Positions 1-64,000 of a stretch of DNA of 64,000 bases are shown one piece after another (the first letter of the stretch is position 1; every line of letters begins with the position of its first letter). Where the stretch lies: NCBI GenBank assembly GCA_026004775.1, contig BPJU01000004.1:62001-126000 (forward strand), given 5' to 3'. The stretch comes from Pirellulaceae bacterium. GTDB lineage: Bacteria; Planctomycetota; Planctomycetia; Pirellulales; Pirellulaceae. Below the pieces are notes generated by a model. The model had not been told where the DNA came from. It was given only the letters and a program-made list of their open reading frames with translations, and ran no database searches. The translations under genes were made by a program, and so were the position numbers.

Positions 1-185
1 GCCAGACGCGCTACGGCACGGATCTGCTCCTCGTCCAACCCGCCAGTCTGGTCCTTGCGGTAGCGAGTGATAAATGGGATGGTGTTGCCGTCGTCCAACA
101 GGTCCAAGGTTCGTTGGACTTGTTCCGTTCCCAAGCGCAACTGCCGTGCCAGTTGAACCGGATCGATCTGAACGACGCTGTTCAT
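1..185 (-). CDS. tex: Tex-family transcription accessory protein, N-terminal fragment
   Basis: The first 61 codons of a gene that leaves the window at its 3' end. The reverse-strand translation begins MNSVVQIDPVQLARQLRLG and continues through TIPFITRYRKDQTGGLDEEQ. That stretch is the hallmark of the Tex N-terminal helical domain (usual form PFIARYRKE.TGGLDE). Tex proteins are cytoplasmic, about 750 residues long, and carry a YqgF-like RNase H fold and a C-terminal S1 RNA-binding domain; none of that is inside the window. The start is the ATG at 183-185, with only a weak purine stretch upstream. The identification rests on the N-terminal motif alone. Confidence 0.85.
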   Translation of the reverse strand, partial: MNSVVQIDPVQLARQLRLGTEQVQRTLDLLDDGNTIPFITRYRKDQTGGLDEEQIRAVARL

Positions 186-428
186 AAGAAATATTTCCGC
201 GCGTCCGTTCGCACCGGGATCACAGACCGCTTTGCCCTCACGTGATTCGTTAACATGTTTCCGGCTGGACGCATCATGCCGCGCATGCGAGAAACTGTCA
301 AGCAGTTCTTCGCCACACCGCGCGCCACCAGCCGCGGTACATCGTAGTCAGTTAACCTTCAGTGCCTCTCCGAAAACCGATTCGTGCACTGTCAAAGACC
401 GGATCAAGAGAGGTTTTCGGACAGGCAG

Positions 429-1487
429 TCAATCCACCGGCGACACCTCTCCCGCATTCAACGAATCGATCAAACGCCGCAGTTTCCCCATGCTGTGCCG
501 ATCAAAGGAAAATACCAGTCTCGGCAAATGGCTCAGCTCCGGCTCGTCCATCTCCGCAGGAAGGGGTCCCGTCAGCTCAAAGCGCCCATCCACCAAAATG
601 TCGGCAAACTCGCGGTTGATGGCATCCAGCAGGCCGGGAGAGATCGTGGTGGTGAGTCGAAAAACCAGCTTCTCTCGCACGTAGCGCATGCTGTGGTAGA
701 CGCGATAGAACCCGACGATCTCCGCGACCGCCTCTTCGTAACGGTCCGTGATGCGATAGAGATAACGATCCTCAGGGCTGATCATTCCGCGGGCCAGCAC
801 ATGTTCGCGGAAGAACGTGTCGAGCGCTTGCCAGTAGCGTCCACCCGGGGCATCCAGCAGCACCAAAGGTACCATGTCGCGTTTGCCTGTTTGCAGGAGC
901 GTCAGCACTTCCAGAGCTTCATCCAAAGTACCAAAGCCGCCCGGCAGACAGACCACCGCGTCGCATTCTTTGACGAACATCAACTTCCGCGTAAAAAAGT
1001 ACTTCATGTGAACCAGCTTCGGGTCACCGGCTATCACCGGATTGGCCGCCTGCTCGAAGGGCAGCAGGATATTGAGTCCCATCGATTTTTCGCGTCCTGC
1101 TCCCCGATGGCCCGCTTCCATAATCCCACTGGCAGCCCCGGTAACCACCAACCAGTCCAATTCGGCCATTGCCCGCCCCAGGGCCATCGCCTGCTGGTAT
1201 GCCGGTTCGTCAGGCTGCGTGCGGGCCGACCCGAAGATGCTCACTTTCCGTATCGCCCGATACGGAGCAAACACTTTGAAGGCGTAGCGCAGCTCGCGGA
1301 GTGCCCGACTTACGATTTTCAAGTCACCCCGCGACGAGCGATCTGCGGCGAACTTGTCGACTGCCTCTTTTATTGTTTGTATAAGATCGTCGATCTGGTG
1401 CGTCTCGTCCGGCAACGGTTCGAACTTCCTGGACGTAGCACGCCCCAGGGACCGGCTTACCTCTGGAACGTTGCTCGGGGCATTCAC
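429..1487 (-). CDS. LOG-family (lysine-decarboxylase-like) nucleotide-processing protein
   Basis: A cytoplasmic Rossmann-fold protein of the LOG/TIGR00730 group, whose members cleave nucleoside 5'-monophosphates (cytokinin riboside phosphohydrolases, PpnN-type nucleosidases). The signature PGGFGTLDE is present, along with SIFGSAR near the start of the fold, GAASGIMEAGHRGA, and a conserved EALEVLTLLQTGK after the PGG motif. At about 352 residues it is longer than the minimal family (about 190), with roughly 90 extra residues at each end. An in-frame ATG lies at 1532, but the GTG at 1485-1487 has a GGAGAG seven bases upstream, so I prefer it. The substrate cannot be told from sequence. It is transcribed on the same strand as tex, 243 bases upstream of it. 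Confidence 0.85.
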   Translation of the reverse strand: MNAPSNVPEVSRSLGRATSRKFEPLPDETHQIDDLIQTIKEAVDKFAADRSSRGDLKIVSRALRELRYAFKVFAPYRAIRKVSIFGSARTQPDEPAYQQAMALGRAMAELDWLVVTGAASGIMEAGHRGAGREKSMGLNILLPFEQAANPVIAGDPKLVHMKYFFTRKLMFVKECDAVVCLPGGFGTLDEALEVLTLLQTGKRDMVPLVLLDAPGGRYWQALDTFFREHVLARGMISPEDRYLYRITDRYEEAVAEIVGFYRVYHSMRYVREKLVFRLTTTISPGLLDAINREFADILVDGRFELTGPLPAEMDEPELSHLPRLVFSFDRHSMGKLRRLIDSLNAGEVSPVD

Positions 1488-1718
1488 AATCGATCTCTCC
1501 GTCTCCTCGAAAACGAGCCAATAGCCACCCATCCACAGCCTTTCTGGAGGCCAGCACGCCGTACCGCAACGAGTGGTGGGTCCGGCACCTATTTATTCTA
1601 ATTGGCACCCGGCCTGACCAGGTGAGTGGTGGCCGGAAGGAAGGCCGGTCCGATGAAAAAAAGCCCGGCACAGGAGGGCCGGGCCGGAAGGACGTTCAAA
1701 CCGCAACCGGATGGTCGC

Positions 1719-1964
1719 TCACGCCGTCGGGCGGCGAAAGTCCCGATACGCCATCAACACTTCATAAAGATCAGTGGATATCGTCAGCCGATCGTCGTCG
1801 AAATCGCGCAGCCAACTGCGGCGATACCGAATCGCGTCGGCCAGCACTGGCAGAATCTCTCCCCAACGGAGCTCTACCGTGTGACGATGCTCCGACTGGT
1901 CCGACCCGTGACTATCCAGCTCCGTTTCCGGACCATAATACACCCGCAATCGCGATGGCCCCAT
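1719..1964 (-). CDS. Small conserved hypothetical protein
   Basis: An 81-residue protein beginning MGPSRLRVYYGPE. The start ATG at 1962-1964 is preceded by a strong GGGAGGGAG about eight bases upstream; an in-frame ATG at 1991 lacks this. The body is acidic and has no membrane segment. The segment VELRWGEILPVLADAI is followed by a WLRDFDDDRLTISTDLYEVL stretch, and it ends FRRPTA. From memory this resembles a small protein repeatedly seen in planctomycetes, but I cannot assign a function or confirm that without a search. Nothing in the neighbours suggests a role. Confidence 0.6.
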   Translation of the reverse strand: MGPSRLRVYYGPETELDSHGSDQSEHRHTVELRWGEILPVLADAIRYRRSWLRDFDDDRLTISTDLYEVLMAYRDFRRPTA

Positions 1965-2342
1965 GCAGAAAACTCCCTCCCTGTAAGACACAGCTCTTCC
2001 CTGAGCTTGCCACCCCCTGGTACGTCAAGGGGTACTGTCTCTACTCACTTTCTATCGGCCGGATGGCCGTCACAATTGAGAAAATCCTTAAAATTATTTT
2101 CGCTCGAAGGAGGACCTGCCGGGAACGGCAGGATGCGCGGGTAGCTGGTACTCGGCAGACAGCTCCTGTCTCATGGGCCGGCCCGCGCGGCGATAGCCAA
2201 TCAGGCGCATGTCACAATCAGCAAGTAACCTACCACCGACAGGCCACCCGAATGGGTACAATGATAGTTGAGCCTGGCAAGGAAGCTCGGCCTGGCCGGA
2301 CAGTGCAGCCGAGCAGGCCGAGGGACGGGGGGGTTGTGTTCT

Positions 2343-3389
2343 ATGGCGGACAGGTGTTTGTTGGCTTTGGAAACGACCTGTGATGAGACGGCGGCAGCCG
2401 TGGTGACCGAGGACTTGCAAGTCCTGGGGTCGGTGGTGGCTTCGCAGGATGCTCTTCATGAACGGTTTTCCGGGGTGGTACCGGAAATTGCGGCCCGGGC
2501 TCACCTGGAACGCCTCCTGCCCGTGCTCGATGAAACGCTTCGCCGGGCCGGCGTTGGATGGGATCAGATCGCAGTTATCGCCGTGGCCACTCAGCCGGGA
2601 CTCGCCGGTTCTTTGCTGGTTGGGTTGATGGCTGCCAAGACACTGAGTTTCCTGTTGGGCAAGCCTCTTGTAGCGGTCAATCATCTTCAGGCACACATTT
2701 ATGCCTGTCGTATTGCGGCCGGCCGAGACGTATTTCCTTGTATAGGGTTGGTGGTCAGCGGAGGCCACACGAGTCTTTATCGTTGCGAAAACCCGCTGGA
2801 TTTCCACTGGCTGGGTGGCACGATCGATGACGCAGCCGGCGAGGCGTTCGACAAGGTGGCGACGATGTTGGGCCTGCCCTACCCGGGCGGACCGGCGTTG
2901 GCCCGTGCCGCCGAAGGCGGCCGGCCGGGACGGTTCCGGTTCCCGCGACCGCTACTGGCCGAGGAAGAGCGGCTGGATTTCAGTTTCAGCGGACTCAAAA
3001 CAGCCGTTCGCTACGCCGTGGCGGGGCCGGGCCGCGTCGACTTTGCCAGCCTGCAACTCGATCCGCAACTGGTGGCCGACGTAGCCGCCGAATTCCAAGA
3101 AGCGGTGGTCGACTGCCTGGTCGGCAAATCGATGCTGGCGCTTCGCATTACCGGCCTGCGGCGGTTGTGCGTCGGCGGAGGGGTGGCGGCCAACCAGCGA
3201 CTGCGCACACGGCTTGGCCAGGCCTGCGCCGAGTCGCACTGCGAACTGCTGATTGCTCCCCCCCAGCTATGTACCGACAATGCCGTGATGGGAGCAATCG
3301 CCTGGGAACGGTACCGGGCCGGTTTGTTCGAGCCCCTGGACGTGGATATCCAGCCGGGTCTGATGCGGCCCGCTGGATCGACGCGGTAA
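2343..3389 (+). CDS. tsaD: tRNA N6-adenosine threonylcarbamoyltransferase TsaD
   Basis: TsaD (Gcp/YgjD) transfers the threonylcarbamoyl group from TC-AMP to A37 of ANN-decoding tRNAs, working with TsaB and TsaE in the cytoplasm. The protein is about 348 residues, normal for the family. It opens with the ASKHA-type phosphate loop LALETTCDETAAAVV. The metal-binding pair is in VNHLQAHIYA (His114 and His118), followed by VVSGGHTSLY, GEAFDKVATMLGLPYPGG, DFSFSGLKTAVR and the late GGGVAANQRLR, CTDNAVMGA and AWERY motifs. The frame is open further upstream to 2268, but the ATG at 2343 places the conserved N-terminus correctly. It stands alone, 172 bases ahead of the nuclease pair; neither tsaB nor tsaE is in the window. 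Confidence 0.96.
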   Translation: MADRCLLALETTCDETAAAVVTEDLQVLGSVVASQDALHERFSGVVPEIAARAHLERLLPVLDETLRRAGVGWDQIAVIAVATQPGLAGSLLVGLMAAKTLSFLLGKPLVAVNHLQAHIYACRIAAGRDVFPCIGLVVSGGHTSLYRCENPLDFHWLGGTIDDAAGEAFDKVATMLGLPYPGGPALARAAEGGRPGRFRFPRPLLAEEERLDFSFSGLKTAVRYAVAGPGRVDFASLQLDPQLVADVAAEFQEAVVDCLVGKSMLALRITGLRRLCVGGGVAANQRLRTRLGQACAESHCELLIAPPQLCTDNAVMGAIAWERYRAGLFEPLDVDIQPGLMRPAGSTR

Positions 3390-3561
3390 AAACGATGGGC
3401 TGATGGCGCGTTACCGTCCGCCATGCCGACGGTCGGTCATCGATGGGTTCACGTGGTAAGGCGGATTTCCCGACATTGGGTATTTCCCTGTCCGGAAGCG
3501 GCCGCCAAAGCCCTTGCCTGAAGGATGGCGTTTGTCGTAGGTAACCAAGAGTTGCGCAAAC

Positions 3562-4689
3562 ATGGTTCGATTCCTGCATACGGCTGATTGGCAGATCGGG
3601 ATGAAGGCGGCACGCGTCGGCTCGAAGGCCGATCAGGTACGTCAAGAGCGTTTGCGGGCCGCCGAGCGCGTCATCGAGACGGCTCGAAAAGAGGACGTCG
3701 ACTTCGTGGTCGTTACCGGCGACCTTTTTGAACACAACGCCGTGGATCGCTCACTCATCCAGCGCATCGTGGATATCTTGGGAAGATTCCCCAAGCCGGT
3801 ATTTCTCATCCCTGGAAACCATGACCCGTATGAGCCGGGTTCCGTATGGCATCATGCCGCATGGCGGACGTACCCACAGCTTCACGTACTGATCGAGCCA
3901 CAGCCCACGGAGGTGGGTGACGTGGTACTCTACCCGTGTCCCGTGCATGACAAGTTTGCGCGCCGCGATCCGACGGGGTGGATCGACCACAGGGACTCAA
4001 GCAAAATCGGCATCGGGCTGGCTCACGGTTCGGTTGAAGGTGTCGTAACGCAAGACGCGACGTTGCCGATCGCACGCCAGGCGGCCGACCGCAGCCGTCT
4101 GGATTTCCTGGCTCTTGGGCACTGGCACTCGGTAAGCCTTTTTGAATCGGCCGGCGGTGCACCTCGGATGGCCTACTGCGGCACACATGAGCCTACCGGA
4201 TTCGGGGAGCGGCAAAGTGGATTTGTGTTGCTGGTCGAAATCGCTCGCCCAGGGGCACCCCCTGAGGTGCAGCCGCGCCAGACTGGTCGGCTCCAGTGGC
4301 ATCAGGAGGATTGCTCGGTTACCAGCGACACGGATCTGGAACTCCTGGTGGACAAGCTCAATCGATGGGAGCGTCCTGAGGAGACTTTGCTATCTGTGAA
4401 AGTCGAAGGGTTACTGACACCGAATTCGGGCGTGCTGCTGAACCGGATCGAGGAGCTGATTCAGGCGCGTTTCTTTTGGGCCGAATTGGACGCGACGCGT
4501 CTGCGCGCCGGCCCGCAGGACGCTACCTGGATCGAAAACTTGCCGGCCGGCATGTTACGTGAGGTGGCCGCGAGGTTACTGCGACTTGCCGATCCGGCCT
4601 GTACGGAGCGTCCCGAAGGTGCCACGCCGCAAATCGCGTCGATGGCTCTGTCCGAATTGTACCGTTTCGTAAGTGAATCCGAATCATGA
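3562..4689 (+). CDS. Metallophosphoesterase, SbcD/Mre11-like DNA repair exonuclease (YhaO type)
   Basis: A 375-residue calcineurin-like phosphoesterase of the Mre11/SbcD class, which uses two metal ions to cut DNA ends. All metal-binding motifs are visible: HTADWQIG (from residue 6), GDLFEHN (53-59), PGNHD (84-88), LAHGSVEG (about 153-160) and GHWHS (186-190). The last 150 residues form a capping region and end in a short helical tail, the usual position of the contact with the partner ATPase coiled coil. Its stop overlaps the start of the next gene by four bases (ATGA), which implies translational coupling with the SMC-like ATPase and supports an SbcCD/YhaON-type complex. It starts at ATG 3562. 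Confidence 0.9.
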   Translation: MVRFLHTADWQIGMKAARVGSKADQVRQERLRAAERVIETARKEDVDFVVVTGDLFEHNAVDRSLIQRIVDILGRFPKPVFLIPGNHDPYEPGSVWHHAAWRTYPQLHVLIEPQPTEVGDVVLYPCPVHDKFARRDPTGWIDHRDSSKIGIGLAHGSVEGVVTQDATLPIARQAADRSRLDFLALGHWHSVSLFESAGGAPRMAYCGTHEPTGFGERQSGFVLLVEIARPGAPPEVQPRQTGRLQWHQEDCSVTSDTDLELLVDKLNRWERPEETLLSVKVEGLLTPNSGVLLNRIEELIQARFFWAELDATRLRAGPQDATWIENLPAGMLREVAARLLRLADPACTERPEGATPQIASMALSELYRFVSESES

Positions 4690-6221
4690 TCCTGGAATGG
4701 CTTGTGGTGGAAGGCTGGCGCTGTTTTGCCAATCGCCTGGAGATCGGCGAATTCAGCGAGCGTATCAACGTGATCCACGGCCCGAACGGCTCCGGCAAGT
4801 CGTCGTTGATGCTGGCGCTGGTTCGCGGGCTGTTCGATAACCACTCGGTAACAGGAGAGAAGATCGAACAACTTCGTCCTTGGGGGCGAGATCTTGCGCC
4901 GCGAGTCACCATCCAGTTCCTGCACAACGGCACGCGCTACCGCATCCAGAAACAATTCTTGAGGAGTGCCGATTCGGTATTGGAGCGATTCGAAGACGGC
5001 CGGTTTGTGCGTCTTGCTCAGGGGCGCGCCGCCGACGAACATGCGCGAAGCCTTTTCGAGGCGGACGTTCCCGGGCGAGGTGCCACCGATCGGCGTCACT
5101 GGGGGTTGGCGCAGATCCTGTGGAGTCCTCAGGGCCAATTGCCTTTCGATCAAGTTTCGGACAACACGTTGCAAGCGATCCGCCAGGCACTGGGAGTTCA
5201 GTTGGTGGCTGCGGGATCCAGCCAGGTGGAGACGAAGATCCGCGAGCAGTACGAGCGGTACTACACGCCCAAGGGCAAACTCCGGACCGGAGCTCAAGCT
5301 GCGCCGCTGGCTGCCTGGGAGCAGGAGCTGAAGGAAAAGCAGCAACGCCGTATGGAACTGCAAGATCAACTGGCACGCTATGAAGCTACCAGCCAGGAAA
5401 TTCGCGACCGTACTCATGCTCTGCAACAGCTCGATCAGACGCTCAAACAGTTACAGGACTCCCTGGAGCACGAGCGGCAAAGGGCGCGCCGGTACGAAGC
5501 GCTCGAGCAGCAACGGCAGTTGAAAGAAACCGAGTTGCGGGCGCTGGAAGCCGAGTATGGGCGCATCGACGAGCGTATCCGGCAGATTCATGATCTTGAG
5601 AACAATCTGAATGCTACGGAACAGACCCGCCGGCAACTGGACGAATTGACGCCCCAGTACGGATCTGCGGTGGAACGCTATCAACGCCTGGTAGCGGATG
5701 CTCAACAGAAGCTGGCCGAAATCCGGCAAAGGCGTCCTCTCGTGCAAGCCGCACAACGAGAAGCTCACAGCGCTGCACGATTCGCAGCGCTCAAAGCCCA
5801 CGAGCAACAACTCGACCATCGCCTCGCTCAACTCCAGCGATTGGCCAATGATCGCCAGCAACTGTTGCAGCGCATTGAAAACCTGGTAGCACCGGATGAA
5901 AAACGTTTCCGGCAGATACGTAGCGCCGCGGAACAACGCGACCGACTCAAGCTGCAACTCGATAACTCCGTTATTACTGTGCGATTACATCCGGAAGTGC
6001 CCGCTGCGCTCGATATCCGAAAAGGTGACATCCCCGGCAAGCATTCTGCGGCGCCGGGAACGGCGGTGGTGATACGGGGTAAACCGGACGTGGTTTTCCA
6101 CGTGGACGGTTTGGGCCGTATAGAAGCCACAGGCCCGGTCAGCGACACGTCGTCTCTGGAAGAACAGTGGCGGGCTGTTTGTCGAGGCTTTGGAGGAGCT
6201 GACGGCTCCCTACCGTACTAA
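4686..6221 (+). CDS. SbcC/YhaN-like SMC-family ATPase, N-terminal part (frame breaks near 6178)
   Basis: The N-terminal half of a Rad50/SbcC-type ATPase that would pair with the upstream nuclease. The Walker A motif GPNGSGKSS is at residues 32-40. The globular head is followed by a long Gln/Arg/Glu-rich coiled coil (roughly residues 200-420). A short non-coiled insert near residues 435-490 contains VPAALDIRKGDIPG and a GTAVVIRG stretch. The last coding residues that make sense are SSLEEQWRAV. After that this frame reads only CRGFGGADGSLPY and stops, while the +1 frame continues naturally as VEALEELTAPYRTND. The likely cause is one extra T in the TTT at 6178-6180, a sequencing error or a real mutation. 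The family is normally one polypeptide of about 850-1000 residues. Confidence 0.85.
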   Translation: MILEWLVVEGWRCFANRLEIGEFSERINVIHGPNGSGKSSLMLALVRGLFDNHSVTGEKIEQLRPWGRDLAPRVTIQFLHNGTRYRIQKQFLRSADSVLERFEDGRFVRLAQGRAADEHARSLFEADVPGRGATDRRHWGLAQILWSPQGQLPFDQVSDNTLQAIRQALGVQLVAAGSSQVETKIREQYERYYTPKGKLRTGAQAAPLAAWEQELKEKQQRRMELQDQLARYEATSQEIRDRTHALQQLDQTLKQLQDSLEHERQRARRYEALEQQRQLKETELRALEAEYGRIDERIRQIHDLENNLNATEQTRRQLDELTPQYGSAVERYQRLVADAQQKLAEIRQRRPLVQAAQREAHSAARFAALKAHEQQLDHRLAQLQRLANDRQQLLQRIENLVAPDEKRFRQIRSAAEQRDRLKLQLDNSVITVRLHPEVPAALDIRKGDIPGKHSAAPGTAVVIRGKPDVVFHVDGLGRIEATGPVSDTSSLEEQWRAVCRGFGGADGSLPY

Positions 6222-7398
6222 CGACCTGGATGCGTTACAGAGCCTGGCCGAGCAGCGGCGCGCTCTGGAGCAAGAACTTCGCGAGCTCAATATCCGGCTC
6301 AGCACGCTGTTGGAGGGTAAGACGCTGGAGGCCTGGTTCGAGGACCGTACTCAGGTGAAGCAGCAGCTCCAGGAACTGCTGGCGGAATTCCCTCAGTGGC
6401 AGCGGGCCGATCCCGATGCTGACGCTTTGAAACGACAAGCGGAAACTCTCGAACGGGAATTCGTCGAACAGGTTGAGTCGGCCGAACAGGAATGGCAAGA
6501 CTTTCAGGAAGCATTCCGGCAAGCCCAACAAACGCTCATCGGCCATCAGCAACATATCAGAACTATCGAGGAACGATTGACCGAAGTTCGTTCCCAATTG
6601 CAGGCGTTGCGGCAGGACGGACTGTCGGACGAGGAGCGACGGCAGCAACTGAGGCGAGTGGCGATGCAGGCTGACGCCCTGCGCGGTCAGCTGGCTGACA
6701 TCCAGCAGCAGCTCCAGCAGTTCGGTACCGATCCGCGGCCGACCGTGGCTGCTCTGGAACAACAGATCGGGAAGTTGGCTGACGAGCGGCAGTCCCGCAA
6801 GCAACAAGTCGACCAGCTTTACGGTGCTCTCGAGGCGTTGGCGCCCGAGGCGCCGTATACGGCTTTAACTGCGCTGGAAGAAGAAATCGAACAGCTCGGG
6901 CGGCGCATTGAGCGCGAGCGGTTGCGGGCCGAGGCGTTCCGCTTGCTCCACCAGACCGTCTCGCAAGTCCGCGAAGAGACCCTGTCCTCGCTCACTGGCC
7001 CCATTGAAAAGGAGGCCGTTGCTACCTTACAGCGCATTGCCGGCTCGAAGTTCCAGCGCGTAACGTTCAACGAGAGTCTGGTGCCCGACGGCATCGTGCC
7101 CCAAGTGGATAACCGGGCGATCGGTCTTGACCAGATCTCGGGCGGGGAACAAGAACAGCTCTACTTTGCGGTGCGGATGGCCCTTGCCCACGTTGCTTTT
7201 CCCAATGAGCGCCATCTGGTGGTGCTGGACGACGTCTTCACGTACACCGACGCCGTGCGTCTGGCGCGCATTCAAACCATTCTGGATGAAGCTGCCGACC
7301 GCTTCCAAGTCGTGCTCTTGACATGCCATCCGGAGCGCTACTTTGCATTGAAAGATGTCAAATCGTTCGATCTTGAAAAATTGGCAGCCACCGGGTAG
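6190..7398 (+). CDS. SbcC/YhaN-like SMC-family ATPase, C-terminal part
   Basis: The continuation of the preceding ATPase in the +1 frame. The nominal start is a TTG at 6190, but the frame is open and sensible a few codons earlier (VEAL from about 6181), so this is more probably the second half of a broken or recoded gene than an independent one. It holds the returning coiled coil (about residues 1-260). It then has the C-terminal ATPase lobe, with the ABC-type signature QISGGEQEQLYFAVRMALA, the Walker B LVVLDDVF and the switch-His segment LLTCHPERY. Both ATPase lobes are intact, so a single-base correction would restore a full SbcC-like protein. No Shine-Dalgarno sequence precedes the TTG. 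Confidence 0.82.
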   Translation: MEELTAPYRTNDLDALQSLAEQRRALEQELRELNIRLSTLLEGKTLEAWFEDRTQVKQQLQELLAEFPQWQRADPDADALKRQAETLEREFVEQVESAEQEWQDFQEAFRQAQQTLIGHQQHIRTIEERLTEVRSQLQALRQDGLSDEERRQQLRRVAMQADALRGQLADIQQQLQQFGTDPRPTVAALEQQIGKLADERQSRKQQVDQLYGALEALAPEAPYTALTALEEEIEQLGRRIERERLRAEAFRLLHQTVSQVREETLSSLTGPIEKEAVATLQRIAGSKFQRVTFNESLVPDGIVPQVDNRAIGLDQISGGEQEQLYFAVRMALAHVAFPNERHLVVLDDVFTYTDAVRLARIQTILDEAADRFQVVLLTCHPERYFALKDVKSFDLEKLAATG

Positions 7399-7527
7399 AC
7401 CATCTCTCCTTGCAACTCTCACAGGTGATCTCTATTTCATTTGGATCTAAAGAATGCCACACCCTCGTCATGCAACGCTCTCACTGCGGCTGATGGCGAA
7501 ATGAGAAAGCGTTGTGACAATAACTAC

Positions 7528-7597
7528 CTGGCAGTGATAGTAGTATTCTGCGCATACAATTCTAACATCCACTAATGACTTACTATCACTTTGCCAG
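7528..7597. repeat. Imperfect inverted repeat between convergent genes
   Basis: The left arm CTGGCAGTGATAGTA (7528-7542) is mirrored by TACTATCAC (7581-7589) and GCCAG (7593-7597), with about 38 bases between the arms. It lies in an AT-richer 271-base spacer between the 3' ends of the ATPase gene and the sulfatase gene. That position suits a two-way terminator, but there is no clear T-tract on either side. The function is unknown. Confidence 0.45.
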
Positions 7598-7669
7598 TGT
7601 ATCGGTAAAATGCTATCAGCTCGGCAAGTGTTTAGCCCTGTCTTGCGGTGCTTCTCGCAAAATATGTTC

Positions 7670-9136
7670 TTACTTTTCTTCCCTTCGCTCCAGGTAGGAG
7701 CGATATTCCCACCGCTCTTTCCACTGTTCGAACCAGGGGCGGTATTCAGCCGATTCATACCATGCCCGCGAAGGGGGATCCGGCTCGCGCAGGCGCCCTT
7801 CGGCGTAATCGGCGCCGGCGAAGCTGCGATCGACACTTTCGTTCCAGGAAAGCAGGAGCTTTTGCATACGCTCGAATTGCTCCGATTCGTGCTGCACCAG
7901 ATTGCGCGATTCGTGCGGATCGGCTTCCAAATCAAATAGTTCCCACGGACCGTCGGGCAGGTGATGGGCCAGAAGTTTCCACTGGTTGTCAATGAGCGCG
8001 ACTTTGCCGCGATAGCGAAAACCGATCGGTTTCGGCCGGTGGTCGAGCTCTTGTTCAAAGAGGCTCACCAGACTCATGCCATCGAGCGGTTTTATCATCG
8101 AATCTTCACGCAGGCCGACTATCTGGGCCAAGGTGGGAAAAATGTCCATGGTACTGGCGGGGAAGTGAGTTATTCTGGGGCGTATGACTCGAGGCCACTC
8201 GATGACGGCAGGAACGCGGATACCGCCCTCATAGAGCGTCGCTTTATGACCTCGCAGTCCGCCGACCGTGTCCGGTTCTATATTGGGCAACCCGCCGTTG
8301 TCACTGCAAAAGACGACGAGCGTATCGGAGGCGATGCCCAACTCCCGCAGCCCCGTGCGCAACTGCCCGACGGCCCGGTCCAGGGCCACTAATTCTCCGT
8401 AATGTTGAGCGGACGCGGGCGGCAGATGGCCGAATGCTGCACGATCTTCATCCGAAGCTCGAAACGGACTGTGGGGGGATCCAAACCAGATCACCACGAA
8501 CAATTTCGTATCGCCCTCCAATTGGTGTTTCATGTAAGTGAGCGCCTCGCGAACGATAATTTCGGAAGAATCGCCTTGGAACTCTTCGAACTTCCCCATC
8601 CGGCTGAGCAGCGGATCACGGTCGAAAAAGTTGGTGACCGATAGCCAATAAGCGAATCCGAAATGCCCCGGATGATAGGGATCGCTTGCCAGGATGGGAA
8701 CACCTGGTCCGCGGAAACCGTTCAGATGCCACTTGCCGAAGTGAGCGGTCACATAGCCGGCTTGGCGCAGAGCTTCAGCGAGCGTTTTTTCCTGGTGTCG
8801 CAAAGCGAAACCGTGGTTGAGCACGCCGCAACGATCGGGGCTGCGCCCGGTAAGCACGCTGGCACGGGTGGGCGAACAGACAGGACTGCCGGCGTAAAAC
8901 CGTTCAAAGCGCAACCCGGACCGGGCCATTTCATCCAAATGTGGCGTCCGCAAACAGGGATGACCGCGATAACTGGTCTGTCCCCAGCCCATGTCATCGG
9001 CCATCACAAGCACGATGTGCGGCTTGCCTGATTCGGTGCCGACTGCCCGACCGGTTCCATAAACGGCTTGCCAGCCTACTACGGAAATCGCCGCGACAAT
9101 CAGTGGCCAATTGCGAAAGAGGTTGGGACCGCCCAT
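7670..9136 (-). CDS. Secreted sulfatase (arylsulfatase family)
   Basis: A 488-residue formylglycine-dependent sulfatase. The N-terminus has a short charged region and a hydrophobic core (WPLIVAAISVVGWQAVYG), so it is probably exported. Metal ligands appear as VMADDMGW (Asp47/Asp48). The activation motif is C-S-P-T-R with Cys87 as the residue converted to formylglycine, followed by ASVLTGR. Further motifs are FGKWHL, VVFCSDNGG, GLRGHKATLYEGGIRVP and a C-terminal ELFDLEADPHESRNL segment. The start ATG at 9134-9136 follows GAGGAGCAGGTC; the frame is open further upstream but has no better start. Planctomycetes carry many such enzymes for sulfated polysaccharides; the substrate here is unknown. 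No maturase gene is in the window. Confidence 0.94.
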   Translation of the reverse strand: MGGPNLFRNWPLIVAAISVVGWQAVYGTGRAVGTESGKPHIVLVMADDMGWGQTSYRGHPCLRTPHLDEMARSGLRFERFYAGSPVCSPTRASVLTGRSPDRCGVLNHGFALRHQEKTLAEALRQAGYVTAHFGKWHLNGFRGPGVPILASDPYHPGHFGFAYWLSVTNFFDRDPLLSRMGKFEEFQGDSSEIIVREALTYMKHQLEGDTKLFVVIWFGSPHSPFRASDEDRAAFGHLPPASAQHYGELVALDRAVGQLRTGLRELGIASDTLVVFCSDNGGLPNIEPDTVGGLRGHKATLYEGGIRVPAVIEWPRVIRPRITHFPASTMDIFPTLAQIVGLREDSMIKPLDGMSLVSLFEQELDHRPKPIGFRYRGKVALIDNQWKLLAHHLPDGPWELFDLEADPHESRNLVQHESEQFERMQKLLLSWNESVDRSFAGADYAEGRLREPDPPSRAWYESAEYRPWFEQWKERWEYRSYLERREEK

Positions 9137-9440
9137 GACCTGCTCCTCACAAAAATATGGCTCGTACAGAATTCTCGAGGTTGGGTAATGGGAACCACCC
9201 GAAAACCGCTTTCCAGCCGATTCAGGATGGTACACCAGCCGGTTTGCTAATAGGCTTTACGTCGCCCGGTTGTTGGACCATGGCACAGCCATTAGTATAG
9301 TGCCCAGTTGAACGTGAAACAGCGGCGCGTTGTACACCGCCTGTGATGGGCCGCTGGGTGGTCTTTAGCCGGCCGCCATCAGTCCGTAGTCGGTGGTGCT
9401 CTCCCGGTAAGCGACGGAATGGTCTTTGATCGCGAGCGGT
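9137..9440. other. Intergenic region, divergent promoters expected
   Basis: About 304 bases between the divergent sulfatase and NUDIX genes. It must contain both promoters, but I see no convincing -35/-10 pair, hairpin or coding frame. Confidence 0.4.
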
Positions 9441-9932
9441 ATGATGAGTTGTCTCTCATCGGCAGGAATGCGTAGAGGGGTGGTGGCTGTGATCCAGCGC
9501 GATGACGGACGGTTGCTGGTCGTAAGGCGATCGGCAACAGTTGCCGCACCTCTGGCATATTGCTTTCCGGGCGGAGCCATCGAACCGGGCGAAACAGAAC
9601 AGCAAGCACTCCAGCGGGAACTATTCGAGGAACTGGCCCTGCGCATCGTCCCAATCGAACAACTTTGGGAATGTGTTGCCCCGTGGGGAGTTTACCTAAG
9701 CTGGTGGTCGGCACGTTTGAGCTACCCTCATCAAACACCCAGCCCTAACCTGTCGGAGGTTATCGAAGCCCGCTGGCTTTTGCTTTCTGAAATATGGCAA
9801 TTACCGGGATTGCTGAGCACCAACCGAGCGTTTCTAAAGGCCTGTTCCCCACGGCTCGAATCGCCAAAAGGGATCGAAATCCCCGGAGGAAACAGAGGCG
9901 ATTCAGGACACATTGGTGACACGCCTCCTTGA
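9441..9932 (+). CDS. NUDIX hydrolase
   Basis: A protein of about 163 residues with a NUDIX box reading GGAIEPGETEQQALQREL then FEELAL. This matches G-x5-E-x7-R-E-x2-E-E; the family glycine after the EE pair is Ala, a tolerated change. These enzymes hydrolyse nucleoside diphosphates linked to another group, with metal held by the EE pair. The fold starts with RRGVVAVIQRDDGRLLVVRR. The roughly 35 C-terminal residues after WQLPGLLSTNRAFLKA are polar and not part of the fold. The start is uncertain: the frame opens with a TTG at 9426, I chose the ATG at 9441, and an ATG just before RRGVV at 9468 is possible. The substrate cannot be predicted. Confidence 0.8.
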   Translation: MMSCLSSAGMRRGVVAVIQRDDGRLLVVRRSATVAAPLAYCFPGGAIEPGETEQQALQRELFEELALRIVPIEQLWECVAPWGVYLSWWSARLSYPHQTPSPNLSEVIEARWLLLSEIWQLPGLLSTNRAFLKACSPRLESPKGIEIPGGNRGDSGHIGDTPP

Positions 9933-10152
9933 GGTAACCGTCCGGAAAAGGAACGCATCCGCGGTTCTCGACAGATTCCTTCAAGACCTCGTCTAAGGTT
10001 TCCTGTTGTCTCCGTCCTGAATGTGTAGATGATCGAACAACCGGGATTCGATGGTAGGCGCCGTGAAATCAGCGGCGCTTGTATCATTGGACCAGCAGTT
10101 GGAATGGCAACGAGCCCTGGGTGATTAGCCCAAGCCCCCGCGTGTTTTCTAT
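9933..10152. other. Non-coding spacer before the hairpin repeat
   Basis: The spacer between the NUDIX gene and the 211-bp repeat. No coding frame, hairpin or recognisable site is seen in it. Together with the repeat and the following 234 bases it makes a 665-base gene-free stretch. Confidence 0.4.
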
Positions 10153-10363
10153 GTAACCGTTCAGGGTTAGCAAATGAAGAACACGATATTGGCTCATGGG
10201 GTAGCGGAAGTCGCAAGGCGGACGCGGTAGCGGCCGCCGCAAGACTTCCGCAACGAAAAAATCTTCGCGAAGCGTCCACATTCCGTATGCGGAACACGCC
10301 AGTGTTCCGCACCTTTGGAAGCGAGGCCCCGAAACAGCTTGTGATTCAACCGTGAACGGTTAC
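10153..10363 (-). repeat. 211-bp multi-hairpin interspersed repeat, copy A
   Basis: A 211-bp element that matches 50799-51009 in inverted orientation, with about nine mismatches by my count. It is diverged from 44919-45102. The right end is the palindrome AACCGTGAACGGTT; the left end is an imperfect version. Inside are two further perfect stems: GCGGAACAC/GTGTTCCGC with a four-base loop, and GCGGAAGTC/GACTTCCGC enclosing a GC-rich segment. No open frame is conserved. It lies 234 bases upstream of a RAYT-like gene. The architecture of several hairpins without coding capacity suits a MITE or a REP/BIME-type element. Confidence 0.85.
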
Positions 10364-10597
10364 TTTTCTATGTGGCAACCGACCAGCTTAAAAGCGCGCA
10401 GTATTCTAAAAAACTTGGAAAAAATTTTTGTACACCTGTGACAACCGCCTGATCGTCCCGCTGGTTTTTTGGCGCTTCTCCTCGGAACAATTGCCGGTAG
10501 GGCCGGAGAAAGCGCGGGCTCGTCGAGGCGTGCTCGGCAAGCTCTGGGGAGGTAAGTAATGCGCAGATTCCAGGCCCATAACCAAAAGGAGTCAAGG

Positions 10598-12247
10598 ATG
10601 GGACGGTTACGACGTTTGGACGTAATTCGCAAGGGCAAACGAATCCGCCTGCTGTGCATTTCGATCTGCGTCCGCAACAAAAATCTGCTGGGCGCAACCG
10701 GGTCAGGAATCGATGGAGTTTCCGAGCGACAGCAGTTTCTCCTCCAACTGGTCAGTCGCTACAGTCCTCTTTTTGCCCTGGAAGTCTTTTCGGCCGTGGC
10801 GCTGTCCGATGCGCTGCTGGTCCATTTGGAACTGCGGCCGGATTGGGCTCGAATGTGGTCCAAAGAAGAACTGCTGCGGCGTGCCTGGGAAGCCTTTCCC
10901 AACCTGGTGAAAGAATACTGCCGGGAGCGCAATATCGAGTTCGACCCGCAGCAAGGGCCTCCCGAGGTGTTGCTGACACACCGGCGGTTCTTGAAGAAGA
11001 TGCGCAAGCGCCTCCAATCGTTGTCGCTCTTCTTTCAGCTCATCAAGCAGATCTCGGCGTTGAAATTCAACCGCGAGGACAAGGTGCGGGGGCACTTTTG
11101 GGCCGAGCGTTTTGAGGCGATTCCGGTGACCGACAAGCAGTTTTCGGTGTTGATGAGCCTGTTGGCCGAGTCGCAACCGGTGGTGATGCACGTGGTGTCG
11201 GCTCTGGAGCAGCCGCATACCAGTAGCGGCTGGTGGCGGTTGCTGGAGGGGATGCTCACCGGGGGCATCGAGGTCGACGCCGAGACGCAGAGCGATGTAG
11301 TGCGGCTTAGCGAACGAGTGCGCGCGTTTTTCGGGCGTGATGTGCTGTGGCTGCGAGCGCGGAGACGACGGCAAGAAGCCGATACGCACGGGCCCGAAGG
11401 CGATGTGCAGGAGGCACAAGATGCGAACCTTGACGAGGCTACGGTTGAAGCTTCGCAGGCTCCGCCGGCAAGCACCGAGGCGCAGAGCGACGCGGAAGCT
11501 TCTCGTGCTGAAGCTTCTTCTTCGCAGCTACCGGCTGGGGCCGAGCGAGTCGGCAAGGTGGTGGAAGGTCCGATACCGATGCTCGTGCTTGGTCCGGTGG
11601 ACAGTCGGGAATGTTCTCCGGAGGAGGCCGAAGAGGGTGAGACCTGGCAGGCTCGTGGGATTGGTCCGTTGAACGAAGTCGAGTGGGCGCACCTTCTTGG
11701 GTGGATAGGAGCCACGTGGTGTGCCTGGCGGTTGATAAAGCCGGAGGATCAGGATGTGGAGTTTGACAGGAAGCGGTACCGGAATTGGCGGGAAGGCGGC
11801 AGCCGACTGAAGATGCGCGAGCTTACAGAGCGTGAGCAGCAGGCGGCTCAGCAGCGGCTGATCGAGTGGCTTACCGAGTGGGCGGCCGTTTGTCAGGTGC
11901 CGGGCTTGGCGACGGAAGAGGAGCGGGTTCAGTGGGCTATGCGCCTGGTGGCGGCTCGGGCCACGCCGGAGGAATTGGCCGACGTGGTGGGGGAGCTATT
12001 GGGGTTGAGTGTCCAGCGGAAGGTGGATCTTCAAGCGGCGTTGGCTCGGGTGCAGTTGTCGATCAACCGGATAGTGGAGGCCGGTGAGTTGTGGCGTGTG
12101 GACCTGGTGCGTGGGGCTCGGGAGCTATTGGGGTTACGAGAGTGGGTAGCTCGCCGGCGAGCGATGCTCCGAGGCGAGCGCCACGAGCCGGCTGAGTCCG
12201 GAGCGTCGAGCCAGTCGGATTCGCCGCCGCCCACGAGTTCGGGATAG
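10598..12247 (+). CDS. RAYT/IS200-like transposase homologue lacking catalytic residues, with C-terminal extension (paralogue 1)
   Basis: A 549-residue protein. Its first 210 residues follow the plan of planctomycete Y1-type (HUH) transposases: WSKEELLRRAWEAF (about 87-100), then FNREDKVRGHFWAERFEAI, which mirrors the family's ANREDG..GRFWEGRF. Where the family has SNHxHxxL, this protein has SDALLVHL (70-77), so both histidines of the HUH motif are gone. The segment that should hold the catalytic Tyr reads FSVLMSLLAESQPVV, with no Tyr. A variable Glu/Ala/Ser-rich linker (about 265-325) precedes a C-terminal domain (LVLGPVDSRE, GIGPLNEVEW, ELLGLREWVARRRAML) shared with the paralogue at 32340-33977. 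The start at 10598 has AAGGAG six bases upstream. Inference: a domesticated DNA-binding protein. Confidence 0.72.
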   Translation: MGRLRRLDVIRKGKRIRLLCISICVRNKNLLGATGSGIDGVSERQQFLLQLVSRYSPLFALEVFSAVALSDALLVHLELRPDWARMWSKEELLRRAWEAFPNLVKEYCRERNIEFDPQQGPPEVLLTHRRFLKKMRKRLQSLSLFFQLIKQISALKFNREDKVRGHFWAERFEAIPVTDKQFSVLMSLLAESQPVVMHVVSALEQPHTSSGWWRLLEGMLTGGIEVDAETQSDVVRLSERVRAFFGRDVLWLRARRRRQEADTHGPEGDVQEAQDANLDEATVEASQAPPASTEAQSDAEASRAEASSSQLPAGAERVGKVVEGPIPMLVLGPVDSRECSPEEAEEGETWQARGIGPLNEVEWAHLLGWIGATWCAWRLIKPEDQDVEFDRKRYRNWREGGSRLKMRELTEREQQAAQQRLIEWLTEWAAVCQVPGLATEEERVQWAMRLVAARATPEELADVVGELLGLSVQRKVDLQAALARVQLSINRIVEAGELWRVDLVRGARELLGLREWVARRRAMLRGERHEPAESGASSQSDSPPPTSSG

Positions 12248-13339
12248 TGGGCCGCAGGCGCGCTAAGGCGGCTGCGAAAATCTTGTCGAGGTGGCTCATT
12301 TTTGAAAGCCGGATCGTCCGGCGACGGGCGGGGTCTTGTCTTAGGTGCGGAATTAAGCTCTTTTCGCGGTTTTTTGGGGTCGCGAACGCGCGTCGGCCGA
12401 TGAAAATGCCAGGCGGGGCAGGGCAAACGCGTCGGCGATACCGCACGAAAGATGCAAGAACTATTGCACCGTTGGTGTGGGTAGCCGGTGGGTGACCGGC
12501 GGCACGTGGCTGGGAGAGGCTGTCACCTTTCTAGCAGCGGCTCTGCAAGAGGCTGTCCCCCTTTATGCAGCCCGCCGGGCCTTGACGCTGCCAGCTCGGC
12601 CCCGGCCTTGGCTTGCCAACTTCGGCCTCGCTTTGTTCCGACTTCCCTCCGGCTTTCGCCCCTCCCGGTCCACATCTCGGCTTGCGGCCCCCACCCCGCT
12701 TCCCCGTCCTCGCCTCGCCCCGATATAGTTTTTCCGCCCACGGCCTTGCTTTCCTGGCCCGCCCCGGTTTCCCTGTTCGGAAGCCGGAATGCCCTTCTTG
12801 ATCGGGGCCTGCCGCTGCCTGACGTCGTTTTTCGTGTTCTCGTTTTCGGCTTGTCCGGGTCAACCTGGCTCTACCTGGAGCCTGTCCATTTTCTTGAGTG
12901 CCGAACAGCTTTGCCGCCATTCCGCCCGATGCGGCATTCGGTTGTCCAGGTAAGCTACCGTTTTCCAGGCACCCGGCGGCTCTTTTCTTTTACCCCCAAA
13001 CCTAACTTCGCTCCGTCACCAAGCAAGATGATTCCCTCTTTGTTCACGCTCCTTTTGGGAACCTGTTTGTCGACCGGCCAGCCAGAGCACCTTGCGGCCA
13101 TCAGCCCCAGGATAAACAAGCGATCAGCACTCTTATCAGAGAGCGGTTGCCGTGGTACAGAAAACCTCACACAAGTCCTTTGGATTCCGGGGAAGCGTCA
13201 ATTGAAGGAAATCGCAATGTATGTTTCTTACCAGCGCTTGTAATCGGCTACTCGGCCGTAGAAAATAGTACCAGCATCTCGTCGTATCGTGACCGAGAGT
13301 CTGGGGTACGTTGTTGGACTTTTCCTGACAAGGAGAACC
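12248..13339. other. 1.1-kb region without a convincing gene; strongly C/T-biased
   Basis: About 1.1 kb with no credible gene. From about 12590 to 12900 the plus strand is strongly pyrimidine-rich (repeated CGGCTT/CGGCCT words). This opens long frames on both strands by chance, including 12488-13243 (+); their translations are low-complexity Pro/Ser/Leu or Gly/Arg sequence with no family resemblance. Two short repeats at 12515-12537 and 12548-12570 are listed separately. The end of the region must carry the promoter of the DUF1559 gene. Confidence 0.5.
12515..12570 (+). repeat. Two-copy short direct repeat (AGAGGCTGTC...)
   Basis: Two 23-base copies, at 12515-12537 and 12548-12570, share AGAGGCTGTC, a C/T-rich middle and a GCAG end, starting 33 bases apart. 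They lie 270 bases after the first RAYT-like gene, echoing the palindromic repeats found after its paralogue. They are not palindromic themselves, so a REP identity is only a guess. Confidence 0.45.
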
Positions 13340-14995
13340 ATGATGTGGAAGGCCAGGTTCGCTTTCGCCAGGAGGTTATGTGTTCTGGTGGTAGCCGCCG
13401 CGTCAGCCTGGTGCCCGTTTGGTTCATCGTGGGCGGCAGCCCAACAGACGGGAGCTGATCTTTCGTGGGTGCCAGACCGGGCCTTTGTGGCGGCAGTGGT
13501 CCGAATCGCTCCGGTGCTCGAACATCGCGACGCGCAATTGTTCCCGATGGAAGTGATAAGCGCGTGGAGCCACCGCGATTTGGGCTTGGATCCGTTGGCC
13601 ATCGATCACGTGCTGCTCGTCGCTACTCTGGGGGGCGGGGACCGACCGGAGCCGATACCTGAAATAGGAATAGTAATCCGGCTTACTAAGCCATATCGCT
13701 TGGAAGATATTTTGCCTGTCCTGCGAGACCAAACGGCTGAAGGCCAACTGGATGGCAAACCAGCGCGTCGCGCGCCGTTTCCGATGCCCAGCTATCTGAT
13801 GGCGGACGATCGAACGGTGTTGGTTGGCCACGAGCCGCTGCTGCGTGCCATGCTGGAGAACCATCGCCAACCGAAACCGGGCGAACTGGTGCAGCTCATG
13901 CAACAGACTCCAGCCGAAGCCGATGTGAGGCTGTGGGTTCTGGTCGAGCCGCTACGGCCGATCCTAGCGCAAGTACTCCGCAGTGGAGAATTGCCTCCGC
14001 AGTTGATGCCGGTCGCTCAGACGGTCATATCGTCCATCAAAAGTCTAACCGCCGAGTACAGCGTGGTAGGAAAACCTGTGGCGCGACTGACCGTCACGGC
14101 CATAGACGAACGACGAGCGCAACAACTGGAACGGATGATAACGGAGCTTATTTCCCAAGCTCGCGAGCAGTTTCTGACGGAAATCGCCGCCGAATTCGAG
14201 GGATCGGACGAACTTCAGCAAGCTTGGGGAAAATATGTGCAGCGGCTGTTTGATTACGTTGTCAATCTGGTTCGGCCTCAGCGAAACAAAGATCGGCTGG
14301 TAGTAGACGTGTTTCGCGGCGAAGGTACGCCGCAGATGGGTCCTGTGACAACGGGAATTCTGGTAGGTCTGCTGCTACCGGCGGTTCAGTCGGCTCGGGA
14401 AGCAGCGCGACGGATGCAATGTGCCAATAATCTGAAGCGGATCGGTCTTGCGATGCACATGTACCATGACCAGCATCGGCGCTTGCCGGCGATGGCGAGC
14501 CGGGATTCGCAGGGCCGACCGCTGTTGAGCTGGCGCGTGCACCTGCTTCCGTACCTGGACCAGCTAGAGTTGTACCAGCAATTTCGCCTGGATGAACCGT
14601 GGGACAGTGATCACAACCGGCAATTGATCGCTCGGATGCCGGACGTCTATCGCTGTCCGAGTGCTCCGGTGCCACCTCACATGACCGTCTACCAGGTGCC
14701 GGTGGCTCCCGGAACAATGTTTGGCAACCCCGCAGGAACGACTTTTGCTGAAGTGGTGGACGGAACGAGCAATACGTTGATGATTGTCGAGCGGGCGCCG
14801 GCTAAGGCCGTCATCTGGACGAAACCGGAAGACTGGGAGGTCGACTTCAATAATCCTCTCGAAGAGCTAATAGGTGACCATCCCCGAGGGTTTAATGCCT
14901 GTTTTGCGGATGGGTCGGTGCGTTTCATCGAACAACAAACAGCCCAACTGTTGCGGGCTTGGTTGACAATCGCCGGAGGTGAAGTGGTTCCCTAA
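13340..14995 (+). CDS. Exported DUF1559 (H-X9-DG) protein with long N-terminal domain
   Basis: A protein of about 551 residues with an N-terminal signal peptide ([16 protein letters not shown], likely cleavage after SWAAA). It has a roughly 300-residue N-terminal domain of unknown function, then a DUF1559 domain starting [20 protein letters not shown] and continuing [16 protein letters not shown]. The C-terminal signature is His, nine residues, Asp-Gly ([13 protein letters not shown]). DUF1559 proteins are greatly expanded in Planctomycetota and usually begin with a type IV pilin-like prepilin peptide. Here the domain is carried at the C-terminus of a protein with an ordinary signal peptide, and the [16 protein letters not shown] stretch looks like the remnant of the pilin helix. 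ATG 13340 follows AAGGAG four bases upstream; ATG 13343 is equally possible. Function unknown. Confidence 0.85.
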
Positions 14996-15423
14996 AATCG
15001 AAACGCTGATCGAAAAGCCCGTGGATAAGGCCAGGCGAGCGTTTTCGACCTGCCGGTGCGGTTCGGCATAGAGGTCACCGATCGGCTTGTCTTTCAGTAC
15101 CAGGTGTGCTCGGCATGGACGGCGCCTTGGCGCGAGATGTTTAACGAGCACATGGACGCACGGTACCAGAAAAAGTCCCTCCAGTGGCGAAACCGATAGA
15201 CCTCGACGACGGATCGAGCCATCGGCGCTGTCGCCTCAACACTTCGGACCGCGGATATAGACGACTGTCCATTCCCGCTATTGGCACGAACCAGGCGTTT
15301 TTATTGTGTTCCATGTTCGAACGCCGCCTGATTATTCCAAGAAACGGGTGACCAGCCGAACGGTCAAATAATTTTTTCGGAGGAAATGGGCGCTAGGATG
15401 AGAGCCGCCGTTTTGCCGGCGGG
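14996..15423. other. Intergenic region between convergent genes
   Basis: 428 bases between the 3' ends of the DUF1559 gene and the large membrane-protein gene. No coding frame stands out, and there is no clear hairpin followed by a T-run. Nothing recognisable. Confidence 0.4.
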
Positions 15424-17769
15424 CTACGGTGCAGTAGCCGGCACGGCTCGAGCGGCGGCATTAGGCCAGCGGATTTCACCTTTGGCCAGCGCCGAACGCC
15501 ATTCCTGCAACGGCCGCCGCTGGAGTGCTGGGTCCCGCTCCGGGCGATACAGGAACGTCTTCCCCGTGATGCGCTGCAAATTGTCAAACGCCAGCACGCG
15601 TACGTCCAGCGCCGGATGTTCCAGCATCTGCACCAGACGCTGGTCGTCGCCGGCCTGAAGCTGTTCGTTGGTGAAGCCCCAGAACAGCCGATACAGCACC
15701 GCCGCATCCTCGGGACGCTGCTGCTGCAGAACTCGGCGCAGATCGGCCGCTACCGCAGGCTGTTCGACCGCCGCTCGCTGGAGCGACTCGATCAGCACCC
15801 GCCAGTAGAGACTGAACCGTTCTTGGCTCAACGCCAACACCGCCGGCTCGACCTGGCCCAACGCCACCAGGCTCTGGATGGCCAACGCAGCCACCTCCAC
15901 CTGCCGATGCACTACCTGTTCTTGTAGTGACAAATGCAGCGGCTTTTGAACCGCAAGCAACGGTTCCAACTCACGTGAAGCTCGTAGATCGATATCTCTC
16001 AACTGCGGTCCGCTGACCCAGTCGGGCACGGCTTCCGTTTTGTGCCGAGCCGCCGGAAGCCCCTCAACTAATACCAACTCCTCACCCTGTTGCCACGACA
16101 CAGGAGGTTGTGCACCTTCGAGCCACTCGAACTGACCGCTGGTGGCCACAAGGCGGGCCGTTCCCAGTGATCCCACTACCGCCGGGTCGCTGCCCCAGGG
16201 CAGTTGTCGTGTGACCTCCATGGCCAACGTGGCATCCGAAGACATGAAACGGAGTTGCCCGATGTGTCCCGCCAACCGGAGAGTAATTGTGGAGCCGGCG
16301 ACTCCGGCCGTGTCCAGTAATGCGCTTCCCCAAACCAATGCCATCCCCGAAGGTTGCGGTGGCTGATCACCGAGCATCTGGACCGAGCACGGCCCGATCA
16401 GCAGCGCTTGGACCCCGGAGCTGAAGGCCAACTGCGGCCGGAAAGTCGGCAGTACCAGCAGCCGTTCGTCGGCCTTTAACAGCTCGCGTTCCGGAAGGCG
16501 GAACCAAAGTTGCTGGGCCGCGTCGAAACGGGCCAGCACTTGCCGGCGCTCGCCCGGCAGGAATCGCCCCACCTCAACCACCGGTGCCGGCGCGGCGGCA
16601 TCCGGAGACGAGGCTCCCGAAACCGTCGGGGTTGGGGAGCGACCTGGTTCGGGCAGGCCCGACGGCTGGGAAGAGGGCCGAGCCAATTCCGATGGCGGTG
16701 AGTCCGGTGCGGCAGGAGCCGTGGCGGCCCCCGGCGGCGGGCCCGATTCGGGGCGACTTGTCCCGGCAATCGGGGAACCGCTGGATGCTGGCTCTGCCAT
16801 GCCCGTGTTCATCGGGTTCGCCTCCGCAGCCACCGTCGCCGTTTGGCCGGACGTTTCCCCCCCTGTGGCACTCGGTTGACTCGGTTCGGGCTCAGATGCG
16901 GCCGCGGCCTGGGTTTCTGGAGCCGTCAATTCAGGCGGCGGTGAAGACGAGCCCGCTTCGCCCGCTGCCGGCTGAGTCGCCGATTCCTGTGCCGCGGCAG
17001 GTTGAGCGGGGATTTCTGTCCGAGCCACCATGGTGGAGGGATCGGATGTGGGCACGCCCGTTGCCTGGGGAGGACGGAAAAGCCACCCCAGCAATGGATG
17101 CGACGCATCCAGCGGCCCCAATGCCATGATCGCGGCGGCCAGCAACAGTGCCACCAGTGACGCGGTGGCCAGCCAAGGGCGCCAGGCCTGTCGGCGAGCG
17201 GCTCGCAAGTAATCAGGAACCTGGGGACGAGCCACCGCCGGAGCCGACGTCGCCGCCGATCGCCCACCAGCCAGCAATCCCGTACCGGTGGTCGCTGCTA
17301 CCGGCTCGACGCCGGCAACAGTATCGCCAATAGGTTGGCCGGCCGAGTCCGACTGGCTGTCGGACTGCTGCTGATGTGTTTCAGGCAGCCGATAGATTTT
17401 TTCTCGAAGGTCCGGCGGAATCTCGGCCGGTTCACTTACCACCAACGCCAGGATCTGGTGACAGCCAGCAACTTCAGCCAACTGCACGTCGGATTCCAGG
17501 CAGACGCGTTCAAAATCCGCCACTCGGTCGGCCGGCAGCGTGTTATCCAGGTACTCGGCCACCGTATTGGCGTCGACGGCAGCTCCCTTGGCATCGACTC
17601 GCGGGGCTCCCAATCGCAGCCGCCGCAGCACGCTGCGGATTCGTTGAATAAGCCCCTGAGCAAACTCGCTTTCGTCGATCCTGGCCCGCAGCGCCTCGAC
17701 CTCTTCTTGCGGCAAAGGAATCTCATCCAAATAAGCTAACAAAGTCCTCAAAGTAAGCCGCATCGGCAT
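15424..17769 (-). CDS. Large single-pass membrane protein, planctomycete-type, function unknown
   Basis: A protein of about 781 residues. Residues 1-160 are cytoplasmic in style, beginning MPMRLTLRTLLAYLDEIPLP, with NTVAEYLDNTLPADRVADFE. This resembles the small helical domains of anti-sigma-like planctomycete proteins but lacks an HxxxCxxC zinc motif. One membrane helix follows at about residue 215 (WLATASLVALLLAAAIMALG), then about 190 residues of Pro/Ala/Ser/Glu linker. A beta-rich FecR-like region follows (VWGSALLDTAG, TARLVATSGQFEWLEG), then a helical C-terminus with LEHPALDVRVLAFDNLQRITG that looks HEAT-like. The ATG at 17767-17769 has GGAG seven bases upstream. No sigma factor is adjacent. 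It may sense or scaffold at the membrane; this is inference. Confidence 0.75.
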   Translation of the reverse strand: MPMRLTLRTLLAYLDEIPLPQEEVEALRARIDESEFAQGLIQRIRSVLRRLRLGAPRVDAKGAAVDANTVAEYLDNTLPADRVADFERVCLESDVQLAEVAGCHQILALVVSEPAEIPPDLREKIYRLPETHQQQSDSQSDSAGQPIGDTVAGVEPVAATTGTGLLAGGRSAATSAPAVARPQVPDYLRAARRQAWRPWLATASLVALLLAAAIMALGPLDASHPLLGWLFRPPQATGVPTSDPSTMVARTEIPAQPAAAQESATQPAAGEAGSSSPPPELTAPETQAAAASEPEPSQPSATGGETSGQTATVAAEANPMNTGMAEPASSGSPIAGTSRPESGPPPGAATAPAAPDSPPSELARPSSQPSGLPEPGRSPTPTVSGASSPDAAAPAPVVEVGRFLPGERRQVLARFDAAQQLWFRLPERELLKADERLLVLPTFRPQLAFSSGVQALLIGPCSVQMLGDQPPQPSGMALVWGSALLDTAGVAGSTITLRLAGHIGQLRFMSSDATLAMEVTRQLPWGSDPAVVGSLGTARLVATSGQFEWLEGAQPPVSWQQGEELVLVEGLPAARHKTEAVPDWVSGPQLRDIDLRASRELEPLLAVQKPLHLSLQEQVVHRQVEVAALAIQSLVALGQVEPAVLALSQERFSLYWRVLIESLQRAAVEQPAVAADLRRVLQQQRPEDAAVLYRLFWGFTNEQLQAGDDQRLVQMLEHPALDVRVLAFDNLQRITGKTFLYRPERDPALQRRPLQEWRSALAKGEIRWPNAAARAVPATAP

Positions 17770-18371
17770 CGCCGTTCTCCGGTGGCTTCTCTGGCAGTGG
17801 GCAGCCGAGCCGACTACGGCCCGGATCCCCACGGTCTTTTGCGCCGGTACATTTAGTTCCCCCCACTTAATAGTGGCAAGCGAGGGTGGAATTCGTACCG
17901 CGCTACGTACAAACCAAGGATTCGGTGGAAGGATTCGACGGAAGGGCGTGGGGCGCAGCGAATTTGTCGAGCTGAGGCGGAAATCCGGCTGGAGGTCTTT
18001 TCTTCGGGGCGGTTTTACGGAGGGTTTTCGAGTGTGACTGCCGGGTGCGGCGAAGGTTTCGTTCGGGAAAGTCGCGCAAGGCGTGGGAGGAAAAGCTGTC
18101 CGGCGAAGCGGAGTGGATCGAGGCGGCAAATCTGGTCGAAAACGACGATAAGGTATGCCTTGGCAACAGAAAAACGCACGGATTTCGCGGACCACCCGTT
18201 GGGGAACAAGGCCGTTCCATGTAGTATTAAGATAGACAAGGCGGGTAGAGCGTTCCGCCTTGGTGGCGGACAGAGGAGATCAAGACAGGGAATTGTCCAA
18301 GGGAATCGCTGGCCGGCGGCCGTGGCAATACCGATGGGAAGTTTGATGGCGAGCCGAGGTGAGGCAAGCTT
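17770..18371. other. Intergenic region between divergent genes
   Basis: About 600 bases between the divergent membrane-protein and TPR genes, so it should hold both promoters. A frame at 18034-18375 is open but gives basic, low-information sequence without a good start. I see no hairpins or sites I can name. Confidence 0.4.
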
Positions 18372-18935
18372 ATGACGCAGCGCGAGCGGCTCTATCGACA
18401 GCAGATACTGCGGGAGGCCGAGGGCTACGTGGAGCTCTTGCAGTTAGCCGAGGATCGCGGTGTGCTGTCGGACGACTTGCGCGACCGGCTCGCCCAGCGA
18501 GCATTGAAGCGGTTACGCCAGACGCGCTTTGTGGGAAGGCTGTTGTCACGGGCATTGTTGTTGGAAGGTCAGGCCTTGCGGCTGATGGGGCGGTACCGCG
18601 AAGCGATCGGACCGCTGACTCGTTCCGCCGAGCTGGACAGCGAGAATATCCACGTGTGGCTCGCCTTGGGCTGGTGCTATAAACGGCTGGGAAGACTCGA
18701 TCTGGCCATCGAATCCCTGGAACAGGCGATGCCTGTTGGGAACGATGAGGCGATTGTGCATTACAATTTGGCCTGCTACTGGAGTTTGGCGGGCAATCGC
18801 GACTTGGCCTTACGTTACTTGTCCCAGGCTCTCTCGCTCGACCCGCGGTATCGGGATCTGGTGGACGACGAGCCGGATTTCAACCCGATCCGGCACGATC
18901 CTGAGTTCCAATCGATTGTGGCGTTGGGGGTCTGA
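18372..18935 (+). CDS. Tetratricopeptide repeat protein
   Basis: A soluble protein of about 187 residues with three recognisable TPR units: ALLLEGQALRLMGRYREAIG with its partner helix, VWLALGWCYKRLGRLDLAIE, and VHYNLACYWSLAGNRDLALR ending ALSLDPRYRDLVDDEPDFNPI. The final DP.F..L-type ending (DDEPDFNPIRHDPEFQSIV) is common in planctomycete TPR proteins. It has no signal peptide. It leads the co-directional run hpf-ptsN-HPr-ptsI, 130 bases upstream of hpf, but shares no evident function with it. ATG 18372 follows a GAGG stretch. Confidence 0.85.
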   Translation: MTQRERLYRQQILREAEGYVELLQLAEDRGVLSDDLRDRLAQRALKRLRQTRFVGRLLSRALLLEGQALRLMGRYREAIGPLTRSAELDSENIHVWLALGWCYKRLGRLDLAIESLEQAMPVGNDEAIVHYNLACYWSLAGNRDLALRYLSQALSLDPRYRDLVDDEPDFNPIRHDPEFQSIVALGV

Positions 18936-19065
18936 GCGTTAAGGTCCCTTGCCCGAACGCCGGTAGACAAGGTAAATTGCGACCCAGAGGTTGAGCCGGT
19001 TCGGTGGTGGCGATGCTGAGCCGGCGGGGAGAGCATCGGGTAGCTAATCTCGGAGGAATGGCTCC

Positions 19066-19407
19066 GTGCAGGTCAATCTGTCGGTAAGGCATGGGGAGCT
19101 GAGTGACGCGACGCAGCAAGTGGTGGCGGAAAAAGTCGAGCGTCTGCGGCGTTTCTTTGATCGAATCAATGCCATTGGCGTTACGGTCGATCTGGCCAAC
19201 GATTCCCATCCCGAAGTGGAATTGAATGTCTCGGTGGAACATCTGCCCGACGTGGTAGCCAAGGCCGCCGGCGGCAATGTGCTGGCGGCTCTGGATGCGG
19301 CACTGCACAAGGCGGAACAGCAGTTGCGCAAGCTCAAAGAACGGCTTATCGACGGGCACCGTGGAGGTGGGCACAAAGCCCATCCAGGAACAGGTCCAGT
19401 CGCCTGA
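19066..19407 (+). CDS. hpf: Ribosome hibernation promoting factor (HPF/RaiA family, short form)
   Basis: A 113-residue protein of the short HPF type (beta-alpha-beta-beta-beta-alpha fold). It starts MQVNLSVRHGELSDATQQVV and includes KVERLRRFFDRI and DSHPEVELNVSVEHLPDVV; it ends in the helix AALDAALHKAEQQLRKLKERL with a short Gly/His tail. The family binds the 30S A/P-site region and stores ribosomes in stationary phase. The GTG start at 19066 has GGAGG about nine bases upstream. It sits 67 bases ahead of ptsN, matching the rpoN-hpf-ptsN-HPr order of many Gram-negative bacteria, though rpoN is not here. Confidence 0.92.
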   Translation: MQVNLSVRHGELSDATQQVVAEKVERLRRFFDRINAIGVTVDLANDSHPEVELNVSVEHLPDVVAKAAGGNVLAALDAALHKAEQQLRKLKERLIDGHRGGGHKAHPGTGPVA

Positions 19408-19474
19408 CGGCCATTACGACGCTGCCCGAATCCAGTGTCGGGCCGGCCGGCGGCGCGGTGAAAGGATCCAGCCT

Positions 19475-19951
19475 ATGAAATTCAGTGATTTTATTTGTCC
19501 GGAGGCGATTCGGGCCAATTTGTCGGCTGAAGACAAGCGTGGGGTGATCGAAGAGCTTGTCGAGGCGCTGGTGGAAGCCGGGCAGGTGCGGGCTGAGGAC
19601 AAGGCGAGCATCTGTGAGGCGATTATGAAGCGCGAGGAATACGGAAGCACCGGCATTGGCCGTGGCATTGCCGTACCGCATACGAAACATCCCAGCGTCC
19701 AGAAACTGGTCGGAACGGTGGGTGTAAGTGCCGACGGGGTGGATTTCGACAGTCTGGACGGCGAAAAAGTACGGCTGTTCTTCCTGTTGGTTTCGCCTCC
19801 CGATCGCCCCGGAGACCACCTGCGGGCCCTGGAAAACATTTCGCGCCAGGTGCGTGACGAGACGTTTTGCCGGTTCTTGCGGCAATGCAAGACGGTCGAA
19901 GAGATCCAGCAGTTGTTGGAAGAAGCGGATAACAATCAGTTTGTATCGTGA
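19475..19951 (+). CDS. ptsN: PTS system EIIA component, PtsN-type
   Basis: A 158-residue EIIA of the fructose/nitrogen class. The phosphorylated histidine is His69 within GIGRGIAVPHTKHPSV. Other family landmarks are the opening ICPEAIRANLSAEDKRGVIEELVE (split here as residues 8-31), FFLLVSPPDRPGDHLRALE and a C-terminal helix with ..LQQLLEEAD-like sequence. It would accept phosphate from the HPr encoded next. No EIIB or EIIC gene lies in the window, so a regulatory role is likely rather than sugar uptake (inference). ATG 19475 has AAGGA nine bases upstream; the frame is open to 19277 inside hpf but is not coding there. Confidence 0.92.
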   Translation: MKFSDFICPEAIRANLSAEDKRGVIEELVEALVEAGQVRAEDKASICEAIMKREEYGSTGIGRGIAVPHTKHPSVQKLVGTVGVSADGVDFDSLDGEKVRLFFLLVSPPDRPGDHLRALENISRQVRDETFCRFLRQCKTVEEIQQLLEEADNNQFVS

Positions 19952-20090
19952 GGAGACGCCAAGGGAATCGCGCCTGCGGTTTTCGGTGCGCCCGTGGCCG
20001 CCGCCCGCTGCTTGTTGGCAACAAACGGGCGGCTGTGTGGGCTGACAACAACGGGGCGCGCCGCCGGAGGCTCACGGGGCGTGAGGATTG

Positions 20091-20438
20091 ATGGCCGAGC
20101 GCACGGCAATCCGAGAAGTCGTCGTCGTGGATCCACACGGGCTGCATCTGCGCGCCGCCCACCAGTTGACGGCGCGCGCCAGCCGGTTTGCCAGCCGCAT
20201 CGAATTGATCAATGGGGCCGTGCGTGCCGACGCCAAAAGCATTCTGTCGGTGATGACCTTGGGTGCTGGCCTGGGAACAAAACTGATCCTGCGTGCTGAG
20301 GGCGACGATGCCGAAGAAGCGGTCGAAGCAGTGGCACGATGGTTCAGTGACGGCTTTCCTGAGGAAGACCAACTGGCTGAAGATTCTCCCTCAAACACCC
20401 CCCCGGTGAGTCCCCCGGAAGGCCATAGTGCCAGTTGA
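20091..20438 (+). CDS. Phosphocarrier protein HPr with C-terminal extension
   Basis: A 115-residue HPr. The active-site region reads DPHGLHLRAAHQL, with His19 equivalent to His15 of standard HPr and the following Arg present; the usual Pro after Arg is Ala. AKSILSVMTLGAGLGTKL carries a serine (Ser50) at the position phosphorylated by HPr kinase in other bacteria. Standard HPr is about 88 residues; this one adds about 25 Pro/Ser/Glu-rich residues after the last helix (DQLAEDSPSNTPPVS). It lies between ptsN and ptsI, 82 bases before the latter, and shuttles phosphate between them. The ATG at 20091 follows GTGAGG; a TTG just before it opens the frame. Confidence 0.92.
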   Translation: MAERTAIREVVVVDPHGLHLRAAHQLTARASRFASRIELINGAVRADAKSILSVMTLGAGLGTKLILRAEGDDAEEAVEAVARWFSDGFPEEDQLAEDSPSNTPPVSPPEGHSAS

Positions 20439-20520
20439 AGCTTGCTGCCAGCGCGCTCCCGTGACGCCGGCCCGTCGGGCAGCCGATTCCTGATCCGGCG
20501 ATCGATCACGCGGAGTCATC

Positions 20521-22251
20521 ATGATTACGCACATGGGGATCCCGGTTTCACCGGGCGTGGCCATTGGTGAAGCTCTGGTTCTGGACCAGGAGCGGATCCG
20601 CATCCCACGCAGGTTTGTGTCGCGCGATGCGGTCGAAGAAGAACTGGAGCGCCTGCGGCGGGCCGTCGACCAGGTGGCCGACGACATCAGCCAAAATCGC
20701 GATCTGATCACGGCCGAACTGGGCGAACAGTACGGCGCGATCTTCGCCGCTCATCTGGCGATGCTCCGCGACCCGACGTTGCAACAGTCCTGGGAACGGC
20801 TGATTCGCCAGGAATACTATTCGCCGGAGCACGCCGTCAGCTCCACGCTCCGCAAATACGCAGCGGTCTTCGAGCGGATGCCGCAGCGCTATCTGGCCGA
20901 ACGCGCCCACGATGTGCTCGATCTGGAACGTAGCCTGCTGCGGCGGCTGCTGGGCCTGCGTCGCGAAGAGCTCACGCAAATCAACACGCCCGTGGTTGTG
21001 CTGGCTCATGACCTTACCCCCAACGAAACCGCATCACTGGACCGAACCAAAGTGCTCGGCTTTGCCACCGAAATCGGCGGGGCAGGCGGCCATGTGGCGA
21101 TCGTCGCCCGAGCCTTGGAGATCCCGGCCATCGTGGGAGTGGGACCTTTTCTGGCGGAAGTCGAGCCGGGCGATCTGGTGATCGTCGACGGCGATTCCGG
21201 CCAACTGATCCTCCGTCCCGATCCGGCCACCCGCGAACATTATCAGCAACAAGCCGACAAGGCTCGTACCTTGGCACGCGGCTGGGAACGCCACTGCCAC
21301 GAACCGGCCCTGACGCTCGACCAGCAGCATGTCCAGGTACACGCCAATATCGAATTCCCCCGGGAAGTGGAAGTGTGTCTGGAACGAGGGGCCGACGGGA
21401 TTGGCCTGTATCGGACCGAGTTTCTCTATCTGTCGGGCGATCACGAACCGAATGAAGAAGAGCATTTCCAGGCATACCGAGAAGTGGCCCAGCGGATGGC
21501 CGGCCGGCCGGTCGTCATCCGCACGTTGGACCTGGGTGCCGACAAATTGGGCGGCTCATATGCCGACTACCAGGAACCCAACCCGTTTCTGGGACTGCGC
21601 AGCATCCGCCTGTCGCTGCGCCACATGCCGCTGTTCCGGTGCCAATTGCGAGCCATCTTGAGGGCCAGCGCTTACGGCAACTTGCGCATCATGTTCCCGA
21701 TGATCGCCACGGTCAACGAGCTGCGCCGCGCCAAGGCCGTGTTGGCCGACGCTCAAGAAGACCTGGCCGAACAGGGGGTGCCGTTTTCCTGGCCGATCCC
21801 GGTGGGGATCATGATCGAGGTTCCCGCCGCCGTCCTGATGCTCGATCAGCTTCTGCCGGAAGTCGATTTCGTCAGCATCGGCACCAACGACCTGGCTCAA
21901 TACGTGCTGGCCGTGGATCGCAGCAACCGGGAAGTGGCCGACTTGTACCGGGAAACCGATCCGGCCGTCATCCGGCTCATCGACACCACCGTCCGGCAAT
22001 GTCAAGCCCACGGTAAGGCGGTGAGCCTGTGCGGGCAGATGAGCGCCAACCCGCTCTGCACGCCGTTGTTGATCGGCTTGGGCTTGCGGGCGCTTTCCGT
22101 GCCGCCCGCCAACATTCCGGAGATCAAACATGTGTGCCGCAGTGTCTCGGCTGCCGACTGCCAGAAACTCGCCCAACGCGTCCTCCAGATGGAGTCCGCT
22201 CGTGAGGTGGAGCACTGTTTGCGAGAAGAATTGAAGAAGATTCGTCCTTGA
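20521..22251 (+). CDS. ptsI: Phosphoenolpyruvate-protein phosphotransferase (PTS enzyme I)
   Basis: A 576-residue enzyme I, full length, catalysing PEP + HPr to pyruvate + phospho-HPr in the cytoplasm. The swivelling domain starts GIPVSPGVAIGEALVL. The phospho-His is in EIGGAGGHVAIVARALEIPA. The PEP-binding barrel shows GIGLYRTEFLYL, NPFLGLRSIRLSL, MFPMIATVNELR, VGIMIEVPAA, VSIGTNDLAQYVLAVDR and the catalytic Cys motif SLCGQMSANP (usual form CGEMAGD). It ends with a family-typical helix, and its stop overlaps the next ATG by one base (TGATG). ATG 20521. Without permease genes nearby, it probably serves a regulatory phosphorelay with HPr and PtsN (inference). Confidence 0.96.
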   Translation: MITHMGIPVSPGVAIGEALVLDQERIRIPRRFVSRDAVEEELERLRRAVDQVADDISQNRDLITAELGEQYGAIFAAHLAMLRDPTLQQSWERLIRQEYYSPEHAVSSTLRKYAAVFERMPQRYLAERAHDVLDLERSLLRRLLGLRREELTQINTPVVVLAHDLTPNETASLDRTKVLGFATEIGGAGGHVAIVARALEIPAIVGVGPFLAEVEPGDLVIVDGDSGQLILRPDPATREHYQQQADKARTLARGWERHCHEPALTLDQQHVQVHANIEFPREVEVCLERGADGIGLYRTEFLYLSGDHEPNEEEHFQAYREVAQRMAGRPVVIRTLDLGADKLGGSYADYQEPNPFLGLRSIRLSLRHMPLFRCQLRAILRASAYGNLRIMFPMIATVNELRRAKAVLADAQEDLAEQGVPFSWPIPVGIMIEVPAAVLMLDQLLPEVDFVSIGTNDLAQYVLAVDRSNREVADLYRETDPAVIRLIDTTVRQCQAHGKAVSLCGQMSANPLCTPLLIGLGLRALSVPPANIPEIKHVCRSVSAADCQKLAQRVLQMESAREVEHCLREELKKIRP

Positions 22252-22955
22252 TGCAAATTCCCATGCGCTGTCGCTACCGCATCCGGTTCGCCAAGATGGG
22301 TGACCTGCGCTGGATCGGCCACCACGATCTGGCTCGGATGTGGGAGCGCATTTTCCGCCGGGCGGGAGTCGCTTTAGCGATGAGCCAGGGCTTTCACCCC
22401 AAAGCACGGATCAGTTTCCCCGTCTCGCTGCCACTGGGGATGGTTGGATGCCGCGAGTTGCTGGAAGTGGAGCTTACCGAGGCGATCGATCCGGAGGAGC
22501 TTCGCCGGCGGCTTGCGGCTCAAGCCCCGGAAGGTCTGGCCGTGCTGTCGGTAGAAGCGCTCCCGCCGCAAGCGCCCAAGGCCCAAGTGGCCGCCACCTG
22601 GTATGAACTGGTTGTACCGGAGCTGTGCCGAGCCGAGACGGCCGTGCGCGTCGAACAACTGCGCACTGCCGTCCGATGGCCCTACCAGCGGCGCGAAGAC
22701 CAGCGGTGGATCGACATCCGGGCTGATCTTCTGCACCTGGAATGGGATGGACAAAAACTGGTATTCGCTTTGCGGCATCACCACCATGCGGCCACGCGCC
22801 CCAGGGATCTTTTGGACGTGCTGGGCTTGGATGCCCAACAGACCTCAGGCTTGGTGATCTACCGCACCGACGTTGAGCTTGCGCCGCGCGAGCCTGACGA
22901 GACATCTCTTGCAAGAAAGGAACACCCGTTGCATGAAAAAAGAAATGCTCATTAA
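22251..22955 (+). CDS. DUF2344 / TIGR03936-type radical-SAM-associated protein
   Basis: A 234-residue protein matching the family often called radical SAM-linked protein: RYRIRFAKMGDLRWIGHHDLARMWERIFRRAG, AMSQGFHPKARISFPVSLPLG (shown in parts), LEVELTEAIDPEELRRRL. The family frequently follows, or is fused to, a radical SAM enzyme and often precedes RNase E/G and ribosomal protein L21 genes, exactly the order downstream here. No radical SAM gene precedes it in this window; ptsI does, overlapping by one base. It overlaps the RNase G gene by 23 bases, so the three genes are likely co-transcribed. The biochemical role is unknown. Confidence 0.85.
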   Translation: MQIPMRCRYRIRFAKMGDLRWIGHHDLARMWERIFRRAGVALAMSQGFHPKARISFPVSLPLGMVGCRELLEVELTEAIDPEELRRRLAAQAPEGLAVLSVEALPPQAPKAQVAATWYELVVPELCRAETAVRVEQLRTAVRWPYQRREDQRWIDIRADLLHLEWDGQKLVFALRHHHHAATRPRDLLDVLGLDAQQTSGLVIYRTDVELAPREPDETSLARKEHPLHEKRNAH

Positions 22956-24525
22956 CGTGGCCCAACCCGAAGAGTGTCGGATTGCCATCGTCGAGGATGG
23001 CGTCCTGGAGGAGCTTTATATCGAACGAGCCAGCCAGGACAACTATGTGGGAAACGTCTACAAGGGTCGGATAGTCAATCTGGAACCGAGCATCCAGGCC
23101 GCCTTCGTCGATTTCGGCGTCGGGCGGAACGGTTTCCTGCACATCAGCGACGTGGAGCCTCAGTACTTCCGCCAAGCCGGCATCGATCCGGCGGAGATAC
23201 GCGATGAGAACTCGACACCGGGCCGCCGCTCGCGACCCGGCGCGCGGCCGCGCGTCAAACCGCCCATTCAGGATATCTTCAAACGCAGCGATGAAGTGCT
23301 GGTACAAGTGATCAAGGAAGGGATCGGTTCGAAAGGTCCCACACTCTCGACTTACATCAGCATCCCCGGACGCTATCTGGTGCTGATGCCGGCTCTGGGC
23401 CGCGTCGGGGTCTCCCGCAAAATCGAAGACGAGCAGCTCCGCCGTAAACTCCGGGAAATGTTGCTGGAACTGGAGCCGCCGCCAGGCCTGGGATTCATCG
23501 TCCGCACGGCCGGCCAGGACCGAAGCCGGTCGGAATTGTCGCGAGACCTGGCGTACCTGCTGCGGTTGTGGAAGGTAATCGTCAAACGTATCCGCAACCA
23601 AAGTGCTCCCTGTGACATTTACGAAGAAAGTGACATGATCATCCGCACGATCCGCGATATTTTCACGGCGGATGTCGATACCATTCTCGTCGATGAATAC
23701 CAGGCTTACGAACGGGCTCGAGAATTCCTCCAGCTCGTCATGCCTCGCTACGTCGACCGGTTGCATTACTACGACGGCAAAGAGCCGCTTTTCCACCGCT
23801 ATAAGCTGGAAGAGGAAATTGCCAAGATCCACCAGCGGAAAGTGCCTTTGAAAGAAGGCGGTTCGATCGTGATCGATCCGACCGAGGCGCTGGTGGCGAT
23901 CGATGTGAACAGCGGCAACTTCCGCGTCGAAGACGATGCGGAAGAGACGGCTTACCGGTTGAACCTGGCGGCGGCCAAAGAAATCGCCCGACAACTGCGG
24001 CTCCGCGATCTGGGCGGCGTGATCGTCAACGACTTTATCGATATGCGCAAGGAAGAGCACCGCCGCGGCGTGGAACGCGCTCTGCGCGAAGCCCTGCGGC
24101 GAGATCGAGCCCGCACCAAGATCTTGCGCACCAGCCCCTTCGGCCTGATCGAAATGACTCGCCAGCGCATCCGCCCCAGCGTCAAGACCAGCGTCTACAG
24201 CGAGTGCCCCTGTTGCCAGGGGCGAGGGGTGGTCAAGACGGCCGAAAGCATGTCGATCGAAGTGATCCGCATGCTGATGCTGGCCAGCCAGCAACCGAAC
24301 GTGGCTCGAGTCACCATCCGGGTGGCCGATGAAGTTGCCGCCTACCTCAACAACCGCAAACGCAAAGATATCTCGCGCCTGGAAGAGGAAGGCCATATGA
24401 CGGTGCAGATCCTGGGAAGCGAATCGGTCTGGCCCGAACACCTGGAGATCGACTGCCGGGACGCCGAAGGCCGGGAAATCCCGCTTCCCATCCCGGGTGC
24501 CTCTTGCCAGGAAACGGCCCGGTAG
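22933..24525 (+). CDS. rng: Ribonuclease E/G family endoribonuclease
   Basis: A 530-residue RNase G-type protein without the long RNase E tail. It opens MKKEMLINVAQPEECRIAIV and has the S1 domain NYVGNVYKGRIVNLEPSIQA and FVDFGVGRNGFLHISDV. The S1 domain is interrupted by about 30 basic/proline residues (TPGRRSRPGARPRVKPP), a position where insertions occur in the family. The catalytic metal-binding aspartates are in VAIDVNSGNF and VNDFIDM, and the zinc-link cysteines in SECPCCQGRG. It cuts single-stranded RNA in rRNA processing and mRNA decay. I start at ATG 22933, inside the upstream gene, because MKKEMLIN is the family N-terminus; the frame is open to 22873. Confidence 0.94.
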   Translation: MKKEMLINVAQPEECRIAIVEDGVLEELYIERASQDNYVGNVYKGRIVNLEPSIQAAFVDFGVGRNGFLHISDVEPQYFRQAGIDPAEIRDENSTPGRRSRPGARPRVKPPIQDIFKRSDEVLVQVIKEGIGSKGPTLSTYISIPGRYLVLMPALGRVGVSRKIEDEQLRRKLREMLLELEPPPGLGFIVRTAGQDRSRSELSRDLAYLLRLWKVIVKRIRNQSAPCDIYEESDMIIRTIRDIFTADVDTILVDEYQAYERAREFLQLVMPRYVDRLHYYDGKEPLFHRYKLEEEIAKIHQRKVPLKEGGSIVIDPTEALVAIDVNSGNFRVEDDAEETAYRLNLAAAKEIARQLRLRDLGGVIVNDFIDMRKEEHRRGVERALREALRRDRARTKILRTSPFGLIEMTRQRIRPSVKTSVYSECPCCQGRGVVKTAESMSIEVIRMLMLASQQPNVARVTIRVADEVAAYLNNRKRKDISRLEEEGHMTVQILGSESVWPEHLEIDCRDAEGREIPLPIPGASCQETAR

Positions 24526-24625
24526 CTAAAAGTAAAGTTTTCCGGCACAAGACGCGGGCATGTAGGGCCGCGGCGGGCCTCCAGGCACGCTCGGCAGCAC
24601 CATAGATGTCGCGAAGGAATATCCA

Positions 24626-24997
24626 ATGTACGCAATCATCGCCGACGGCGGACGGCAGTACAAGGTTGAAGAAGGCCAGGAACTGGTGGTCGATTACCGG
24701 GAGGTTCCTCAAGGCAGCCAGTTGCGGTTCGAACAAGTGCTGGCGGTGGCCGACGAACAGGGGCTCCATTTGGGCAGGCCCACGCTGCCCGGGGCGGCTG
24801 TCGTAGCCGACGTGTTGGGGGCCCACTTCGGCGAGAAAATCTACATACAGAAATTCCGCCGCCGCAAAAACTACCGCCGCCGCACGGGACATCGTCAAGT
24901 GTACACGCGGGTGCGCATCGCCCGCATTGAAATCGCAGGCGACACGCCACTGCCCTCCGCCAGCGAAGAGGTTGCCAGTAGTGGTGCTGAGGCATAG
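24626..24997 (+). CDS. rplU: 50S ribosomal protein L21
   Basis: A 123-residue L21: MYAIIADGGRQYKVEEGQ, QVLAVADEQGLHLGRP, VVADVLGAHFGEKIYIQKFR, then the conserved basic KNYRRRTGHRQVYTRVRI. A roughly 20-residue Ser/Glu/Ala tail extends beyond the usual length of about 103. ATG 24626 has AAGGAA eight bases upstream. It follows rng by 100 bases. In most bacteria rpmA (L27) comes next; here a convergent LysR gene follows after 67 bases, so rpmA must lie elsewhere. Confidence 0.96.
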   Translation: MYAIIADGGRQYKVEEGQELVVDYREVPQGSQLRFEQVLAVADEQGLHLGRPTLPGAAVVADVLGAHFGEKIYIQKFRRRKNYRRRTGHRQVYTRVRIARIEIAGDTPLPSASEEVASSGAEA

Positions 24998-25064
24998 ATT
25001 GCGCCGCACCAACGAATAGCCATTTTTTCGGTCCGTATTGTCCGACTGAATCGCTGTCGTCGGG

Positions 25065-25958
25065 TCAGGAATCCGTTGAACTCTGGGCCAAGTACTTGTG
25101 CACGGTCTGCCGGAATGCTTCCGCTAAACGGCTTTGAAAACGATATGGATTCCATACCAGTGCTATGCGGCGGCTGGGACGTGGTTCGGCCATCAGCCGA
25201 AACACCACATTTCGGTACGGGCGGGCTTCACGAGCCATTTGCGGTACGAAGCTGATCCCGTGTCCCAACGCAACCAAAGACAGAACGGTTTCCAGTTGGT
25301 GGGCGGTTTCGACTATCAGCGGTTGTACATGCCGTTCTCGGCAAAACGCCACCACCGATTGCGTCAAGCAATGGACTTCGTCCAGTAAGATAAACGGCTC
25401 TCCCTTCAACTGTTCAACCGAAAGGGCTTGCCGGCCGTGGGCCAGCCGGTGGCTGGCCGGGACGACGAGCCACAGAGGCTCATCGACCAGCGGTTCGATT
25501 TCCAGATAACGGGCGGCAACCGGGAGGGCGACCAGCGCCGCTTGCAGCTCTCCCTCGCGGCACATTTTCAATAGTGCATCCGTGGTCTTCTCGGAGACGA
25601 TCAATTTCGCGTCGGGAAATTCGCGGCGTAATCGCTTCAGCAGCTTGGGAACCACGTAGGGGCAGATGGTCGGAATGGCACCGATGCGGAGTGTGCGCGA
25701 TACGTCCCGCGACAATTCTTGGAGGGTATCGTCGTGGAGGGCCAGCATCTGGGTCGCCCGTTCGCATAAAAGCCGCCCCGCTTCGGTCAACTGAACGCGC
25801 CGCGTTTGGCGCTCCAAGAGCGTCTGACCGAGTTCTTGTTCCAACCGGCCTATTGCCCGGCTTAAAGCCGGCTGTGTCACGCCAAGGCGTTCAGCGGCCC
25901 GCGAGAAACTTCTCTGGCGCGCCACTTCCAAAAAATAACGCAATTGCGAAATATCCAT
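25065..25958 (-). CDS. LysR-type regulator, OxyR-like (both redox cysteines present)
   Basis: A 297-residue LysR-family regulator. The N-terminal winged helix is MDISQLRYFLEVARQRSFSR..AERLGVTQPALSRAIGRLE, followed by the effector domain (from about residue 90, RIGAIPTICPYVVPKLL). The key observation is FILLDEVHCLTQSVVAFCRE: Cys197 and Cys206 are nine apart and in the same context as Cys199/Cys208 of E. coli OxyR (HCL...FC). This makes a peroxide-sensing thiol switch likely. It is divergent from a di-haem peroxidase-like gene, the classic position for a regulator and its target. The ATG at 25956-25958 fits the family N-terminus; an upstream GTG at 25979 would add seven residues. Confidence 0.88.
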   Translation of the reverse strand: MDISQLRYFLEVARQRSFSRAAERLGVTQPALSRAIGRLEQELGQTLLERQTRRVQLTEAGRLLCERATQMLALHDDTLQELSRDVSRTLRIGAIPTICPYVVPKLLKRLRREFPDAKLIVSEKTTDALLKMCREGELQAALVALPVAARYLEIEPLVDEPLWLVVPASHRLAHGRQALSVEQLKGEPFILLDEVHCLTQSVVAFCRERHVQPLIVETAHQLETVLSLVALGHGISFVPQMAREARPYRNVVFRLMAEPRPSRRIALVWNPYRFQSRLAEAFRQTVHKYLAQSSTDS

Positions 25959-26139
25959 CGTCGAATCACTTGGGCACACGCTCTCTATAACAAAAGGTAA
26001 TCAATCATATTAGTATTATGCATTGGACTTATAGATTCGCAATGCCTATGCTGCTCTTAGGGCCCGCGAAAGCGGAGTGCATTGGCCTGGGTAGGCCCTC
26101 CGTGGCCGGGCTGCTTCGGACACAGGGGAGGACCGTGCT
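25959..26139. promoter_or_regulatory. Divergent promoter region of oxyR-like and di-haem peroxidase-like genes
   Basis: An AT-rich 181-base spacer between the divergent genes. It contains ATAG-N11-CTAT at 26031-26049, a dyad of the tetranucleotides used in OxyR sites. The spacing is 11 rather than the standard 7, so it is a weak candidate operator. No firm -35/-10 pair could be assigned. Confidence 0.3.
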
Positions 26140-27510
26140 ATGCGTTTGAGACGATGTAATGGGAAATCGGTGTTGGGTGGGAGTGTGCTGTTGGCTGCAG
26201 TAGCGATCGCTATCGGTGTCAGCGCTCAGGAGGTGACGAACTTCTCAGCTCTGGTAGACGAAGCGTCACGAAGCAAAGGGGTGTTTGCCGAGCGGCACCG
26301 CCGGCTGTTGGAAGAGCGATATGATCTTTCGGACCGTCCGGTTCCGGGCGTGACCATGTCGCGTGGAAAACCGGTGCAAGGAGGGGTGCGCGTCAAGTTG
26401 CCCGAAGGTGTGACTTGGGAAGACCTGGCGGCGCTGAAGCCGAACCAGATACGTGAGAGGAACTTATGGCCTGCCGGATTCTATCCGTTGCCTCATCCGC
26501 ACCATGAGGTAGGAGGAATGGTCTTTCCCAAGCAGCAGATCGAGGAGCTGCGCCGGCAGACGGGACGTGACCTTACCCGATTCGACTTGGACTTCGACTT
26601 GCCCGATCACTTCCTGCCCGAGTTTCCTCCACCCATGTATCTTACTACGCGGCCGGATCTGGGAGATGTTTCGCGCGGGCAACTGGTCACTTTGAACAAC
26701 TACTATGAGCTGTTCCACGAGATCCTCAATCCCAAACAATTGGAGGGGTTGCGGCTCCTGGTAACGCCGTTTCCCCAGCAGCAGTTCAATGCGACTCTGG
26801 ACCGCCGCTCTCTGGAGCCCCACGCTGGGGTTGCCTGCTTCGACTGTCACGCCAACGGCCACACGAATGCGGCGACTCATACCGTGGGCGACATCCGCCC
26901 GAATGCCCACCGCCGCAGGATCGATACGCCTTCTTTGCGAGGTGTGAATGTGCAGAGACTTTTCGGGTCGCAAAGGGCGTTGAAAACGGTCGAGGATTTT
27001 ACGGAGTTCGAGCAACGTGCGGCCTATTTTGACGGCGACCCGGTAGCGGCACAGCGTAAGGGCGTCAACATCCTGGAGCGAGGAAGCCAAGTGCATTTCA
27101 TGGCCGAATTCCAGGCGATTCTGGATTTTCCCCCGGCACCGAAATTGAACGTGTTTGGCCGGCTGGACCCCGAGCTCGCCACACCCCAAGAGCTGCGGGG
27201 CGAAGCACTCTTCTTCGGCAAGGCGCGGTGTAGTGTCTGCCACCCAGCTCCATACTACACCGACAACTCGATGCACGACTTGAAGGTGGAACGATTCTAC
27301 CAGCCTCGAATGATCAACGGCCGAATGGCCTCCGCCGACGGTCCGATCAAGACGTTTCCGCTCCGCGGCATCAAGGATTCTCCACCCTATTTGCATGATG
27401 GCCGGCTGTTGACGCTGGAGGACACGGTTGAGTTTTTCAATCTGGTATTGGAATTGAAATTGTCTCCAGATGAAAAAGCCGACCTGGTGGCATTTCTACG
27501 GTGCTTGTAG
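26140..27510 (+). CDS. Di-haem cytochrome c peroxidase/MauG-like protein
   Basis: A 456-residue exported c-type cytochrome. It has a signal peptide (VLGGSVLLAAVAIAIGVSAQ) and two haem-attachment motifs, CFDCH at 233-237 and CSVCH at 364-368. The C-terminal haem domain is typical of the CcpA/MauG group: LRGEALFFGKARCSVCHPAP, FPLRGIKDSPPYLHDGRLLTLEDTVEFFN, DLVAFLRCL. Family enzymes reduce hydrogen peroxide or carry out MauG-type oxidations in the periplasm. The region before the first haem is unusually long (about 230 residues) and has no assignable domain. The adjacent OxyR-like regulator suggests peroxide-controlled expression (inference). The ATG start lies after GGGGAGGACC. Confidence 0.88.
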   Translation: MRLRRCNGKSVLGGSVLLAAVAIAIGVSAQEVTNFSALVDEASRSKGVFAERHRRLLEERYDLSDRPVPGVTMSRGKPVQGGVRVKLPEGVTWEDLAALKPNQIRERNLWPAGFYPLPHPHHEVGGMVFPKQQIEELRRQTGRDLTRFDLDFDLPDHFLPEFPPPMYLTTRPDLGDVSRGQLVTLNNYYELFHEILNPKQLEGLRLLVTPFPQQQFNATLDRRSLEPHAGVACFDCHANGHTNAATHTVGDIRPNAHRRRIDTPSLRGVNVQRLFGSQRALKTVEDFTEFEQRAAYFDGDPVAAQRKGVNILERGSQVHFMAEFQAILDFPPAPKLNVFGRLDPELATPQELRGEALFFGKARCSVCHPAPYYTDNSMHDLKVERFYQPRMINGRMASADGPIKTFPLRGIKDSPPYLHDGRLLTLEDTVEFFNLVLELKLSPDEKADLVAFLRCL

Positions 27511-27917
27511 TAAACGGACAGGTGGTTTCCAAAACGTCGTGAAGGCTTTGCCGCGCCGGCTCGGGGCACGATGCGTCGTGCCCCGGCAGCGTTTTGGCTG
27601 TGCCAGAACCGAAACGAAGCGGGTATTGCCGTAGAATGGTTAACCAGTCTTGCTGAATGTGTCCAAACGGGATTCAAAGACTCGATCGATCCAGCACGCG
27701 TATTCCGAAGTGTATCTATCCGGAAAAAAGGTGTTGCAGATTCGGATGTGTATGTGGACCATCGTCTCGGTCACTCCACCATGCCCCAAAAAAACTTGTC
27801 TGGCACTTAAGTGATTCTGTCATAGGTCTCGAGGCGCAGACGTACTTATAATCGGGCGATCAGAGTCAACATCGAGTGAAGAGGCAACGCAACTTCGTTC
27901 CGTTTACGGGTAAAGCC
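27511..27917. other. Intergenic region with a terminator and the upstream region of the GTPase operon
   Basis: 407 bases. The first part has the hairpin at 27563-27584; the rest is AT-richer and presumably holds the promoter of the GTPase operon. An ORF at 27571-27810 is open but starts inside the hairpin and resembles nothing. Confidence 0.4.
27563..27584 (+). terminator. Perfect hairpin after the di-haem gene
   Basis: Stem GGGGCACGA (27563-27571), loop TGCG, stem TCGTGCCCC (27576-27584), 53 bases after the stop codon. The T-tract downstream is short (GTTTTGG at 27591), so termination may be partial or assisted. Confidence 0.6.
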
Positions 27918-29561
27918 ATGACAATGACCGCATTTGCAATGGATCCACCTTTGATTCAGTTGGGCGAGATGCGAAGGACCATGGAAGGCTGCGTGGAGCG
28001 GGCCAATGCGTTTCTGGTCGCGCACGGTCAAGAGCCGGTGGAGTTGGCGGATCGTGAACACCTGCGACTGGTGCTGATGGGCGAATTCAACGCCGGCAAG
28101 AGCACGCTCGTTAATGCCCTGCTCGGTGAGGAAGCGGCTCCACGAGGCCCTGTCCCCACGACGCGCGCCGCGAGCGAGTACGACTATCGGGGCTTGCGGA
28201 TCATCGATGTCCCAGGAACCAATGCTCGCCTGTCCGAGCTCCAAACCGCCAGGCGCGCGCTGCAAACCGCGCACGCTGTCCTGTACGTCGCCACAGCTCA
28301 ATCCGGGTTGGACTATAAGGAGTTCTGGCAAGATCTGGAACAACTTATCAATGCGGACAAGCCGTTTTTCGTCATTGTCAACGACAAGCAGGTATACGGA
28401 AGCACCCAAGAGGCGACTTTGCGGAAACAGCAGGTACTGGATCGTTTTACCGAAAGAGTGCGGGAGAAGTTTCCCCATGAGAGAATCGAGGCGCGTACCT
28501 TTTGGATCAATGCCGAATACGCTCGGCGCGTGCGTGCCGGTGGATTGGCACCGCAAGACAACCCCCTTTATCTACAGTTTCTGGATTTCGAGCGCGAGCT
28601 GCTACGGGTGCTGAGAGAAAACGATGCATATCTGCGCCAAACCGGCAAGTTGGAATTGGTGCTGGAAAGGCTGGAAACAGTGCGTTCCGAGGCTCGCGCG
28701 CGGCTGGAGTCGTCGCAAGTGAATCGATATGAGGAGCTTGTGGACGAATGTAATGCGACGCGCGGTCGGGTGCTGGCTGAGTTGGAAAAAGAATTGCTGG
28801 CTGTTCAAATTCAGGCCGAAAAGCGTATTACATTGGTCGAAATAGATTTGGCAGATGAGCGATGGCAGCGCGAGTTGGCGAAGGATCTGGATCGGCTCGT
28901 CGAAAATGCAGCAAGACGCATCGCAGACTGCACGAAACTTCAAGTGACACGACTTCAGCACAAGGTCGAAGCCGCTGGCCTTCGTGTCAGCATGGGGACC
29001 GTTGCCCCACCTCAATCGGATCTCGTTGCAGTTACTACAGGGACAAGCCATGGCCAACGGCTTAATACGTGGCAGCCCCAGGTGGCCTCACCCCTCAAAA
29101 TCAGCACGAACATGATCCAGAAAGGTCTTGGTATTGGAATGGTACGCGAAATAATGATTCCCCTAACCCGCGTGAAAGGCCTCGCACCTTGGTTCCGTGG
29201 TTTCATCACCAGCTTTATGAAGTGGGCACCTGTTTTTGGCGTCGTGTGGACCCTTTGTGACATGTTCGCCGGGTGGCAGAAACAAAGGGAGGAACAAGCC
29301 AAAGCCATACGGTGGGCTGAGGCATTCATCGAGAGAATCCTGCACCAGGTTCAGGATGCCATTAGAAGCTTGCGGCAAAGAGGGGTGCTGTGGGTCGATA
29401 CGGTAATGGAGCCGCTTTTTGTGGCGGTGGATCAAGCAAGAACCAGCTGCCATGATCGTAATCAAAAGGCGCAGCAAACGGCCCTGGAGGCGGAAACACT
29501 GGCGCGAGAAATCAACGTGCTGCGGTCTTGTTTCATCCAGGAATTCCGGGAAAGCGTATGA
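27918..29561 (+). CDS. Dynamin-like GTPase (first gene of a three-GTPase operon)
   Basis: A protein of about 547 residues. The GTPase domain has G1 GEFNAGKST (55-63), the form typical of bacterial dynamin-like proteins, a candidate G2 Thr in PVPTTRAAS, G3 DVPG (97-100) and, where NKxD is expected, NDKQ (155-158). A long helical stalk follows (about residues 220-330). A hydrophobic segment with MIPLTRVKGLAPWFRGFITSF and WAPVFGVVWTLCDMFAGW (about 400-440) could insert in membrane, as the paddle of bacterial dynamins does. A final helical bundle closes the protein. The frame opens with GTG 27876; I chose ATG 27918. Its stop overlaps the next ATG (ATGA). G+C appears lower by eye than in neighbours. 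Function unknown; membrane remodelling or defence is possible. Confidence 0.78.
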   Translation: MTMTAFAMDPPLIQLGEMRRTMEGCVERANAFLVAHGQEPVELADREHLRLVLMGEFNAGKSTLVNALLGEEAAPRGPVPTTRAASEYDYRGLRIIDVPGTNARLSELQTARRALQTAHAVLYVATAQSGLDYKEFWQDLEQLINADKPFFVIVNDKQVYGSTQEATLRKQQVLDRFTERVREKFPHERIEARTFWINAEYARRVRAGGLAPQDNPLYLQFLDFERELLRVLRENDAYLRQTGKLELVLERLETVRSEARARLESSQVNRYEELVDECNATRGRVLAELEKELLAVQIQAEKRITLVEIDLADERWQRELAKDLDRLVENAARRIADCTKLQVTRLQHKVEAAGLRVSMGTVAPPQSDLVAVTTGTSHGQRLNTWQPQVASPLKISTNMIQKGLGIGMVREIMIPLTRVKGLAPWFRGFITSFMKWAPVFGVVWTLCDMFAGWQKQREEQAKAIRWAEAFIERILHQVQDAIRSLRQRGVLWVDTVMEPLFVAVDQARTSCHDRNQKAQQTALEAETLAREINVLRSCFIQEFRESV

Positions 29562-30169
29562 GAAAGATTTGTGTGGTCGGATTACTGAATAGCGGCAAAT
29601 CGACGTTGTTGTCGGTACTGACGAGAACCGACGGTGTTTTTCCGGCAGGCGCACGGCCGGCTCTTACCAAGAATGTTGTCCGTTGGCGCGACGGCCATGT
29701 TGAATGGATCGACACGCCGGCATTGGATAGCGGATTGGTGCCGGAAGAGCAGATTATCCAGACGTGCGCCACAGCAGATTTGGTGTTGTGGTGTCACTCC
29801 GTGAGGTTGGGGGAGTTGCACAGGAATGAGATCAACGCCCTGGAGAAGTGTCTCGCGAACCGGATCAGCCCGAGGCACATCGTGATGGTAGTAAGCCACC
29901 GTGACGGTGTGCTGCGAAAGGAGATCGAACGGAATGTAATAAAGGCGATCCGCAGTCAGATGCGCGGCTTGCTGGAAAATGTGCTCGGCATCGCACGAAC
30001 CGGCGAAACCAAACCTGGCTGGAGGTGGGGGAAGCTGTACTCTTTGGACCTTTATACGGCATTTCACAATCCCATGAATCGTCGCAGTCGAAAGCTGATC
30101 CAGGAATTACGAGCACGGTGCGTCCAAGGCAGTTCAGAGCGTATGCATGCATGCGTGGCGACGTTCTAG
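29558..30169 (+). CDS. Small P-loop GTPase (middle gene of the three-GTPase operon)
   Basis: A 203-residue protein that is little more than a G domain. G1 is GLLNSGKS (8-15). DTPA at 52-55 stands in place of DxxG. The fourth motif is degenerate: VVSHRDG (112-117) where N/TKxD is expected. The layout recalls EutP-like or TrmE-like small GTPases, but I cannot place it in a named family. The ATG at 29558 overlaps the previous stop by four bases, and the next gene starts 12 bases after its stop, so all three genes should be one transcription unit. Poor G3 and G4 motifs suggest altered nucleotide handling, perhaps as a partner or regulator of the two dynamin-like proteins (inference). Confidence 0.72.
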   Translation: MRKICVVGLLNSGKSTLLSVLTRTDGVFPAGARPALTKNVVRWRDGHVEWIDTPALDSGLVPEEQIIQTCATADLVLWCHSVRLGELHRNEINALEKCLANRISPRHIVMVVSHRDGVLRKEIERNVIKAIRSQMRGLLENVLGIARTGETKPGWRWGKLYSLDLYTAFHNPMNRRSRKLIQELRARCVQGSSERMHACVATF

Positions 30170-30181
30170 GAAGAGCTAACC

Positions 30182-31912
30182 ATGGCACACAATAATTTCA
30201 AGAACAACGGAACAACGAGCTTCGTGCCGGGAGAGTGGGAAAAATGGGTAGAAGTGGCTGGACAATTGGTGCGGGAAAAAGACACCAACTTCCGCGCGCA
30301 ATTGGATGCCGTAGTAAATGCTCTCTTGGAAAAATACGAGGGCATCACACGTGAGAGTTTGCTGCCTGTGGAGAGCCGAATCTGCCGGGAACTTGACGAA
30401 GCGATTGGCCGGTTGCGTGAGGAACTGAAGAACGCGCATGCCGCGGTTTGTCGCGAAATCATCACCGCCATCGAGGACTTTAAGGCCGCCCGAGAATGTG
30501 AAGATCGGTTCGTCATCGCCGTCTTTGGACGAGTCAATGCGGGAAAATCCGCCCTGGCCAACCATATGGCTGGTGTTGACTTCCTAGCGCAATCCAGCGT
30601 ACGGTCCGAATGTTTCGTGGGCTCGGAAACCGTCGATCGACTGCCCGAGGCCGCCACCGAATGTACCCGAGATTTTCAGGGATTTCGACTGCCGGGAATT
30701 CTGTGGATTGACTGTCCCGGTGCCGGTAGCATCACGGAAGCTAACGAGCGACTTGCCAGGAGGTTGGTGGCCAGAGCTGACGTAGTAATCTTCGTCACCT
30801 CCTCAGACGCTCCTATGACCGAGTCGGATGCCGTGCAGTTGAGCCGTCTCGTGCAATCCAGTGGCAATGAGTTGTTCGCCGGTTTGGTGGTCATCACCAA
30901 AGTCGACGAACCCGACTGGGACAGCGGTTTTTCAAGTGTGAAGGCACGCCCGCAAGATGCACTCGCCGTAGCGGAGCAGATAGCTTGGACCAGGGAACAA
31001 ATGGCGTCTCATGGGCTGTCGATGATGACCGAGCGTGATCCGGTAGCCGTGAGCGTCTATGTCGCCAGGCAAGCAATCGGCGTGGATTGCGAGACAGGCC
31101 GGCGTGGTTGCAGAGCGCGAGGGAACACCAAACCATCCCAGCAACTGTATGAGGCCTCGGGGATCCCCCAACTCCTGGAGACGCTGACGGGCATTCTCTG
31201 TCAACAGGGGAAGGTTCTGAAAAACAAGTGGCGGAAAAAAAGACTGAACATTCTGCGCAGTGAAATAACCGACCGTGTCAATCCCGCTCGTGCTGAGCTG
31301 AAAAACCTACAAATGCGATTAACCGACATTCGGACCCAATGTCATCGCAAGCTCAAAACCCTCGCACCCGTCGTCTCTAATAAAGTGCGCGCCTCGATAA
31401 CGCACAAAATAAAGAAACATTCTGGGCATGGGATGTGCCACACTTCTATTGCTCGAAGCGACGTTCAGGACTTGCTACGGAAAACGGCCTTGCCAATTAT
31501 CACCGAAGGACTGGGAGCACTCATTGAAAACGCCCTTCCCCAATTAGAAGCGGCCGTCCACCAGTTCATCGAAACTATCAATGTCGACACTCAGCGGAGG
31601 ACCAGGACGATCTCAGCGTGGACCAAGGTTCCGCGCTCAAAGTCTTTTTGTGATTATCTCTACGATTTCTTTCTGGGATGGCTATTTGGCCCCACTAGTG
31701 ACTACGAAACAGTAAAAGTCGAAAGGACAACGACCGAAGGGGACGCGGAATACGCGTCGCGTCTTGCTATTGAGATGGAAAAGATAACAGGTAACTACAT
31801 CGATGCGATGCTGAAAGTTGTGGAAAAGAGCATTTGTGGGGCGCTGATGGACGACCTGGGCAAGATCGACGGACAGTTGCAAGCATTGGAGCGACTCGCG
31901 GATCTGCCGTGA
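30182..31912 (+). CDS. Dynamin-like GTPase (third gene of the three-GTPase operon)
   Basis: A 576-residue protein with about 105 helical residues before the G domain. Motifs are G1 GRVNAGKS (116-123), G3 DCPG (177-180) and a canonical G4 TKVD (239-242). After the G domain comes a long helical stalk (about 340-450). A short hydrophobic patch follows, CDYLYDFFLGWLFGP (about 485-500), then YETVKVERTTTEGDAEY. Such an amphipathic aromatic patch before a charged segment is common in bacterial dynamins and is a candidate membrane-contact paddle. It lies 12 bases after the small GTPase gene, with AGGAAGAG upstream of ATG 30182. It is only distantly like the first dynamin gene, so a recent duplication is unlikely. 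LeoABC and DynAB are the nearest conceptual parallels. Confidence 0.78.
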   Translation: MAHNNFKNNGTTSFVPGEWEKWVEVAGQLVREKDTNFRAQLDAVVNALLEKYEGITRESLLPVESRICRELDEAIGRLREELKNAHAAVCREIITAIEDFKAARECEDRFVIAVFGRVNAGKSALANHMAGVDFLAQSSVRSECFVGSETVDRLPEAATECTRDFQGFRLPGILWIDCPGAGSITEANERLARRLVARADVVIFVTSSDAPMTESDAVQLSRLVQSSGNELFAGLVVITKVDEPDWDSGFSSVKARPQDALAVAEQIAWTREQMASHGLSMMTERDPVAVSVYVARQAIGVDCETGRRGCRARGNTKPSQQLYEASGIPQLLETLTGILCQQGKVLKNKWRKKRLNILRSEITDRVNPARAELKNLQMRLTDIRTQCHRKLKTLAPVVSNKVRASITHKIKKHSGHGMCHTSIARSDVQDLLRKTALPIITEGLGALIENALPQLEAAVHQFIETINVDTQRRTRTISAWTKVPRSKSFCDYLYDFFLGWLFGPTSDYETVKVERTTTEGDAEYASRLAIEMEKITGNYIDAMLKVVEKSICGALMDDLGKIDGQLQALERLADLP

Positions 31913-32339
31913 AGGTCGAGAGACGTGATCGGAATGCGATGGGGTTTGACATTTATGTCTCTGAAGTGCACCGCAAGGCGCTACGGGCATGCTGCATGGC
32001 GAAGCGGATCGCGCGTTTTTCTGTGGCGAGAGTGTCAGCCGGTACGCGCCGGATCACGCGACAAGTGCCACGGCCGCGAAGAGTGGCAGGATTTCTTTAT
32101 CGGGAACTATGGCTTGAGCAACCGTCCGTCCGCGTTGCCGTTCTGGCACCGGACAAGACCGCACTGCTTGGTTGATCGGTAGCTCGAGCAAAAAAGATCG
32201 GCCACTTCATGTCCGGATTCGCCGGGGTTTTGATAAACTTCTAGGGTTGGTTGGGCAAACTCCTATCCGGCCGGCCGGTGCGGGCGCATAGCGCGCCGCA
32301 GGGGGCAAGGACTGCGCGCAAAATAAGGAGTGCGGTTGG
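31913..32339. other. Intergenic region
   Basis: 427 bases between the GTPase operon and the second RAYT-like gene. Short frames (31925-32182 and 31834-32175) are open but give basic, unfamiliar sequence. No hairpin with a T-run is seen after the operon. Nothing recognisable. Confidence 0.4.
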
Positions 32340-33977
32340 ATGGGACGAGTAAATCGAGGTGAGGTTCTGCCGGAAGGCGAACCTCTGCGGCTGGCGTGCA
32401 TCTCGGAGTGTTCTCGCCAGGAAGCCCTGTTGGGCATGAACCCGTTGCGAGGAAAGGATTTTGCCCACAGGCGCAAAACGATTCTCGACACTTGTAACCA
32501 CTACCTTCCGTCCTTTTCGTTGGAGCTTTATTCGACGGCTGTGCTGCCCAACGCCTGGGTAAGCTATCTGCACGTGCATCCGGAGTGGGCAAAGAGTTGG
32601 TCGGCTGAGGAGATACTGCTTCGCGTAAAGCGTGCTTTTCCCAGGCCGGTTGCCAAAAGGTGCAGAAAGCACCGCATCCGCTGGAGGCGTAATGCACCGC
32701 CACCGGAAGTGCTGTGCCAGGACGTGGAGTTTATTGAGTATTGGCGGGGGCAATTGGCTTCGCTGCCCTTCTTCGAGCAAGTAGTCAAGCAGCGCGTGGC
32801 GATCCTCTTCAACCAGGAGGACCAGGTAAGCGGCCACTTTTGGTCCGACCGATATGGCTCGGTGCCGGTCAATGCCGAGTCGCATTCGATCCTGGTGGCA
32901 TTGATTCAAGAAATAGAACTGGTCTCGACCGGTGTGGTCCCGATATCGGAGGTGTGTCACAGCGGTTCGCTGTGGGACCGATACGTGGGTTTGATGCGTG
33001 AGAAAGGCCTGGAAAACGACGACAGCTTGCTCCAGGTGGTAACGGACCTCAACGAATTGGTGATCACGGGACTGCGTACTCCGGACGGTGGCCGGCTCCA
33101 GGTGGCGGGTGTGAGGCGGGAATCGGGGTTAGTGGTAGCGGGCGGGCTGCACGTGCCGGATGGTGCACAGAATTCATCACAGCAAAATTCGTCACGGCAA
33201 AATCTGTCCAGGCGAAATGCATCAAGGCAAAATGCGTCCCGACAAGGCCGGCAGGCGGATGGGGCGGCGAGTGCCGGCGCTGTTGAGCCAATACAAATTG
33301 ATGGCTATGTGGAAGAAATACGCGAATTGCTGCCATTGGGTCCGGTGGATTGCCGGAGGGAGAGCTGGCCGGCAGCCGACGTAGACCAGTGGCACGGGAT
33401 ATCGGGCATCGGGCCGGTCGACCCGGTCGAATGGGTAGCGCTTTCGCGGTGGTTGGGTGCCACATGGCGGATTTGGCGGCTGATGAAGCCCAGCGCCGAT
33501 GTGGAAGAGGAGCGGATACACCGCCCGGGTCGCCATTGGAAAATCACGGACGAATTGCTCCAGGTCAAGCCGCTGGATGAGAATCTGCGAGACCGAGTGC
33601 GCCGGAACTTGGCCCATTGGCTTCAGGTGTGGGGGCAAGCCTGTCAACTGTCCGGCTTGAGCACGGAGGAAGAGGTTCAACAATGGGTCGAGCGGTTATT
33701 GGCGGCAAGGGAGAATCCGGACGAGTTGGCGGGGGTGGTTGCGCTTCTGATGGGCTATGGCGAGGCGGAGTTGGCGAGGTTGCGCGGGGTGTTGGAGCGG
33801 GTGCGGCTGCGGGTAGCGGATGTGATACGTACGGGCGAGGCGTGGGTGCGCAATCCGCTGAGGACCGCCAAGGAGTTGTTGGGGTTTAACGATTGGGTGA
33901 GGCGGCGGCGTGCGTTGCTGCGTAGCCAGCGCGAGGAGCGGGCAGGCTCGGACGAGAATCGGTTGGACTCGAGTTAG
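32340..33977 (+). CDS. RAYT/IS200-like transposase homologue lacking catalytic residues, with C-terminal extension (paralogue 2)
   Basis: A 545-residue paralogue of the protein at 10598-12247, collinear with it through the first 100 residues. The transposase relation is clearer here: CSRQEALLGMNPLRGKDFAHRR parallels the CxRRxFLxGxDPxxGxxxxHRR opening of planctomycete Y1 transposases, and FNQEDQVSGHFWSDRYG parallels their REDG..GRFWEGRF. The HUH site reads PNAWVSYL (70-77), so both histidines are lost, and the catalytic Tyr helix reads SHSILVALIQEIELV. A linker with QNSSRQNLSRRNASRQ-type repeats precedes the shared C-terminal domain (LLPLGPVDCR, GIGPVDPVEW, ELLGFNDWVRRRRALL). ATG 32340 has AAGGAG nine bases upstream. 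Tandem palindromes follow the gene. Likely a DNA-binding protein, not an active transposase. Confidence 0.74.
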   Translation: MGRVNRGEVLPEGEPLRLACISECSRQEALLGMNPLRGKDFAHRRKTILDTCNHYLPSFSLELYSTAVLPNAWVSYLHVHPEWAKSWSAEEILLRVKRAFPRPVAKRCRKHRIRWRRNAPPPEVLCQDVEFIEYWRGQLASLPFFEQVVKQRVAILFNQEDQVSGHFWSDRYGSVPVNAESHSILVALIQEIELVSTGVVPISEVCHSGSLWDRYVGLMREKGLENDDSLLQVVTDLNELVITGLRTPDGGRLQVAGVRRESGLVVAGGLHVPDGAQNSSQQNSSRQNLSRRNASRQNASRQGRQADGAASAGAVEPIQIDGYVEEIRELLPLGPVDCRRESWPAADVDQWHGISGIGPVDPVEWVALSRWLGATWRIWRLMKPSADVEEERIHRPGRHWKITDELLQVKPLDENLRDRVRRNLAHWLQVWGQACQLSGLSTEEEVQQWVERLLAARENPDELAGVVALLMGYGEAELARLRGVLERVRLRVADVIRTGEAWVRNPLRTAKELLGFNDWVRRRRALLRSQREERAGSDENRLDSS

Positions 33978-34603
33978 TGTCCCGTGGTGGATGAAAGTTC
34001 AGTTTTTCGGAAGCTTTTTTTAGCAGCCCGGAAGGGGTTGTGGGGTGAGAGTCTTGTCGGTGGTGGCTCGTAGGAACCACTAATTGGTCTTTTGGGCTTC
34101 TCCTTGAGGCTTTTCTGAGCGGTGATGTGGCTGTCGGGGCGAACAGGCGCCCGGAAAGTACCGACATTGTCGAATTGGCTAATCCACAATTAGGGTGGTA
34201 TCGGTTCGCGGCCCCGCCGGCAAAACCGTAGTGCCTGGCACCACCTTTTCTGGTTGGCGTAGTGCCTGGCACCACGTTTTACGCGGTAACGGTAGTGCCT
34301 GGCACCACGTTTTTCGGCCGCGAACCGTAGTGCCTGGCACCGTTGTTTCATGGTGGCTTGGTCATCGCATCGCCCAGCAGGGACTCCCTCTACTGCGTCG
34401 CCTGCGCTTTCTTAGAACCCAGCCCGCGGAACTCGCGTTAACCGAAACTCGCCCATTGGCCCATGGAAAGATCACCACTTTGTCCATGGATCTCGACGAC
34501 CAACAGCGCGTCCTCGAATGACACATGGTCGACTGGCAAATGACCGCGTCGGATGGCGGCAAACGGAAATCCTTGTAACCAGAAATCATCGCGTGACGGA
34601 GCA
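33978..34603. other. Intergenic region with tandem palindromes
   Basis: 626 bases between the RAYT-like gene and the convergent response-regulator gene. Its middle holds the four GTGCCTGGCAC palindromes. The parts on either side show no credible coding frame. Confidence 0.5.
34228..34348 (+). repeat. Four tandem GTAGTGCCTGGCACC repeats (REP-like palindromes)
   Basis: Copies begin at 34228, 34259, 34292 and 34327, spaced 31, 33 and 35 bases apart. Each contains the perfect palindrome GTGCCTGGCAC preceded by CGTA or GGTA; the first three continue ACC and a T-run (ACCTTTTC, ACGTTTT, ACGTTTTT). The spacers differ. They lie 250 bases after the second RAYT-like gene. Clustered short palindromes beside such genes are how REP sequences are usually found. 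Alternatives are protein-binding sites or serial weak terminators. Confidence 0.85.
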
Positions 34604-36415
34604 CTAATGGGTATGAACGGTCGTCGAGGCAGAATCGAGCGGCGAGCTTTCCAGAACTGGGTGGCGGTGGGTGGATGTGACGGGTTCGGTGAGTCCAGGT
34701 GGCTCAGGAGTTGGCGAGCGTTTTTCAAGTAGCGACGCGAGGCGAGCTATCGTGGTTGGCAGGTGCAGTACATGAGCGTGCCCGGCCTGCCACACGATGA
34801 TTTTTCCAGCAAATTTGGCCAAGGCCGGTTGCACAGCCAACCGGTGGGCTGGGATGTACGTTATTGCCCGCTTGTAGTGAGCCACATCGTTGGCTCCACA
34901 TGAGGTGACCTGCCAGCCAAGGCTCTCCAGAAAAGCCGGAAAAGGATCCTCCTCGGTTTTTAGCAGCGGCAGATAAGCTATCTCGAGGAGCTTATTGCGA
35001 GAAACCGAAGTCCGTCGATGGCTCGCTGGCGCTTTGTCCAGCCAGCGCCACGTCTCTACGGACCGCCGTACGCTGCTGACGACGCTGCTCAAGAAGGGCA
35101 ACGAGGCTGTTTTGGGTGAGCTGAGGCGCGGTATGTCGAATTCATCGTATGGCTCCCACGCAGAAATCGCGGACTTGGCTATGAATCGCGACAATTCTAT
35201 TCTTTCAAGAGCATCCCGAAAGTGGTTGGGTAGGTCGTTGACGGTCGAAGGACAGAAGAGCCATCTCAGCAACCGCACCGCGGGTAGATCGATTCCCGAT
35301 TGCGAAAGCCACCAGCTCATCAATCGCAAACTCGACACACCAAACCGTTCTTGTTCCAAGCGGTCGAGACCGGCCCCGGTGGTCCGGCAAAACTCCAGAA
35401 GTTCGCTGTAGGCCGTTTCAAATGCCCTCGCCAACAGCAATGCACCGGCACCGGCAAGCATGCTCGCCAACAATAAACCTGGGATGCGAGTCGGTAACGG
35501 ACAGAGAACTTCCAGAAGATACGCCGTTAGTCCCGCAGCCAAACTGGCATCAAGGTAGCGAGCGGGCGTAAATCTTGCCGGAGTATTCAAGGCCAAGTGA
35601 CGAAGAATCAGCACGCCGAGCATAAGTTGGCAAAGACTTGTTGGATCAAGCCGTTGCAAAGCCTGGTGCGGATCATTTGTGGGAGACTCATCCGATGACA
35701 CGCAAGGCAGATTGGCAAGTTCGATGAGAATGTTGCGCAATATCGGCATCTGGTAGCAGAGCCGCAGAGATTCTTCGTCCGGCAAAACGCTTCCTCGGCA
35801 CAGTTGTCGAATGATGTGGTCCGGGGCAACGGGACCGCTCCACAAGCCAGAGACGGCCTGCTTGACCTGCCATGGGCCTGCCTCAGAGCGATTCTTGATG
35901 AAGCGGGGCCAGAGTGCCTGCATCTTGGCATGGACAATGTCCGGCAGCACCGGCTTGGTAAACACTTCCTCGACGCCCATTTCTATCAAATGAGCCACAA
36001 GCCGCGGCTCGCACACACGCGTACAGACAATCAGCATCGGCCGCCACGGCTGTTCGAGAAGGTAGCGAACCAGAGCATAACCGGTAACTTCCGGTAGCGC
36101 CAGTTCCGTGATCACCACGTCGTAGGCCTGTTGCTCCAGACGATGGAGCGCCTCCCAGCCACTGTCGGTCCAGTCGCAGGCGATCTCGTGGTGAGCCAGA
36201 AAACGCAACAAAAGTGTCCGCCAGGGGAAATGTGGCTCGATAACCAGCACGCGTTCGATCTTCCGGACGGCTCGGGAGGTCAAGGTGGCTCTCCCTCGTT
36301 TTCGCATCGGCGCATTTTGTTGTATCGGCAGCCGAGGGTAGACCGGATCACTGCCGGTTGAGTCGGCGACGGTGGCCCGCGGAGCCTTCCAAAAAATTTT
36401 CAAAAAATTCGCCAT
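34604..36415 (-). CDS. Response-regulator-like protein with degenerate receiver and HDOD-like domain
   Basis: A protein of about 603 residues. After a basic N-terminal region, residues 54-170 form a CheY-like receiver (RVLVIEPHFPWRTLLLRFL, DVVITELALPEVTGY, VFTKPVLP). The phospho-acceptor position holds Glu (about residue 104) instead of Asp, while the conserved Lys (about 154) remains, so it probably cannot be phosphorylated normally. The middle (about 300-460) resembles an HDOD domain: GALLLARAFETAYSELLEFC, GLDRLEQERFGV, and a following helix pair. The C-terminus is unassigned. The start is uncertain: the frame opens at 36478, I used the ATG at 36413-36415, and the ATG at 36307 would also keep both domains. 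Possibly a constitutively 'on' signalling scaffold (inference). Confidence 0.72.
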   Translation of the reverse strand: MANFLKIFWKAPRATVADSTGSDPVYPRLPIQQNAPMRKRGRATLTSRAVRKIERVLVIEPHFPWRTLLLRFLAHHEIACDWTDSGWEALHRLEQQAYDVVITELALPEVTGYALVRYLLEQPWRPMLIVCTRVCEPRLVAHLIEMGVEEVFTKPVLPDIVHAKMQALWPRFIKNRSEAGPWQVKQAVSGLWSGPVAPDHIIRQLCRGSVLPDEESLRLCYQMPILRNILIELANLPCVSSDESPTNDPHQALQRLDPTSLCQLMLGVLILRHLALNTPARFTPARYLDASLAAGLTAYLLEVLCPLPTRIPGLLLASMLAGAGALLLARAFETAYSELLEFCRTTGAGLDRLEQERFGVSSLRLMSWWLSQSGIDLPAVRLLRWLFCPSTVNDLPNHFRDALERIELSRFIAKSAISAWEPYDEFDIPRLSSPKTASLPFLSSVVSSVRRSVETWRWLDKAPASHRRTSVSRNKLLEIAYLPLLKTEEDPFPAFLESLGWQVTSCGANDVAHYKRAITYIPAHRLAVQPALAKFAGKIIVWQAGHAHVLHLPTTIARLASLLEKRSPTPEPPGLTEPVTSTHRHPVLESSPLDSASTTVHTH

Positions 36416-36796
36416 TGCCTGTTGACATTTGATCGACGAGTCGTACAATGGCCAGCCAACACAATAGGTAGTGGCCATGCGGTATGCTAGCTACTATCTG
36501 TTGTGGTTGTGCCGTTGTTCCGTGCCTCTCCTTGAACCGACAAGGGAAGTCGTCTTAACCAAAGCTCAACGAACCGGTTGCACTGGCCGATGGAATTGGT
36601 TAGTATATATTAGATCAGTGTGCCTAAATGTTCACTTCGGCGTATGCGAAGGCTTAAGGGCGTTTGAGGGGCTTCTTAGGAGGTTTCAAGGAAAGCTGGG
36701 ATGCGGTTGGGACCAATCGGCGGGGGACCGAGCTGAGGCAGTTGAGCACTGGGGAAAGTGCGGTGCGTAACCAGCTACGAGTAAGGAGTCGCTAGG
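36416..36796. other. Intergenic region between divergent genes
   Basis: 381 bases that must hold the nrdJ promoter and that of the divergent response-regulator gene. I looked for a cobalamin riboswitch, expected for B12-dependent enzymes, and did not find its conserved core. The segment 36660-36740 is purine-rich and GC-rich near the gene. Confidence 0.4.
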
Positions 36797-39649
36797 ATGG
36801 CAGTCGTGGAACGACCAGTATCGATGGGGGTGAACGGCGAGCAACTCGAGCCGGGCTTGAAGATCGAGCCGGTATTTTGTCCTGCCACCTGTGCGGATCC
36901 TTTTCAGACGGTGCAGTGGGAGCTGCGCACGGCGGTGATCAAGGACGAGACGGGCAAGGTGCTGTTCGAGCAGCACGACTGCGAGGTGCCGGCTGGCTGG
37001 AGCCAATTGGCCACCAATGTGGTGGCGAGCAAGTATTTTTACGGCGAAGCGGGCACGGCGGAGCGCGAGCGGAGCGTGCGGCAACTGATCCATCGCGTGG
37101 CGCGCACGATCGCCGACTGGGGGCAGGAAGACGGCTATTTTGCGACGGCCGAGGATGCGGAGCAGTTTTATCGCGAATTGTGTTGGCTGTGCCTGCATCA
37201 GTACGGATCGTTCAACTCGCCGGTGTGGTTCAATGTCGGGTTGTACCACCAGTACGGCGTAAAAGGGGCTCGGTGCAATTGGCATTATGACGTGAAGACG
37301 GGCCGCCTGCATCAGCCAGAGAATCCGTACGAGTATCCCCAGGCGTCGGCGTGTTTCATCCAGAGCGTGGCCGACAACATGGAAGATATCATGCGGCTGG
37401 CGACCAGCGAGGCGATGCTCTTCAAGTTCGGCTCCGGCACAGGGACCGATCTGTCGACGTTGCGTTCGTGTCGCGAAAAGCTCTCCGGGGGTGGCCGGCC
37501 ATCGGGGCCGTTGTCGTTCATGCGGATCTACGACCAGATTGCCGCGGTGGTGCGTTCCGGGGGCAAAACCCGTCGTGCCGCCAAGATGCAATCCCTGAAA
37601 GTCTGGCACCCGGATATTCTGGAGTTCATCGAGTGCAAATGGAAAGAGGAGCAGAAGGCTCGGGTGCTCATCGAAAAAGGCGGTTATGATGCCAATTTCA
37701 ATGGCGAAGCCTATAGCTCAATTCTTTTCCAGAACGCCAATCTTTCGGTGCGGGTGACCGACGAGTTCATGGAGGCGGTCGAGCGGGGCGAGAAATGGAC
37801 TACGCGTCTGGTGCATACTCCCGGTGACGGTCCGACCTATGATGCGCGCTTCTTGATGCAGCGCATGGCGGAATGCGCTTGGCATTGCGGCGATCCGGGA
37901 ATCCAATACGATACGACGATCAACCGCTGGCATACCTGCCCGAATTCGGGGCGGATCAACGCCAGCAATCCGTGCTCGGAGTATATGTTCCTGGACGACA
38001 CGGCGTGCAATCTGGCCAGTGTCAATCTGATGAAGTTCCGCAGGGAGGACGGCACGTTTGACGTCAACCGGTTCGTGGCGGCGTGTCGGATTTTCTTCAT
38101 TGCCCAAGAGATCCTCGTTGACCGCGCCAGCTATCCCACGGACCGGATTGCGCTCAATAGCCATCTGTTCCGGCCGCTTGGGCTGGGATATTCGAACCTG
38201 GGGAGCCTGATCATGGCGGCCGGGTTGCCGTATGATTCGGCGGCTGCTCGAGGCCTGTGCGGCAGCGTCACCGCTCTATTGACCGGAGCGGCTTATCGCA
38301 CCAGTGCCGAGCTGGCTTCGGTGGTGGGGCCGTTCCCGAAGTTCGCGGAAAACCGCGAGCCGATGTTGCGCGTGATGCGCATGCACCGGGAAGCGGTCGA
38401 AATGATCGACAACCAGGGGCCGAGCTATCTCAAACAAGCGGCCCGCCGCCTGTGGGACGAAGTGTTGCAGATGGGTGAACGATGGGGTTTTCGAAACGCA
38501 CAGGCTACTGTGTTGGCTCCCACCGGTACCATCAGCTTCATGATGGACTGCGATACGACGGGGATTGAGCCGGATATTGCTCTGGTCAAATACAAACAAC
38601 TGGCCGGTGGCGGGATGCTCAAAATCGTCAACCGCACCGTGCCGATGGCCCTGCGGAGCCTGGGTTACGACGAGCGCCAGATCGAACAGATCACGCGCTA
38701 CATTGACGAGCATGATACGATCGAGGGGGCGCCGGAATTGAAGCCGGAGCACTTGGCGGTATTCGATTGTGCATTTAAGCCCGCCAACGGAACGCGCAGT
38801 ATCCCTTGGCGGGCGCACGTGGAGATGATGGCCGCCGCACAGCCGTTCTTGTCCGGAGCCATCTCCAAGACAGTCAACATGCCGGCTGATACGACGCCCC
38901 AGGACATCGCCGACGCCTATATGTGGGGCTGGAAGCTCGGCTTGAAAGCGATCGCCATCTACCGCGACGGCTCCAAACAGAGCCAGCCGCTGTCCACCTC
39001 GACCGAATCGGAAAAGGCAGCCAAACAGCGCCCCCGTCGTGAACGGCTGCCCGATACGCGCCAATCGATCACCCACAAGTTCAACGTCGGTGGCCACGAA
39101 GGTTATATCAACGTCGGGCTTTATCCGGATGGAAGGCCCGGGGAACTGTTTATCACTATGGCCAAAGAAGGCTCCACCGTCGGCGGTATGATGGACGCGT
39201 TCGGCACCGCCATCTCGCTCAGCCTCCAATACGGTGTGCCGCTCGAGGTGCTGGTCAACAAATTCTCGCACACCCGTTTTGAACCCATGGGACATACCAC
39301 CAATCCCGATATTCCGATCGCCAAAAGCATCGTCGACTACATCTTCCGTTGGTTGGGGTTAACGTTCTTGCCGGGCTACCGAGAAGCGAACGGGCTGCAC
39401 CGCGTCGATACGGATACCAACGGAAATGGTGGGCCGTCCGTCCACGGCGCAAAGGCCAACCACGTGTCGGGTAACGGGTCGGTTGCCGGCGAACTTCGCG
39501 GGGAAAAGCCGTTGCCGGCGGGGCGAGCAGAGATGTTCGCTGCCTTCCAAAGTGACGCCCCGGCTTGCGATAACTGCGGTGCGATTACCGTCCGTAACGG
39601 TAATTGCTACCTGTGCCATAACTGTGGCAACAGTATGGGATGTTCCTAA
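36797..39649 (+). CDS. nrdJ: Adenosylcobalamin-dependent (class II) ribonucleotide reductase
   Basis: A 950-residue NrdJ, which reduces ribonucleotides to deoxyribonucleotides using adenosylcobalamin as radical generator, without oxygen and without a second subunit. Evidence: YGSFNSPVWFNVG and the ASACFIQSVADNMEDIM region near the N-terminus; FKFGSGTGTDLSTLRSCRE; NPCSEYMFLDDTACNLASVNL (active-site Cys and Glu); ATVLAPTGTISFMMDCDTTG; and the C-terminal DNCGAITVRNGNCYLCHNCG zinc-type cysteines with a terminal CS that acts as the redox tail. ATG 36797 has AAGGAG eight bases upstream. It is a single-gene unit; no nrdR or other reductase gene is in the window. Confidence 0.97.
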   Translation: MAVVERPVSMGVNGEQLEPGLKIEPVFCPATCADPFQTVQWELRTAVIKDETGKVLFEQHDCEVPAGWSQLATNVVASKYFYGEAGTAERERSVRQLIHRVARTIADWGQEDGYFATAEDAEQFYRELCWLCLHQYGSFNSPVWFNVGLYHQYGVKGARCNWHYDVKTGRLHQPENPYEYPQASACFIQSVADNMEDIMRLATSEAMLFKFGSGTGTDLSTLRSCREKLSGGGRPSGPLSFMRIYDQIAAVVRSGGKTRRAAKMQSLKVWHPDILEFIECKWKEEQKARVLIEKGGYDANFNGEAYSSILFQNANLSVRVTDEFMEAVERGEKWTTRLVHTPGDGPTYDARFLMQRMAECAWHCGDPGIQYDTTINRWHTCPNSGRINASNPCSEYMFLDDTACNLASVNLMKFRREDGTFDVNRFVAACRIFFIAQEILVDRASYPTDRIALNSHLFRPLGLGYSNLGSLIMAAGLPYDSAAARGLCGSVTALLTGAAYRTSAELASVVGPFPKFAENREPMLRVMRMHREAVEMIDNQGPSYLKQAARRLWDEVLQMGERWGFRNAQATVLAPTGTISFMMDCDTTGIEPDIALVKYKQLAGGGMLKIVNRTVPMALRSLGYDERQIEQITRYIDEHDTIEGAPELKPEHLAVFDCAFKPANGTRSIPWRAHVEMMAAAQPFLSGAISKTVNMPADTTPQDIADAYMWGWKLGLKAIAIYRDGSKQSQPLSTSTESEKAAKQRPRRERLPDTRQSITHKFNVGGHEGYINVGLYPDGRPGELFITMAKEGSTVGGMMDAFGTAISLSLQYGVPLEVLVNKFSHTRFEPMGHTTNPDIPIAKSIVDYIFRWLGLTFLPGYREANGLHRVDTDTNGNGGPSVHGAKANHVSGNGSVAGELRGEKPLPAGRAEMFAAFQSDAPACDNCGAITVRNGNCYLCHNCGNSMGCS

Positions 39650-39789
39650 GAGACCGGTGCGAGACCAACGGCGAAATTTTCTCAACGACCAGCCAGGCAT
39701 CGTTCCCTAGCGGGTCGTGATGGGCAGAGAACACACGACGATCAAAAACGCAACCTTTGCACCAATGCTGGCCGGACTGGAAGCAAACC

Positions 39790-39940
39790 ACCGGTAGGAG
39801 GCAGGACCGGATGCCGCACGAGCAAGCAACAGTTGCTCGCTGAGGTGGGCGCATCGGAAGGTGGAGGACGCCGGTCCGGCTGGCATTGGTCTTGTGCAGG
39901 GAAACCATCAGGCAGGAAGCGTGATGGTTTCCCTGTTTTC
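39790..39940 (+). ncRNA. Candidate structured RNA ending in a terminator
   Basis: In the 491-base gap after nrdJ, GGACCGG (39804-39810) can pair with CCGGTCC (39871-39877). They enclose a seven-pair hairpin, CGAGCAA/TTGCTCG (39819-39839). This is followed by the strong terminator at 39897-39939. The nesting plus terminator suggests a small RNA or the structured 3' end of the nrdJ message. I matched it to no known RNA family (not SRP, 6S, RNase P or tmRNA by their core motifs). No promoter was identified. Confidence 0.35.
39897..39939 (+). terminator. Strong rho-independent terminator
   Basis: A 14-base perfect inverted repeat, CAGGGAAACCATCA (39897-39910) and TGATGGTTTCCCTG (39922-39935), with an 11-base loop and TTTT directly after. 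It sits 250 bases after nrdJ and faces the 3' end of dagK, whose coding region ends 200 bases further on. Confidence 0.85.
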
Positions 39941-40140
39941 ATCGCAAGCCAATGCACAAGACTTGCCGGCGGTGATGGTACGTGACGAAAAGCCTCTCCG
40001 AAAACCGGCTCGTCCATCATCCTGATTCAGGTCAAATGCGGATTCGGGAGCAGCTCGTGCAATTGGGCCGCTACTCGAAAAACTCAAGCCAGCGCTCTGA
40101 TGCCAGGACTGAACACCGCAACTTACGCAGCCATCGGTGA

Positions 40141-40515
40141 CTACAGCAACCTGGACAGCCGCACAAGGTGAGGCAGGAATAAACAAATCCCCACCAGCAC
40201 CGCCACCAGGCTGGCAAGAAGCACGGCACCGGCGGCAATGTCCAAAGCGTCTTTGATCCATGGGTTTTCCTGATCGGTTACGGCTCGAGCCAGCGCCTCC
40301 AGGCCGGAATTGAGAAGTTCCATCGCCAGCACAAGGCCGATCGTCACCGTCAATATGGCCCATTCGACGGATGTCAGTCCTACGACCAGTCCCAGCGCGA
40401 CGGCAGCCAAAGCCACCAGCAAATGCACCAGGAAGCTCGATTGGCCGTGCATTCCCACCACAAGACCGCGAAACGCGTGCGAAAACTTGCGCAGCCAAGC
40501 TTTGCATGAGGCCAT
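40141..40515 (-). CDS. dgkA: Diacylglycerol kinase (DagK family) / undecaprenol kinase-like
   Basis: A 124-residue integral membrane enzyme of the prokaryotic DagK family, usual length 110-130. Three membrane helices are visible: LLVALAAVALGLVVGL, WAILTVTIGLVLAMELLNSGLEAL and DIAAGAVLLASLVAVLVGICLFL. The family motif is present as VLAMELLNSGLEALARAVTD, then NPWIKDALDIAAGAVL (normally E.(L/M)NTAIE..(V)D ... K..KD.AAGAV). The enzyme phosphorylates diacylglycerol or undecaprenol with ATP; which one cannot be told. The ATG at 40513-40515 has GGAG 11 bases upstream; the frame is open to 40632. It lies 73 bases downstream of the GNAT-like gene on the same strand, so the two may be co-transcribed. 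Confidence 0.9.
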   Translation of the reverse strand: MASCKAWLRKFSHAFRGLVVGMHGQSSFLVHLLVALAAVALGLVVGLTSVEWAILTVTIGLVLAMELLNSGLEALARAVTDQENPWIKDALDIAAGAVLLASLVAVLVGICLFLPHLVRLSRLL

Positions 40516-40588
40516 GCTTGGGTTTCTCCTGGAAGTGGTCAGCCTATCCGGACAGCGCACCGGGCCATGAGGCGCGTGGCACCACCGG

Positions 40589-41743
40589 TCATTCGGAAGC
40601 CGTCGGCGATGGGGCCGGCGCCGGATAATCATAGATGCGGTATCGCTTCGTGATGCGCGCTCCCCCGCGTTTCAACGTCTTGAACGACAGGTGATTACTT
40701 TCCAATACCCACGAAAACTCGGCTTCCTGGATGCCCCATTCCAGGACGTCGGGCAGCAAGCGGGACATGGCTACCAGCCCTACTCCCCACCGCTGGTACT
40801 CGGGCAGCACGTTCGTGCTGAGAAGCCGCACCCGCTTGATGGCACGCCGGTTCCATAACAACCGTACGAAACCAAAGGGAAACAGTTTGCCGTCGATCTG
40901 TCTGATGCGCGGGTTGTAGTCCAGCAAACCGAATACGGCTGCGATGGGTCGGCCTTCCACTTCCGCAACGGCTGTCAACTCCGGCACGATCAAGTAGCGC
41001 AACACCCGCACCATCGCCTCTGCTTCTTCCTCCGAAAGCGGTGTAAAACCCCAGGTGCCTCCCAGCGATCGATTGTAGATGTCCAGGAACATGCGGACTT
41101 CGTCGGCAAAGCGGCGTCGATCGAGTCGGCGCAGTTTGATGTGGAATCGGCGAGTGGCTTCGGCGATGACAAAATCAAGCTTTCGGTCGATGCTCTCGAG
41201 CATATCGACATGGCCTTCGAATGCGTAAAGATTCTGGGCTACCCCGAAGCCGTACTCCAGAAGCCGAGCCTCGTAGTACGGCTTGTTGTAGGTCATCATG
41301 AAAGTCGGTGGCGAATCGAATCCTTCCACCAGCAGCCCGCATTCGTAATTGAGCGACGGATTGACCGGCCCGCGGATGATGGTCAATCCGTGTTCGGCCA
41401 ACCAGGCTCGAGCCGCATCGATGAGTCCGGCAAGAATCTGCGGATCGTCTTCGAACTCGAGGAATCCGAAAAAGCCCACCGGTTCATTGTATCGCCGGAT
41501 GTGTTCGCGGTTGATGATCGCGACGATCCGGCCCACACACCTCCCGCCGCGCAACGCGAGAAACTGTTTCCCTTGGTTCTGCTGGTAAAAAGGATGGTGA
41601 GCAAGTCCGGTCATCTCTTTTTGGAAAATCCGGATGGGAGGCACCCAATTGGGATCATCCCGATAGATCTGCCAAGGCAGTTGCAGGAAAAGTCTCTTTT
41701 CGTACCGCGTTTCGACCGGCTTGACAATCAGTTGGCTCATCAT
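40589..41743 (-). CDS. GNAT-fold acetyltransferase-like protein
   Basis: A protein of about 384 residues without membrane segments. It begins MSQLIVKPVETRYEKRLFLQ with the family-typical WQIYRDDPNWVPPI, HHPFYQQNQGKQFLALRGGRCVGRIVAI and FGFLEFEDDPQ. Then come ARAWLAEHGL, IRGPVNPSLNYECGLLVEGF and a second half containing LSTNVLPEYQRWGVGLVAMSRLL. The GRIVAI and RWGVGL segments resemble the two acetyl-CoA-binding parts of a GNAT fold, apparently as two tandem GNAT-like units. Family members of this length are usually annotated as hypothetical proteins or N-acetyltransferases; the substrate is unknown. It probably forms an operon with dagK downstream. ATG 41743 is the second of two adjacent candidate starts. 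Confidence 0.75.
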   Translation of the reverse strand: MMSQLIVKPVETRYEKRLFLQLPWQIYRDDPNWVPPIRIFQKEMTGLAHHPFYQQNQGKQFLALRGGRCVGRIVAIINREHIRRYNEPVGFFGFLEFEDDPQILAGLIDAARAWLAEHGLTIIRGPVNPSLNYECGLLVEGFDSPPTFMMTYNKPYYEARLLEYGFGVAQNLYAFEGHVDMLESIDRKLDFVIAEATRRFHIKLRRLDRRRFADEVRMFLDIYNRSLGGTWGFTPLSEEEAEAMVRVLRYLIVPELTAVAEVEGRPIAAVFGLLDYNPRIRQIDGKLFPFGFVRLLWNRRAIKRVRLLSTNVLPEYQRWGVGLVAMSRLLPDVLEWGIQEAEFSWVLESNHLSFKTLKRGGARITKRYRIYDYPAPAPSPTASE

Positions 41744-41878
41744 CAATTAGGCCCACCCAGGGATGCTTGTTCGCCGTGGAAATCCACGTCACCATACTGA
41801 CATCTGAAGGGATGGAACTTCAAGGGGCGTTCTGGGGCGTGATCCGGGACGGAAAGGCCCGAACTGAAGAGGGGACAA

Positions 41879-42898
41879 ATGCCCACAGCATTGGTGACCG
41901 GGGCAACGGGTTTTATCGGCGGGCATTTGGCACGGCATCTGGTCGAGCGGGGATACCGGGTGCGGTGTCTGGTGCGGTCGCGATTGCGCTGTGGTCGGCT
42001 GGAGCCTCTGGGTGTCGAATTGTCGATCGGCGACGTTACCGATCCAGCCGGCGTGGCGGCTGCTGTGGAGGGAATGGACGTTGTGTTCAATCTGGCAGGG
42101 CTGACCTGTGCGCTGAGCTGGCAGCAGATGGCCGACGTCAATATTCGAGGGCCGGCTATCGTGGCCGAAGCCTGTGCCCACTCCAGCCGGCCGCCGCTCC
42201 ACATACTGGTTTCGTCGCTTTCCGCAGCCGGGCCGGCTCCCTTGGATGGCTGTTTGGCGGAAACCGATCCGCCGCAGCCGATTTCCCAATATGGACGCAG
42301 TAAACTGGGGGGAGAACACGAAGCGTTGCGGTATGCCGATAGGGTGCCCACTACCATTGTCCGGCCGGGGGTAGTCTTCGGCCCGTACGATCCCGGTATG
42401 CGGCCGGTGGTACAATCGATTTGGCGGTGGAGGTTGCATCTTAATCCCGGCAGCCACTCGCCTCGGCTCTCTTTGATCCACGTGGACGACCTGTGCCGCG
42501 TCATCATCGCGGCGGCCGAAAAAGGGGAACGCGCACCGTCAAGTTCTCAACGGCCCGGAGAGGGGATCTATTTTGCCGTGGGACACCCGCAGTATCCGAC
42601 GTACGTCGAGCTGGGGCAGATGATCGCGACAGGGTTGTTCGACGGACGGCGGACGGTGCGGGTAATTCGAGTGCCAACGCGGTTGGCCTGGCTGATTGGC
42701 TGGACCAATGAGGGCCTGAGTCGGGTGCGCCGGCGGCCGGACTTGTTGAACCGTGACAAAATCCGCGAAGGCACCGCACCTTCCTGGGTTTGTTCGGGCG
42801 AGAAGATCCGCCAGCAATTTTCCTTCCAACCGGCTGCGCCTTTGGAGCAACAACTCCACGAAGTAGCTCGCTGGTATGTCGAAGCCGGCTGGGTGTAA
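41879..42898 (+). CDS. NAD(P)-dependent epimerase/reductase, extended SDR family
   Basis: A 339-residue extended SDR. The NAD(P)-binding loop is VTGATGFIGGHLARHL (residues 6-21), followed by IGDVTDPAGVAAAVEGMDVVFNLAG. The active-site Ser is in HILVSSLSAAGP and the YxxxK pair in QYGRSKLGGE. IVRPGVVFGPYDPGM and LIHVDDLCRVI complete the pattern. It is closest in style to dihydroflavonol-4-reductase-like or nucleoside-sugar epimerase proteins; the substrate is not predictable. The ATG at 41879 has GAGGGG nearby. It is divergent from the GNAT-like gene and 141 bases ahead of a second SDR-like gene on the same strand. Confidence 0.88.
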   Translation: MPTALVTGATGFIGGHLARHLVERGYRVRCLVRSRLRCGRLEPLGVELSIGDVTDPAGVAAAVEGMDVVFNLAGLTCALSWQQMADVNIRGPAIVAEACAHSSRPPLHILVSSLSAAGPAPLDGCLAETDPPQPISQYGRSKLGGEHEALRYADRVPTTIVRPGVVFGPYDPGMRPVVQSIWRWRLHLNPGSHSPRLSLIHVDDLCRVIIAAAEKGERAPSSSQRPGEGIYFAVGHPQYPTYVELGQMIATGLFDGRRTVRVIRVPTRLAWLIGWTNEGLSRVRRRPDLLNRDKIREGTAPSWVCSGEKIRQQFSFQPAAPLEQQLHEVARWYVEAGWV

Positions 42899-43039
42899 CA
42901 TGGCTTGATCCGCACCACTTTCTCCAACGGGATGCGACCCCACCGGGACGTGAAACTCTTGCTACAATCGCAGCGGAGCCTCTGGTGGGTCGGTCCCGCG
43001 ATGGCCTACGTGTAGCGATTGTCGACGAGGAGTTGATTG

Positions 43040-44101
43040 ATGGAAAGTTTCCGTTTCGGTTCGGCCCCGGGCGCAGGCTCGATTCCCAACTCGATTGAGG
43101 AACTTGAAGCGTGGCTGAGCGAGCCGACGGAGACCTTATTGGAACGATGGCCGACCATCGAGGGGGACCTATTGATACTGGGTGCCGGCGGAAAGATGGG
43201 GCCGACGTTGGCGATGATGGCGCGCCGTGCCGATCAGCTCACCGGGATGAACCGGCGCATCGTGGCCGTAAGCCGCTTCAGTGATACAACCGTGCGCCAA
43301 CGTCTCACTCTGGCCGGTGTGGAAACTGTGGCTGCGGATCTTCTGGACGAGAATGTCTGGGATCAGTTGCCCGATGCTCCCAACGTCCTGGTGATGCTCG
43401 GCTTTAAGTTCGGTACAGCGTCGGATCCCAGCCGGACGTGGGCGATGAACTGTTTGCTGCCGGCCATGATCTGCCGCCGTTATAAGAACAGCCGCATAAC
43501 GGCGTTTTCTTCAGGAAATGTGTATGCTCCGGTGCCGGTCACCAGTCAAGGGGCAACGGAAGACGATGAACCTCATCCTGTTGGTGAATATGCGATGAGC
43601 TGTCTGGGCAGAGAACGCATTTACCAGTACTTTAGCCGCCACCATGGGGTGCCGGTGGCCTTGTTAAGGCTCAATTATGCGACGGAATTGCGCTACGGCG
43701 TACTGGTAGACATCGCACTGTGGGTGCAGCGTGGCGATCCGATCGATGTGCGGATGGGCTATGTGAACGTGATCTGGTTGGCCGATGCCAATGCCATGGC
43801 GCTGGCGGCTTTGGCTTTTCCCACGTCACCGGCGCGCATCATCAACGTCGCCGGGCTGGAGATTCTCAGTGTGCGGCAGGTGGCTCAAGAGTTCGGCCGG
43901 TTGCTGGGCAAGCCGGTAGTTTTCTCGGGCCAGGAGCTTCCCACGGCACTTTTGAACGATGGCCGGCAGGGGGCGAAACTGTTGGGACAACCACGCGTTT
44001 CGGCAGAGCAAATGATTGAATGGACCGCTCGCTGGATCGCCGCGGGCCGGCCGCTGTTGAACAAACCAACCCATTTTCATGTGGTCGATGGGAAATTTTA
44101 G
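43040..44101 (+). CDS. NAD-dependent epimerase/dehydratase-like protein with altered active site
   Basis: A protein of about 353 residues with an SDR-type fold. The dinucleotide-binding loop reads LILGAGGKMGPTLAMMA (GxGGxxG form). SSGNVYAPVPV occupies the Ser/Tyr region, and FPTSPARIINVAGLEILSVRQVAQEFGRLLGKPV is typical of epimerases. Where YxxxK is expected the sequence is EYAMSCLGRERIY, so the catalytic Lys is missing (Cys at that position, Arg further on). The enzyme may therefore act differently or not at all. It is encoded 141 bases after another SDR gene and may be co-transcribed. The ATG at 43040 follows GAGGAG; a TTG at 43037 opens the frame. The natural substrate is unknown. Confidence 0.82.
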   Translation: MESFRFGSAPGAGSIPNSIEELEAWLSEPTETLLERWPTIEGDLLILGAGGKMGPTLAMMARRADQLTGMNRRIVAVSRFSDTTVRQRLTLAGVETVAADLLDENVWDQLPDAPNVLVMLGFKFGTASDPSRTWAMNCLLPAMICRRYKNSRITAFSSGNVYAPVPVTSQGATEDDEPHPVGEYAMSCLGRERIYQYFSRHHGVPVALLRLNYATELRYGVLVDIALWVQRGDPIDVRMGYVNVIWLADANAMALAALAFPTSPARIINVAGLEILSVRQVAQEFGRLLGKPVVFSGQELPTALLNDGRQGAKLLGQPRVSAEQMIEWTARWIAAGRPLLNKPTHFHVVDGKF

Positions 44102-44353
44102 TTGAAGACAGAACCCCTCGACGGGATGCCCGAAGCCTGGTTGATTGACTCGCAGTGGCCAACAGAAGAATCGGCCACAGCTCGCGTCGTGCGTGATCAG
44201 TACTGCTATACTTTACGTGCGCTACCCCTGAACTGCTCCTGGTACGTATACACGACCCGATTGTGAGATTGATTGCTAAACGAAAGGGAGCCAGGCGATC
44301 GCCGCGGCGGACATTCCCAAGAATGCGTCGACTCGTCGGCAAAGCTGGCGACA

Positions 44354-44378
44354 GTTAGCCACAGAGAACACGGAGGGG
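44354..44378 (+). repeat. CCACAGAG-type repeat, upstream copy
   Basis: GTTAGCCACAGAGAACACGG followed by AGGGG, directly before the GxxExxY gene and containing part of its ribosome-binding region. It shares GTTAGCCACAGAG with the copies at 44791-44872. Such sequences are known from many genomes next to GxxExxY genes. Confidence 0.7.
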
Positions 44379-44385
44379 ATGGAGT

Positions 44386-44757
44386 ATGGAGAACAAGGAT
44401 CATTTGACGGAGAAGATTATCGGTGCGGCGATCGAGGTCCATCGGATTTTAGGGCCGGGATTGCTGGAGTCGATCTACCTGGACGCATTGTGCATCGAGT
44501 TGGAATTACGTGGCATCTCATTCCAGCGACAGGTAGAAGTGGACGTCGTATACAAAGGAACCACCATCAAGGGGCAACGGATCGATTTAGTTGTGGAAGG
44601 CGAAGTAGTTGTGGAGACTAAATGCGTTACCAAGTTGCCGGAAGTCGCACTGGCACAGGTGCTCTCGTACCTGAAGGCGACCGGATTGCGACGCGGCCTC
44701 CTGCTGAACTTCGGCACGGCGAGAATGGTTGACGGGATCAAACGCGTTTCGTTGTGA
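44386..44757 (+). CDS. GxxExxY protein (PDDEXK_3 family)
   Basis: A 123-residue protein carrying the name motif GLLESIY (G-x2-E-x2-Y) in GPGLLESIYLDALCIEL. A PDDEXK-like nuclease core follows: KGQRIDLVVEGEVVVETKCV (Asp ... Glu-x-Lys), after IIGAAIEVHRILG. It is full length for the family and ends GTARMVDGIKRVSL as most members do. The biological role is not established; the PDDEXK core suggests nuclease ancestry. The gene is bracketed by CCACAGAG repeats, as is typical, and by a diverged hairpin repeat downstream, so the segment may be mobile. ATG 44386 has GGAG (44380-44383) very close upstream. Confidence 0.93.
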   Translation: MENKDHLTEKIIGAAIEVHRILGPGLLESIYLDALCIELELRGISFQRQVEVDVVYKGTTIKGQRIDLVVEGEVVVETKCVTKLPEVALAQVLSYLKATGLRRGLLLNFGTARMVDGIKRVSL

Positions 44758-44790
44758 CTACAGGAGCCACTGCGGCTGCAAGCCACAGAG

Positions 44791-44872
44791 GTTGTTAGCC
44801 ACAGAGGGCACGGAGGGCACGGAGGGTAAGGAGGTTGTTAGCCACAGAGGGCACGGAGGGCACAGAGGGTGG
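44791..44872 (+). repeat. CCACAGAG-type repeats, two tandem copies
   Basis: Two tandem copies, 44791-44833 and 44835-44872, both starting GTTGTTAGCCACAGAGGGCA and continuing with GGAGGGCAC units. They lie just after the GxxExxY gene. The internal CACGGAGGG/CACAGAGGG units are themselves short tandem repeats. Confidence 0.8.
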
Positions 44873-44918
44873 AATAGAAGAATGAAGGAATCGTCACTTT
44901 TAACGGTTACAACGCAGG

Positions 44919-45102
44919 GTAACCGTTCGCGGTTAGATAATGAAGAACACGATATCGGTTTATGCAGTAGCGGAAGTTTTGCGGGGCGGCGCTATTGGGG
45001 TGCACGCAGCGAACTCCGCTACGCGATGAAGCCATATCGTGCTACGTCCTCAGAATGGTTGCTGCCGCCGAGCAACGTGAAAACGTGACCGTGAGCGGTT
45101 AC
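44919..45102 (+). repeat. Hairpin interspersed repeat, diverged copy B (184 bp)
   Basis: It begins GTAACCGTTCGCGGTTAG and continues TGAAGAACACGATAT, matching the left part of copy A in the same orientation. It ends CCGTGAGCGGTTAC, matching the family's right end. The middle is shorter and strongly diverged. Both ends can form short palindromic hairpins (AACCGTTCGCGGTT; ACCGTGAGCGGT). An extra AACGGTTAC at 44902-44910 lies just outside and pairs with the left end. Confidence 0.65.
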
Positions 45103-45354
45103 AGGGCCAAGAGCCCGGATCGGTTCAGAATAGGGCACCTGTGAGTGCGTGCGGTGATTACTAGACCTGCCGAAAGCAGTCGAGTGCCGGGACGTCGGAG
45201 TTGGAGCCAAAATGGCCTCAACGAGCCGCAATACACCGGGCAACGGCTTCTGCTGCACTGGTATTGTGCTGGTAGTATGGAAGCTGCGTAGACCGGGCAG
45301 CGCCCCGGATGGGCACCTAATAGTAGCGTCACTCTCTTCATCGACATTTAGATA

Positions 45355-45405
45355 TCTCTGTGCCCTCTGTGTCCTCTGTGGCTAATCTCTCCCCCCTCTG
45401 TGGCT
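45355..45405 (-). repeat. CCACAGAG-type repeats, inverted copies
   Basis: On the plus strand this reads TCTCTGTGCCCTCTGTGTCC, then CTCTGTGGCTAA and a further CTCTGTGGCTAC. These are reverse complements of the repeats at 44354 and 44791, so the GxxExxY gene and the hairpin repeat B lie between opposed copies. Confidence 0.75.
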
Positions 45406-45428
45406 ACTTATAGCATCCTCAGGCCCTC

Positions 45429-46100
45429 TCATAGAACGCCGTATCGGGTGTAGGCTTCGGAAGCGAGCATGCCTTGGCGGATGGCGTTGCGTGTCCGGTT
45501 TTCGGCATGCACCTTCTGCCAGGCTCTCCGTAGAACTTCGGCCTCGACGGCCTGAGGCACTACGACGATGCCGTCCAGGTCGGCCACCACCAAATCACCC
45601 GGCGAAAAGACCACGCCGTCGATTTCGACCGGCACGTCCAGGTCCACAACTCGCTGGCGGTTTTGGCTGTCGTAGGGTGATCGGCCGCGGGCATAGACGG
45701 GAAATTGCATCCGTTTGATTGCCCCCACATCGCGCACGGCTCCGTCTACGATCGCACCCACACACCCGCGATTGCGTGCGGCCGTGGTGAGCAATTCCCC
45801 CCAAATTCCGGATCGCATCGAGCCGCCCGCCGCGCAGATCAGCACATCGTCCGGCCGGCACGTATCGACCGCCCGCAGCTCCAATTCATAAGGCGTCGGA
45901 TCCGTATGGTACATGTCGCACCAGAGAGTCGTCTTGCAGCGCCCCGCCAAAAGCTGCTCGACGGTTTGTGGCAGCAAAGCAACGCGCGGCGACTGGTGAA
46001 GAAGCCCCACGCTGTCCAACGCGTCACAAATGGCGGCCACGTACAAGTGGTTCCGCACCAGATCAAGCGTGATCGTTTCCGGTATAGCATTTTCGCTCAT
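45429..46100 (-). CDS. RraA-family protein (demethylmenaquinone methyltransferase-like fold)
   Basis: A 223-residue RraA-like protein. The core reads GGSMRSGIWGELLTTAARNRGCVGAIVDGAVRDV, with the glycine-rich loop and the Arg-Asp residues that bind metal and pyruvate-like ligands. It continues FPVYARG, VPVEIDGVVFSPGDLVVADLDGIVVVP and the C-terminal helix. The family covers 4-hydroxy-4-methyl-2-oxoglutarate aldolases, oxaloacetate decarboxylases and the RNase E inhibitor RraA. At this length, with LWCDMYHTDP and a divergent peptidase-like gene, a small-molecule aldolase/decarboxylase is more likely than an RNase inhibitor (inference). The start is the ATG at 46098-46100. Confidence 0.88.
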   Translation of the reverse strand: MSENAIPETITLDLVRNHLYVAAICDALDSVGLLHQSPRVALLPQTVEQLLAGRCKTTLWCDMYHTDPTPYELELRAVDTCRPDDVLICAAGGSMRSGIWGELLTTAARNRGCVGAIVDGAVRDVGAIKRMQFPVYARGRSPYDSQNRQRVVDLDVPVEIDGVVFSPGDLVVADLDGIVVVPQAVEAEVLRRAWQKVHAENRTRNAIRQGMLASEAYTRYGVL

Positions 46101-46212
46101 AGAAATGGCCGCAATTCGTTAGTTGCACGTTGCTCTTGGCACGTCCGTGTTTCCGTCGGACCGACTGCGGTATCATAAACGGCATAGGTCACAGCCCAAG
46201 GAGCCATGCATT

Positions 46213-47709
46213 ATGCGTGTCGGTATTGTAGCCATCTTGCATGAATCGAACACCTTTATCCAGCAGCCTACCTGCTGGTCGCATTTCCAGGAGGATCTAT
46301 GGGCCGAAGGCTCTGCGGTGTGGGATTGTTTCTGGAAAGGCCACCACGAAGTAAGTGGGTTCCTGGCCGGCCTGATCGAGCACGGTCTTCAACCCGTGCC
46401 GCTGCTGGCAGCCCGCGCAATGCCCTATGGCGCCATCGAAACCGGATGTTATCGCCGGTTGCTCGATCGCTTCGTTCGTCGCGTGGCGGCCGCCGCACCC
46501 ATGGATGGCTGGTTGGTGGCAGTCCATGGAGCTGCCGCCAGCCATGCGGACCTGGACGTTGACGGAACAATCCTCACCTGGCTCCGCCAAGTAGCAGCCG
46601 ATCGACCGATCATCGCTACCGTCGATGCTCATGCCAATTTGTCGCCCCGGATGGTCACTGCTTGCCAGGCGATCATTCCTTATCAGACCAATCCGCATCT
46701 GGATCAATACGAACGCGGTTGGGAAGCGGCTCGGTTGATGGCACGGACGTTGCAAGGTGAGCTGCATCCGGTGGTCGCCGCCGCCTTTCCGCCGATGGTG
46801 ATCAATATCGAACGCCAGGCCACCGCGGAAGGTCATTGGGAACCGATTCGGGCAGAATTGCAACGCTGTCGAAGCGAACCCGGAATCCTCAATGCCAGTG
46901 TGGTGCTGGGTTTTCCCTACGCGGATGTGCCGAAAATGGGTTCGGCTGTGGTCGTCACGGCCGATCGAGATCCGAACCTCGCCCGAACAGCAGCCGATCG
47001 CCTGGCTCAGGTACTATGGCAACACCGGCATCAGTTTGTCGGGCAAATGGTGTCGATCGACCAGGCGGTGCGGATGGTATCCGAGTCGCCACCGCCGGTC
47101 GGCCTATTGGACATGGGGGACAATGTCGGTGGAGGCAGTCCGGGAGATGGCACGGCCATAGCGCATGCGCTGCGAGCGCGCAGGATTCGCGCTTTGGTCT
47201 GCCTCTACGATCCGCAAACCGTCACCCGCTGCTCGGGAGCTTCGCCAGGGAGTGCTCTGGAACTTTCCGTTGGGGGCAAGTGTGACACGGAACAGGGGCC
47301 GCCCTTGGAGGGCCGCTTTACGTTACGGGGAATGTTTGAAGGAAAATTTACAGAAGACGAGCCACGTCATGGTGCTATCCGCTCATTCGACCAAGGGCCG
47401 ACCGTCGTGTTGGAAGATCCGAGCGGATTGGTGATCGTCGCCACTTCTCGGCGCGTTCCTCCTTTCAGCTTGAAGCAGATCACCAGTTGCGGCCTGGAAC
47501 CGCGCACGTTCCAGGCGATCGCCATCAAAGGGGTCCATGCTCCGCTGGCCGCCTATCGCGAAGTTTGTTCTCGGTTCATCCGCGTGGACACTCCGGGTGT
47601 TACCTGTGCCAATCTGGACCGGTTACCGTACCGGCGGCGTCGCCGGCCGCTGTTTCCGTTGGAAGAGCCGGCCGAATTAGTGACGATTTGCGTGCAACTA
47701 GGGGGTTGA
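46213..47709 (+). CDS. M81-family metallopeptidase (MlrC-like)
   Basis: A 498-residue protein of the MlrC/DUF1485 family (peptidase M81), first known from microcystin breakdown. Visible motifs are RVGIVAILHESNTF at the start, WLVAVHGAAASHADLDVDGTIL, ATVDAHANLSPRMV with the metal-binding Asp and His, YQTNPHLDQYERG, LGFPYADVPKMGSAVVV, and LLDMGDNVGGGSPGDGTAIA, the conserved glycine-rich metal site. Most bacteria with the gene meet no microcystin; its natural substrate is unknown. It is divergent from the RraA-like gene across a 112-base spacer, suggesting joint control in a catabolic step. ATG 46213 has AAGGAG nine bases upstream; the frame is open to 46123. Confidence 0.9.
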   Translation: MRVGIVAILHESNTFIQQPTCWSHFQEDLWAEGSAVWDCFWKGHHEVSGFLAGLIEHGLQPVPLLAARAMPYGAIETGCYRRLLDRFVRRVAAAAPMDGWLVAVHGAAASHADLDVDGTILTWLRQVAADRPIIATVDAHANLSPRMVTACQAIIPYQTNPHLDQYERGWEAARLMARTLQGELHPVVAAAFPPMVINIERQATAEGHWEPIRAELQRCRSEPGILNASVVLGFPYADVPKMGSAVVVTADRDPNLARTAADRLAQVLWQHRHQFVGQMVSIDQAVRMVSESPPPVGLLDMGDNVGGGSPGDGTAIAHALRARRIRALVCLYDPQTVTRCSGASPGSALELSVGGKCDTEQGPPLEGRFTLRGMFEGKFTEDEPRHGAIRSFDQGPTVVLEDPSGLVIVATSRRVPPFSLKQITSCGLEPRTFQAIAIKGVHAPLAAYREVCSRFIRVDTPGVTCANLDRLPYRRRRRPLFPLEEPAELVTICVQLGG

Positions 47710-47761
47710 CATGGTAAATCTAGAAAAAAATTGGTAGTAGGTTGGATATCGTTTTACCTAA

Positions 47762-50305
47762 TTATTGTGATAGCCGACTTAATAATTTTTGATATCGTGC
47801 ATTCCAAGGCGAACCCTGAGGCGGCGGCGAGGTCAAAAGCACATAGCGTAACAGTTTCCGTGCTTCATCGGGCTGGCCGGATGCGGCGAGTGCTTCGGCC
47901 ACGCCAAGCTTCGCTTCAAACCAGGGATCGCTGCCGGGTGCGGAACCCGCTGCCACTCGCCTCCACTGTTGCAGTGCCGGTTGCCAGCCGATCTCTGTAG
48001 CCGCCCGGCCCAAGACCCGTGCGTAGGTCAGTTGCCAATCAAGCGACATCGGATAGTCGGTTGCGGCCTTGCGAGCCAACTCGGCGGCCGCTTGCCACTG
48101 GCCTGCCGCCAGCAGCGCCTCCACCCGCAAGGCCACCCACCGTTCCGCATCTGCCGGCCCCGATCCCGGTTGGCAACGATCAAGCAGTTTCACCACCAAT
48201 GCCGCCAAAACAGTGCGATGGTCCTGCGACGCGTGATCCAGTCGAGGAACGAGTCGGGCTGCAACGTCCCAAGCGACTTGTGGCTCCAGATCGGAAATGT
48301 CCCGAAGTAGTTCCTCGGACGCAGCTACGGCATCGGGTTGGAGAGCCTGAGCCAACAGGAGTGCTGCCTGGTAATCCGCGCGGTCGCGATCAACCAGAAG
48401 CGAAGGATCTAGTTGTGTTAGTTGAGCCGCCATCTGCGGTGCCAGTTCGGGAGCGATGCCCAGCGTCAGCCAGGCTCGAGCCACCGCTGCCAGAGCCGCC
48501 ACGGCCGGTTCCGCTCGAGCGGCCATCGATTCGAAGTAGCGAGCCAGTTCATCACGCAGCACGGTCAGTTCTTCAGCAGGAGCTGTCGTAAGCCGGGTTT
48601 GCCAGATCTGGCGGGCAAGGCGCACGGCATCCCCTTGCCGATCGAGTGTTCTTATCGCCCGGCACAGCGCCAGGGCTTCATCCCAGCGGCGCTGTTGCGC
48701 ATAACGATCGGCCAGTGCCAGGCGGACGCCATCGGCACTGCCGCCGTCCGGCCAATGCTGGAGGTGTTCTTCGAGCCACTGGTCGAGTTTTTCCGGTGGC
48801 AATGCTCCGCGTTGCACGGCCTGGGCAGCAAGCCGCAGGGCTTCGCGGTGTGCCGCAGAGGCTTCGGTCCGGTCCGGCCGCTCCAGGGCCGCTGTCCGCC
48901 AGCGTTCAGCAGCGCCTGGCAGGTCGTCCAGCTTCTCGGCCAACCGGGCTGCTCGGCCTCGTGCCGTCCACCGCTCTTGCTCGACGTTCAGCCTGGCCGC
49001 CATTTCGGCTGCCCGGTCGTACGCTTCGAGGGCTTCGCCCAATTGTCCTCGCAAGAAAAGATCGTCGGCTTGCCGCCGCAGCAGTTCGGCATCCGCCGCT
49101 CCGGAACCTGCTCCGGCCGCTCTCAGGAGCAACTGCTCGGCTCTTCTTGCCCAATATGGCCCGTGTTGTTTTTCGATGTGGTGGGTCAAAGCGACGGCTT
49201 GCTCCCGCCAGGTGTTTCTCAGATTCACCGGCGGGCGGAATTCCTGGTGCCAAAGCGCAATCAACACTTCCAGCACCGCCAGATCCCATTCCGCATTGGC
49301 TGGTCCCGGGGGCGGTTGTTGGAGAGATTGCCAGGCATCGTGCCAGCGTCCTTGGGCCACAAGGAGCCGCAGCCGTTCGGCTGCGGCCAACTGCCGAATC
49401 TCTTGCGGTGCCTCGTCGGCTTGAGCCTTCGACAGCAGCGGTTCGGCTTCTGTAAAACTCCCCAAGTGCCGCAACACCATCGCCTGCTCGACATACGCCA
49501 AGAAGGTGAGTCGATCGCCGTCGGGCAACTGGGACAGGGCTTGTTGGAGCGATTGGAGGCTTTCGCCCAGCAATCCCAAACGATCCGCGCCGTCCGGATA
49601 GCAGAGTGCCTGTTCTCGCAACACTCCGCCCCGCAGCAGTCGCACCTGGCTGCGGACGGCCAGCAAGTCGTCCTGTGTCGGCTGTTGGCCGGTAGTCAGA
49701 CGAGGGGCCGATGGGATCTGTTGGTCCAGCCACCGCTCGAATTCTTCCAGTTGTCGAGCAGCCTGCCGCAGTGCGCTCAGAGCCCGCCCGCGCTCATCAT
49801 CGGTCGCCTTTCGTGAAAGTTCCAGCACTTCGCGCAGCCGCTTGCCCCATGCCATCTCGGTCAAGGCTGCCTGGCGGCGCACCCACACGGATACCGGCCG
49901 GTCACCGGCGGCCGCCACATACCGTGCCGCTTCTTGGCGAGCCTTCTGGATAGCTGTGTCCTGCTGGGCGGGATCAGGCGACGCCAACGCCTGTTCGGTG
50001 TAGGTGCGGATCAATTCGGCCGTCCACCACGCCTGCTCGATGGGACTCAGTTTGTCACGGGCCAACTGCCGCCGGCAACAGCTAGCCGCTAAGTCATAAT
50101 ATCCCCTCTGACGAAGACCATCCAGGAATCGCTGGTCGTATGCCTCCAATTGGGCAAAAGCAGCCCCCACAAAAACGCCTTGACAAAAAATCACAAGAAC
50201 CCAAGAAAACCTGATCCAATACCCCAGTAGACAAAACAATAGCCCATCCGGAGTATGGCAGCCGGCGGTTATATTTATGTTTTTGTTAAAATTACGACCG
50301 CTCAT
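47762..50305 (-). CDS. Exported tetratricopeptide-repeat protein
   Basis: A very helical protein of about 847 residues, rich in Ala, Leu, Gln and Trp, built of TPR-like units (for example AQYAQQRRWDEALALCRAIRTL-type helices and ADDLFLRGQLGEALEAYDRAAE). It has a hydrophobic N-terminal segment, LLFCLLGYWIRFSWVLVIFCQGVFVGAAFA, before QLEAYDQRFLDGL, so it is probably exported or anchored. The start is poorly defined: ATG 50305 lacks a Shine-Dalgarno sequence and lies in AT-rich DNA. It is on the same strand as the Ton-like operon but separated from it by 770 bases including hairpin repeat C. Another exported TPR protein sits in that operon, so a shared envelope role is conceivable. Confidence 0.75.
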   Translation of the reverse strand: MSGRNFNKNINITAGCHTPDGLLFCLLGYWIRFSWVLVIFCQGVFVGAAFAQLEAYDQRFLDGLRQRGYYDLAASCCRRQLARDKLSPIEQAWWTAELIRTYTEQALASPDPAQQDTAIQKARQEAARYVAAAGDRPVSVWVRRQAALTEMAWGKRLREVLELSRKATDDERGRALSALRQAARQLEEFERWLDQQIPSAPRLTTGQQPTQDDLLAVRSQVRLLRGGVLREQALCYPDGADRLGLLGESLQSLQQALSQLPDGDRLTFLAYVEQAMVLRHLGSFTEAEPLLSKAQADEAPQEIRQLAAAERLRLLVAQGRWHDAWQSLQQPPPGPANAEWDLAVLEVLIALWHQEFRPPVNLRNTWREQAVALTHHIEKQHGPYWARRAEQLLLRAAGAGSGAADAELLRRQADDLFLRGQLGEALEAYDRAAEMAARLNVEQERWTARGRAARLAEKLDDLPGAAERWRTAALERPDRTEASAAHREALRLAAQAVQRGALPPEKLDQWLEEHLQHWPDGGSADGVRLALADRYAQQRRWDEALALCRAIRTLDRQGDAVRLARQIWQTRLTTAPAEELTVLRDELARYFESMAARAEPAVAALAAVARAWLTLGIAPELAPQMAAQLTQLDPSLLVDRDRADYQAALLLAQALQPDAVAASEELLRDISDLEPQVAWDVAARLVPRLDHASQDHRTVLAALVVKLLDRCQPGSGPADAERWVALRVEALLAAGQWQAAAELARKAATDYPMSLDWQLTYARVLGRAATEIGWQPALQQWRRVAAGSAPGSDPWFEAKLGVAEALAASGQPDEARKLLRYVLLTSPPPQGSPWNARYQKLLSRLSQ

Positions 50306-51078
50306 AAATATATTATCGCCACGCACGTTAGCCACGACACAACCCACATCGCCATCGTTGACCGATCTTAAACGGTATGATGTCATGTTAAACGGTATTA
50401 TGTCGTCGTGGTGGCCCAAATCCCAACACTACATGTCGGAAGCCGCGAAGAGTGCCGCAGAGCATTCCCAGCAATAAACCTGCGAAGGTTCTTCTTGCTG
50501 CTCTCGCCCACACGGTCTTGCACTTCGAGTGCCGGTGGCGCTGAAGGCGGCAGAAGAACCTTATGCACCGGCTGTGACACAGAATTCCACGGATAGGATA
50601 AAAGTACGAATGATAACCTGCTTGCCTGAAGCAAGCGGCATTCAAGCCAGACCCTACTCTTAGAAAGGTAAAAAGTAGTTCGGCCAAACATGAAGCTGCT
50701 CAGCTCCGTATTTTGTCTCGCAATGCAGGATTATATCTTACTATCAAAACTGTTTTTACCGACGATAACAGTGCTCGAACAATGGGTTATAAAAATTTGT
50801 AACCGTTCACGGTTGAATCACAGGCTGTTTCGGGGCCTCGCTTCCACAGGTGCGGAACACTTGCGTGTTCCGCATACGGAATGTGGCCGCTTCGCGAAGA
50901 TTTTTTCGTTGCGGAAGTCTTGCGGCGGCCGCTACCGCGTCCGCCTTGCGACTTCCGCTGCCCCATGAACCAATATCGTGTTCTTCATTTTCTAACCGTG
51001 GACGGTTACTAAAAATGTCTATGGTACACCGCGATATGATTACCAATACCTGGTAGATGCTTGGCCGGACGCTATGTA
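50306..51078. other. Intergenic region carrying hairpin repeat C
   Basis: 773 bases between the TPR gene and the last ExbD gene. The part 50420-50798 contains short open frames on both strands with no conserved look. The repeat occupies 50799-51009. Confidence 0.45.
50799..51009 (+). repeat. 211-bp multi-hairpin interspersed repeat, copy C
   Basis: The same length as copy A (10153-10363) but in the opposite orientation, with about nine differences. Ends are GTAACCGTTCACGGTT and AACCGTGGACGGTTAC. Each contains a 14-base palindrome (AACCGT-TC-ACGGTT; AACCGT-GG-ACGGTT), and together they form terminal inverted repeats. Inside lie GCGGAACAC-TTGC-GTGTTCCGC and a longer GCGGAAGTC...GACTTCCGC stem. 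Confidence 0.88.
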
Positions 51079-51540
51079 TTATGGCATGGAGTGGTCTGCC
51101 TGTGGCGTTGCAAAGGCGGCGGTGAATCCATGTTGCCGGACCAGGTCATAAATGTCAATCGCGGCTCCCAGGGGAACTTCGCCATCCGGGTGGATGATTA
51201 CCGGGGGATCGCGCGACACCTGGGCAAGCTCAGCCAGGTGGCGATCCAGTTCCGCGCGGGAGGGCATCGGTTGTTCGTTTAGCTGATAGACTACACGCCC
51301 CGACTCCGAGCGGAGGCGAATCACGACGTGCTCAAAGTCCCACTCAGGCGGCGGGGCCTGGAGCGTGTTGCCACCGGGCGCCGCTGGGACGGCTACCGTG
51401 CCAGGCAGATTCTCCTCGGGACGAACAAAGCTGGTAGACCAAAGGAAGAACACCAGTAGCAGGAAGACCACGTCGATCATAGGCGTCATGGCTACGTCTA
51501 TGCCGCCGCGTTGTTGGGAATAAAGTGTTGTGCGTCGCAT
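51079..51540 (-). CDS. ExbD/TolR-family protein (second)
   Basis: A 153-residue ExbD-type protein: cytoplasmic start MRRTTLYSQQRGGIDVAMTPMIDVVFLLLVFFLWS, in which the Asp of PMIDVVF is the proton-carrying residue of the single membrane helix. A periplasmic domain follows with HVVIRLRSESG, PVIIHPDGEVPLGAAIDIYDLV. It works with ExbB as a proton-driven motor that energises an outer-membrane-reaching protein. It is the last gene of the five-gene cluster, six bases after the first ExbD gene. Two different ExbD proteins beside one ExbB is a frequent planctomycete arrangement. Confidence 0.93.
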   Translation of the reverse strand: MRRTTLYSQQRGGIDVAMTPMIDVVFLLLVFFLWSTSFVRPEENLPGTVAVPAAPGGNTLQAPPPEWDFEHVVIRLRSESGRVVYQLNEQPMPSRAELDRHLAELAQVSRDPPVIIHPDGEVPLGAAIDIYDLVRQHGFTAAFATPQADHSMP

Positions 51541-51546
51541 GGCCGG

Positions 51547-51954
51547 TTACTGCCGGTAAACGGAGAATGTCACTTCCTGAATACCTGCCTGCCAGCAAGC
51601 CCGCAGCACCGGTTGCACGTACCGGTACGGGACGTCGCGGTCGGCACGAATACGCACCTGCGGTTGCCGGTGATCTTGCCGTAGTTGGGCCAGCAGCTCC
51701 TCCAGATTCTTGGGTGTTACCGGCCGGCTGTGATAGAGCAAGGTCCCATCAGGCAATATGTTGATGGTAGCTGCGGCCGGCACAGCGACTTCCTTGCCGG
51801 TTTGGGCCAGTGGCAGTCGTAACGGGAAAAACACCTCTTGCTTGGCCAGATGGCTCGACACCAAAAAGAAGATAATCAACTGAAACACGACGTCGATCAT
51901 GGGCGTCATGTTTACGGCGACGCTATGGTGGCGAGCCGGACGCGGCACTTTCAT
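51547..51954 (-). CDS. ExbD/TolR-family protein (first)
   Basis: A 135-residue ExbD-type protein starting MKVPRPARHHSVAVNMTPMIDVVFQLIIFFLVSS, with the essential membrane Asp in PMIDVVF. The periplasmic domain includes ATINILPDGTLLYHSRPVTP and VRIRADRDVPYRYVQPVLRAC. It overlaps the end of the ExbB gene by four bases (ATGA on the minus strand), so the two are translationally coupled. It is only distantly similar to the second ExbD beside it, suggesting the two form a heteromeric stator part (inference). Confidence 0.93.
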   Translation of the reverse strand: MKVPRPARHHSVAVNMTPMIDVVFQLIIFFLVSSHLAKQEVFFPLRLPLAQTGKEVAVPAAATINILPDGTLLYHSRPVTPKNLEELLAQLRQDHRQPQVRIRADRDVPYRYVQPVLRACWQAGIQEVTFSVYRQ

Positions 51955-52754
51955 GGTGCGGTTCCCCGCGGGGGTAACGGTGGCTTGGAAGCCGGTGCCG
52001 GTCGTGCTTTCAGCGGTCCCAAGGCGTGCATGGCCAGATAGGCTGCCTCGGCCGCCAACTCATCCACTCGATTGCGGAAAATCGCAAACGCACCCAACGA
52101 CGGAATGGCTATGATCAGGCCGACCACGGTGGTCACCAGAGCCTGGTAGATTCCCTCGGCCAACTCCGGTGCTCCCGCCGCGCCGCCGGAAGAGGCGACC
52201 CGATGAAAGGCCAGGATCATACCCGTAACCGTTCCCAGTAATCCTACCATGGGTGCCAGATTGCCGATCACGGAGAGATATTCGACTTTGCGAAACAAGC
52301 GGGCAGCCTGTTCGGCCAGCGCGTCTTCCAGACTTTTTTCGATGGCTGACCAGCCGCCGTTGATTTCCGACAGACCTTGCAGCAGCAGGAACGACAAGAG
52401 ACTGGGTTGTTGGCGGCACAACTGATCGGCCTCGGCCACTCGTCCAGCAGCCACCAGCGACCGCACCGAATCAGCCAGCTCTTGCGGCAGCAGGTCCTTG
52501 CGGCGGAGGGTCAAGAGTTGCTCGAAAATCAGGTAAGCAGCCGTCAACGACAAGCCGATCAACACCAGCATGATCAATATGCCCACCGGTCCGCCTGAAA
52601 AGAGGATTTCGAAAAAACCTTCGGGTGGACGGGCGGACTCGGTGGCGGTGGTCGCCGAATCGGTGTTTTGAGCGGCAAGCCGTTGGTGGGCCAGCCACAG
52701 TAGGGTACCCAGGAAAACGGTCAAGCCAGAGAAACCGGGTGAGCGAATGAACAT
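51951..52754 (-). CDS. ExbB/TolQ/MotA-type proton channel protein
   Basis: A protein of about 267 residues with a signal-like first helix (FSGLTVFLGTLLWLAHQRLAAQ), then GGPVGILIMLVLIGLSLTAAYLIFEQ, a cytoplasmic helical part, and the two conserved C-terminal membrane helices with VEYLSVIGNLAPMVGLLGTVTGMI and GIYQALVTTVVGLIIAIPSLGAFAIF. With the ExbD proteins it forms the inner-membrane motor. Start ATG 52754 is preferred over a TTG at 52787. It is 57 bases downstream of the TPR gene in the same direction. Confidence 0.94.
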   Translation of the reverse strand: MFIRSPGFSGLTVFLGTLLWLAHQRLAAQNTDSATTATESARPPEGFFEILFSGGPVGILIMLVLIGLSLTAAYLIFEQLLTLRRKDLLPQELADSVRSLVAAGRVAEADQLCRQQPSLLSFLLLQGLSEINGGWSAIEKSLEDALAEQAARLFRKVEYLSVIGNLAPMVGLLGTVTGMILAFHRVASSGGAAGAPELAEGIYQALVTTVVGLIIAIPSLGAFAIFRNRVDELAAEAAYLAMHALGPLKARPAPASKPPLPPRGTAP

Positions 52755-52811
52755 AGTGGATTCCGTTCGTGGGTTCCTGTTTGCCAAGTCGCCTTCGCAC
52801 GCAAAGGCGGC

Positions 52812-53918
52812 CTAGCGCGATTCGGCGGTGCTGAGTGCTTCGGCACGGCGGCGCGCTTCGGCAGCCAGAGGCGTGGAGGCGAATCGCTCGGCCAGCTCAG
52901 CATACAGCGCGGCGGCTCGCGCCGCATCCGACTGTTGCGTCAAGACCGCCGCTCTCCACAATGCTTCGCTGGCCAACCGAGGGCGATCCGGGTACAGGAT
53001 AGCCACTCGAAGCCACGCCAGCATCGCCCCGTCGCGGTCGTTTTGCTGCTGACACCATTGACCCAATACGAAATAGGGTCCGGCCCGAACCGCCTCCGGT
53101 AACTGCCTGATGATAACCTCGGCTTGTTGCCTATCACCCGGTGCCGGTCCGCCCGCGGCGGCCAGGCGCCACAATTGGCAGCGCGCCAAAGCAGCCACCA
53201 GGGGATGCTCGCTTTTTGCCACTAAGGCGGCCAAAACTTGCTGTGCCCGATGCCGCTCGGGACTCCCGATCAGCCAGGCTGCTCCCACCAGTTGCAGGGC
53301 AGGTTGCGGTCGGGTGATCCAATCCAGCGCTTTGGTTTGGAGCGACGTCACGCCGGGCGTTTCGCCCCAGGGAAGCGGCCAGTCTGCGTAGAAGGGAGGG
53401 TAGGGATCCTCCTGCACCAGCGCCGCGAACAGTTCGGCGGCTGCATCGAATTGACCCGATTCGTAGTAGGCTCGAACCAATCGAGCTGCCAGCAACCGTC
53501 GGGCCCAAGGGCGGGTTTCTCGATCGAGCGTCTGCCGCCACACGGGTGCGGCGGCTGCCCAGTCGCCTGCCGCCGCACGCTCGTCGGCTACCTGGTACGT
53601 ATCCGGCCATGTGGTTTGGATCGCGACGACTTGATCCGCACGAAATCGCTGGAGTTGGCCAGAAGGCCGTTCCAGTACCAGTTCCCGTCCGTTGTAGTCC
53701 ACAATGCGGCCCGACCAACTGACCTGCTGCGGGCCGGTGCCCGATTGCACCACGACGCGGTCTTCCTGGCAATGAGCCAATGGACCGGTGGCCCCCAAAC
53801 ATGCCATCAGGCTGGCCATAAGGATACACCAGGCCAACGATCTCCTGGCTGCCCGCCGCGATGTAGAACGGCGGGCCGCGGTAAAGCTCACGGCTGCTGA
53901 CCCCGCGATAGCTCCCAT
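52812..53918 (-). CDS. Exported TPR-like protein of the Ton-like cluster
   Basis: A 368-residue protein with an N-terminal signal peptide (RRSLAWCILMASLMACLGATGPLAHC; the Cys could also be a lipobox variant). A short beta-rich segment follows (VSWSGRIVDYNGRELVLERPSGQLQRFRADQVVAI), resembling a small SH3-like or PRC-type barrel, then TPR helices (ADERAAAGDWAAAAPVWRQTL, LVRAYYESGQFDAAAELFAAL, ALYAELAERFASTPLAAEARRR). It lies between the vWA gene (18 bases upstream) and exbB, so it probably acts in the periplasm with the motor. This resembles the YbgF/CpoB role beside Tol genes, by analogy only. Confidence 0.82.
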   Translation of the reverse strand: MGAIAGSAAVSFTAARRSTSRRAARRSLAWCILMASLMACLGATGPLAHCQEDRVVVQSGTGPQQVSWSGRIVDYNGRELVLERPSGQLQRFRADQVVAIQTTWPDTYQVADERAAAGDWAAAAPVWRQTLDRETRPWARRLLAARLVRAYYESGQFDAAAELFAALVQEDPYPPFYADWPLPWGETPGVTSLQTKALDWITRPQPALQLVGAAWLIGSPERHRAQQVLAALVAKSEHPLVAALARCQLWRLAAAGGPAPGDRQQAEVIIRQLPEAVRAGPYFVLGQWCQQQNDRDGAMLAWLRVAILYPDRPRLASEALWRAAVLTQQSDAARAAALYAELAERFASTPLAAEARRRAEALSTAESR

Positions 53919-53936
53919 CGACAGACTCCCAAACGG

Positions 53937-55022
53937 TCACCGCACAAGGCGGGTCACGTCAATGTACACATAACGCCCGCCGGTGGCCGAGGCCAATTGT
54001 CTGAGGAACGGGATCGAGCCGGGGCCGGGCCCTGCACCGAACTCGATCGCATGGATCGTGGCTCCGCACCGGCTTGCCTGCCGCAGCAGACTCTCCAATT
54101 GGGCAGATGTCGGGGGATTTTCTTGACCGTCGGTCAGGAAAAAGACGACATCCGGCTGCATCTGGAGAGCCAGACGCAGCGCTTCGTAGTGATGTGAGCC
54201 TCCGGTGGCGGTGATACCAGCAACAAAACTCTCAGCCAGGCGTTTGCCGGCTTCATCGGCAAACAACAGCCGCGGCGGCTGGGGAGTATACGGATTGAAT
54301 ACCGAAGGCCGCTCGTTGTAGAAAACGATCTGGAATTGATGCGTTTTATCCAGTTGAGCCAGGCTGGCCAGCAGTTCGGCCTTGGCGGCGGCCAGGGGAC
54401 GTCCACCAAAACCGTCCATGCTGCCGGAGCGATCGAAAACGTATACAAAGCGCGTCCCTACCCCCTCGGCGCCGAACACGCTGGTGCGTCCCTTGCCCCC
54501 TAGACCGCGTTGGGGGCGGCCCGTTGCGCGATAGTCGCCACCACTGGAAAACGCCTGGACGCTCGACGGACTGCCGGTTAGCGGGGCTGGGGCCGAAGGC
54601 AACTCGACCGGCGCGCCGGCTCCCTCGTTTTCCCATATCCGTGCTAAGGAGGCCTGTGCACCGGACGCTTGCGTATCAGCAGGTGCTTGTGGGGCGTGAT
54701 TCGGGTTCGTGAGATAGCGTTCCTCCGATCCGCGCACTTCCACCAACGCCACACCCGCCTTGCGGTCGGGCTCCGCCGATACAATGCTCTTTGCCGGCAG
54801 ATGCCGCCAGATCAAGGCCAACAACACAAAAAGCGTGGCGTGCAAGGCTGCTGAAGCCATCCAGGCAGGAATTCGAACGCGATCCGGATAGAGGCATTCG
54901 CAGACGAACCCGTCGCCTAATGAATGCCTTGTCGGATCGATCATTTCCGGCCCCGGGCGCCGCCCGACCGGAACGCGTTGCCGGCTGACAGCAGTTTGGT
55001 TTTCGGTACGTTCAGGGTTCAT
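53937..55022 (-). CDS. vWA-domain protein with TonB-like membrane anchor
   Basis: A 361-residue protein. One membrane helix at about residues 54-72 reads WMASAALHATLFVLLALIW and contains S57-x3-H61, the Ser/His spacing of the TonB and TolA anchors that contact ExbB/ExbD. A linker (about 75-185) rich in Ala, Pro, Ser and Gly follows. Then comes a von Willebrand A domain with a complete MIDAS start, FVYVFDRSGSMDGFGG (DRSGS at 197-201), TATGGSHHYEAL and FFLTDGQENPPTSAQL. There is no TonB C-terminal domain. It is the first gene of the ExbB/ExbD operon, suggesting the motor drives a periplasmic vWA domain instead of classic TonB (inference). The start ATG is at 55020-55022. Confidence 0.85.
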   Translation of the reverse strand: MNPERTENQTAVSRQRVPVGRRPGPEMIDPTRHSLGDGFVCECLYPDRVRIPAWMASAALHATLFVLLALIWRHLPAKSIVSAEPDRKAGVALVEVRGSEERYLTNPNHAPQAPADTQASGAQASLARIWENEGAGAPVELPSAPAPLTGSPSSVQAFSSGGDYRATGRPQRGLGGKGRTSVFGAEGVGTRFVYVFDRSGSMDGFGGRPLAAAKAELLASLAQLDKTHQFQIVFYNERPSVFNPYTPQPPRLLFADEAGKRLAESFVAGITATGGSHHYEALRLALQMQPDVVFFLTDGQENPPTSAQLESLLRQASRCGATIHAIEFGAGPGPGSIPFLRQLASATGGRYVYIDVTRLVR

Positions 55023-55215
55023 CAGATGGGCACTAGCGGCACGACTCTCCCAAGGCTCTTTCTTTTAGTGTACACGACGCAAAAGGCAACTCCCAAAGTG
55101 TATCTGCGCACCCGCATGGTTGTCGCCGGGAGTGGCTTGGGTAACAATCCAGGTAGTAAGCTACGACGCCTTGTCGGTAAATGGGTAACCTGAGTCGAAG
55201 GAAAGCGGCGTTATT

Positions 55216-55836
55216 GTGAACGACGATCGAGTGGGTTTGCTGAGCGATGCGACGCTTCGCATTGTATACTACCCTCATCCAACGCTGCGGTACATGGCGA
55301 AACCGGTGCGGCGGATCGACGATGGCCTGCGGCGTTTGGTTAAGCGGATGTTTGAGTTGATGTACGAAGCCAAAGGCGTGGGGCTGGCCGCCAATCAGGT
55401 CGATGTGCCCCTGCGCCTGTTTGTGGTCAACCTGGCAGCCAAGCCGGACGAAGGTGAAGAGCGCGTTTTCATTAACCCTGTGATCTCGTCACCTCAGGGG
55501 TGGGAAGAAGACGAAGAGGGTTGTTTGAGTTTGCCGGGAATCTATGCGCCGGTGAAGCGTCCGAAGCGCGTGCGAGTGCAAGCGTTTGATCTGGGCGGCA
55601 ACGAAATCATCGAGGATGTTTCGGGGCTGCTGGCTCGCGTTGTACAGCATGAACTGGACCATCTGGATGGGGTGTTGTTCATCGATCGTGTGGACGATGA
55701 GGAGCACCGCGAAGAGATAGCCCGGAATCTGGCGGAGCTGGAACGGCGGTTTTCCGAGGAGCGGCAGGCGGGGGCGGTTCCCGATGACATCCAGATTGCC
55801 CAACGCCGGGAATTGTGGCTGAAGCAATACGCTTAG
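55216..55836 (+). CDS. def: Peptide deformylase
   Basis: A 206-residue deformylase that removes formyl from new N-terminal methionines. All three family motifs are intact: GVGLAANQ, EEGCLSLPG (metal Cys) and QHELDHLDG (two metal His and the catalytic Glu). The fold starts RIVYYPHPTLRYMAKPVRRID. A 40-residue charged C-terminal tail follows the last helix. GTG 55216 opens the frame; the nearest AAGGA is unusually far upstream, so a later start at or before RIVYYP remains possible. It is divergent from the vWA gene and followed by fmt, the natural partner. Confidence 0.96.
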   Translation: MNDDRVGLLSDATLRIVYYPHPTLRYMAKPVRRIDDGLRRLVKRMFELMYEAKGVGLAANQVDVPLRLFVVNLAAKPDEGEERVFINPVISSPQGWEEDEEGCLSLPGIYAPVKRPKRVRVQAFDLGGNEIIEDVSGLLARVVQHELDHLDGVLFIDRVDDEEHREEIARNLAELERRFSEERQAGAVPDDIQIAQRRELWLKQYA

Positions 55837-56002
55837 TTCCTGTTTCGAGTACCGGTGATGGCATGTCTGGGCGATAGGTCCCGCAAGCTTTTTGTTTTAA
55901 TAATCGTTGTACCGGTAGAACTGAGGGTGCCCGTGACGGGTGAGAGTGTGACGTGCCGGGCGCAGAGTGGTTGCAAAGTGGTACGGGAGCAAGGAGTGAA
56001 CA

Positions 56003-56998
56003 TTGCGGCTGGTGGTGGTGGCTAACGGAGCGTTTGCCGTGCCGACGTTGGAGGCTTTGTGTGAGAGCCGGCATCAGGTGGTGGGCGTTGTTACGCGCCC
56101 GGCTCCACCCAGCGTCGGGCGCCGTCCCGTGTGCCGTCCTGTGTGGCAGGCGGCCACCGCCAGAGGGCTGGTGGTTTTCGAACCGGCCACCATCAACGAT
56201 CCGGCGTCGGTGGAGTGGTTACGCAACCGACAAGCCGATCTTCTGGTAGTATGCGACTACGGCGAAATCTTGCGGAAAACTGTTTTAGAAGAATCCGCGC
56301 CGTTGGGTGCGGTAAACTTGCATGGATCATTGCTCCCCAAATACCGCGGCGCGGCGCCCGTGGCGTGGGCTATCTTCAATGGGGAAGTCCAGACCGGTGT
56401 GAGTGTCATTCGGATAACGCCTCGGTTGGATGCCGGTCCGATCTTGGTCCAGCGCGCCACCAACATCGGGCCGGACGAAACGACGCCGGAACTGGAAGCT
56501 CGATTGGCAAAGTTGGGTGCCGAGGCTGTGCTTGAAGCGCTGTCACTTCTGGAGAACTGGGACGGCCACTCGCCTTTGGGTACGCCACAGGACCCTCGAC
56601 AAGTAACCCTGGCCCCGCGGCTTACGCGCTCGATGGGATGCATCGACTGGTCGTGGCCGGCCGAAACGATCCGCAACCATGTGCGGGCGATGGTCCCATG
56701 GCCGGGGAGTTTTACCTGGTGGGTATCTGGCCAGCGAGCTTCCAAGCCGATGCGGTTGATACTGCATCGGGTGCAAGCTGTGGCCGGCTCATCCGGAGAA
56801 AAACCCGGTACCGTCGTGCATGCCGGACAAGGGGGGCTTCGGGTTCAGGCGGGCGAGGGCACGGCTGTCGATATCCAGCAGCTTCAGCCCGAGGGCAGGC
56901 GTCCCATGCCGGCCGAGGCTTTCCTGCGAGGCTATCCGATCCGAGCGGGCGATCTTTTGACGAACGAACCGGCCGAGCAATCACCGCGGGAAAGTTAA
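56003..56998 (+). CDS. fmt: Methionyl-tRNA formyltransferase
   Basis: A 331-residue enzyme that formylates initiator Met-tRNA with 10-formyl-tetrahydrofolate. Evidence: MRLVVVANGAFAVPTLEAL (Rossmann start), LLVVCDYGEILRKTVLE, the formyl-transfer signature NLHGSLLPKYRGAAPVAWAI with the His and Arg used in catalysis, GVSVIRITPRLDAGPIL, and the C-terminal OB-like domain (WPAETIRNHVRAMVPWPGSF onward). The start is a TTG at 56003 with AAGGAG six bases upstream. It follows def by 166 bases; the pair forms the usual def-fmt unit. Confidence 0.95.
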   Translation: MRLVVVANGAFAVPTLEALCESRHQVVGVVTRPAPPSVGRRPVCRPVWQAATARGLVVFEPATINDPASVEWLRNRQADLLVVCDYGEILRKTVLEESAPLGAVNLHGSLLPKYRGAAPVAWAIFNGEVQTGVSVIRITPRLDAGPILVQRATNIGPDETTPELEARLAKLGAEAVLEALSLLENWDGHSPLGTPQDPRQVTLAPRLTRSMGCIDWSWPAETIRNHVRAMVPWPGSFTWWVSGQRASKPMRLILHRVQAVAGSSGEKPGTVVHAGQGGLRVQAGEGTAVDIQQLQPEGRRPMPAEAFLRGYPIRAGDLLTNEPAEQSPRES

Positions 56999-57123
56999 CC
57001 CTGCGTGCGTTGTAAGATTGGCAATGACTATGGGGTGGCAGCGCTGGCGACTGCCGAGTGTTGCCCCAGACCGGTGACCGCAGGGGCTGAGGGAGATCGC
57101 TTGATCAGGGGCGATCGAAGGTG

Positions 57124-57756
57124 ATGTGGCCTGAAGAGTCGGCAACACAAAAGTGGCTGGAAGATGTGCGGCGGGGTGAAGCCGGCGCCGTGGATCGGTT
57201 GCTGGCCAGCTATCGGCGTGCCGTCCAGATGCTGGTCCAGATGCGGCTCGATCGCCAGGTACGCCGGCGAGTCGATGTAAGCGATGTGGTGCAGGAGGTG
57301 CTGTGGGAGGCGAGCCGCCGGCTTCAGGATTATCTGGCCAATCCGGTCATGTCGTTTCGCCTTTGGATCCGGCAGATCGCCTGCGACCGGATCATCGACA
57401 CGCACCGCCGGCATCGGACGGCGGCCAAACGCAGCGTGGACCGCGAACAATCGCTCCCCAGGTTGACTGACCGCACGGTACCCATCTTCCGGGCGATGAT
57501 CGATCCGGAACTGACGCCGGCCGCACAAGCAGCGCAGCGCGAGTTGGTGGCGTGTGTCGAATCGGCGATAAGCCGGCTGAGCGACCAGGATGCCGAAGTA
57601 CTGATCTTGCGCCATTACGAGCGGCTCTCGAATCAGGAAGTGGCCCAGGCGCTAGGGCTTTCGGAAGCGGCCGCCGGCATGCGCTATTTGAGAGCCGTCC
57701 GCCGGCTGCGAACCTTGCTGGCAGAAAAAGTTTCCCAAGAGTCCGAAACGGCGTGA
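57124..57756 (+). CDS. ECF-type RNA polymerase sigma factor
   Basis: A sigma-70-family protein of about 210 residues. Region 2 runs LLASYRRAVQMLVQMRLDRQVRRRVDVSDVVQEVLWEASRRL, then FRLWIRQIACDRIIDTHRR. Region 4 is the HTH SDQDAEVLILRHYERLSNQEVAQALGLSEAAAGMRYLRAVRRL. This DVSDVVQEV form is typical of the planctomycete-expanded ECF groups that sit beside Ser/Thr kinases. The kinase gene starts 22 bases downstream, so the two should be co-transcribed, and the kinase may control this sigma factor by phosphorylation (inference from family precedent). The start is ATG 57124; GTG 57121 is possible. Confidence 0.92.
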   Translation: MWPEESATQKWLEDVRRGEAGAVDRLLASYRRAVQMLVQMRLDRQVRRRVDVSDVVQEVLWEASRRLQDYLANPVMSFRLWIRQIACDRIIDTHRRHRTAAKRSVDREQSLPRLTDRTVPIFRAMIDPELTPAAQAAQRELVACVESAISRLSDQDAEVLILRHYERLSNQEVAQALGLSEAAAGMRYLRAVRRLRTLLAEKVSQESETA

Positions 57757-57778
57757 GCTCAAAAACAGGGGGTGGGCT

Positions 57779-59440
57779 GTGCAGAACGATCTTCCAGCCG
57801 ACGATCAGCAACTGGCGGCCGTTTTGGACGAACTGTCCGAGCGGGTGAAGCGGGGCGAGCCGTTGAATCACGAGGCGTTATGCCGCCAGTATCCACAGTG
57901 GCGGGAGGAAATCACCCAACTTTTCCAGACGGTATTGCTGGTGGAAATGGCCGCCAGAAGCTCGCCCTGGCGGCGCACGCCGGACGAAACTGCTCAAGCA
58001 TCGGGCCCACCGGAGTACCACGTGCCGTGCCGGTTCGGCAAATACGAGTTGATCGAAGAGTTGGGGCGAGGCGGGATGGGAGTGGTCTATCGGGCACGGC
58101 AAATGGACCTGCCTCGGGAAGTGGCGTTGAAAATGATGCTGCCCGAGCGACTGGCGTCGGCGACGGACCGCGAGCGGTTTCGGGCCGAGGCCGAGGCGGT
58201 GGCGAAGCTGGACCACCCGGGAATTGTACCGGTCTATGACGTAGGGCAGGTCGACGATCGGCCGTACATTGCGATGAAGTACATTCGGGGTCCGACGCTG
58301 TCCAAGCGTTTGGAGCAAGGACCGCTTGCGCCGCGCGAAGCGGCTTGGCTGGCTGCCCAGGCTGCTCGGGCAGTTCACGCCGCGCATCAAGCCGGCATCT
58401 GGCACCGGGATTTGAAGCCTTCCAATATTTTGCTGGACGAGCAGAATCGGCCGATCGTTACCGATTTCGGGTTGGCCAAACAACAGGCCGCGGCCGTACA
58501 TATCACCGGCAGCGGGGCACTGATCGGGACGCCGCTGTATGCGGCTCCAGAACAGGCGGCCGGAGCACGGGGCGATTGCGGCCCGGCCAGCGACGTATAC
58601 AGTCTGGGCTGCATTCTTTATCACATGCTCACCGGCCGCCCGCCCTTCCAAGCAGCCACGCCGGGTGACCTGATGCTGATGGTGCTCGAACAAGAACCGG
58701 TCCCGCCGCGGGTGCTGAATCCCAAAGTCGACCGGGACCTGGAAATGATCACGTTACGTTGTTTGCAAAAGCCGCCCGATTTGCGCTATCCATCGGCCGC
58801 CGCATTGGCCGAGGATCTGGAGGCCTATCTGCGGGACGAACCGCCGTCGGCACGCAGCGGCCGGCTGCTGCACGTGCTGGCACGCCTGTTTCGCGAAACG
58901 CACCATGCTGCCATCCTCGAAAACTGGGGCCTTCTCTGGATGTGGCACAGCCTGGTGCTGGTGATCGTCTGTGGCCTTACCAACCTGCTGCACCTTTCCG
59001 GTGATCAAAACCGATGGCACTACATGGTCCTCTGGACCGTGGCTCTGTGGGCCTGGGCGGCGGTATTCTGGCTGCTACGCCGGCGGATGGGACCGGTGTT
59101 GTTCGTCGAAAGGCAGATCGCACACATCTGGTTTGCATCGATGATCAGTATTGCTGCGGTCTTTCCTCTGGAATGGTACCTGGGATTGCCCGTGCTTACG
59201 CTGTCGCCGATGTTGGGCGTCATCGGTAGTATGGTTTTCTGGGTAAAAGCAGGAATCCTGGCAGGAAGTTTTTATATTCAGGCGGTAGCCCTGCTGGCCA
59301 CGGCCGTCGCCATGGCTCGTTGGCCCGACGTTGCGCATCTGTTATTCGGTCTGGTATCCGGTGCCTGTTTTTTCTTTCCGGGTTTGAAATACTATCGCCA
59401 GAAGCGGCGCGGTCAGGGAAATCGACCGGGATTGGCATAG
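57779..59440 (+). CDS. Membrane Ser/Thr protein kinase
   Basis: A 553-residue Hanks-type kinase. After an 85-residue N-terminal helical region (HEALCRQYPQWREEITQLFQ) the kinase domain begins. It has the glycine loop LGRGGMGVVY (95-104), the ATP-binding Lys117 in VALKMM, HRDLKPSN (208-215) with the catalytic Asp, DFGLAKQ (228 onward), and GTPLYAAPEQAAG. It ends near residue 360 with YPSAAALAEDLEAYLRDEPP. Several membrane helices follow (about 385-535, for example LLWMWHSLVLVIVCGLTNLLHL and WTVALWAWAAVFWLL). Most relatives carry a C-terminal sensor; here only the membrane part is present. It is the partner of the ECF sigma gene 22 bases upstream. The start is GTG 57779. Confidence 0.95.
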   Translation: MQNDLPADDQQLAAVLDELSERVKRGEPLNHEALCRQYPQWREEITQLFQTVLLVEMAARSSPWRRTPDETAQASGPPEYHVPCRFGKYELIEELGRGGMGVVYRARQMDLPREVALKMMLPERLASATDRERFRAEAEAVAKLDHPGIVPVYDVGQVDDRPYIAMKYIRGPTLSKRLEQGPLAPREAAWLAAQAARAVHAAHQAGIWHRDLKPSNILLDEQNRPIVTDFGLAKQQAAAVHITGSGALIGTPLYAAPEQAAGARGDCGPASDVYSLGCILYHMLTGRPPFQAATPGDLMLMVLEQEPVPPRVLNPKVDRDLEMITLRCLQKPPDLRYPSAAALAEDLEAYLRDEPPSARSGRLLHVLARLFRETHHAAILENWGLLWMWHSLVLVIVCGLTNLLHLSGDQNRWHYMVLWTVALWAWAAVFWLLRRRMGPVLFVERQIAHIWFASMISIAAVFPLEWYLGLPVLTLSPMLGVIGSMVFWVKAGILAGSFYIQAVALLATAVAMARWPDVAHLLFGLVSGACFFFPGLKYYRQKRRGQGNRPGLA

Positions 59441-59641
59441 TACCGTCTGCGTTCGTGTTTTTTCTTCGGTCGAGGCAAATGTTCCGGCAAACCGGCAAGG
59501 TTTGCGACGCAAGTCATGCTGCGGTACTATGCAGCAAAGGTGCCGAGGTGGCGGCACAAGCCATGAGCCGCAAACGGGTGACCGGAGGTCTGAAAACGAA
59601 GTTCCAGGCCGTTTCGTCTTAATTCGAGGAGAGAGCCGGGT

Positions 59642-60196
59642 GTGAGTCGAGGTTTCGGCCCTGTACCGCACGTCGAGAATCGGGACTGTCAGTCGCTGGA
59701 AGATGCCTTCCAGAGGTACCAGCCCGAACTGCTGGGCGCTCTGCGCTCGATGCTCGGCAACCTCCATGACGCCCACGATGCCCTCCAGGAAGCCTTCGTC
59801 AAATGCTGGCAGCATCGCGACGAACTAGCCGAAATCCACAACTTGAAGGCCTGGATCTTTCGCGTGACGCTCAACACGGCCAGGGACATGCGAGGCACCG
59901 CATGGAATCGCAAGCGCCAAGGCTTGGCTGGGGAGACTGAAAAAATGGCCGACAAGCAACCCGCCCCCGAGGACCAGGTGGTTGCCAGCGAAGAATGGGA
60001 GTTGATCCGCGCGGCGGTGCGCAACTTGAGTCCGGAAGAGCAGGAGGTTTTCTTGCTGCGGCAGAACGCGGGCCTTACCTATGACGAAATCGCGGTTGCT
60101 TTGGAGATCCCGGTCGGTACGGTAAAGACGCGCATGCGGCGGGCACTGCTGCACATCCGCAACCAGGTCGAACGTACCTTGGCCGGTCCACCGTGA
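59642..60196 (+). CDS. ECF-type RNA polymerase sigma factor (SigE-like)
   Basis: A 184-residue ECF sigma factor. Region 2 is FQRYQPELLGALRSMLGNLHDAHDALQEAFVKCWQHRDEL, with the YD-type promoter-melting segment AWIFRVTLNTARDMRG. Region 4 is LSPEEQEVFLLRQNAGLTYDEIAVALEIPVGTVKTRMRRALLHIR. It differs in group from the factor at 57124. GTG 59642 has GAGGAGAGAG upstream. The next gene, 57 bases on, starts with a small helical domain and then a membrane helix, the usual place for its anti-sigma partner. Confidence 0.94.
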   Translation: MSRGFGPVPHVENRDCQSLEDAFQRYQPELLGALRSMLGNLHDAHDALQEAFVKCWQHRDELAEIHNLKAWIFRVTLNTARDMRGTAWNRKRQGLAGETEKMADKQPAPEDQVVASEEWELIRAAVRNLSPEEQEVFLLRQNAGLTYDEIAVALEIPVGTVKTRMRRALLHIRNQVERTLAGPP

Positions 60197-60253
60197 AACT
60201 TCGGTCGCTGTGGGTGTCCGCCGAGCACCAACACGTCTGAATGGCTAAAGCCC

Positions 60254-60811
60254 ATGAATCGCCAAACCATGAATAACGAAGAACATATCCGACAGCAGTT
60301 GTGGGAATTCGTCTACGAGCTGCTCTCTGAGGAAGAGATGCAGCAGTGGCGTGAAAGAATTACGTCCGATCCCCAGGTGGCTCGACTCTATTGCGAAGTA
60401 AAACTCATGGCCGACCAGGTGGCCCAAGCCTTGGTGCACGTGGGACCGCCGGTGGCGCTGACCGTTCCGGAAACAGCCGGCGGCGGTCCAGGAGGCTCCT
60501 TCCGCCGCCCCAGTACCGGTGCGCCCATCCGGGCGGTCTTCCGCACACCGCAGCCGCCGGTGGATGGACCTGGCGGCGGTTGCCGCTTCGCTTCTGCTGC
60601 TGGCTACAGGTGCGCTCGCGTATTGGGGAGCCGGGTCGCCGACCAACTTAGTCCCGACAGAAGCTTCTCATCCTGTGCCGCCCCTGTTGCGGATGGTGGT
60701 CCCGCCGGTAGTCACACCAGGTCAAGCCGTACCGATCGCCGTCGAAGCCCGGCACGGTTCCACCGGCGAACCTGTGGATGTCGAACTGGAGTTGCATCTT
60801 GTCAAGAATGA
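60254..60811 (+). CDS. N-terminal (anti-sigma-like) part of the alpha-2-macroglobulin-like gene, followed by frame change
   Basis: Residues 1-75 (MNNEEHIRQQLWEFVYELLS, then EMQQWRERITSDPQVARLYCEV and ALVHVGPPVALTVPETA) form a small acidic helical domain like those that begin planctomycete membrane proteins encoded next to ECF sigma genes. It has no HxxxCxxC zinc motif. After about position 60475 this frame turns into Arg/Gly-rich junk ending at 60811, whereas the +1 frame becomes meaningful (EAPSAAPVPVRP, then a membrane helix). I therefore read it as the true start of the following large gene, split by a one-base change in the GGCGGCGG run near 60478-60486. The start is ATG 60254, or ATG 60269 (MNNEE). 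Confidence 0.65.
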   Translation: MNRQTMNNEEHIRQQLWEFVYELLSEEEMQQWRERITSDPQVARLYCEVKLMADQVAQALVHVGPPVALTVPETAGGGPGGSFRRPSTGAPIRAVFRTPQPPVDGPGGGCRFASAAGYRCARVLGSRVADQLSPDRSFSSCAAPVADGGPAGSHTRSSRTDRRRSPARFHRRTCGCRTGVASCQE

Positions 60812-63800
60812 GAAAACTGAATGGCAGACCGCTTTTCGCTCCGGTCCCAAAGGGACAGCTCTTGTCCAGGTGCCCGCCAATATCGCCGGCAGTGATGCAA
60901 TGGTCACGGTCCGCCCGCATAACACAGAAGAAAAATATCAAGTGGCGGCTCGTCTTTCGCACCCCCAACGTTCTTATGTCGCGCATCTGGCTACCGACCG
61001 CTGGCTCTACTATCCAGGACAGACCGTAAAATTTCGGGCGGTGACGCTCGATCCAATTACCTTTCAGCCATTGGATCAAGGGCGCATCCAGTTCCTGGTC
61101 CGCCACGTCGATACCGGTCGAACGTTTCCCGAAATGCCAATGGAAATACCGCTTGCCGGCGGTGTGGCACACGGACAATGGAGCATACCGGAAGAAAATG
61201 ATATCGCTACAGGCGACTATCAATTGATTGCCACTAGTCCCGACAGGCTTTTCCAGGAAGTGCATCGCCATTTTGTCGTGCAACAGCGTATGCCCCAGGA
61301 TTGGATGCTGGAGGCAGAGCTGACTCGACCGTCCTACCTGCCGGGCGATACGGCTCGGGTGGATCTAGCGATTCGGGGCGCTCCTGCCCGAGATCGGCCG
61401 GTCAATATAAGTGCGGACATCTGGACAGGTGACCAACATCGCCAGCAGCTTTCTCAGCAAATGACCCGCGGGCAAGCACAGCTTACGTTCCAAGTGCCCG
61501 AGGACTGGTCCGGTACCGAGCCGCTGGTGGTTCAACTGACCGGCGAGGCGGCTGATGGCCGTTGGCAAAGAGTTTTGGTGGCGCCGCACAAGAACGAGAC
61601 GTGGCGAGTGCGGATGGTTCCCGAGGGAGGCGTACTGGCCGCGGGACTTCCCTGTCGATTGTACTTCGAGGTTCAGGACAGTCTGGGAAGGCCTGTAGCG
61701 TTGGATGGTCAGTTGGTTGACCAGGATGGACGTCGCATCATGGCGGTGCGAACGGATCCGGCGTTGCCCGGCTGTGGGCTGGTCGCGTGGACGCCCCAGA
61801 TCGATGAACACTACTGGATCGAATCTTCGGACGGGAAACAGCGTTGGGAAGTCGGACCGATCACCATGCTGTCTGAGACGGTGATACTGCGGGTCGAACC
61901 GAGCGTTATTGAGCCTGCGCAGCCCATTCGTGTGAAACTCTATTCGCGCCAAGCCGGACGCTCTCTGGCAGTGGCAGTCATGCGAAGCGGTGTGGTGCTA
62001 GGGCAGCGGTTGGTAGTGACCCAAAGTGGTCGGCCCAGCGAGCCGGTGGAAGTACCGATAGAGCTTCCGGAAAACACGGCTGGTGTCATGCGGGTAATGG
62101 TATTCGATATAGAACGAGAGGCGCGGCTGGTTGCTTCGCGATTGGTTTTCCGCCGGCCCTCGCAATACTGGATCGTCAGTCGCACTCGGGTCGATCCGCC
62201 GGCCCGAGGCGTGGAATCGCAAGACCAGCTTGCCGTGGCCGACGAACGATCTCGGCCCGCTCAAGCCCGGGCCGTTGTGACCATCGAGGAACAATCCCGA
62301 TCGGGCGCGATGTTTGCCAGCCTGGTCAACGACTTGTTATTGGCCGACGGCAGGCCGCTGTTGTCGGATATGGAATCCCCTATTGGTCTTTTCCAGCAGC
62401 CGAACGAGCAGCTTTTCCGCCGGCTCGACCTGCTGCTCGTGCTGCGCGATCCGGAAGTGACCTCCGGGGACCGGGACGATCTTTCGCGCGAAACATTGGC
62501 AGCGGGCAGGGTGGCGAGTGCCGAATCGCTGGCCGAGAACCGCGGGCTGGGCCCGGAATCAATTCCTGGTGCCACGGCCGGCCTGTTGCAAGTCGCCGAC
62601 AACTACTCCTCGGTCAGGTCAATAACATCGACTCTCGAAATGCCTGCGGGAACGGCTCGGGCAAGTCGAATTCCTGGTGGGTGGCGACTGTGGCCGGTCG
62701 CGGTTGCGGTGCTCTTCATGGTTGTGTTGTTGGCTCTCACTTTATGGCAACAGCTCTCCTATTGGGCCTCTGGCTTTGGTTGGGTAGTGGCTGCACTTGT
62801 GCTGGTGGCTGGTTTGCTGTTGCCGCCGCGGCCTGCCGCGATTCGCACTATCGAGTTAGCCGCGGCGAGAAAAGCACCGCAGGTCGAATTGAGAAAACCG
62901 GAGGGAGATGTCGCAGCAGAAAGCCCGGTCCACGATGCCGCTGCGGCCGCCAGTCGAGTGCCGGTTGAGCAAGCATCCAGGGAAAGCTTCCTTCCAGAAC
63001 CGCCTTCCGCTCCTTTGGCTCCGGCCACTGCCGCGCCGCGGGCGCCTGTGCCGCTGCCAGAGCAAACTTCTGCCGGCGGCGTTACACAACAAGCCGATAT
63101 GGCGAGTGCCCGTTCCGTGCAGCCGCAGGTAATCAGAGACAGAATGCAACGCCCGGAACTTCCCGAAACGGGTGATTCATCCGCTGCCGCTGGCATGCAG
63201 GTGGAAGCGTTCGGTGCGACTGGTTATGAACGCTCGGCCTGGCAGAGGCAGTGGTTCCAGCAACAACTGATACCCGTGACCGAGCGGGGCGATCTACAGT
63301 TAACCGACAAACTGTTTGCCGCACTTCAACCAACTGCACCTCTGCCGGGATTGGCTGGTGGGCGGGGCGGCGCCGTGCGCCGAGCCGGCCCGAACGTGGG
63401 AGAGGCCTCTCGAATGCAGGCTGCTCGCCAGGCCGCTCTCTCCTTCGATGGCGGTCTGTGGGAGCCCGATCGGACGATTACTGGGGGACAACTTGCTTAC
63501 ACATGGTCGGTTCCGGATAAAGTGACTACTTATCAGGCCGCCGCGATGGTACATGGCCAGGGACGACTAGGAGAATTGCATTGGCAGATCGTTCCGGTGG
63601 CACCGGTAGGCGTGCACTTAGAATTGCCGCAGTCTCCTGCTTTTTTCACGTATGGGGACTATTTGCAATTGAGCGCCGAGGTGCGCAACCGAAGGCCGGA
63701 TGTCTTGCAAAACTTGAAAGCGGCAACAGATAGTCCGAACATCGACATGGTATTCGATCCATCGCGGATCGATATACCGCCCGGTGGTCGCTTGATGAGA

Positions 63801-64000
63801 ACGGTAAAGCTGCATGTCGATCCGCCTCATAAGGTAGATCCCGAGTCGTTGGGTGTTCCATCCGAATCGTTGCTGTGGATGTGGCCGCACGAACCGGGCT
63901 GCTGGCCCGTACGATGGTATTGGACCAGCAATGACCAAACATGGGACGAGCCTCAGCTCGGATATGCAGTTCCTGGGGGATTTCCTGTATTTGTAGAAAA
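60564..64000 (+). CDS. Large membrane-anchored alpha-2-macroglobulin-like (MG2-domain) protein, partial
   Basis: An open frame that runs off the window. It is open back to 60462, after a TGA at 60459; I list the first in-frame ATG, though the real start is probably at 60254 in the other frame. A membrane helix, MDLAAVAASLLLLATGALAYW, is followed by extracytoplasmic beta domains. ATDRWLYYPGQTVKFRAVTL is the MG2 hallmark, and LTRPSYLPGDTARVDLAI is a second MG-type unit. A further hydrophobic region at about 62690-62825 (VAVAVLFMVVLLALTLW, VVAALVLVAGLLLP) is followed by a Pro/Ala/Glu-rich linker. Then comes an A2M-core-like segment, GGQLAYTWSVPDKVTTYQAAAMVHG. Whether a thioester (CxEQ) exists cannot be seen. 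It is probably regulated by the ECF sigma factor immediately upstream. Confidence 0.78.
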   Translation, partial: MDLAAVAASLLLLATGALAYWGAGSPTNLVPTEASHPVPPLLRMVVPPVVTPGQAVPIAVEARHGSTGEPVDVELELHLVKNEKTEWQTAFRSGPKGTALVQVPANIAGSDAMVTVRPHNTEEKYQVAARLSHPQRSYVAHLATDRWLYYPGQTVKFRAVTLDPITFQPLDQGRIQFLVRHVDTGRTFPEMPMEIPLAGGVAHGQWSIPEENDIATGDYQLIATSPDRLFQEVHRHFVVQQRMPQDWMLEAELTRPSYLPGDTARVDLAIRGAPARDRPVNISADIWTGDQHRQQLSQQMTRGQAQLTFQVPEDWSGTEPLVVQLTGEAADGRWQRVLVAPHKNETWRVRMVPEGGVLAAGLPCRLYFEVQDSLGRPVALDGQLVDQDGRRIMAVRTDPALPGCGLVAWTPQIDEHYWIESSDGKQRWEVGPITMLSETVILRVEPSVIEPAQPIRVKLYSRQAGRSLAVAVMRSGVVLGQRLVVTQSGRPSEPVEVPIELPENTAGVMRVMVFDIEREARLVASRLVFRRPSQYWIVSRTRVDPPARGVESQDQLAVADERSRPAQARAVVTIEEQSRSGAMFASLVNDLLLADGRPLLSDMESPIGLFQQPNEQLFRRLDLLLVLRDPEVTSGDRDDLSRETLAAGRVASAESLAENRGLGPESIPGATAGLLQVADNYSSVRSITSTLEMPAGTARASRIPGGWRLWPVAVAVLFMVVLLALTLWQQLSYWASGFGWVVAALVLVAGLLLPPRPAAIRTIELAAARKAPQVELRKPEGDVAAESPVHDAAAAASRVPVEQASRESFLPEPPSAPLAPATAAPRAPVPLPEQTSAGGVTQQADMASARSVQPQVIRDRMQRPELPETGDSSAAAGMQVEAFGATGYERSAWQRQWFQQQLIPVTERGDLQLTDKLFAALQPTAPLPGLAGGRGGAVRRAGPNVGEASRMQAARQAALSFDGGLWEPDRTITGGQLAYTWSVPDKVTTYQAAAMVHGQGRLGELHWQIVPVAPVGVHLELPQSPAFFTYGDYLQLSAEVRNRRPDVLQNLKAATDSPNIDMVFDPSRIDIPPGGRLMRTVKLHVDPPHKVDPESLGVPSESLLWMWPHEPGCWPVRWYWTSNDQTWDEPQLGYAVPGGFPVFVE

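Follow-up and report, generated by a model that had tools for sequence, protein, structure and literature searches.

TonB and TolA have long been the textbook transducers of proton-driven motors of the ExbB-ExbD and TolQ-TolR kind. The Myxococcus protein CglB is presumably a surface adhesin, unlike the inner-membrane-anchored vWA transducer proposed here. A likeness to the gliding system AglRQS, with its vWA adhesin CglB, lies in the partnering of a proton motor with a vWA protein (PMC12204202, in the part available here). The closest described systems are the vWA transducers of PVC bacteria (Williams-Jones et al., 2025; PMC12204202), which, in the same part of that paper, combine a helix carrying the Ser and His of an SHLS motif, a disordered linker with a motor box and a C-terminal vWA domain, and whose genes adjoin a TPR gene, a tolQ-like gene and two heterologous tolR-like genes; a model of relatives presented there places the anchor His at the site of the motor used by TonB or TolA.

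The window analysed here (the whole stretch of DNA, 64,000 nucleotides of contig BPJU01000004.1 from a Pirellulaceae bacterium) contains an operon of this kind, comprising in the ORF list five minus-strand genes in the order vWA, TPR, ExbB, ExbD and ExbD, with intergenic distances of 18, 24, -4 and 6 bp. This agrees with an earlier note on the sequence, which had described these genes as lying on one strand with overlaps or short gaps; its five genes were correct, but a sixth gene, for a further TPR-type protein, had been overlooked, and the TPR-type proteins are two, not the single one implied. The transducer idea is already in print, and the operon is a further, well-conserved member of the group, differing from the published account, as far as the available part goes, in that one TPR gene is named there and the sixth gene is not. 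The operon probably encodes a proton-driven trans-envelope force transducer, similar to TonB-ExbBD or TolA-TolQR, that carries a vWA head. Its features are as follows.

53937..55022, minus strand: putative vWA transducer (P0001), 361 aa; ORF, Pfam VWA_2, AF2 model and vWA fold matches
54804..54866, minus strand: single transmembrane anchor helix of the vWA protein, residues 53-73; AF2 helix, block pLDDT 91, 95, 71
54840..54854, minus strand: Ser57-x3-His61, a putative motor-docking motif of SHLS type; invariant in relatives
54738..54758, minus strand: D-box/motor-box-like strand, residues 89-95 (AGVALVE); conserved G90-I/V91-x-L93
54492..54710, minus strand: linker predicted to be disordered and periplasmic, residues ~105-177; AF2 pLDDT low for the greater part
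53952..54491, minus strand: vWA domain, residues ~178-357; pLDDT mostly >90, Foldseek vWA matches
54420..54434, minus strand: MIDAS motif DRSGS (D197-x-S199-x-S201), residues 197-201; invariant in relatives
52812..53918, minus strand: small TPR protein (P0002); AF2 model, mean pLDDT 91
51951..52787, minus strand: ExbB/TolQ-like motor subunit (P0003); Pfam MotA_ExbB, PDB ExbB/TolQ matches
52548..52550, minus strand: ExbB Ser80, equivalent of ExbB Ser34 / TolQ Ser28; conserved in 53/53 aligned homologues
51547..51954, minus strand: ExbD/TolR-like subunit 1 (P0004); Pfam ExbD, conserved Asp21
51079..51540, minus strand: ExbD/TolR-like subunit 2 (P0005); Pfam ExbD, conserved Asp23
47762..50419, minus strand: sixth gene (P0006), TPR-type protein of ~840 aa; homologues downstream of ExbD2 in relatives

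Regarding the anchor, Ser57 and His61 lie within the sole transmembrane helix predicted for the vWA protein by AF2, and no Pfam match to TonB_C was found on this protein, confirming the S-x3-H spacing without a TonB C-terminal domain that had been read from the sequence. Conservation of the two residues, which the earlier note had proposed to survey, is complete in all 77 anchors aligned from the best 80 of 383 relatives (three of the 80 had no aligned anchor and were excluded), and every other column of the helix is variable across these anchors. The relatives were retrieved with the patterns YVFDRSxSM and DV[IV]FFLTD, and Ser57, His61 and Thr276 lie outside both. Outside the family, Ser and His were kept in 20/20 chosen loci, which were picked from the higher-scoring of 50 matching genomes out of 294 searched. 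A chance origin of S-x3-H was rejected, since only 4 of 327 N-terminal helices, taken from unrelated proteins encoded at the same loci, have it within a 25-residue core of the same kind; total invariance over such divergent sequences suggests continued selection on both residues. The Leu of SHLS (Leu68) occurs in the window and is shared by 56 of the 77 relatives from the best 80 of 383, the final Ser is Trp72 in the window and is not conserved among relatives, and no Asp was found within helix 53-73.

A D-box-like pattern was detected 30-32 residues after Ser57 in 43 of the 77 relatives (best 80 of 383) versus 12 of 231 control segments, using the published pattern in a loosened form (any residue at the polar inner places) that was written after the alignment had been viewed and that even so fails in 34 of the 77; residues 89-95 of the vWA protein in the window fit it. 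The D-box of E. coli TonB (45-ISVTMVT-51) starts 29 residues after Ser16 (PMC12215075, in the part available). AF2 predicts a strand at residues 93-97 with moderate confidence (block pLDDT 74), and pLDDT is likewise moderate (74, 64) over the modelled strand at 93-104. Together with the invariance of Ser and His, this pattern supports the earlier suggestion that the vWA protein is the driven partner of the motor.

The vWA protein matches Pfam VWA_2 just over the cut-off (E 4e-6). A MIDAS is defined by DxSxS together with Thr and Asp metal ligands; D197, S199, S201 and D298 are present by sequence in the window, and the Thr position is Ser276, whereas Thr was found there in all 80 aligned relatives (best 80 of 383). 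Of the MIDAS, previously called complete, DRSGS lies at residues 197-201 as described, and the Thr position departs from that of the relatives. The DRSGS motif is invariant in a set of 27 relatives, and also in the 80-relative alignment (best 80 of 383), in which the counts for D/S/S and Asp298 are biased by the retrieval patterns.

Regarding the motor, the ExbB (Pfam MotA_ExbB, E 5e-27; ORF starting with TTG, with an ATG 11 codons in) matches ExbB/TolQ structures in the PDB, both ExbDs match Pfam ExbD (E 1e-27 and 6e-20), and among NCBIfam models all three score best with TolQ and TolR, below cut-off. Ser80, placed by TolQ alignment, corresponds to ExbB Ser34 and TolQ Ser28, the residue in contact with the Ser and His of the anchor (PMC12215075, in the part available). 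Pro229, Thr186 and Thr220 (by alignment, Pro190, Thr148 and Thr181) are conserved in all aligned homologues, as is the Asp of each ExbD (Asp21 and Asp23) in every aligned homologue. ExbD subunits 1 and 2 form separate clades, their labels being derived from profile scores that agree with gene order. Compared with E. coli TonB-ExbB-ExbD, the motor family, the S-x3-H anchor and the ExbB Ser34 equivalent are alike, and the D-box-like strand lies at a similar distance; here, however, a vWA head replaces TonB_C, the two ExbDs differ from one another, and the equivalent of ExbB Trp38, the Trp bridging Ser-His to the pore, is replaced by Ala84, then Tyr. This Trp is also absent from three TonB-linked ExbBs of the same family.

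For the small TPR protein, AF2 predicts a signal or membrane helix (20-42), a beta domain (53-101) and a TPR solenoid (106-367); the solenoid is shown by the predicted fold, Pfam TPR models scoring below their cut-offs, and a fold search with the model gave generic TPR matches only. Its weak similarity to YbgF/CpoB, below cut-off, resembles the best scores of the motor subunits in pointing to Tol-Pal with CpoB, from which the operon differs in its vWA head. Among 66 operon loci, 42 have a homologue of the sixth gene on the same strand downstream of ExbD2, and in 40 cases it begins within 37 bp. The sixth ORF begins with TTG and has in-frame ATGs at 50386 and 50305; judging by the signal-like N-terminus recognised by eye in the window and in relatives, its product is probably exported. 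Both TPR-type proteins probably accompany the transducer in the periplasm as its partners, and the small one may be the adaptor that the earlier note had proposed.

Of 67 loci with enough flanking sequence, 47 have ExbB and both ExbDs downstream of the vWA gene, in constant order, and 20 have no motor adjoining it; motors were scored over 3-6 kb with profiles of window-type subunits. Unlinked motors were sought in 15 chosen genomes, of which 12 have a vWA gene without a linked motor and three served as linked controls: an ExbB 55-64% identical to that of the window lies elsewhere in 11 of the 12, one of these matches (G022) spanning a stop codon, and no close ExbB was found in G052. Where the genes are unlinked, the motor probably also acts in trans. 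Among the matches listed, vWA paralogues from 40 loci (44 rows), hand-picked from lower-scoring matches, many of them because the match extended to the anchor, a choice that favours the motif, differ in linker and head and keep the anchor motif in 39 of 44 rows; it is absent in five, some of which are mis-picked helices, the helices having been chosen by hydropathy. No ExbB adjoined the vWA gene in 38 of these 40 loci. The invariant Ser/His of 12 further-aligned paralogues is a selection effect, as these were chosen from motif-bearing rows. The motor-less vWA type showed no neighbour common to many loci, and a MoxR/BatA-like cluster (by eye) occurred in 4-5 of 25.

In the mechanism proposed, five ExbB subunits would surround the ExbD1/ExbD2 pair, Ser57 and His61 would pack against ExbB helix 1 near Ser80, and the D-box strand would join the periplasmic dimer of ExbD. 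Proton flow would then turn the ExbD pair, pulling or winding the vWA linker, and force would be delivered to a partner gripped by the vWA head, possibly via the MIDAS metal.

A rather improbable alternative is that the vWA protein docks like TonB but has a regulatory, plugging or sensory role (it might, for instance, open the channel when its head binds a ligand), the work being done by others such as ExbD-bound TPR proteins. Elsewhere in the genome of the window (L224, L225), TPR-type genes do adjoin an ExbB-ExbD-ExbD set that has no vWA gene, and the gene for the large TPR-type protein comes after the motor in the 42 loci given above and also, though scoring weakly, in three phylum-level loci without a small-TPR match (L287-L289); the combination of linker and D-box, however, is the architecture of force transducers, and the paralogues listed vary linker and head yet retain the anchor in 39 of 44 rows. 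Still less probable is that Ser and His are a relic of descent from TonB or TolA, or serve helix packing unrelated to the motor. The vWA genes without an adjoining ExbB, both in the 20 of 67 loci and among the listed paralogues, would fit such a relic, but the total invariance of the two residues suggests continued selection, and 11 of the 12 genomes whose vWA gene is unlinked still have a close ExbB at another site.

A conventional TonB or TolA system whose C-terminal domain is weakly conserved would share the motor family, the anchor motif and the D-box-like strand, and is nonetheless very improbable: a vWA fold is predicted for the C-terminal domain with confidence, for which reason a decayed C-terminus was rejected, the domain has no TonB_C match, and the genome of the window has no match to TonB_C, to TolB_N or to the TonB-dependent receptor barrel. 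Least probable of all, and also rejected, is membership of the second published kind of vWA protein. In that kind the helix takes the position of TolR within the TolQ pentamer and carries a proton-binding Asp, and, in the available part of PMC12204202, both tolR genes and the SHLS residues are said to be missing; here the vWA gene does adjoin a TolQ-like gene, but two ExbD genes are present and the helix has Ser and His and no Asp.

The force transducer most likely works at the outer membrane or cell wall, maintaining or moving something there, and not in nutrient uptake, because the motor is nearest to TolQ/TolR, TolB_N was absent from the family sample and TonB_C from this genome. A vWA relative (any relative, E <= 0.001) was detected in 60/60 family genomes; by eye, the best match was of the operon type in 51 and looked like, or may be, the motor-less type in nine (L084-L092). 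Since TonB_C was found in 34 of the 60 and TolB_N in none, the vWA system is a candidate for energising the outer envelope in bacteria without Tol-Pal. By eye, 13 of 18 TonB_C loci of the same family have an S-x3-H anchor candidate. A wider reading, tentative and, taken jointly in all its parts, somewhat unlikely, is that a general vWA transducer system replaces Tol-Pal in planctomycetes. A single TolQR-like motor, or a small number of them, in which the ExbD1/ExbD2 pair is obligate, would drive several interchangeable vWA proteins in trans; these would have the Ser-His anchor in common but different linkers and heads, in the way that one ExbBD may serve several TonBs. The operon-type head and the two TPR-type proteins would form the core, doing what TolA does in envelope tethering or division, and the unequal ExbD pair would set the direction of D-box binding.

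A vWA head would imply that the transducer anchor is modular and able to drive other cargo. Relative to the part of PMC12204202 available here, the additions are the sixth gene, the invariance of Ser and His with controls, the motor-unlinked paralogues and a genome in which neither TonB_C nor TolB_N was matched; nothing in that part was found to address vWA paralogues that lack a linked motor, or the presence of TonB/TolB in the genomes concerned, and the words 'MIDAS' and 'orphan' are absent from the paper's text. A scan of viral contigs for the vWA protein found nothing. Regarding the surroundings of the operon, def and fmt (named by eye), which have a housekeeping look, recur nearby in 32 and 27 of 140 loci. 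Neither these 140 loci nor the 66 operon loci are fully independent samples, because both counts combine sets with genomes in common (the G sets with L094-L173) or with overlapping loci (L034-L092 with L094-L173).

Analysis of the open reading frames on contig 4 of the 6.14 Mb, 99.9% complete genome bore out the layout described in the earlier note, five same-strand genes in the order vWA, TPR, ExbB, ExbD, ExbD with overlaps or short gaps, which lie on the minus strand of the window with successive gaps of 18, 24, -4, and 6 bp. Pfam matches in the operon comprised vWA, MotA_ExbB, and ExbD. The predicted structure of the vWA protein has a confident helix (residues 53–73), a strand pair of moderate confidence (93–104) and a disordered linker, followed by a confident vWA domain from residue 178 that matched solved vWA domains in structure comparison. 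The MIDAS, described as complete in the earlier note, needs one qualification: D/S/S and Asp298 are present, but the Thr position (window 54195–54197) is occupied by Ser276 in this protein and by Thr in 80/80 aligned relatives. Divergent from the operon are two genes that by eye resemble those for peptide deformylase and formyltransferase (55216–56998, plus strand), homologues of which recur at 32/140 and 27/140 loci, respectively, these loci sharing genomes.

Regarding the anchor motif, conservation of Ser57 and His61 across planctomycete genomes, a check proposed with the original observation, was confirmed. Both residues were invariant in an initial alignment of 27 proteins and in all 77 proteins with an aligned anchor among the best 80 of 383 relatives found in the scan of named genomes; no other column of the helix had zero entropy, and Leu68 was Leu in 56/77. 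The S-x3-H motif was also kept at all 20 loci chosen outside the family Pirellulaceae, drawn from 50 genomes with a match among 294 of the phylum (ExbB in the stretch at 15/20), while only 4/327 unrelated proteins of the same loci with a hydrophobic stretch in the first 150 residues had it within the same 25-residue core.

A family of vWA transducers with the same synteny as the window operon has been proposed in PVC bacteria (Williams-Jones et al., Mol Biol Evol 2025, PMC12204202), and excerpts of that paper describe an AF3 complex in which docking is through the anchor His. As the family had already been proposed there, the window operon is an independent and correct rediscovery of it and a further member. 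Relative to these excerpts, the present analysis adds a sixth gene, the Ser/His invariance with controls, the pattern of trans and paralogous genes, and the TonB/TolB survey. Among the papers listed in searches of open-licence literature, none was recognised as a functional study.

In E. coli, excerpts of PMC12215075 report contacts of TonB Ser16/His20 with ExbB Ser34/Trp38 and of TolA Ser18/His22 with TolQ Ser28/Trp32, and pairing of the D-box (TonB 45–51) with the ExbD dimer; the D-box has a hydrophobic-hydrophilic pattern (PMC10907165, in excerpt). The window ExbB shares the contact serine (Ser80), conserved together with the helix-3 proline in 53/53 aligned homologues, but has Ala84 at the tryptophan position. 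A loosened D-box pattern was detected 30–32 residues after Ser57 in 43/77 relatives vs 12/231 linker segments. The two ExbDs separate into two clades (100/100), and the order of their genes is fixed; the pair in the motor is therefore probably unequal.

Judged from sequence, the system has the genes of a motor, an anchor, a D-box-like strand, a vWA fold, and the MIDAS residues. By close analogy, the anchor helix would dock onto ExbB and the D-box-like strand onto the ExbD pair. The linker might be pulled or wound, the vWA head might grip in a metal-dependent manner with the TPR proteins as possible partners, and the system may have an envelope role.

A vWA relative was present in all 60 genomes drawn from the family, the best match appearing to be, or possibly being, of a motor-less type in nine (loci L084–L092, by eye). 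Loci that extended 3 kb or more beyond the vWA gene numbered 67. Of these, 47 had ExbB and both ExbDs, with an identical order each time, and 42 of the 47 also had the small TPR gene; the motor was not seen in the other 20, ten of which had the TPR gene next to the vWA gene. Genomes with an unlinked vWA gene had an ExbB elsewhere, 55–64% identical to that of the window, in 11/12 cases, a close ExbB not being found in the sole exception, G052. Among paralogues from 40 hand-picked loci, S-x3-H was kept in 39/44, and 12 of those with the motif, aligned to the window protein (23–35% identity), retained the MIDAS D/S/S and Asp298. ExbB was seen at only two of the 40 loci, L200 and L211. Both have the gene order vWA-TPR-ExbB-ExbD-ExbD but represent another kind of such locus, the vWA protein being divergent and its N-terminus carrying CxxC pairs, zinc-ribbon-like by eye. 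The window's genome encodes a second vWA-type protein with the same Ser-x3-His anchor (L002; G000:C21, 1498–2616), without a Pfam match at 0.01; it adjoins a sulfatase-like gene (by eye), and motor genes were not found nearby in the stretches read.

The product of the sixth gene is ~840 aa long and contains TPR-type repeats; its N-terminus is signal-like by eye. At 42 of the 66 operon loci that left 1.5 kb or more for it (loci share genomes), the gene lay downstream of the second ExbD in the same orientation, at a distance of ≤37 bp in 40 of these. In the window it lies beyond a spacer that holds one copy of an exact 30-bp repeat:

47762–50419, sixth-gene homologue, ~0.7 kb from the second ExbD
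50901–50930, plus strand, repeat copy in the ~0.7-kb spacer
10232–10261, minus strand, repeat copy in opposite orientation

At three phylum-level loci (L287–L289) a weakly scoring homologue adjoins vWA-ExbB-ExbD-ExbD, and no small-TPR match was found there. Excerpts of PMC12204202 name one TPR gene for vWA transducer loci. Two further ExbB loci (L224, L225) have two ExbDs and large TPR-type proteins; no vWA gene was seen in the stretches read.

Regarding Ton and Tol, TonB_C was detected in 34 and the TonB-dependent receptor barrel in 42 of the 60 family genomes, while TolB_N was not found in any. Inspection by eye of 18 loci fetched around family TonB_C matches revealed a TonB-like protein carrying S-x3-H at 13; none was picked up at five. 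TonB_C, the receptor barrel and TolB_N were all unmatched in the window's genome, which has nine MotA_ExbB and ten ExbD matches. Of the NCBIfam models, TolQ/TolR came closest to the operon motor and YbgF/CpoB to the small TPR, each with a score below its cut-off. On the basis of this survey and ranking we lean toward a Tol-like job for the operon.

Elsewhere in the same genome, locus L227 (G000:C5:276000–293000) encodes, at 7150–13136, ExbB, ExbD, and a protein of 1533 aa. Hydropathy predicts three helices in this protein, the third with S-x3-H; it also has a ~1000-aa low-complexity linker and a weakly squalene-hopene-cyclase-like C-terminal domain. This domain, possibly another transducer head, was matched in 60/60 family genomes (>380 bits in 54); of 21 loci read with such a domain, 19 had ExbB and/or ExbD in the stretch, and S-x3-H was present in 10 and, by eye, the His in 19.
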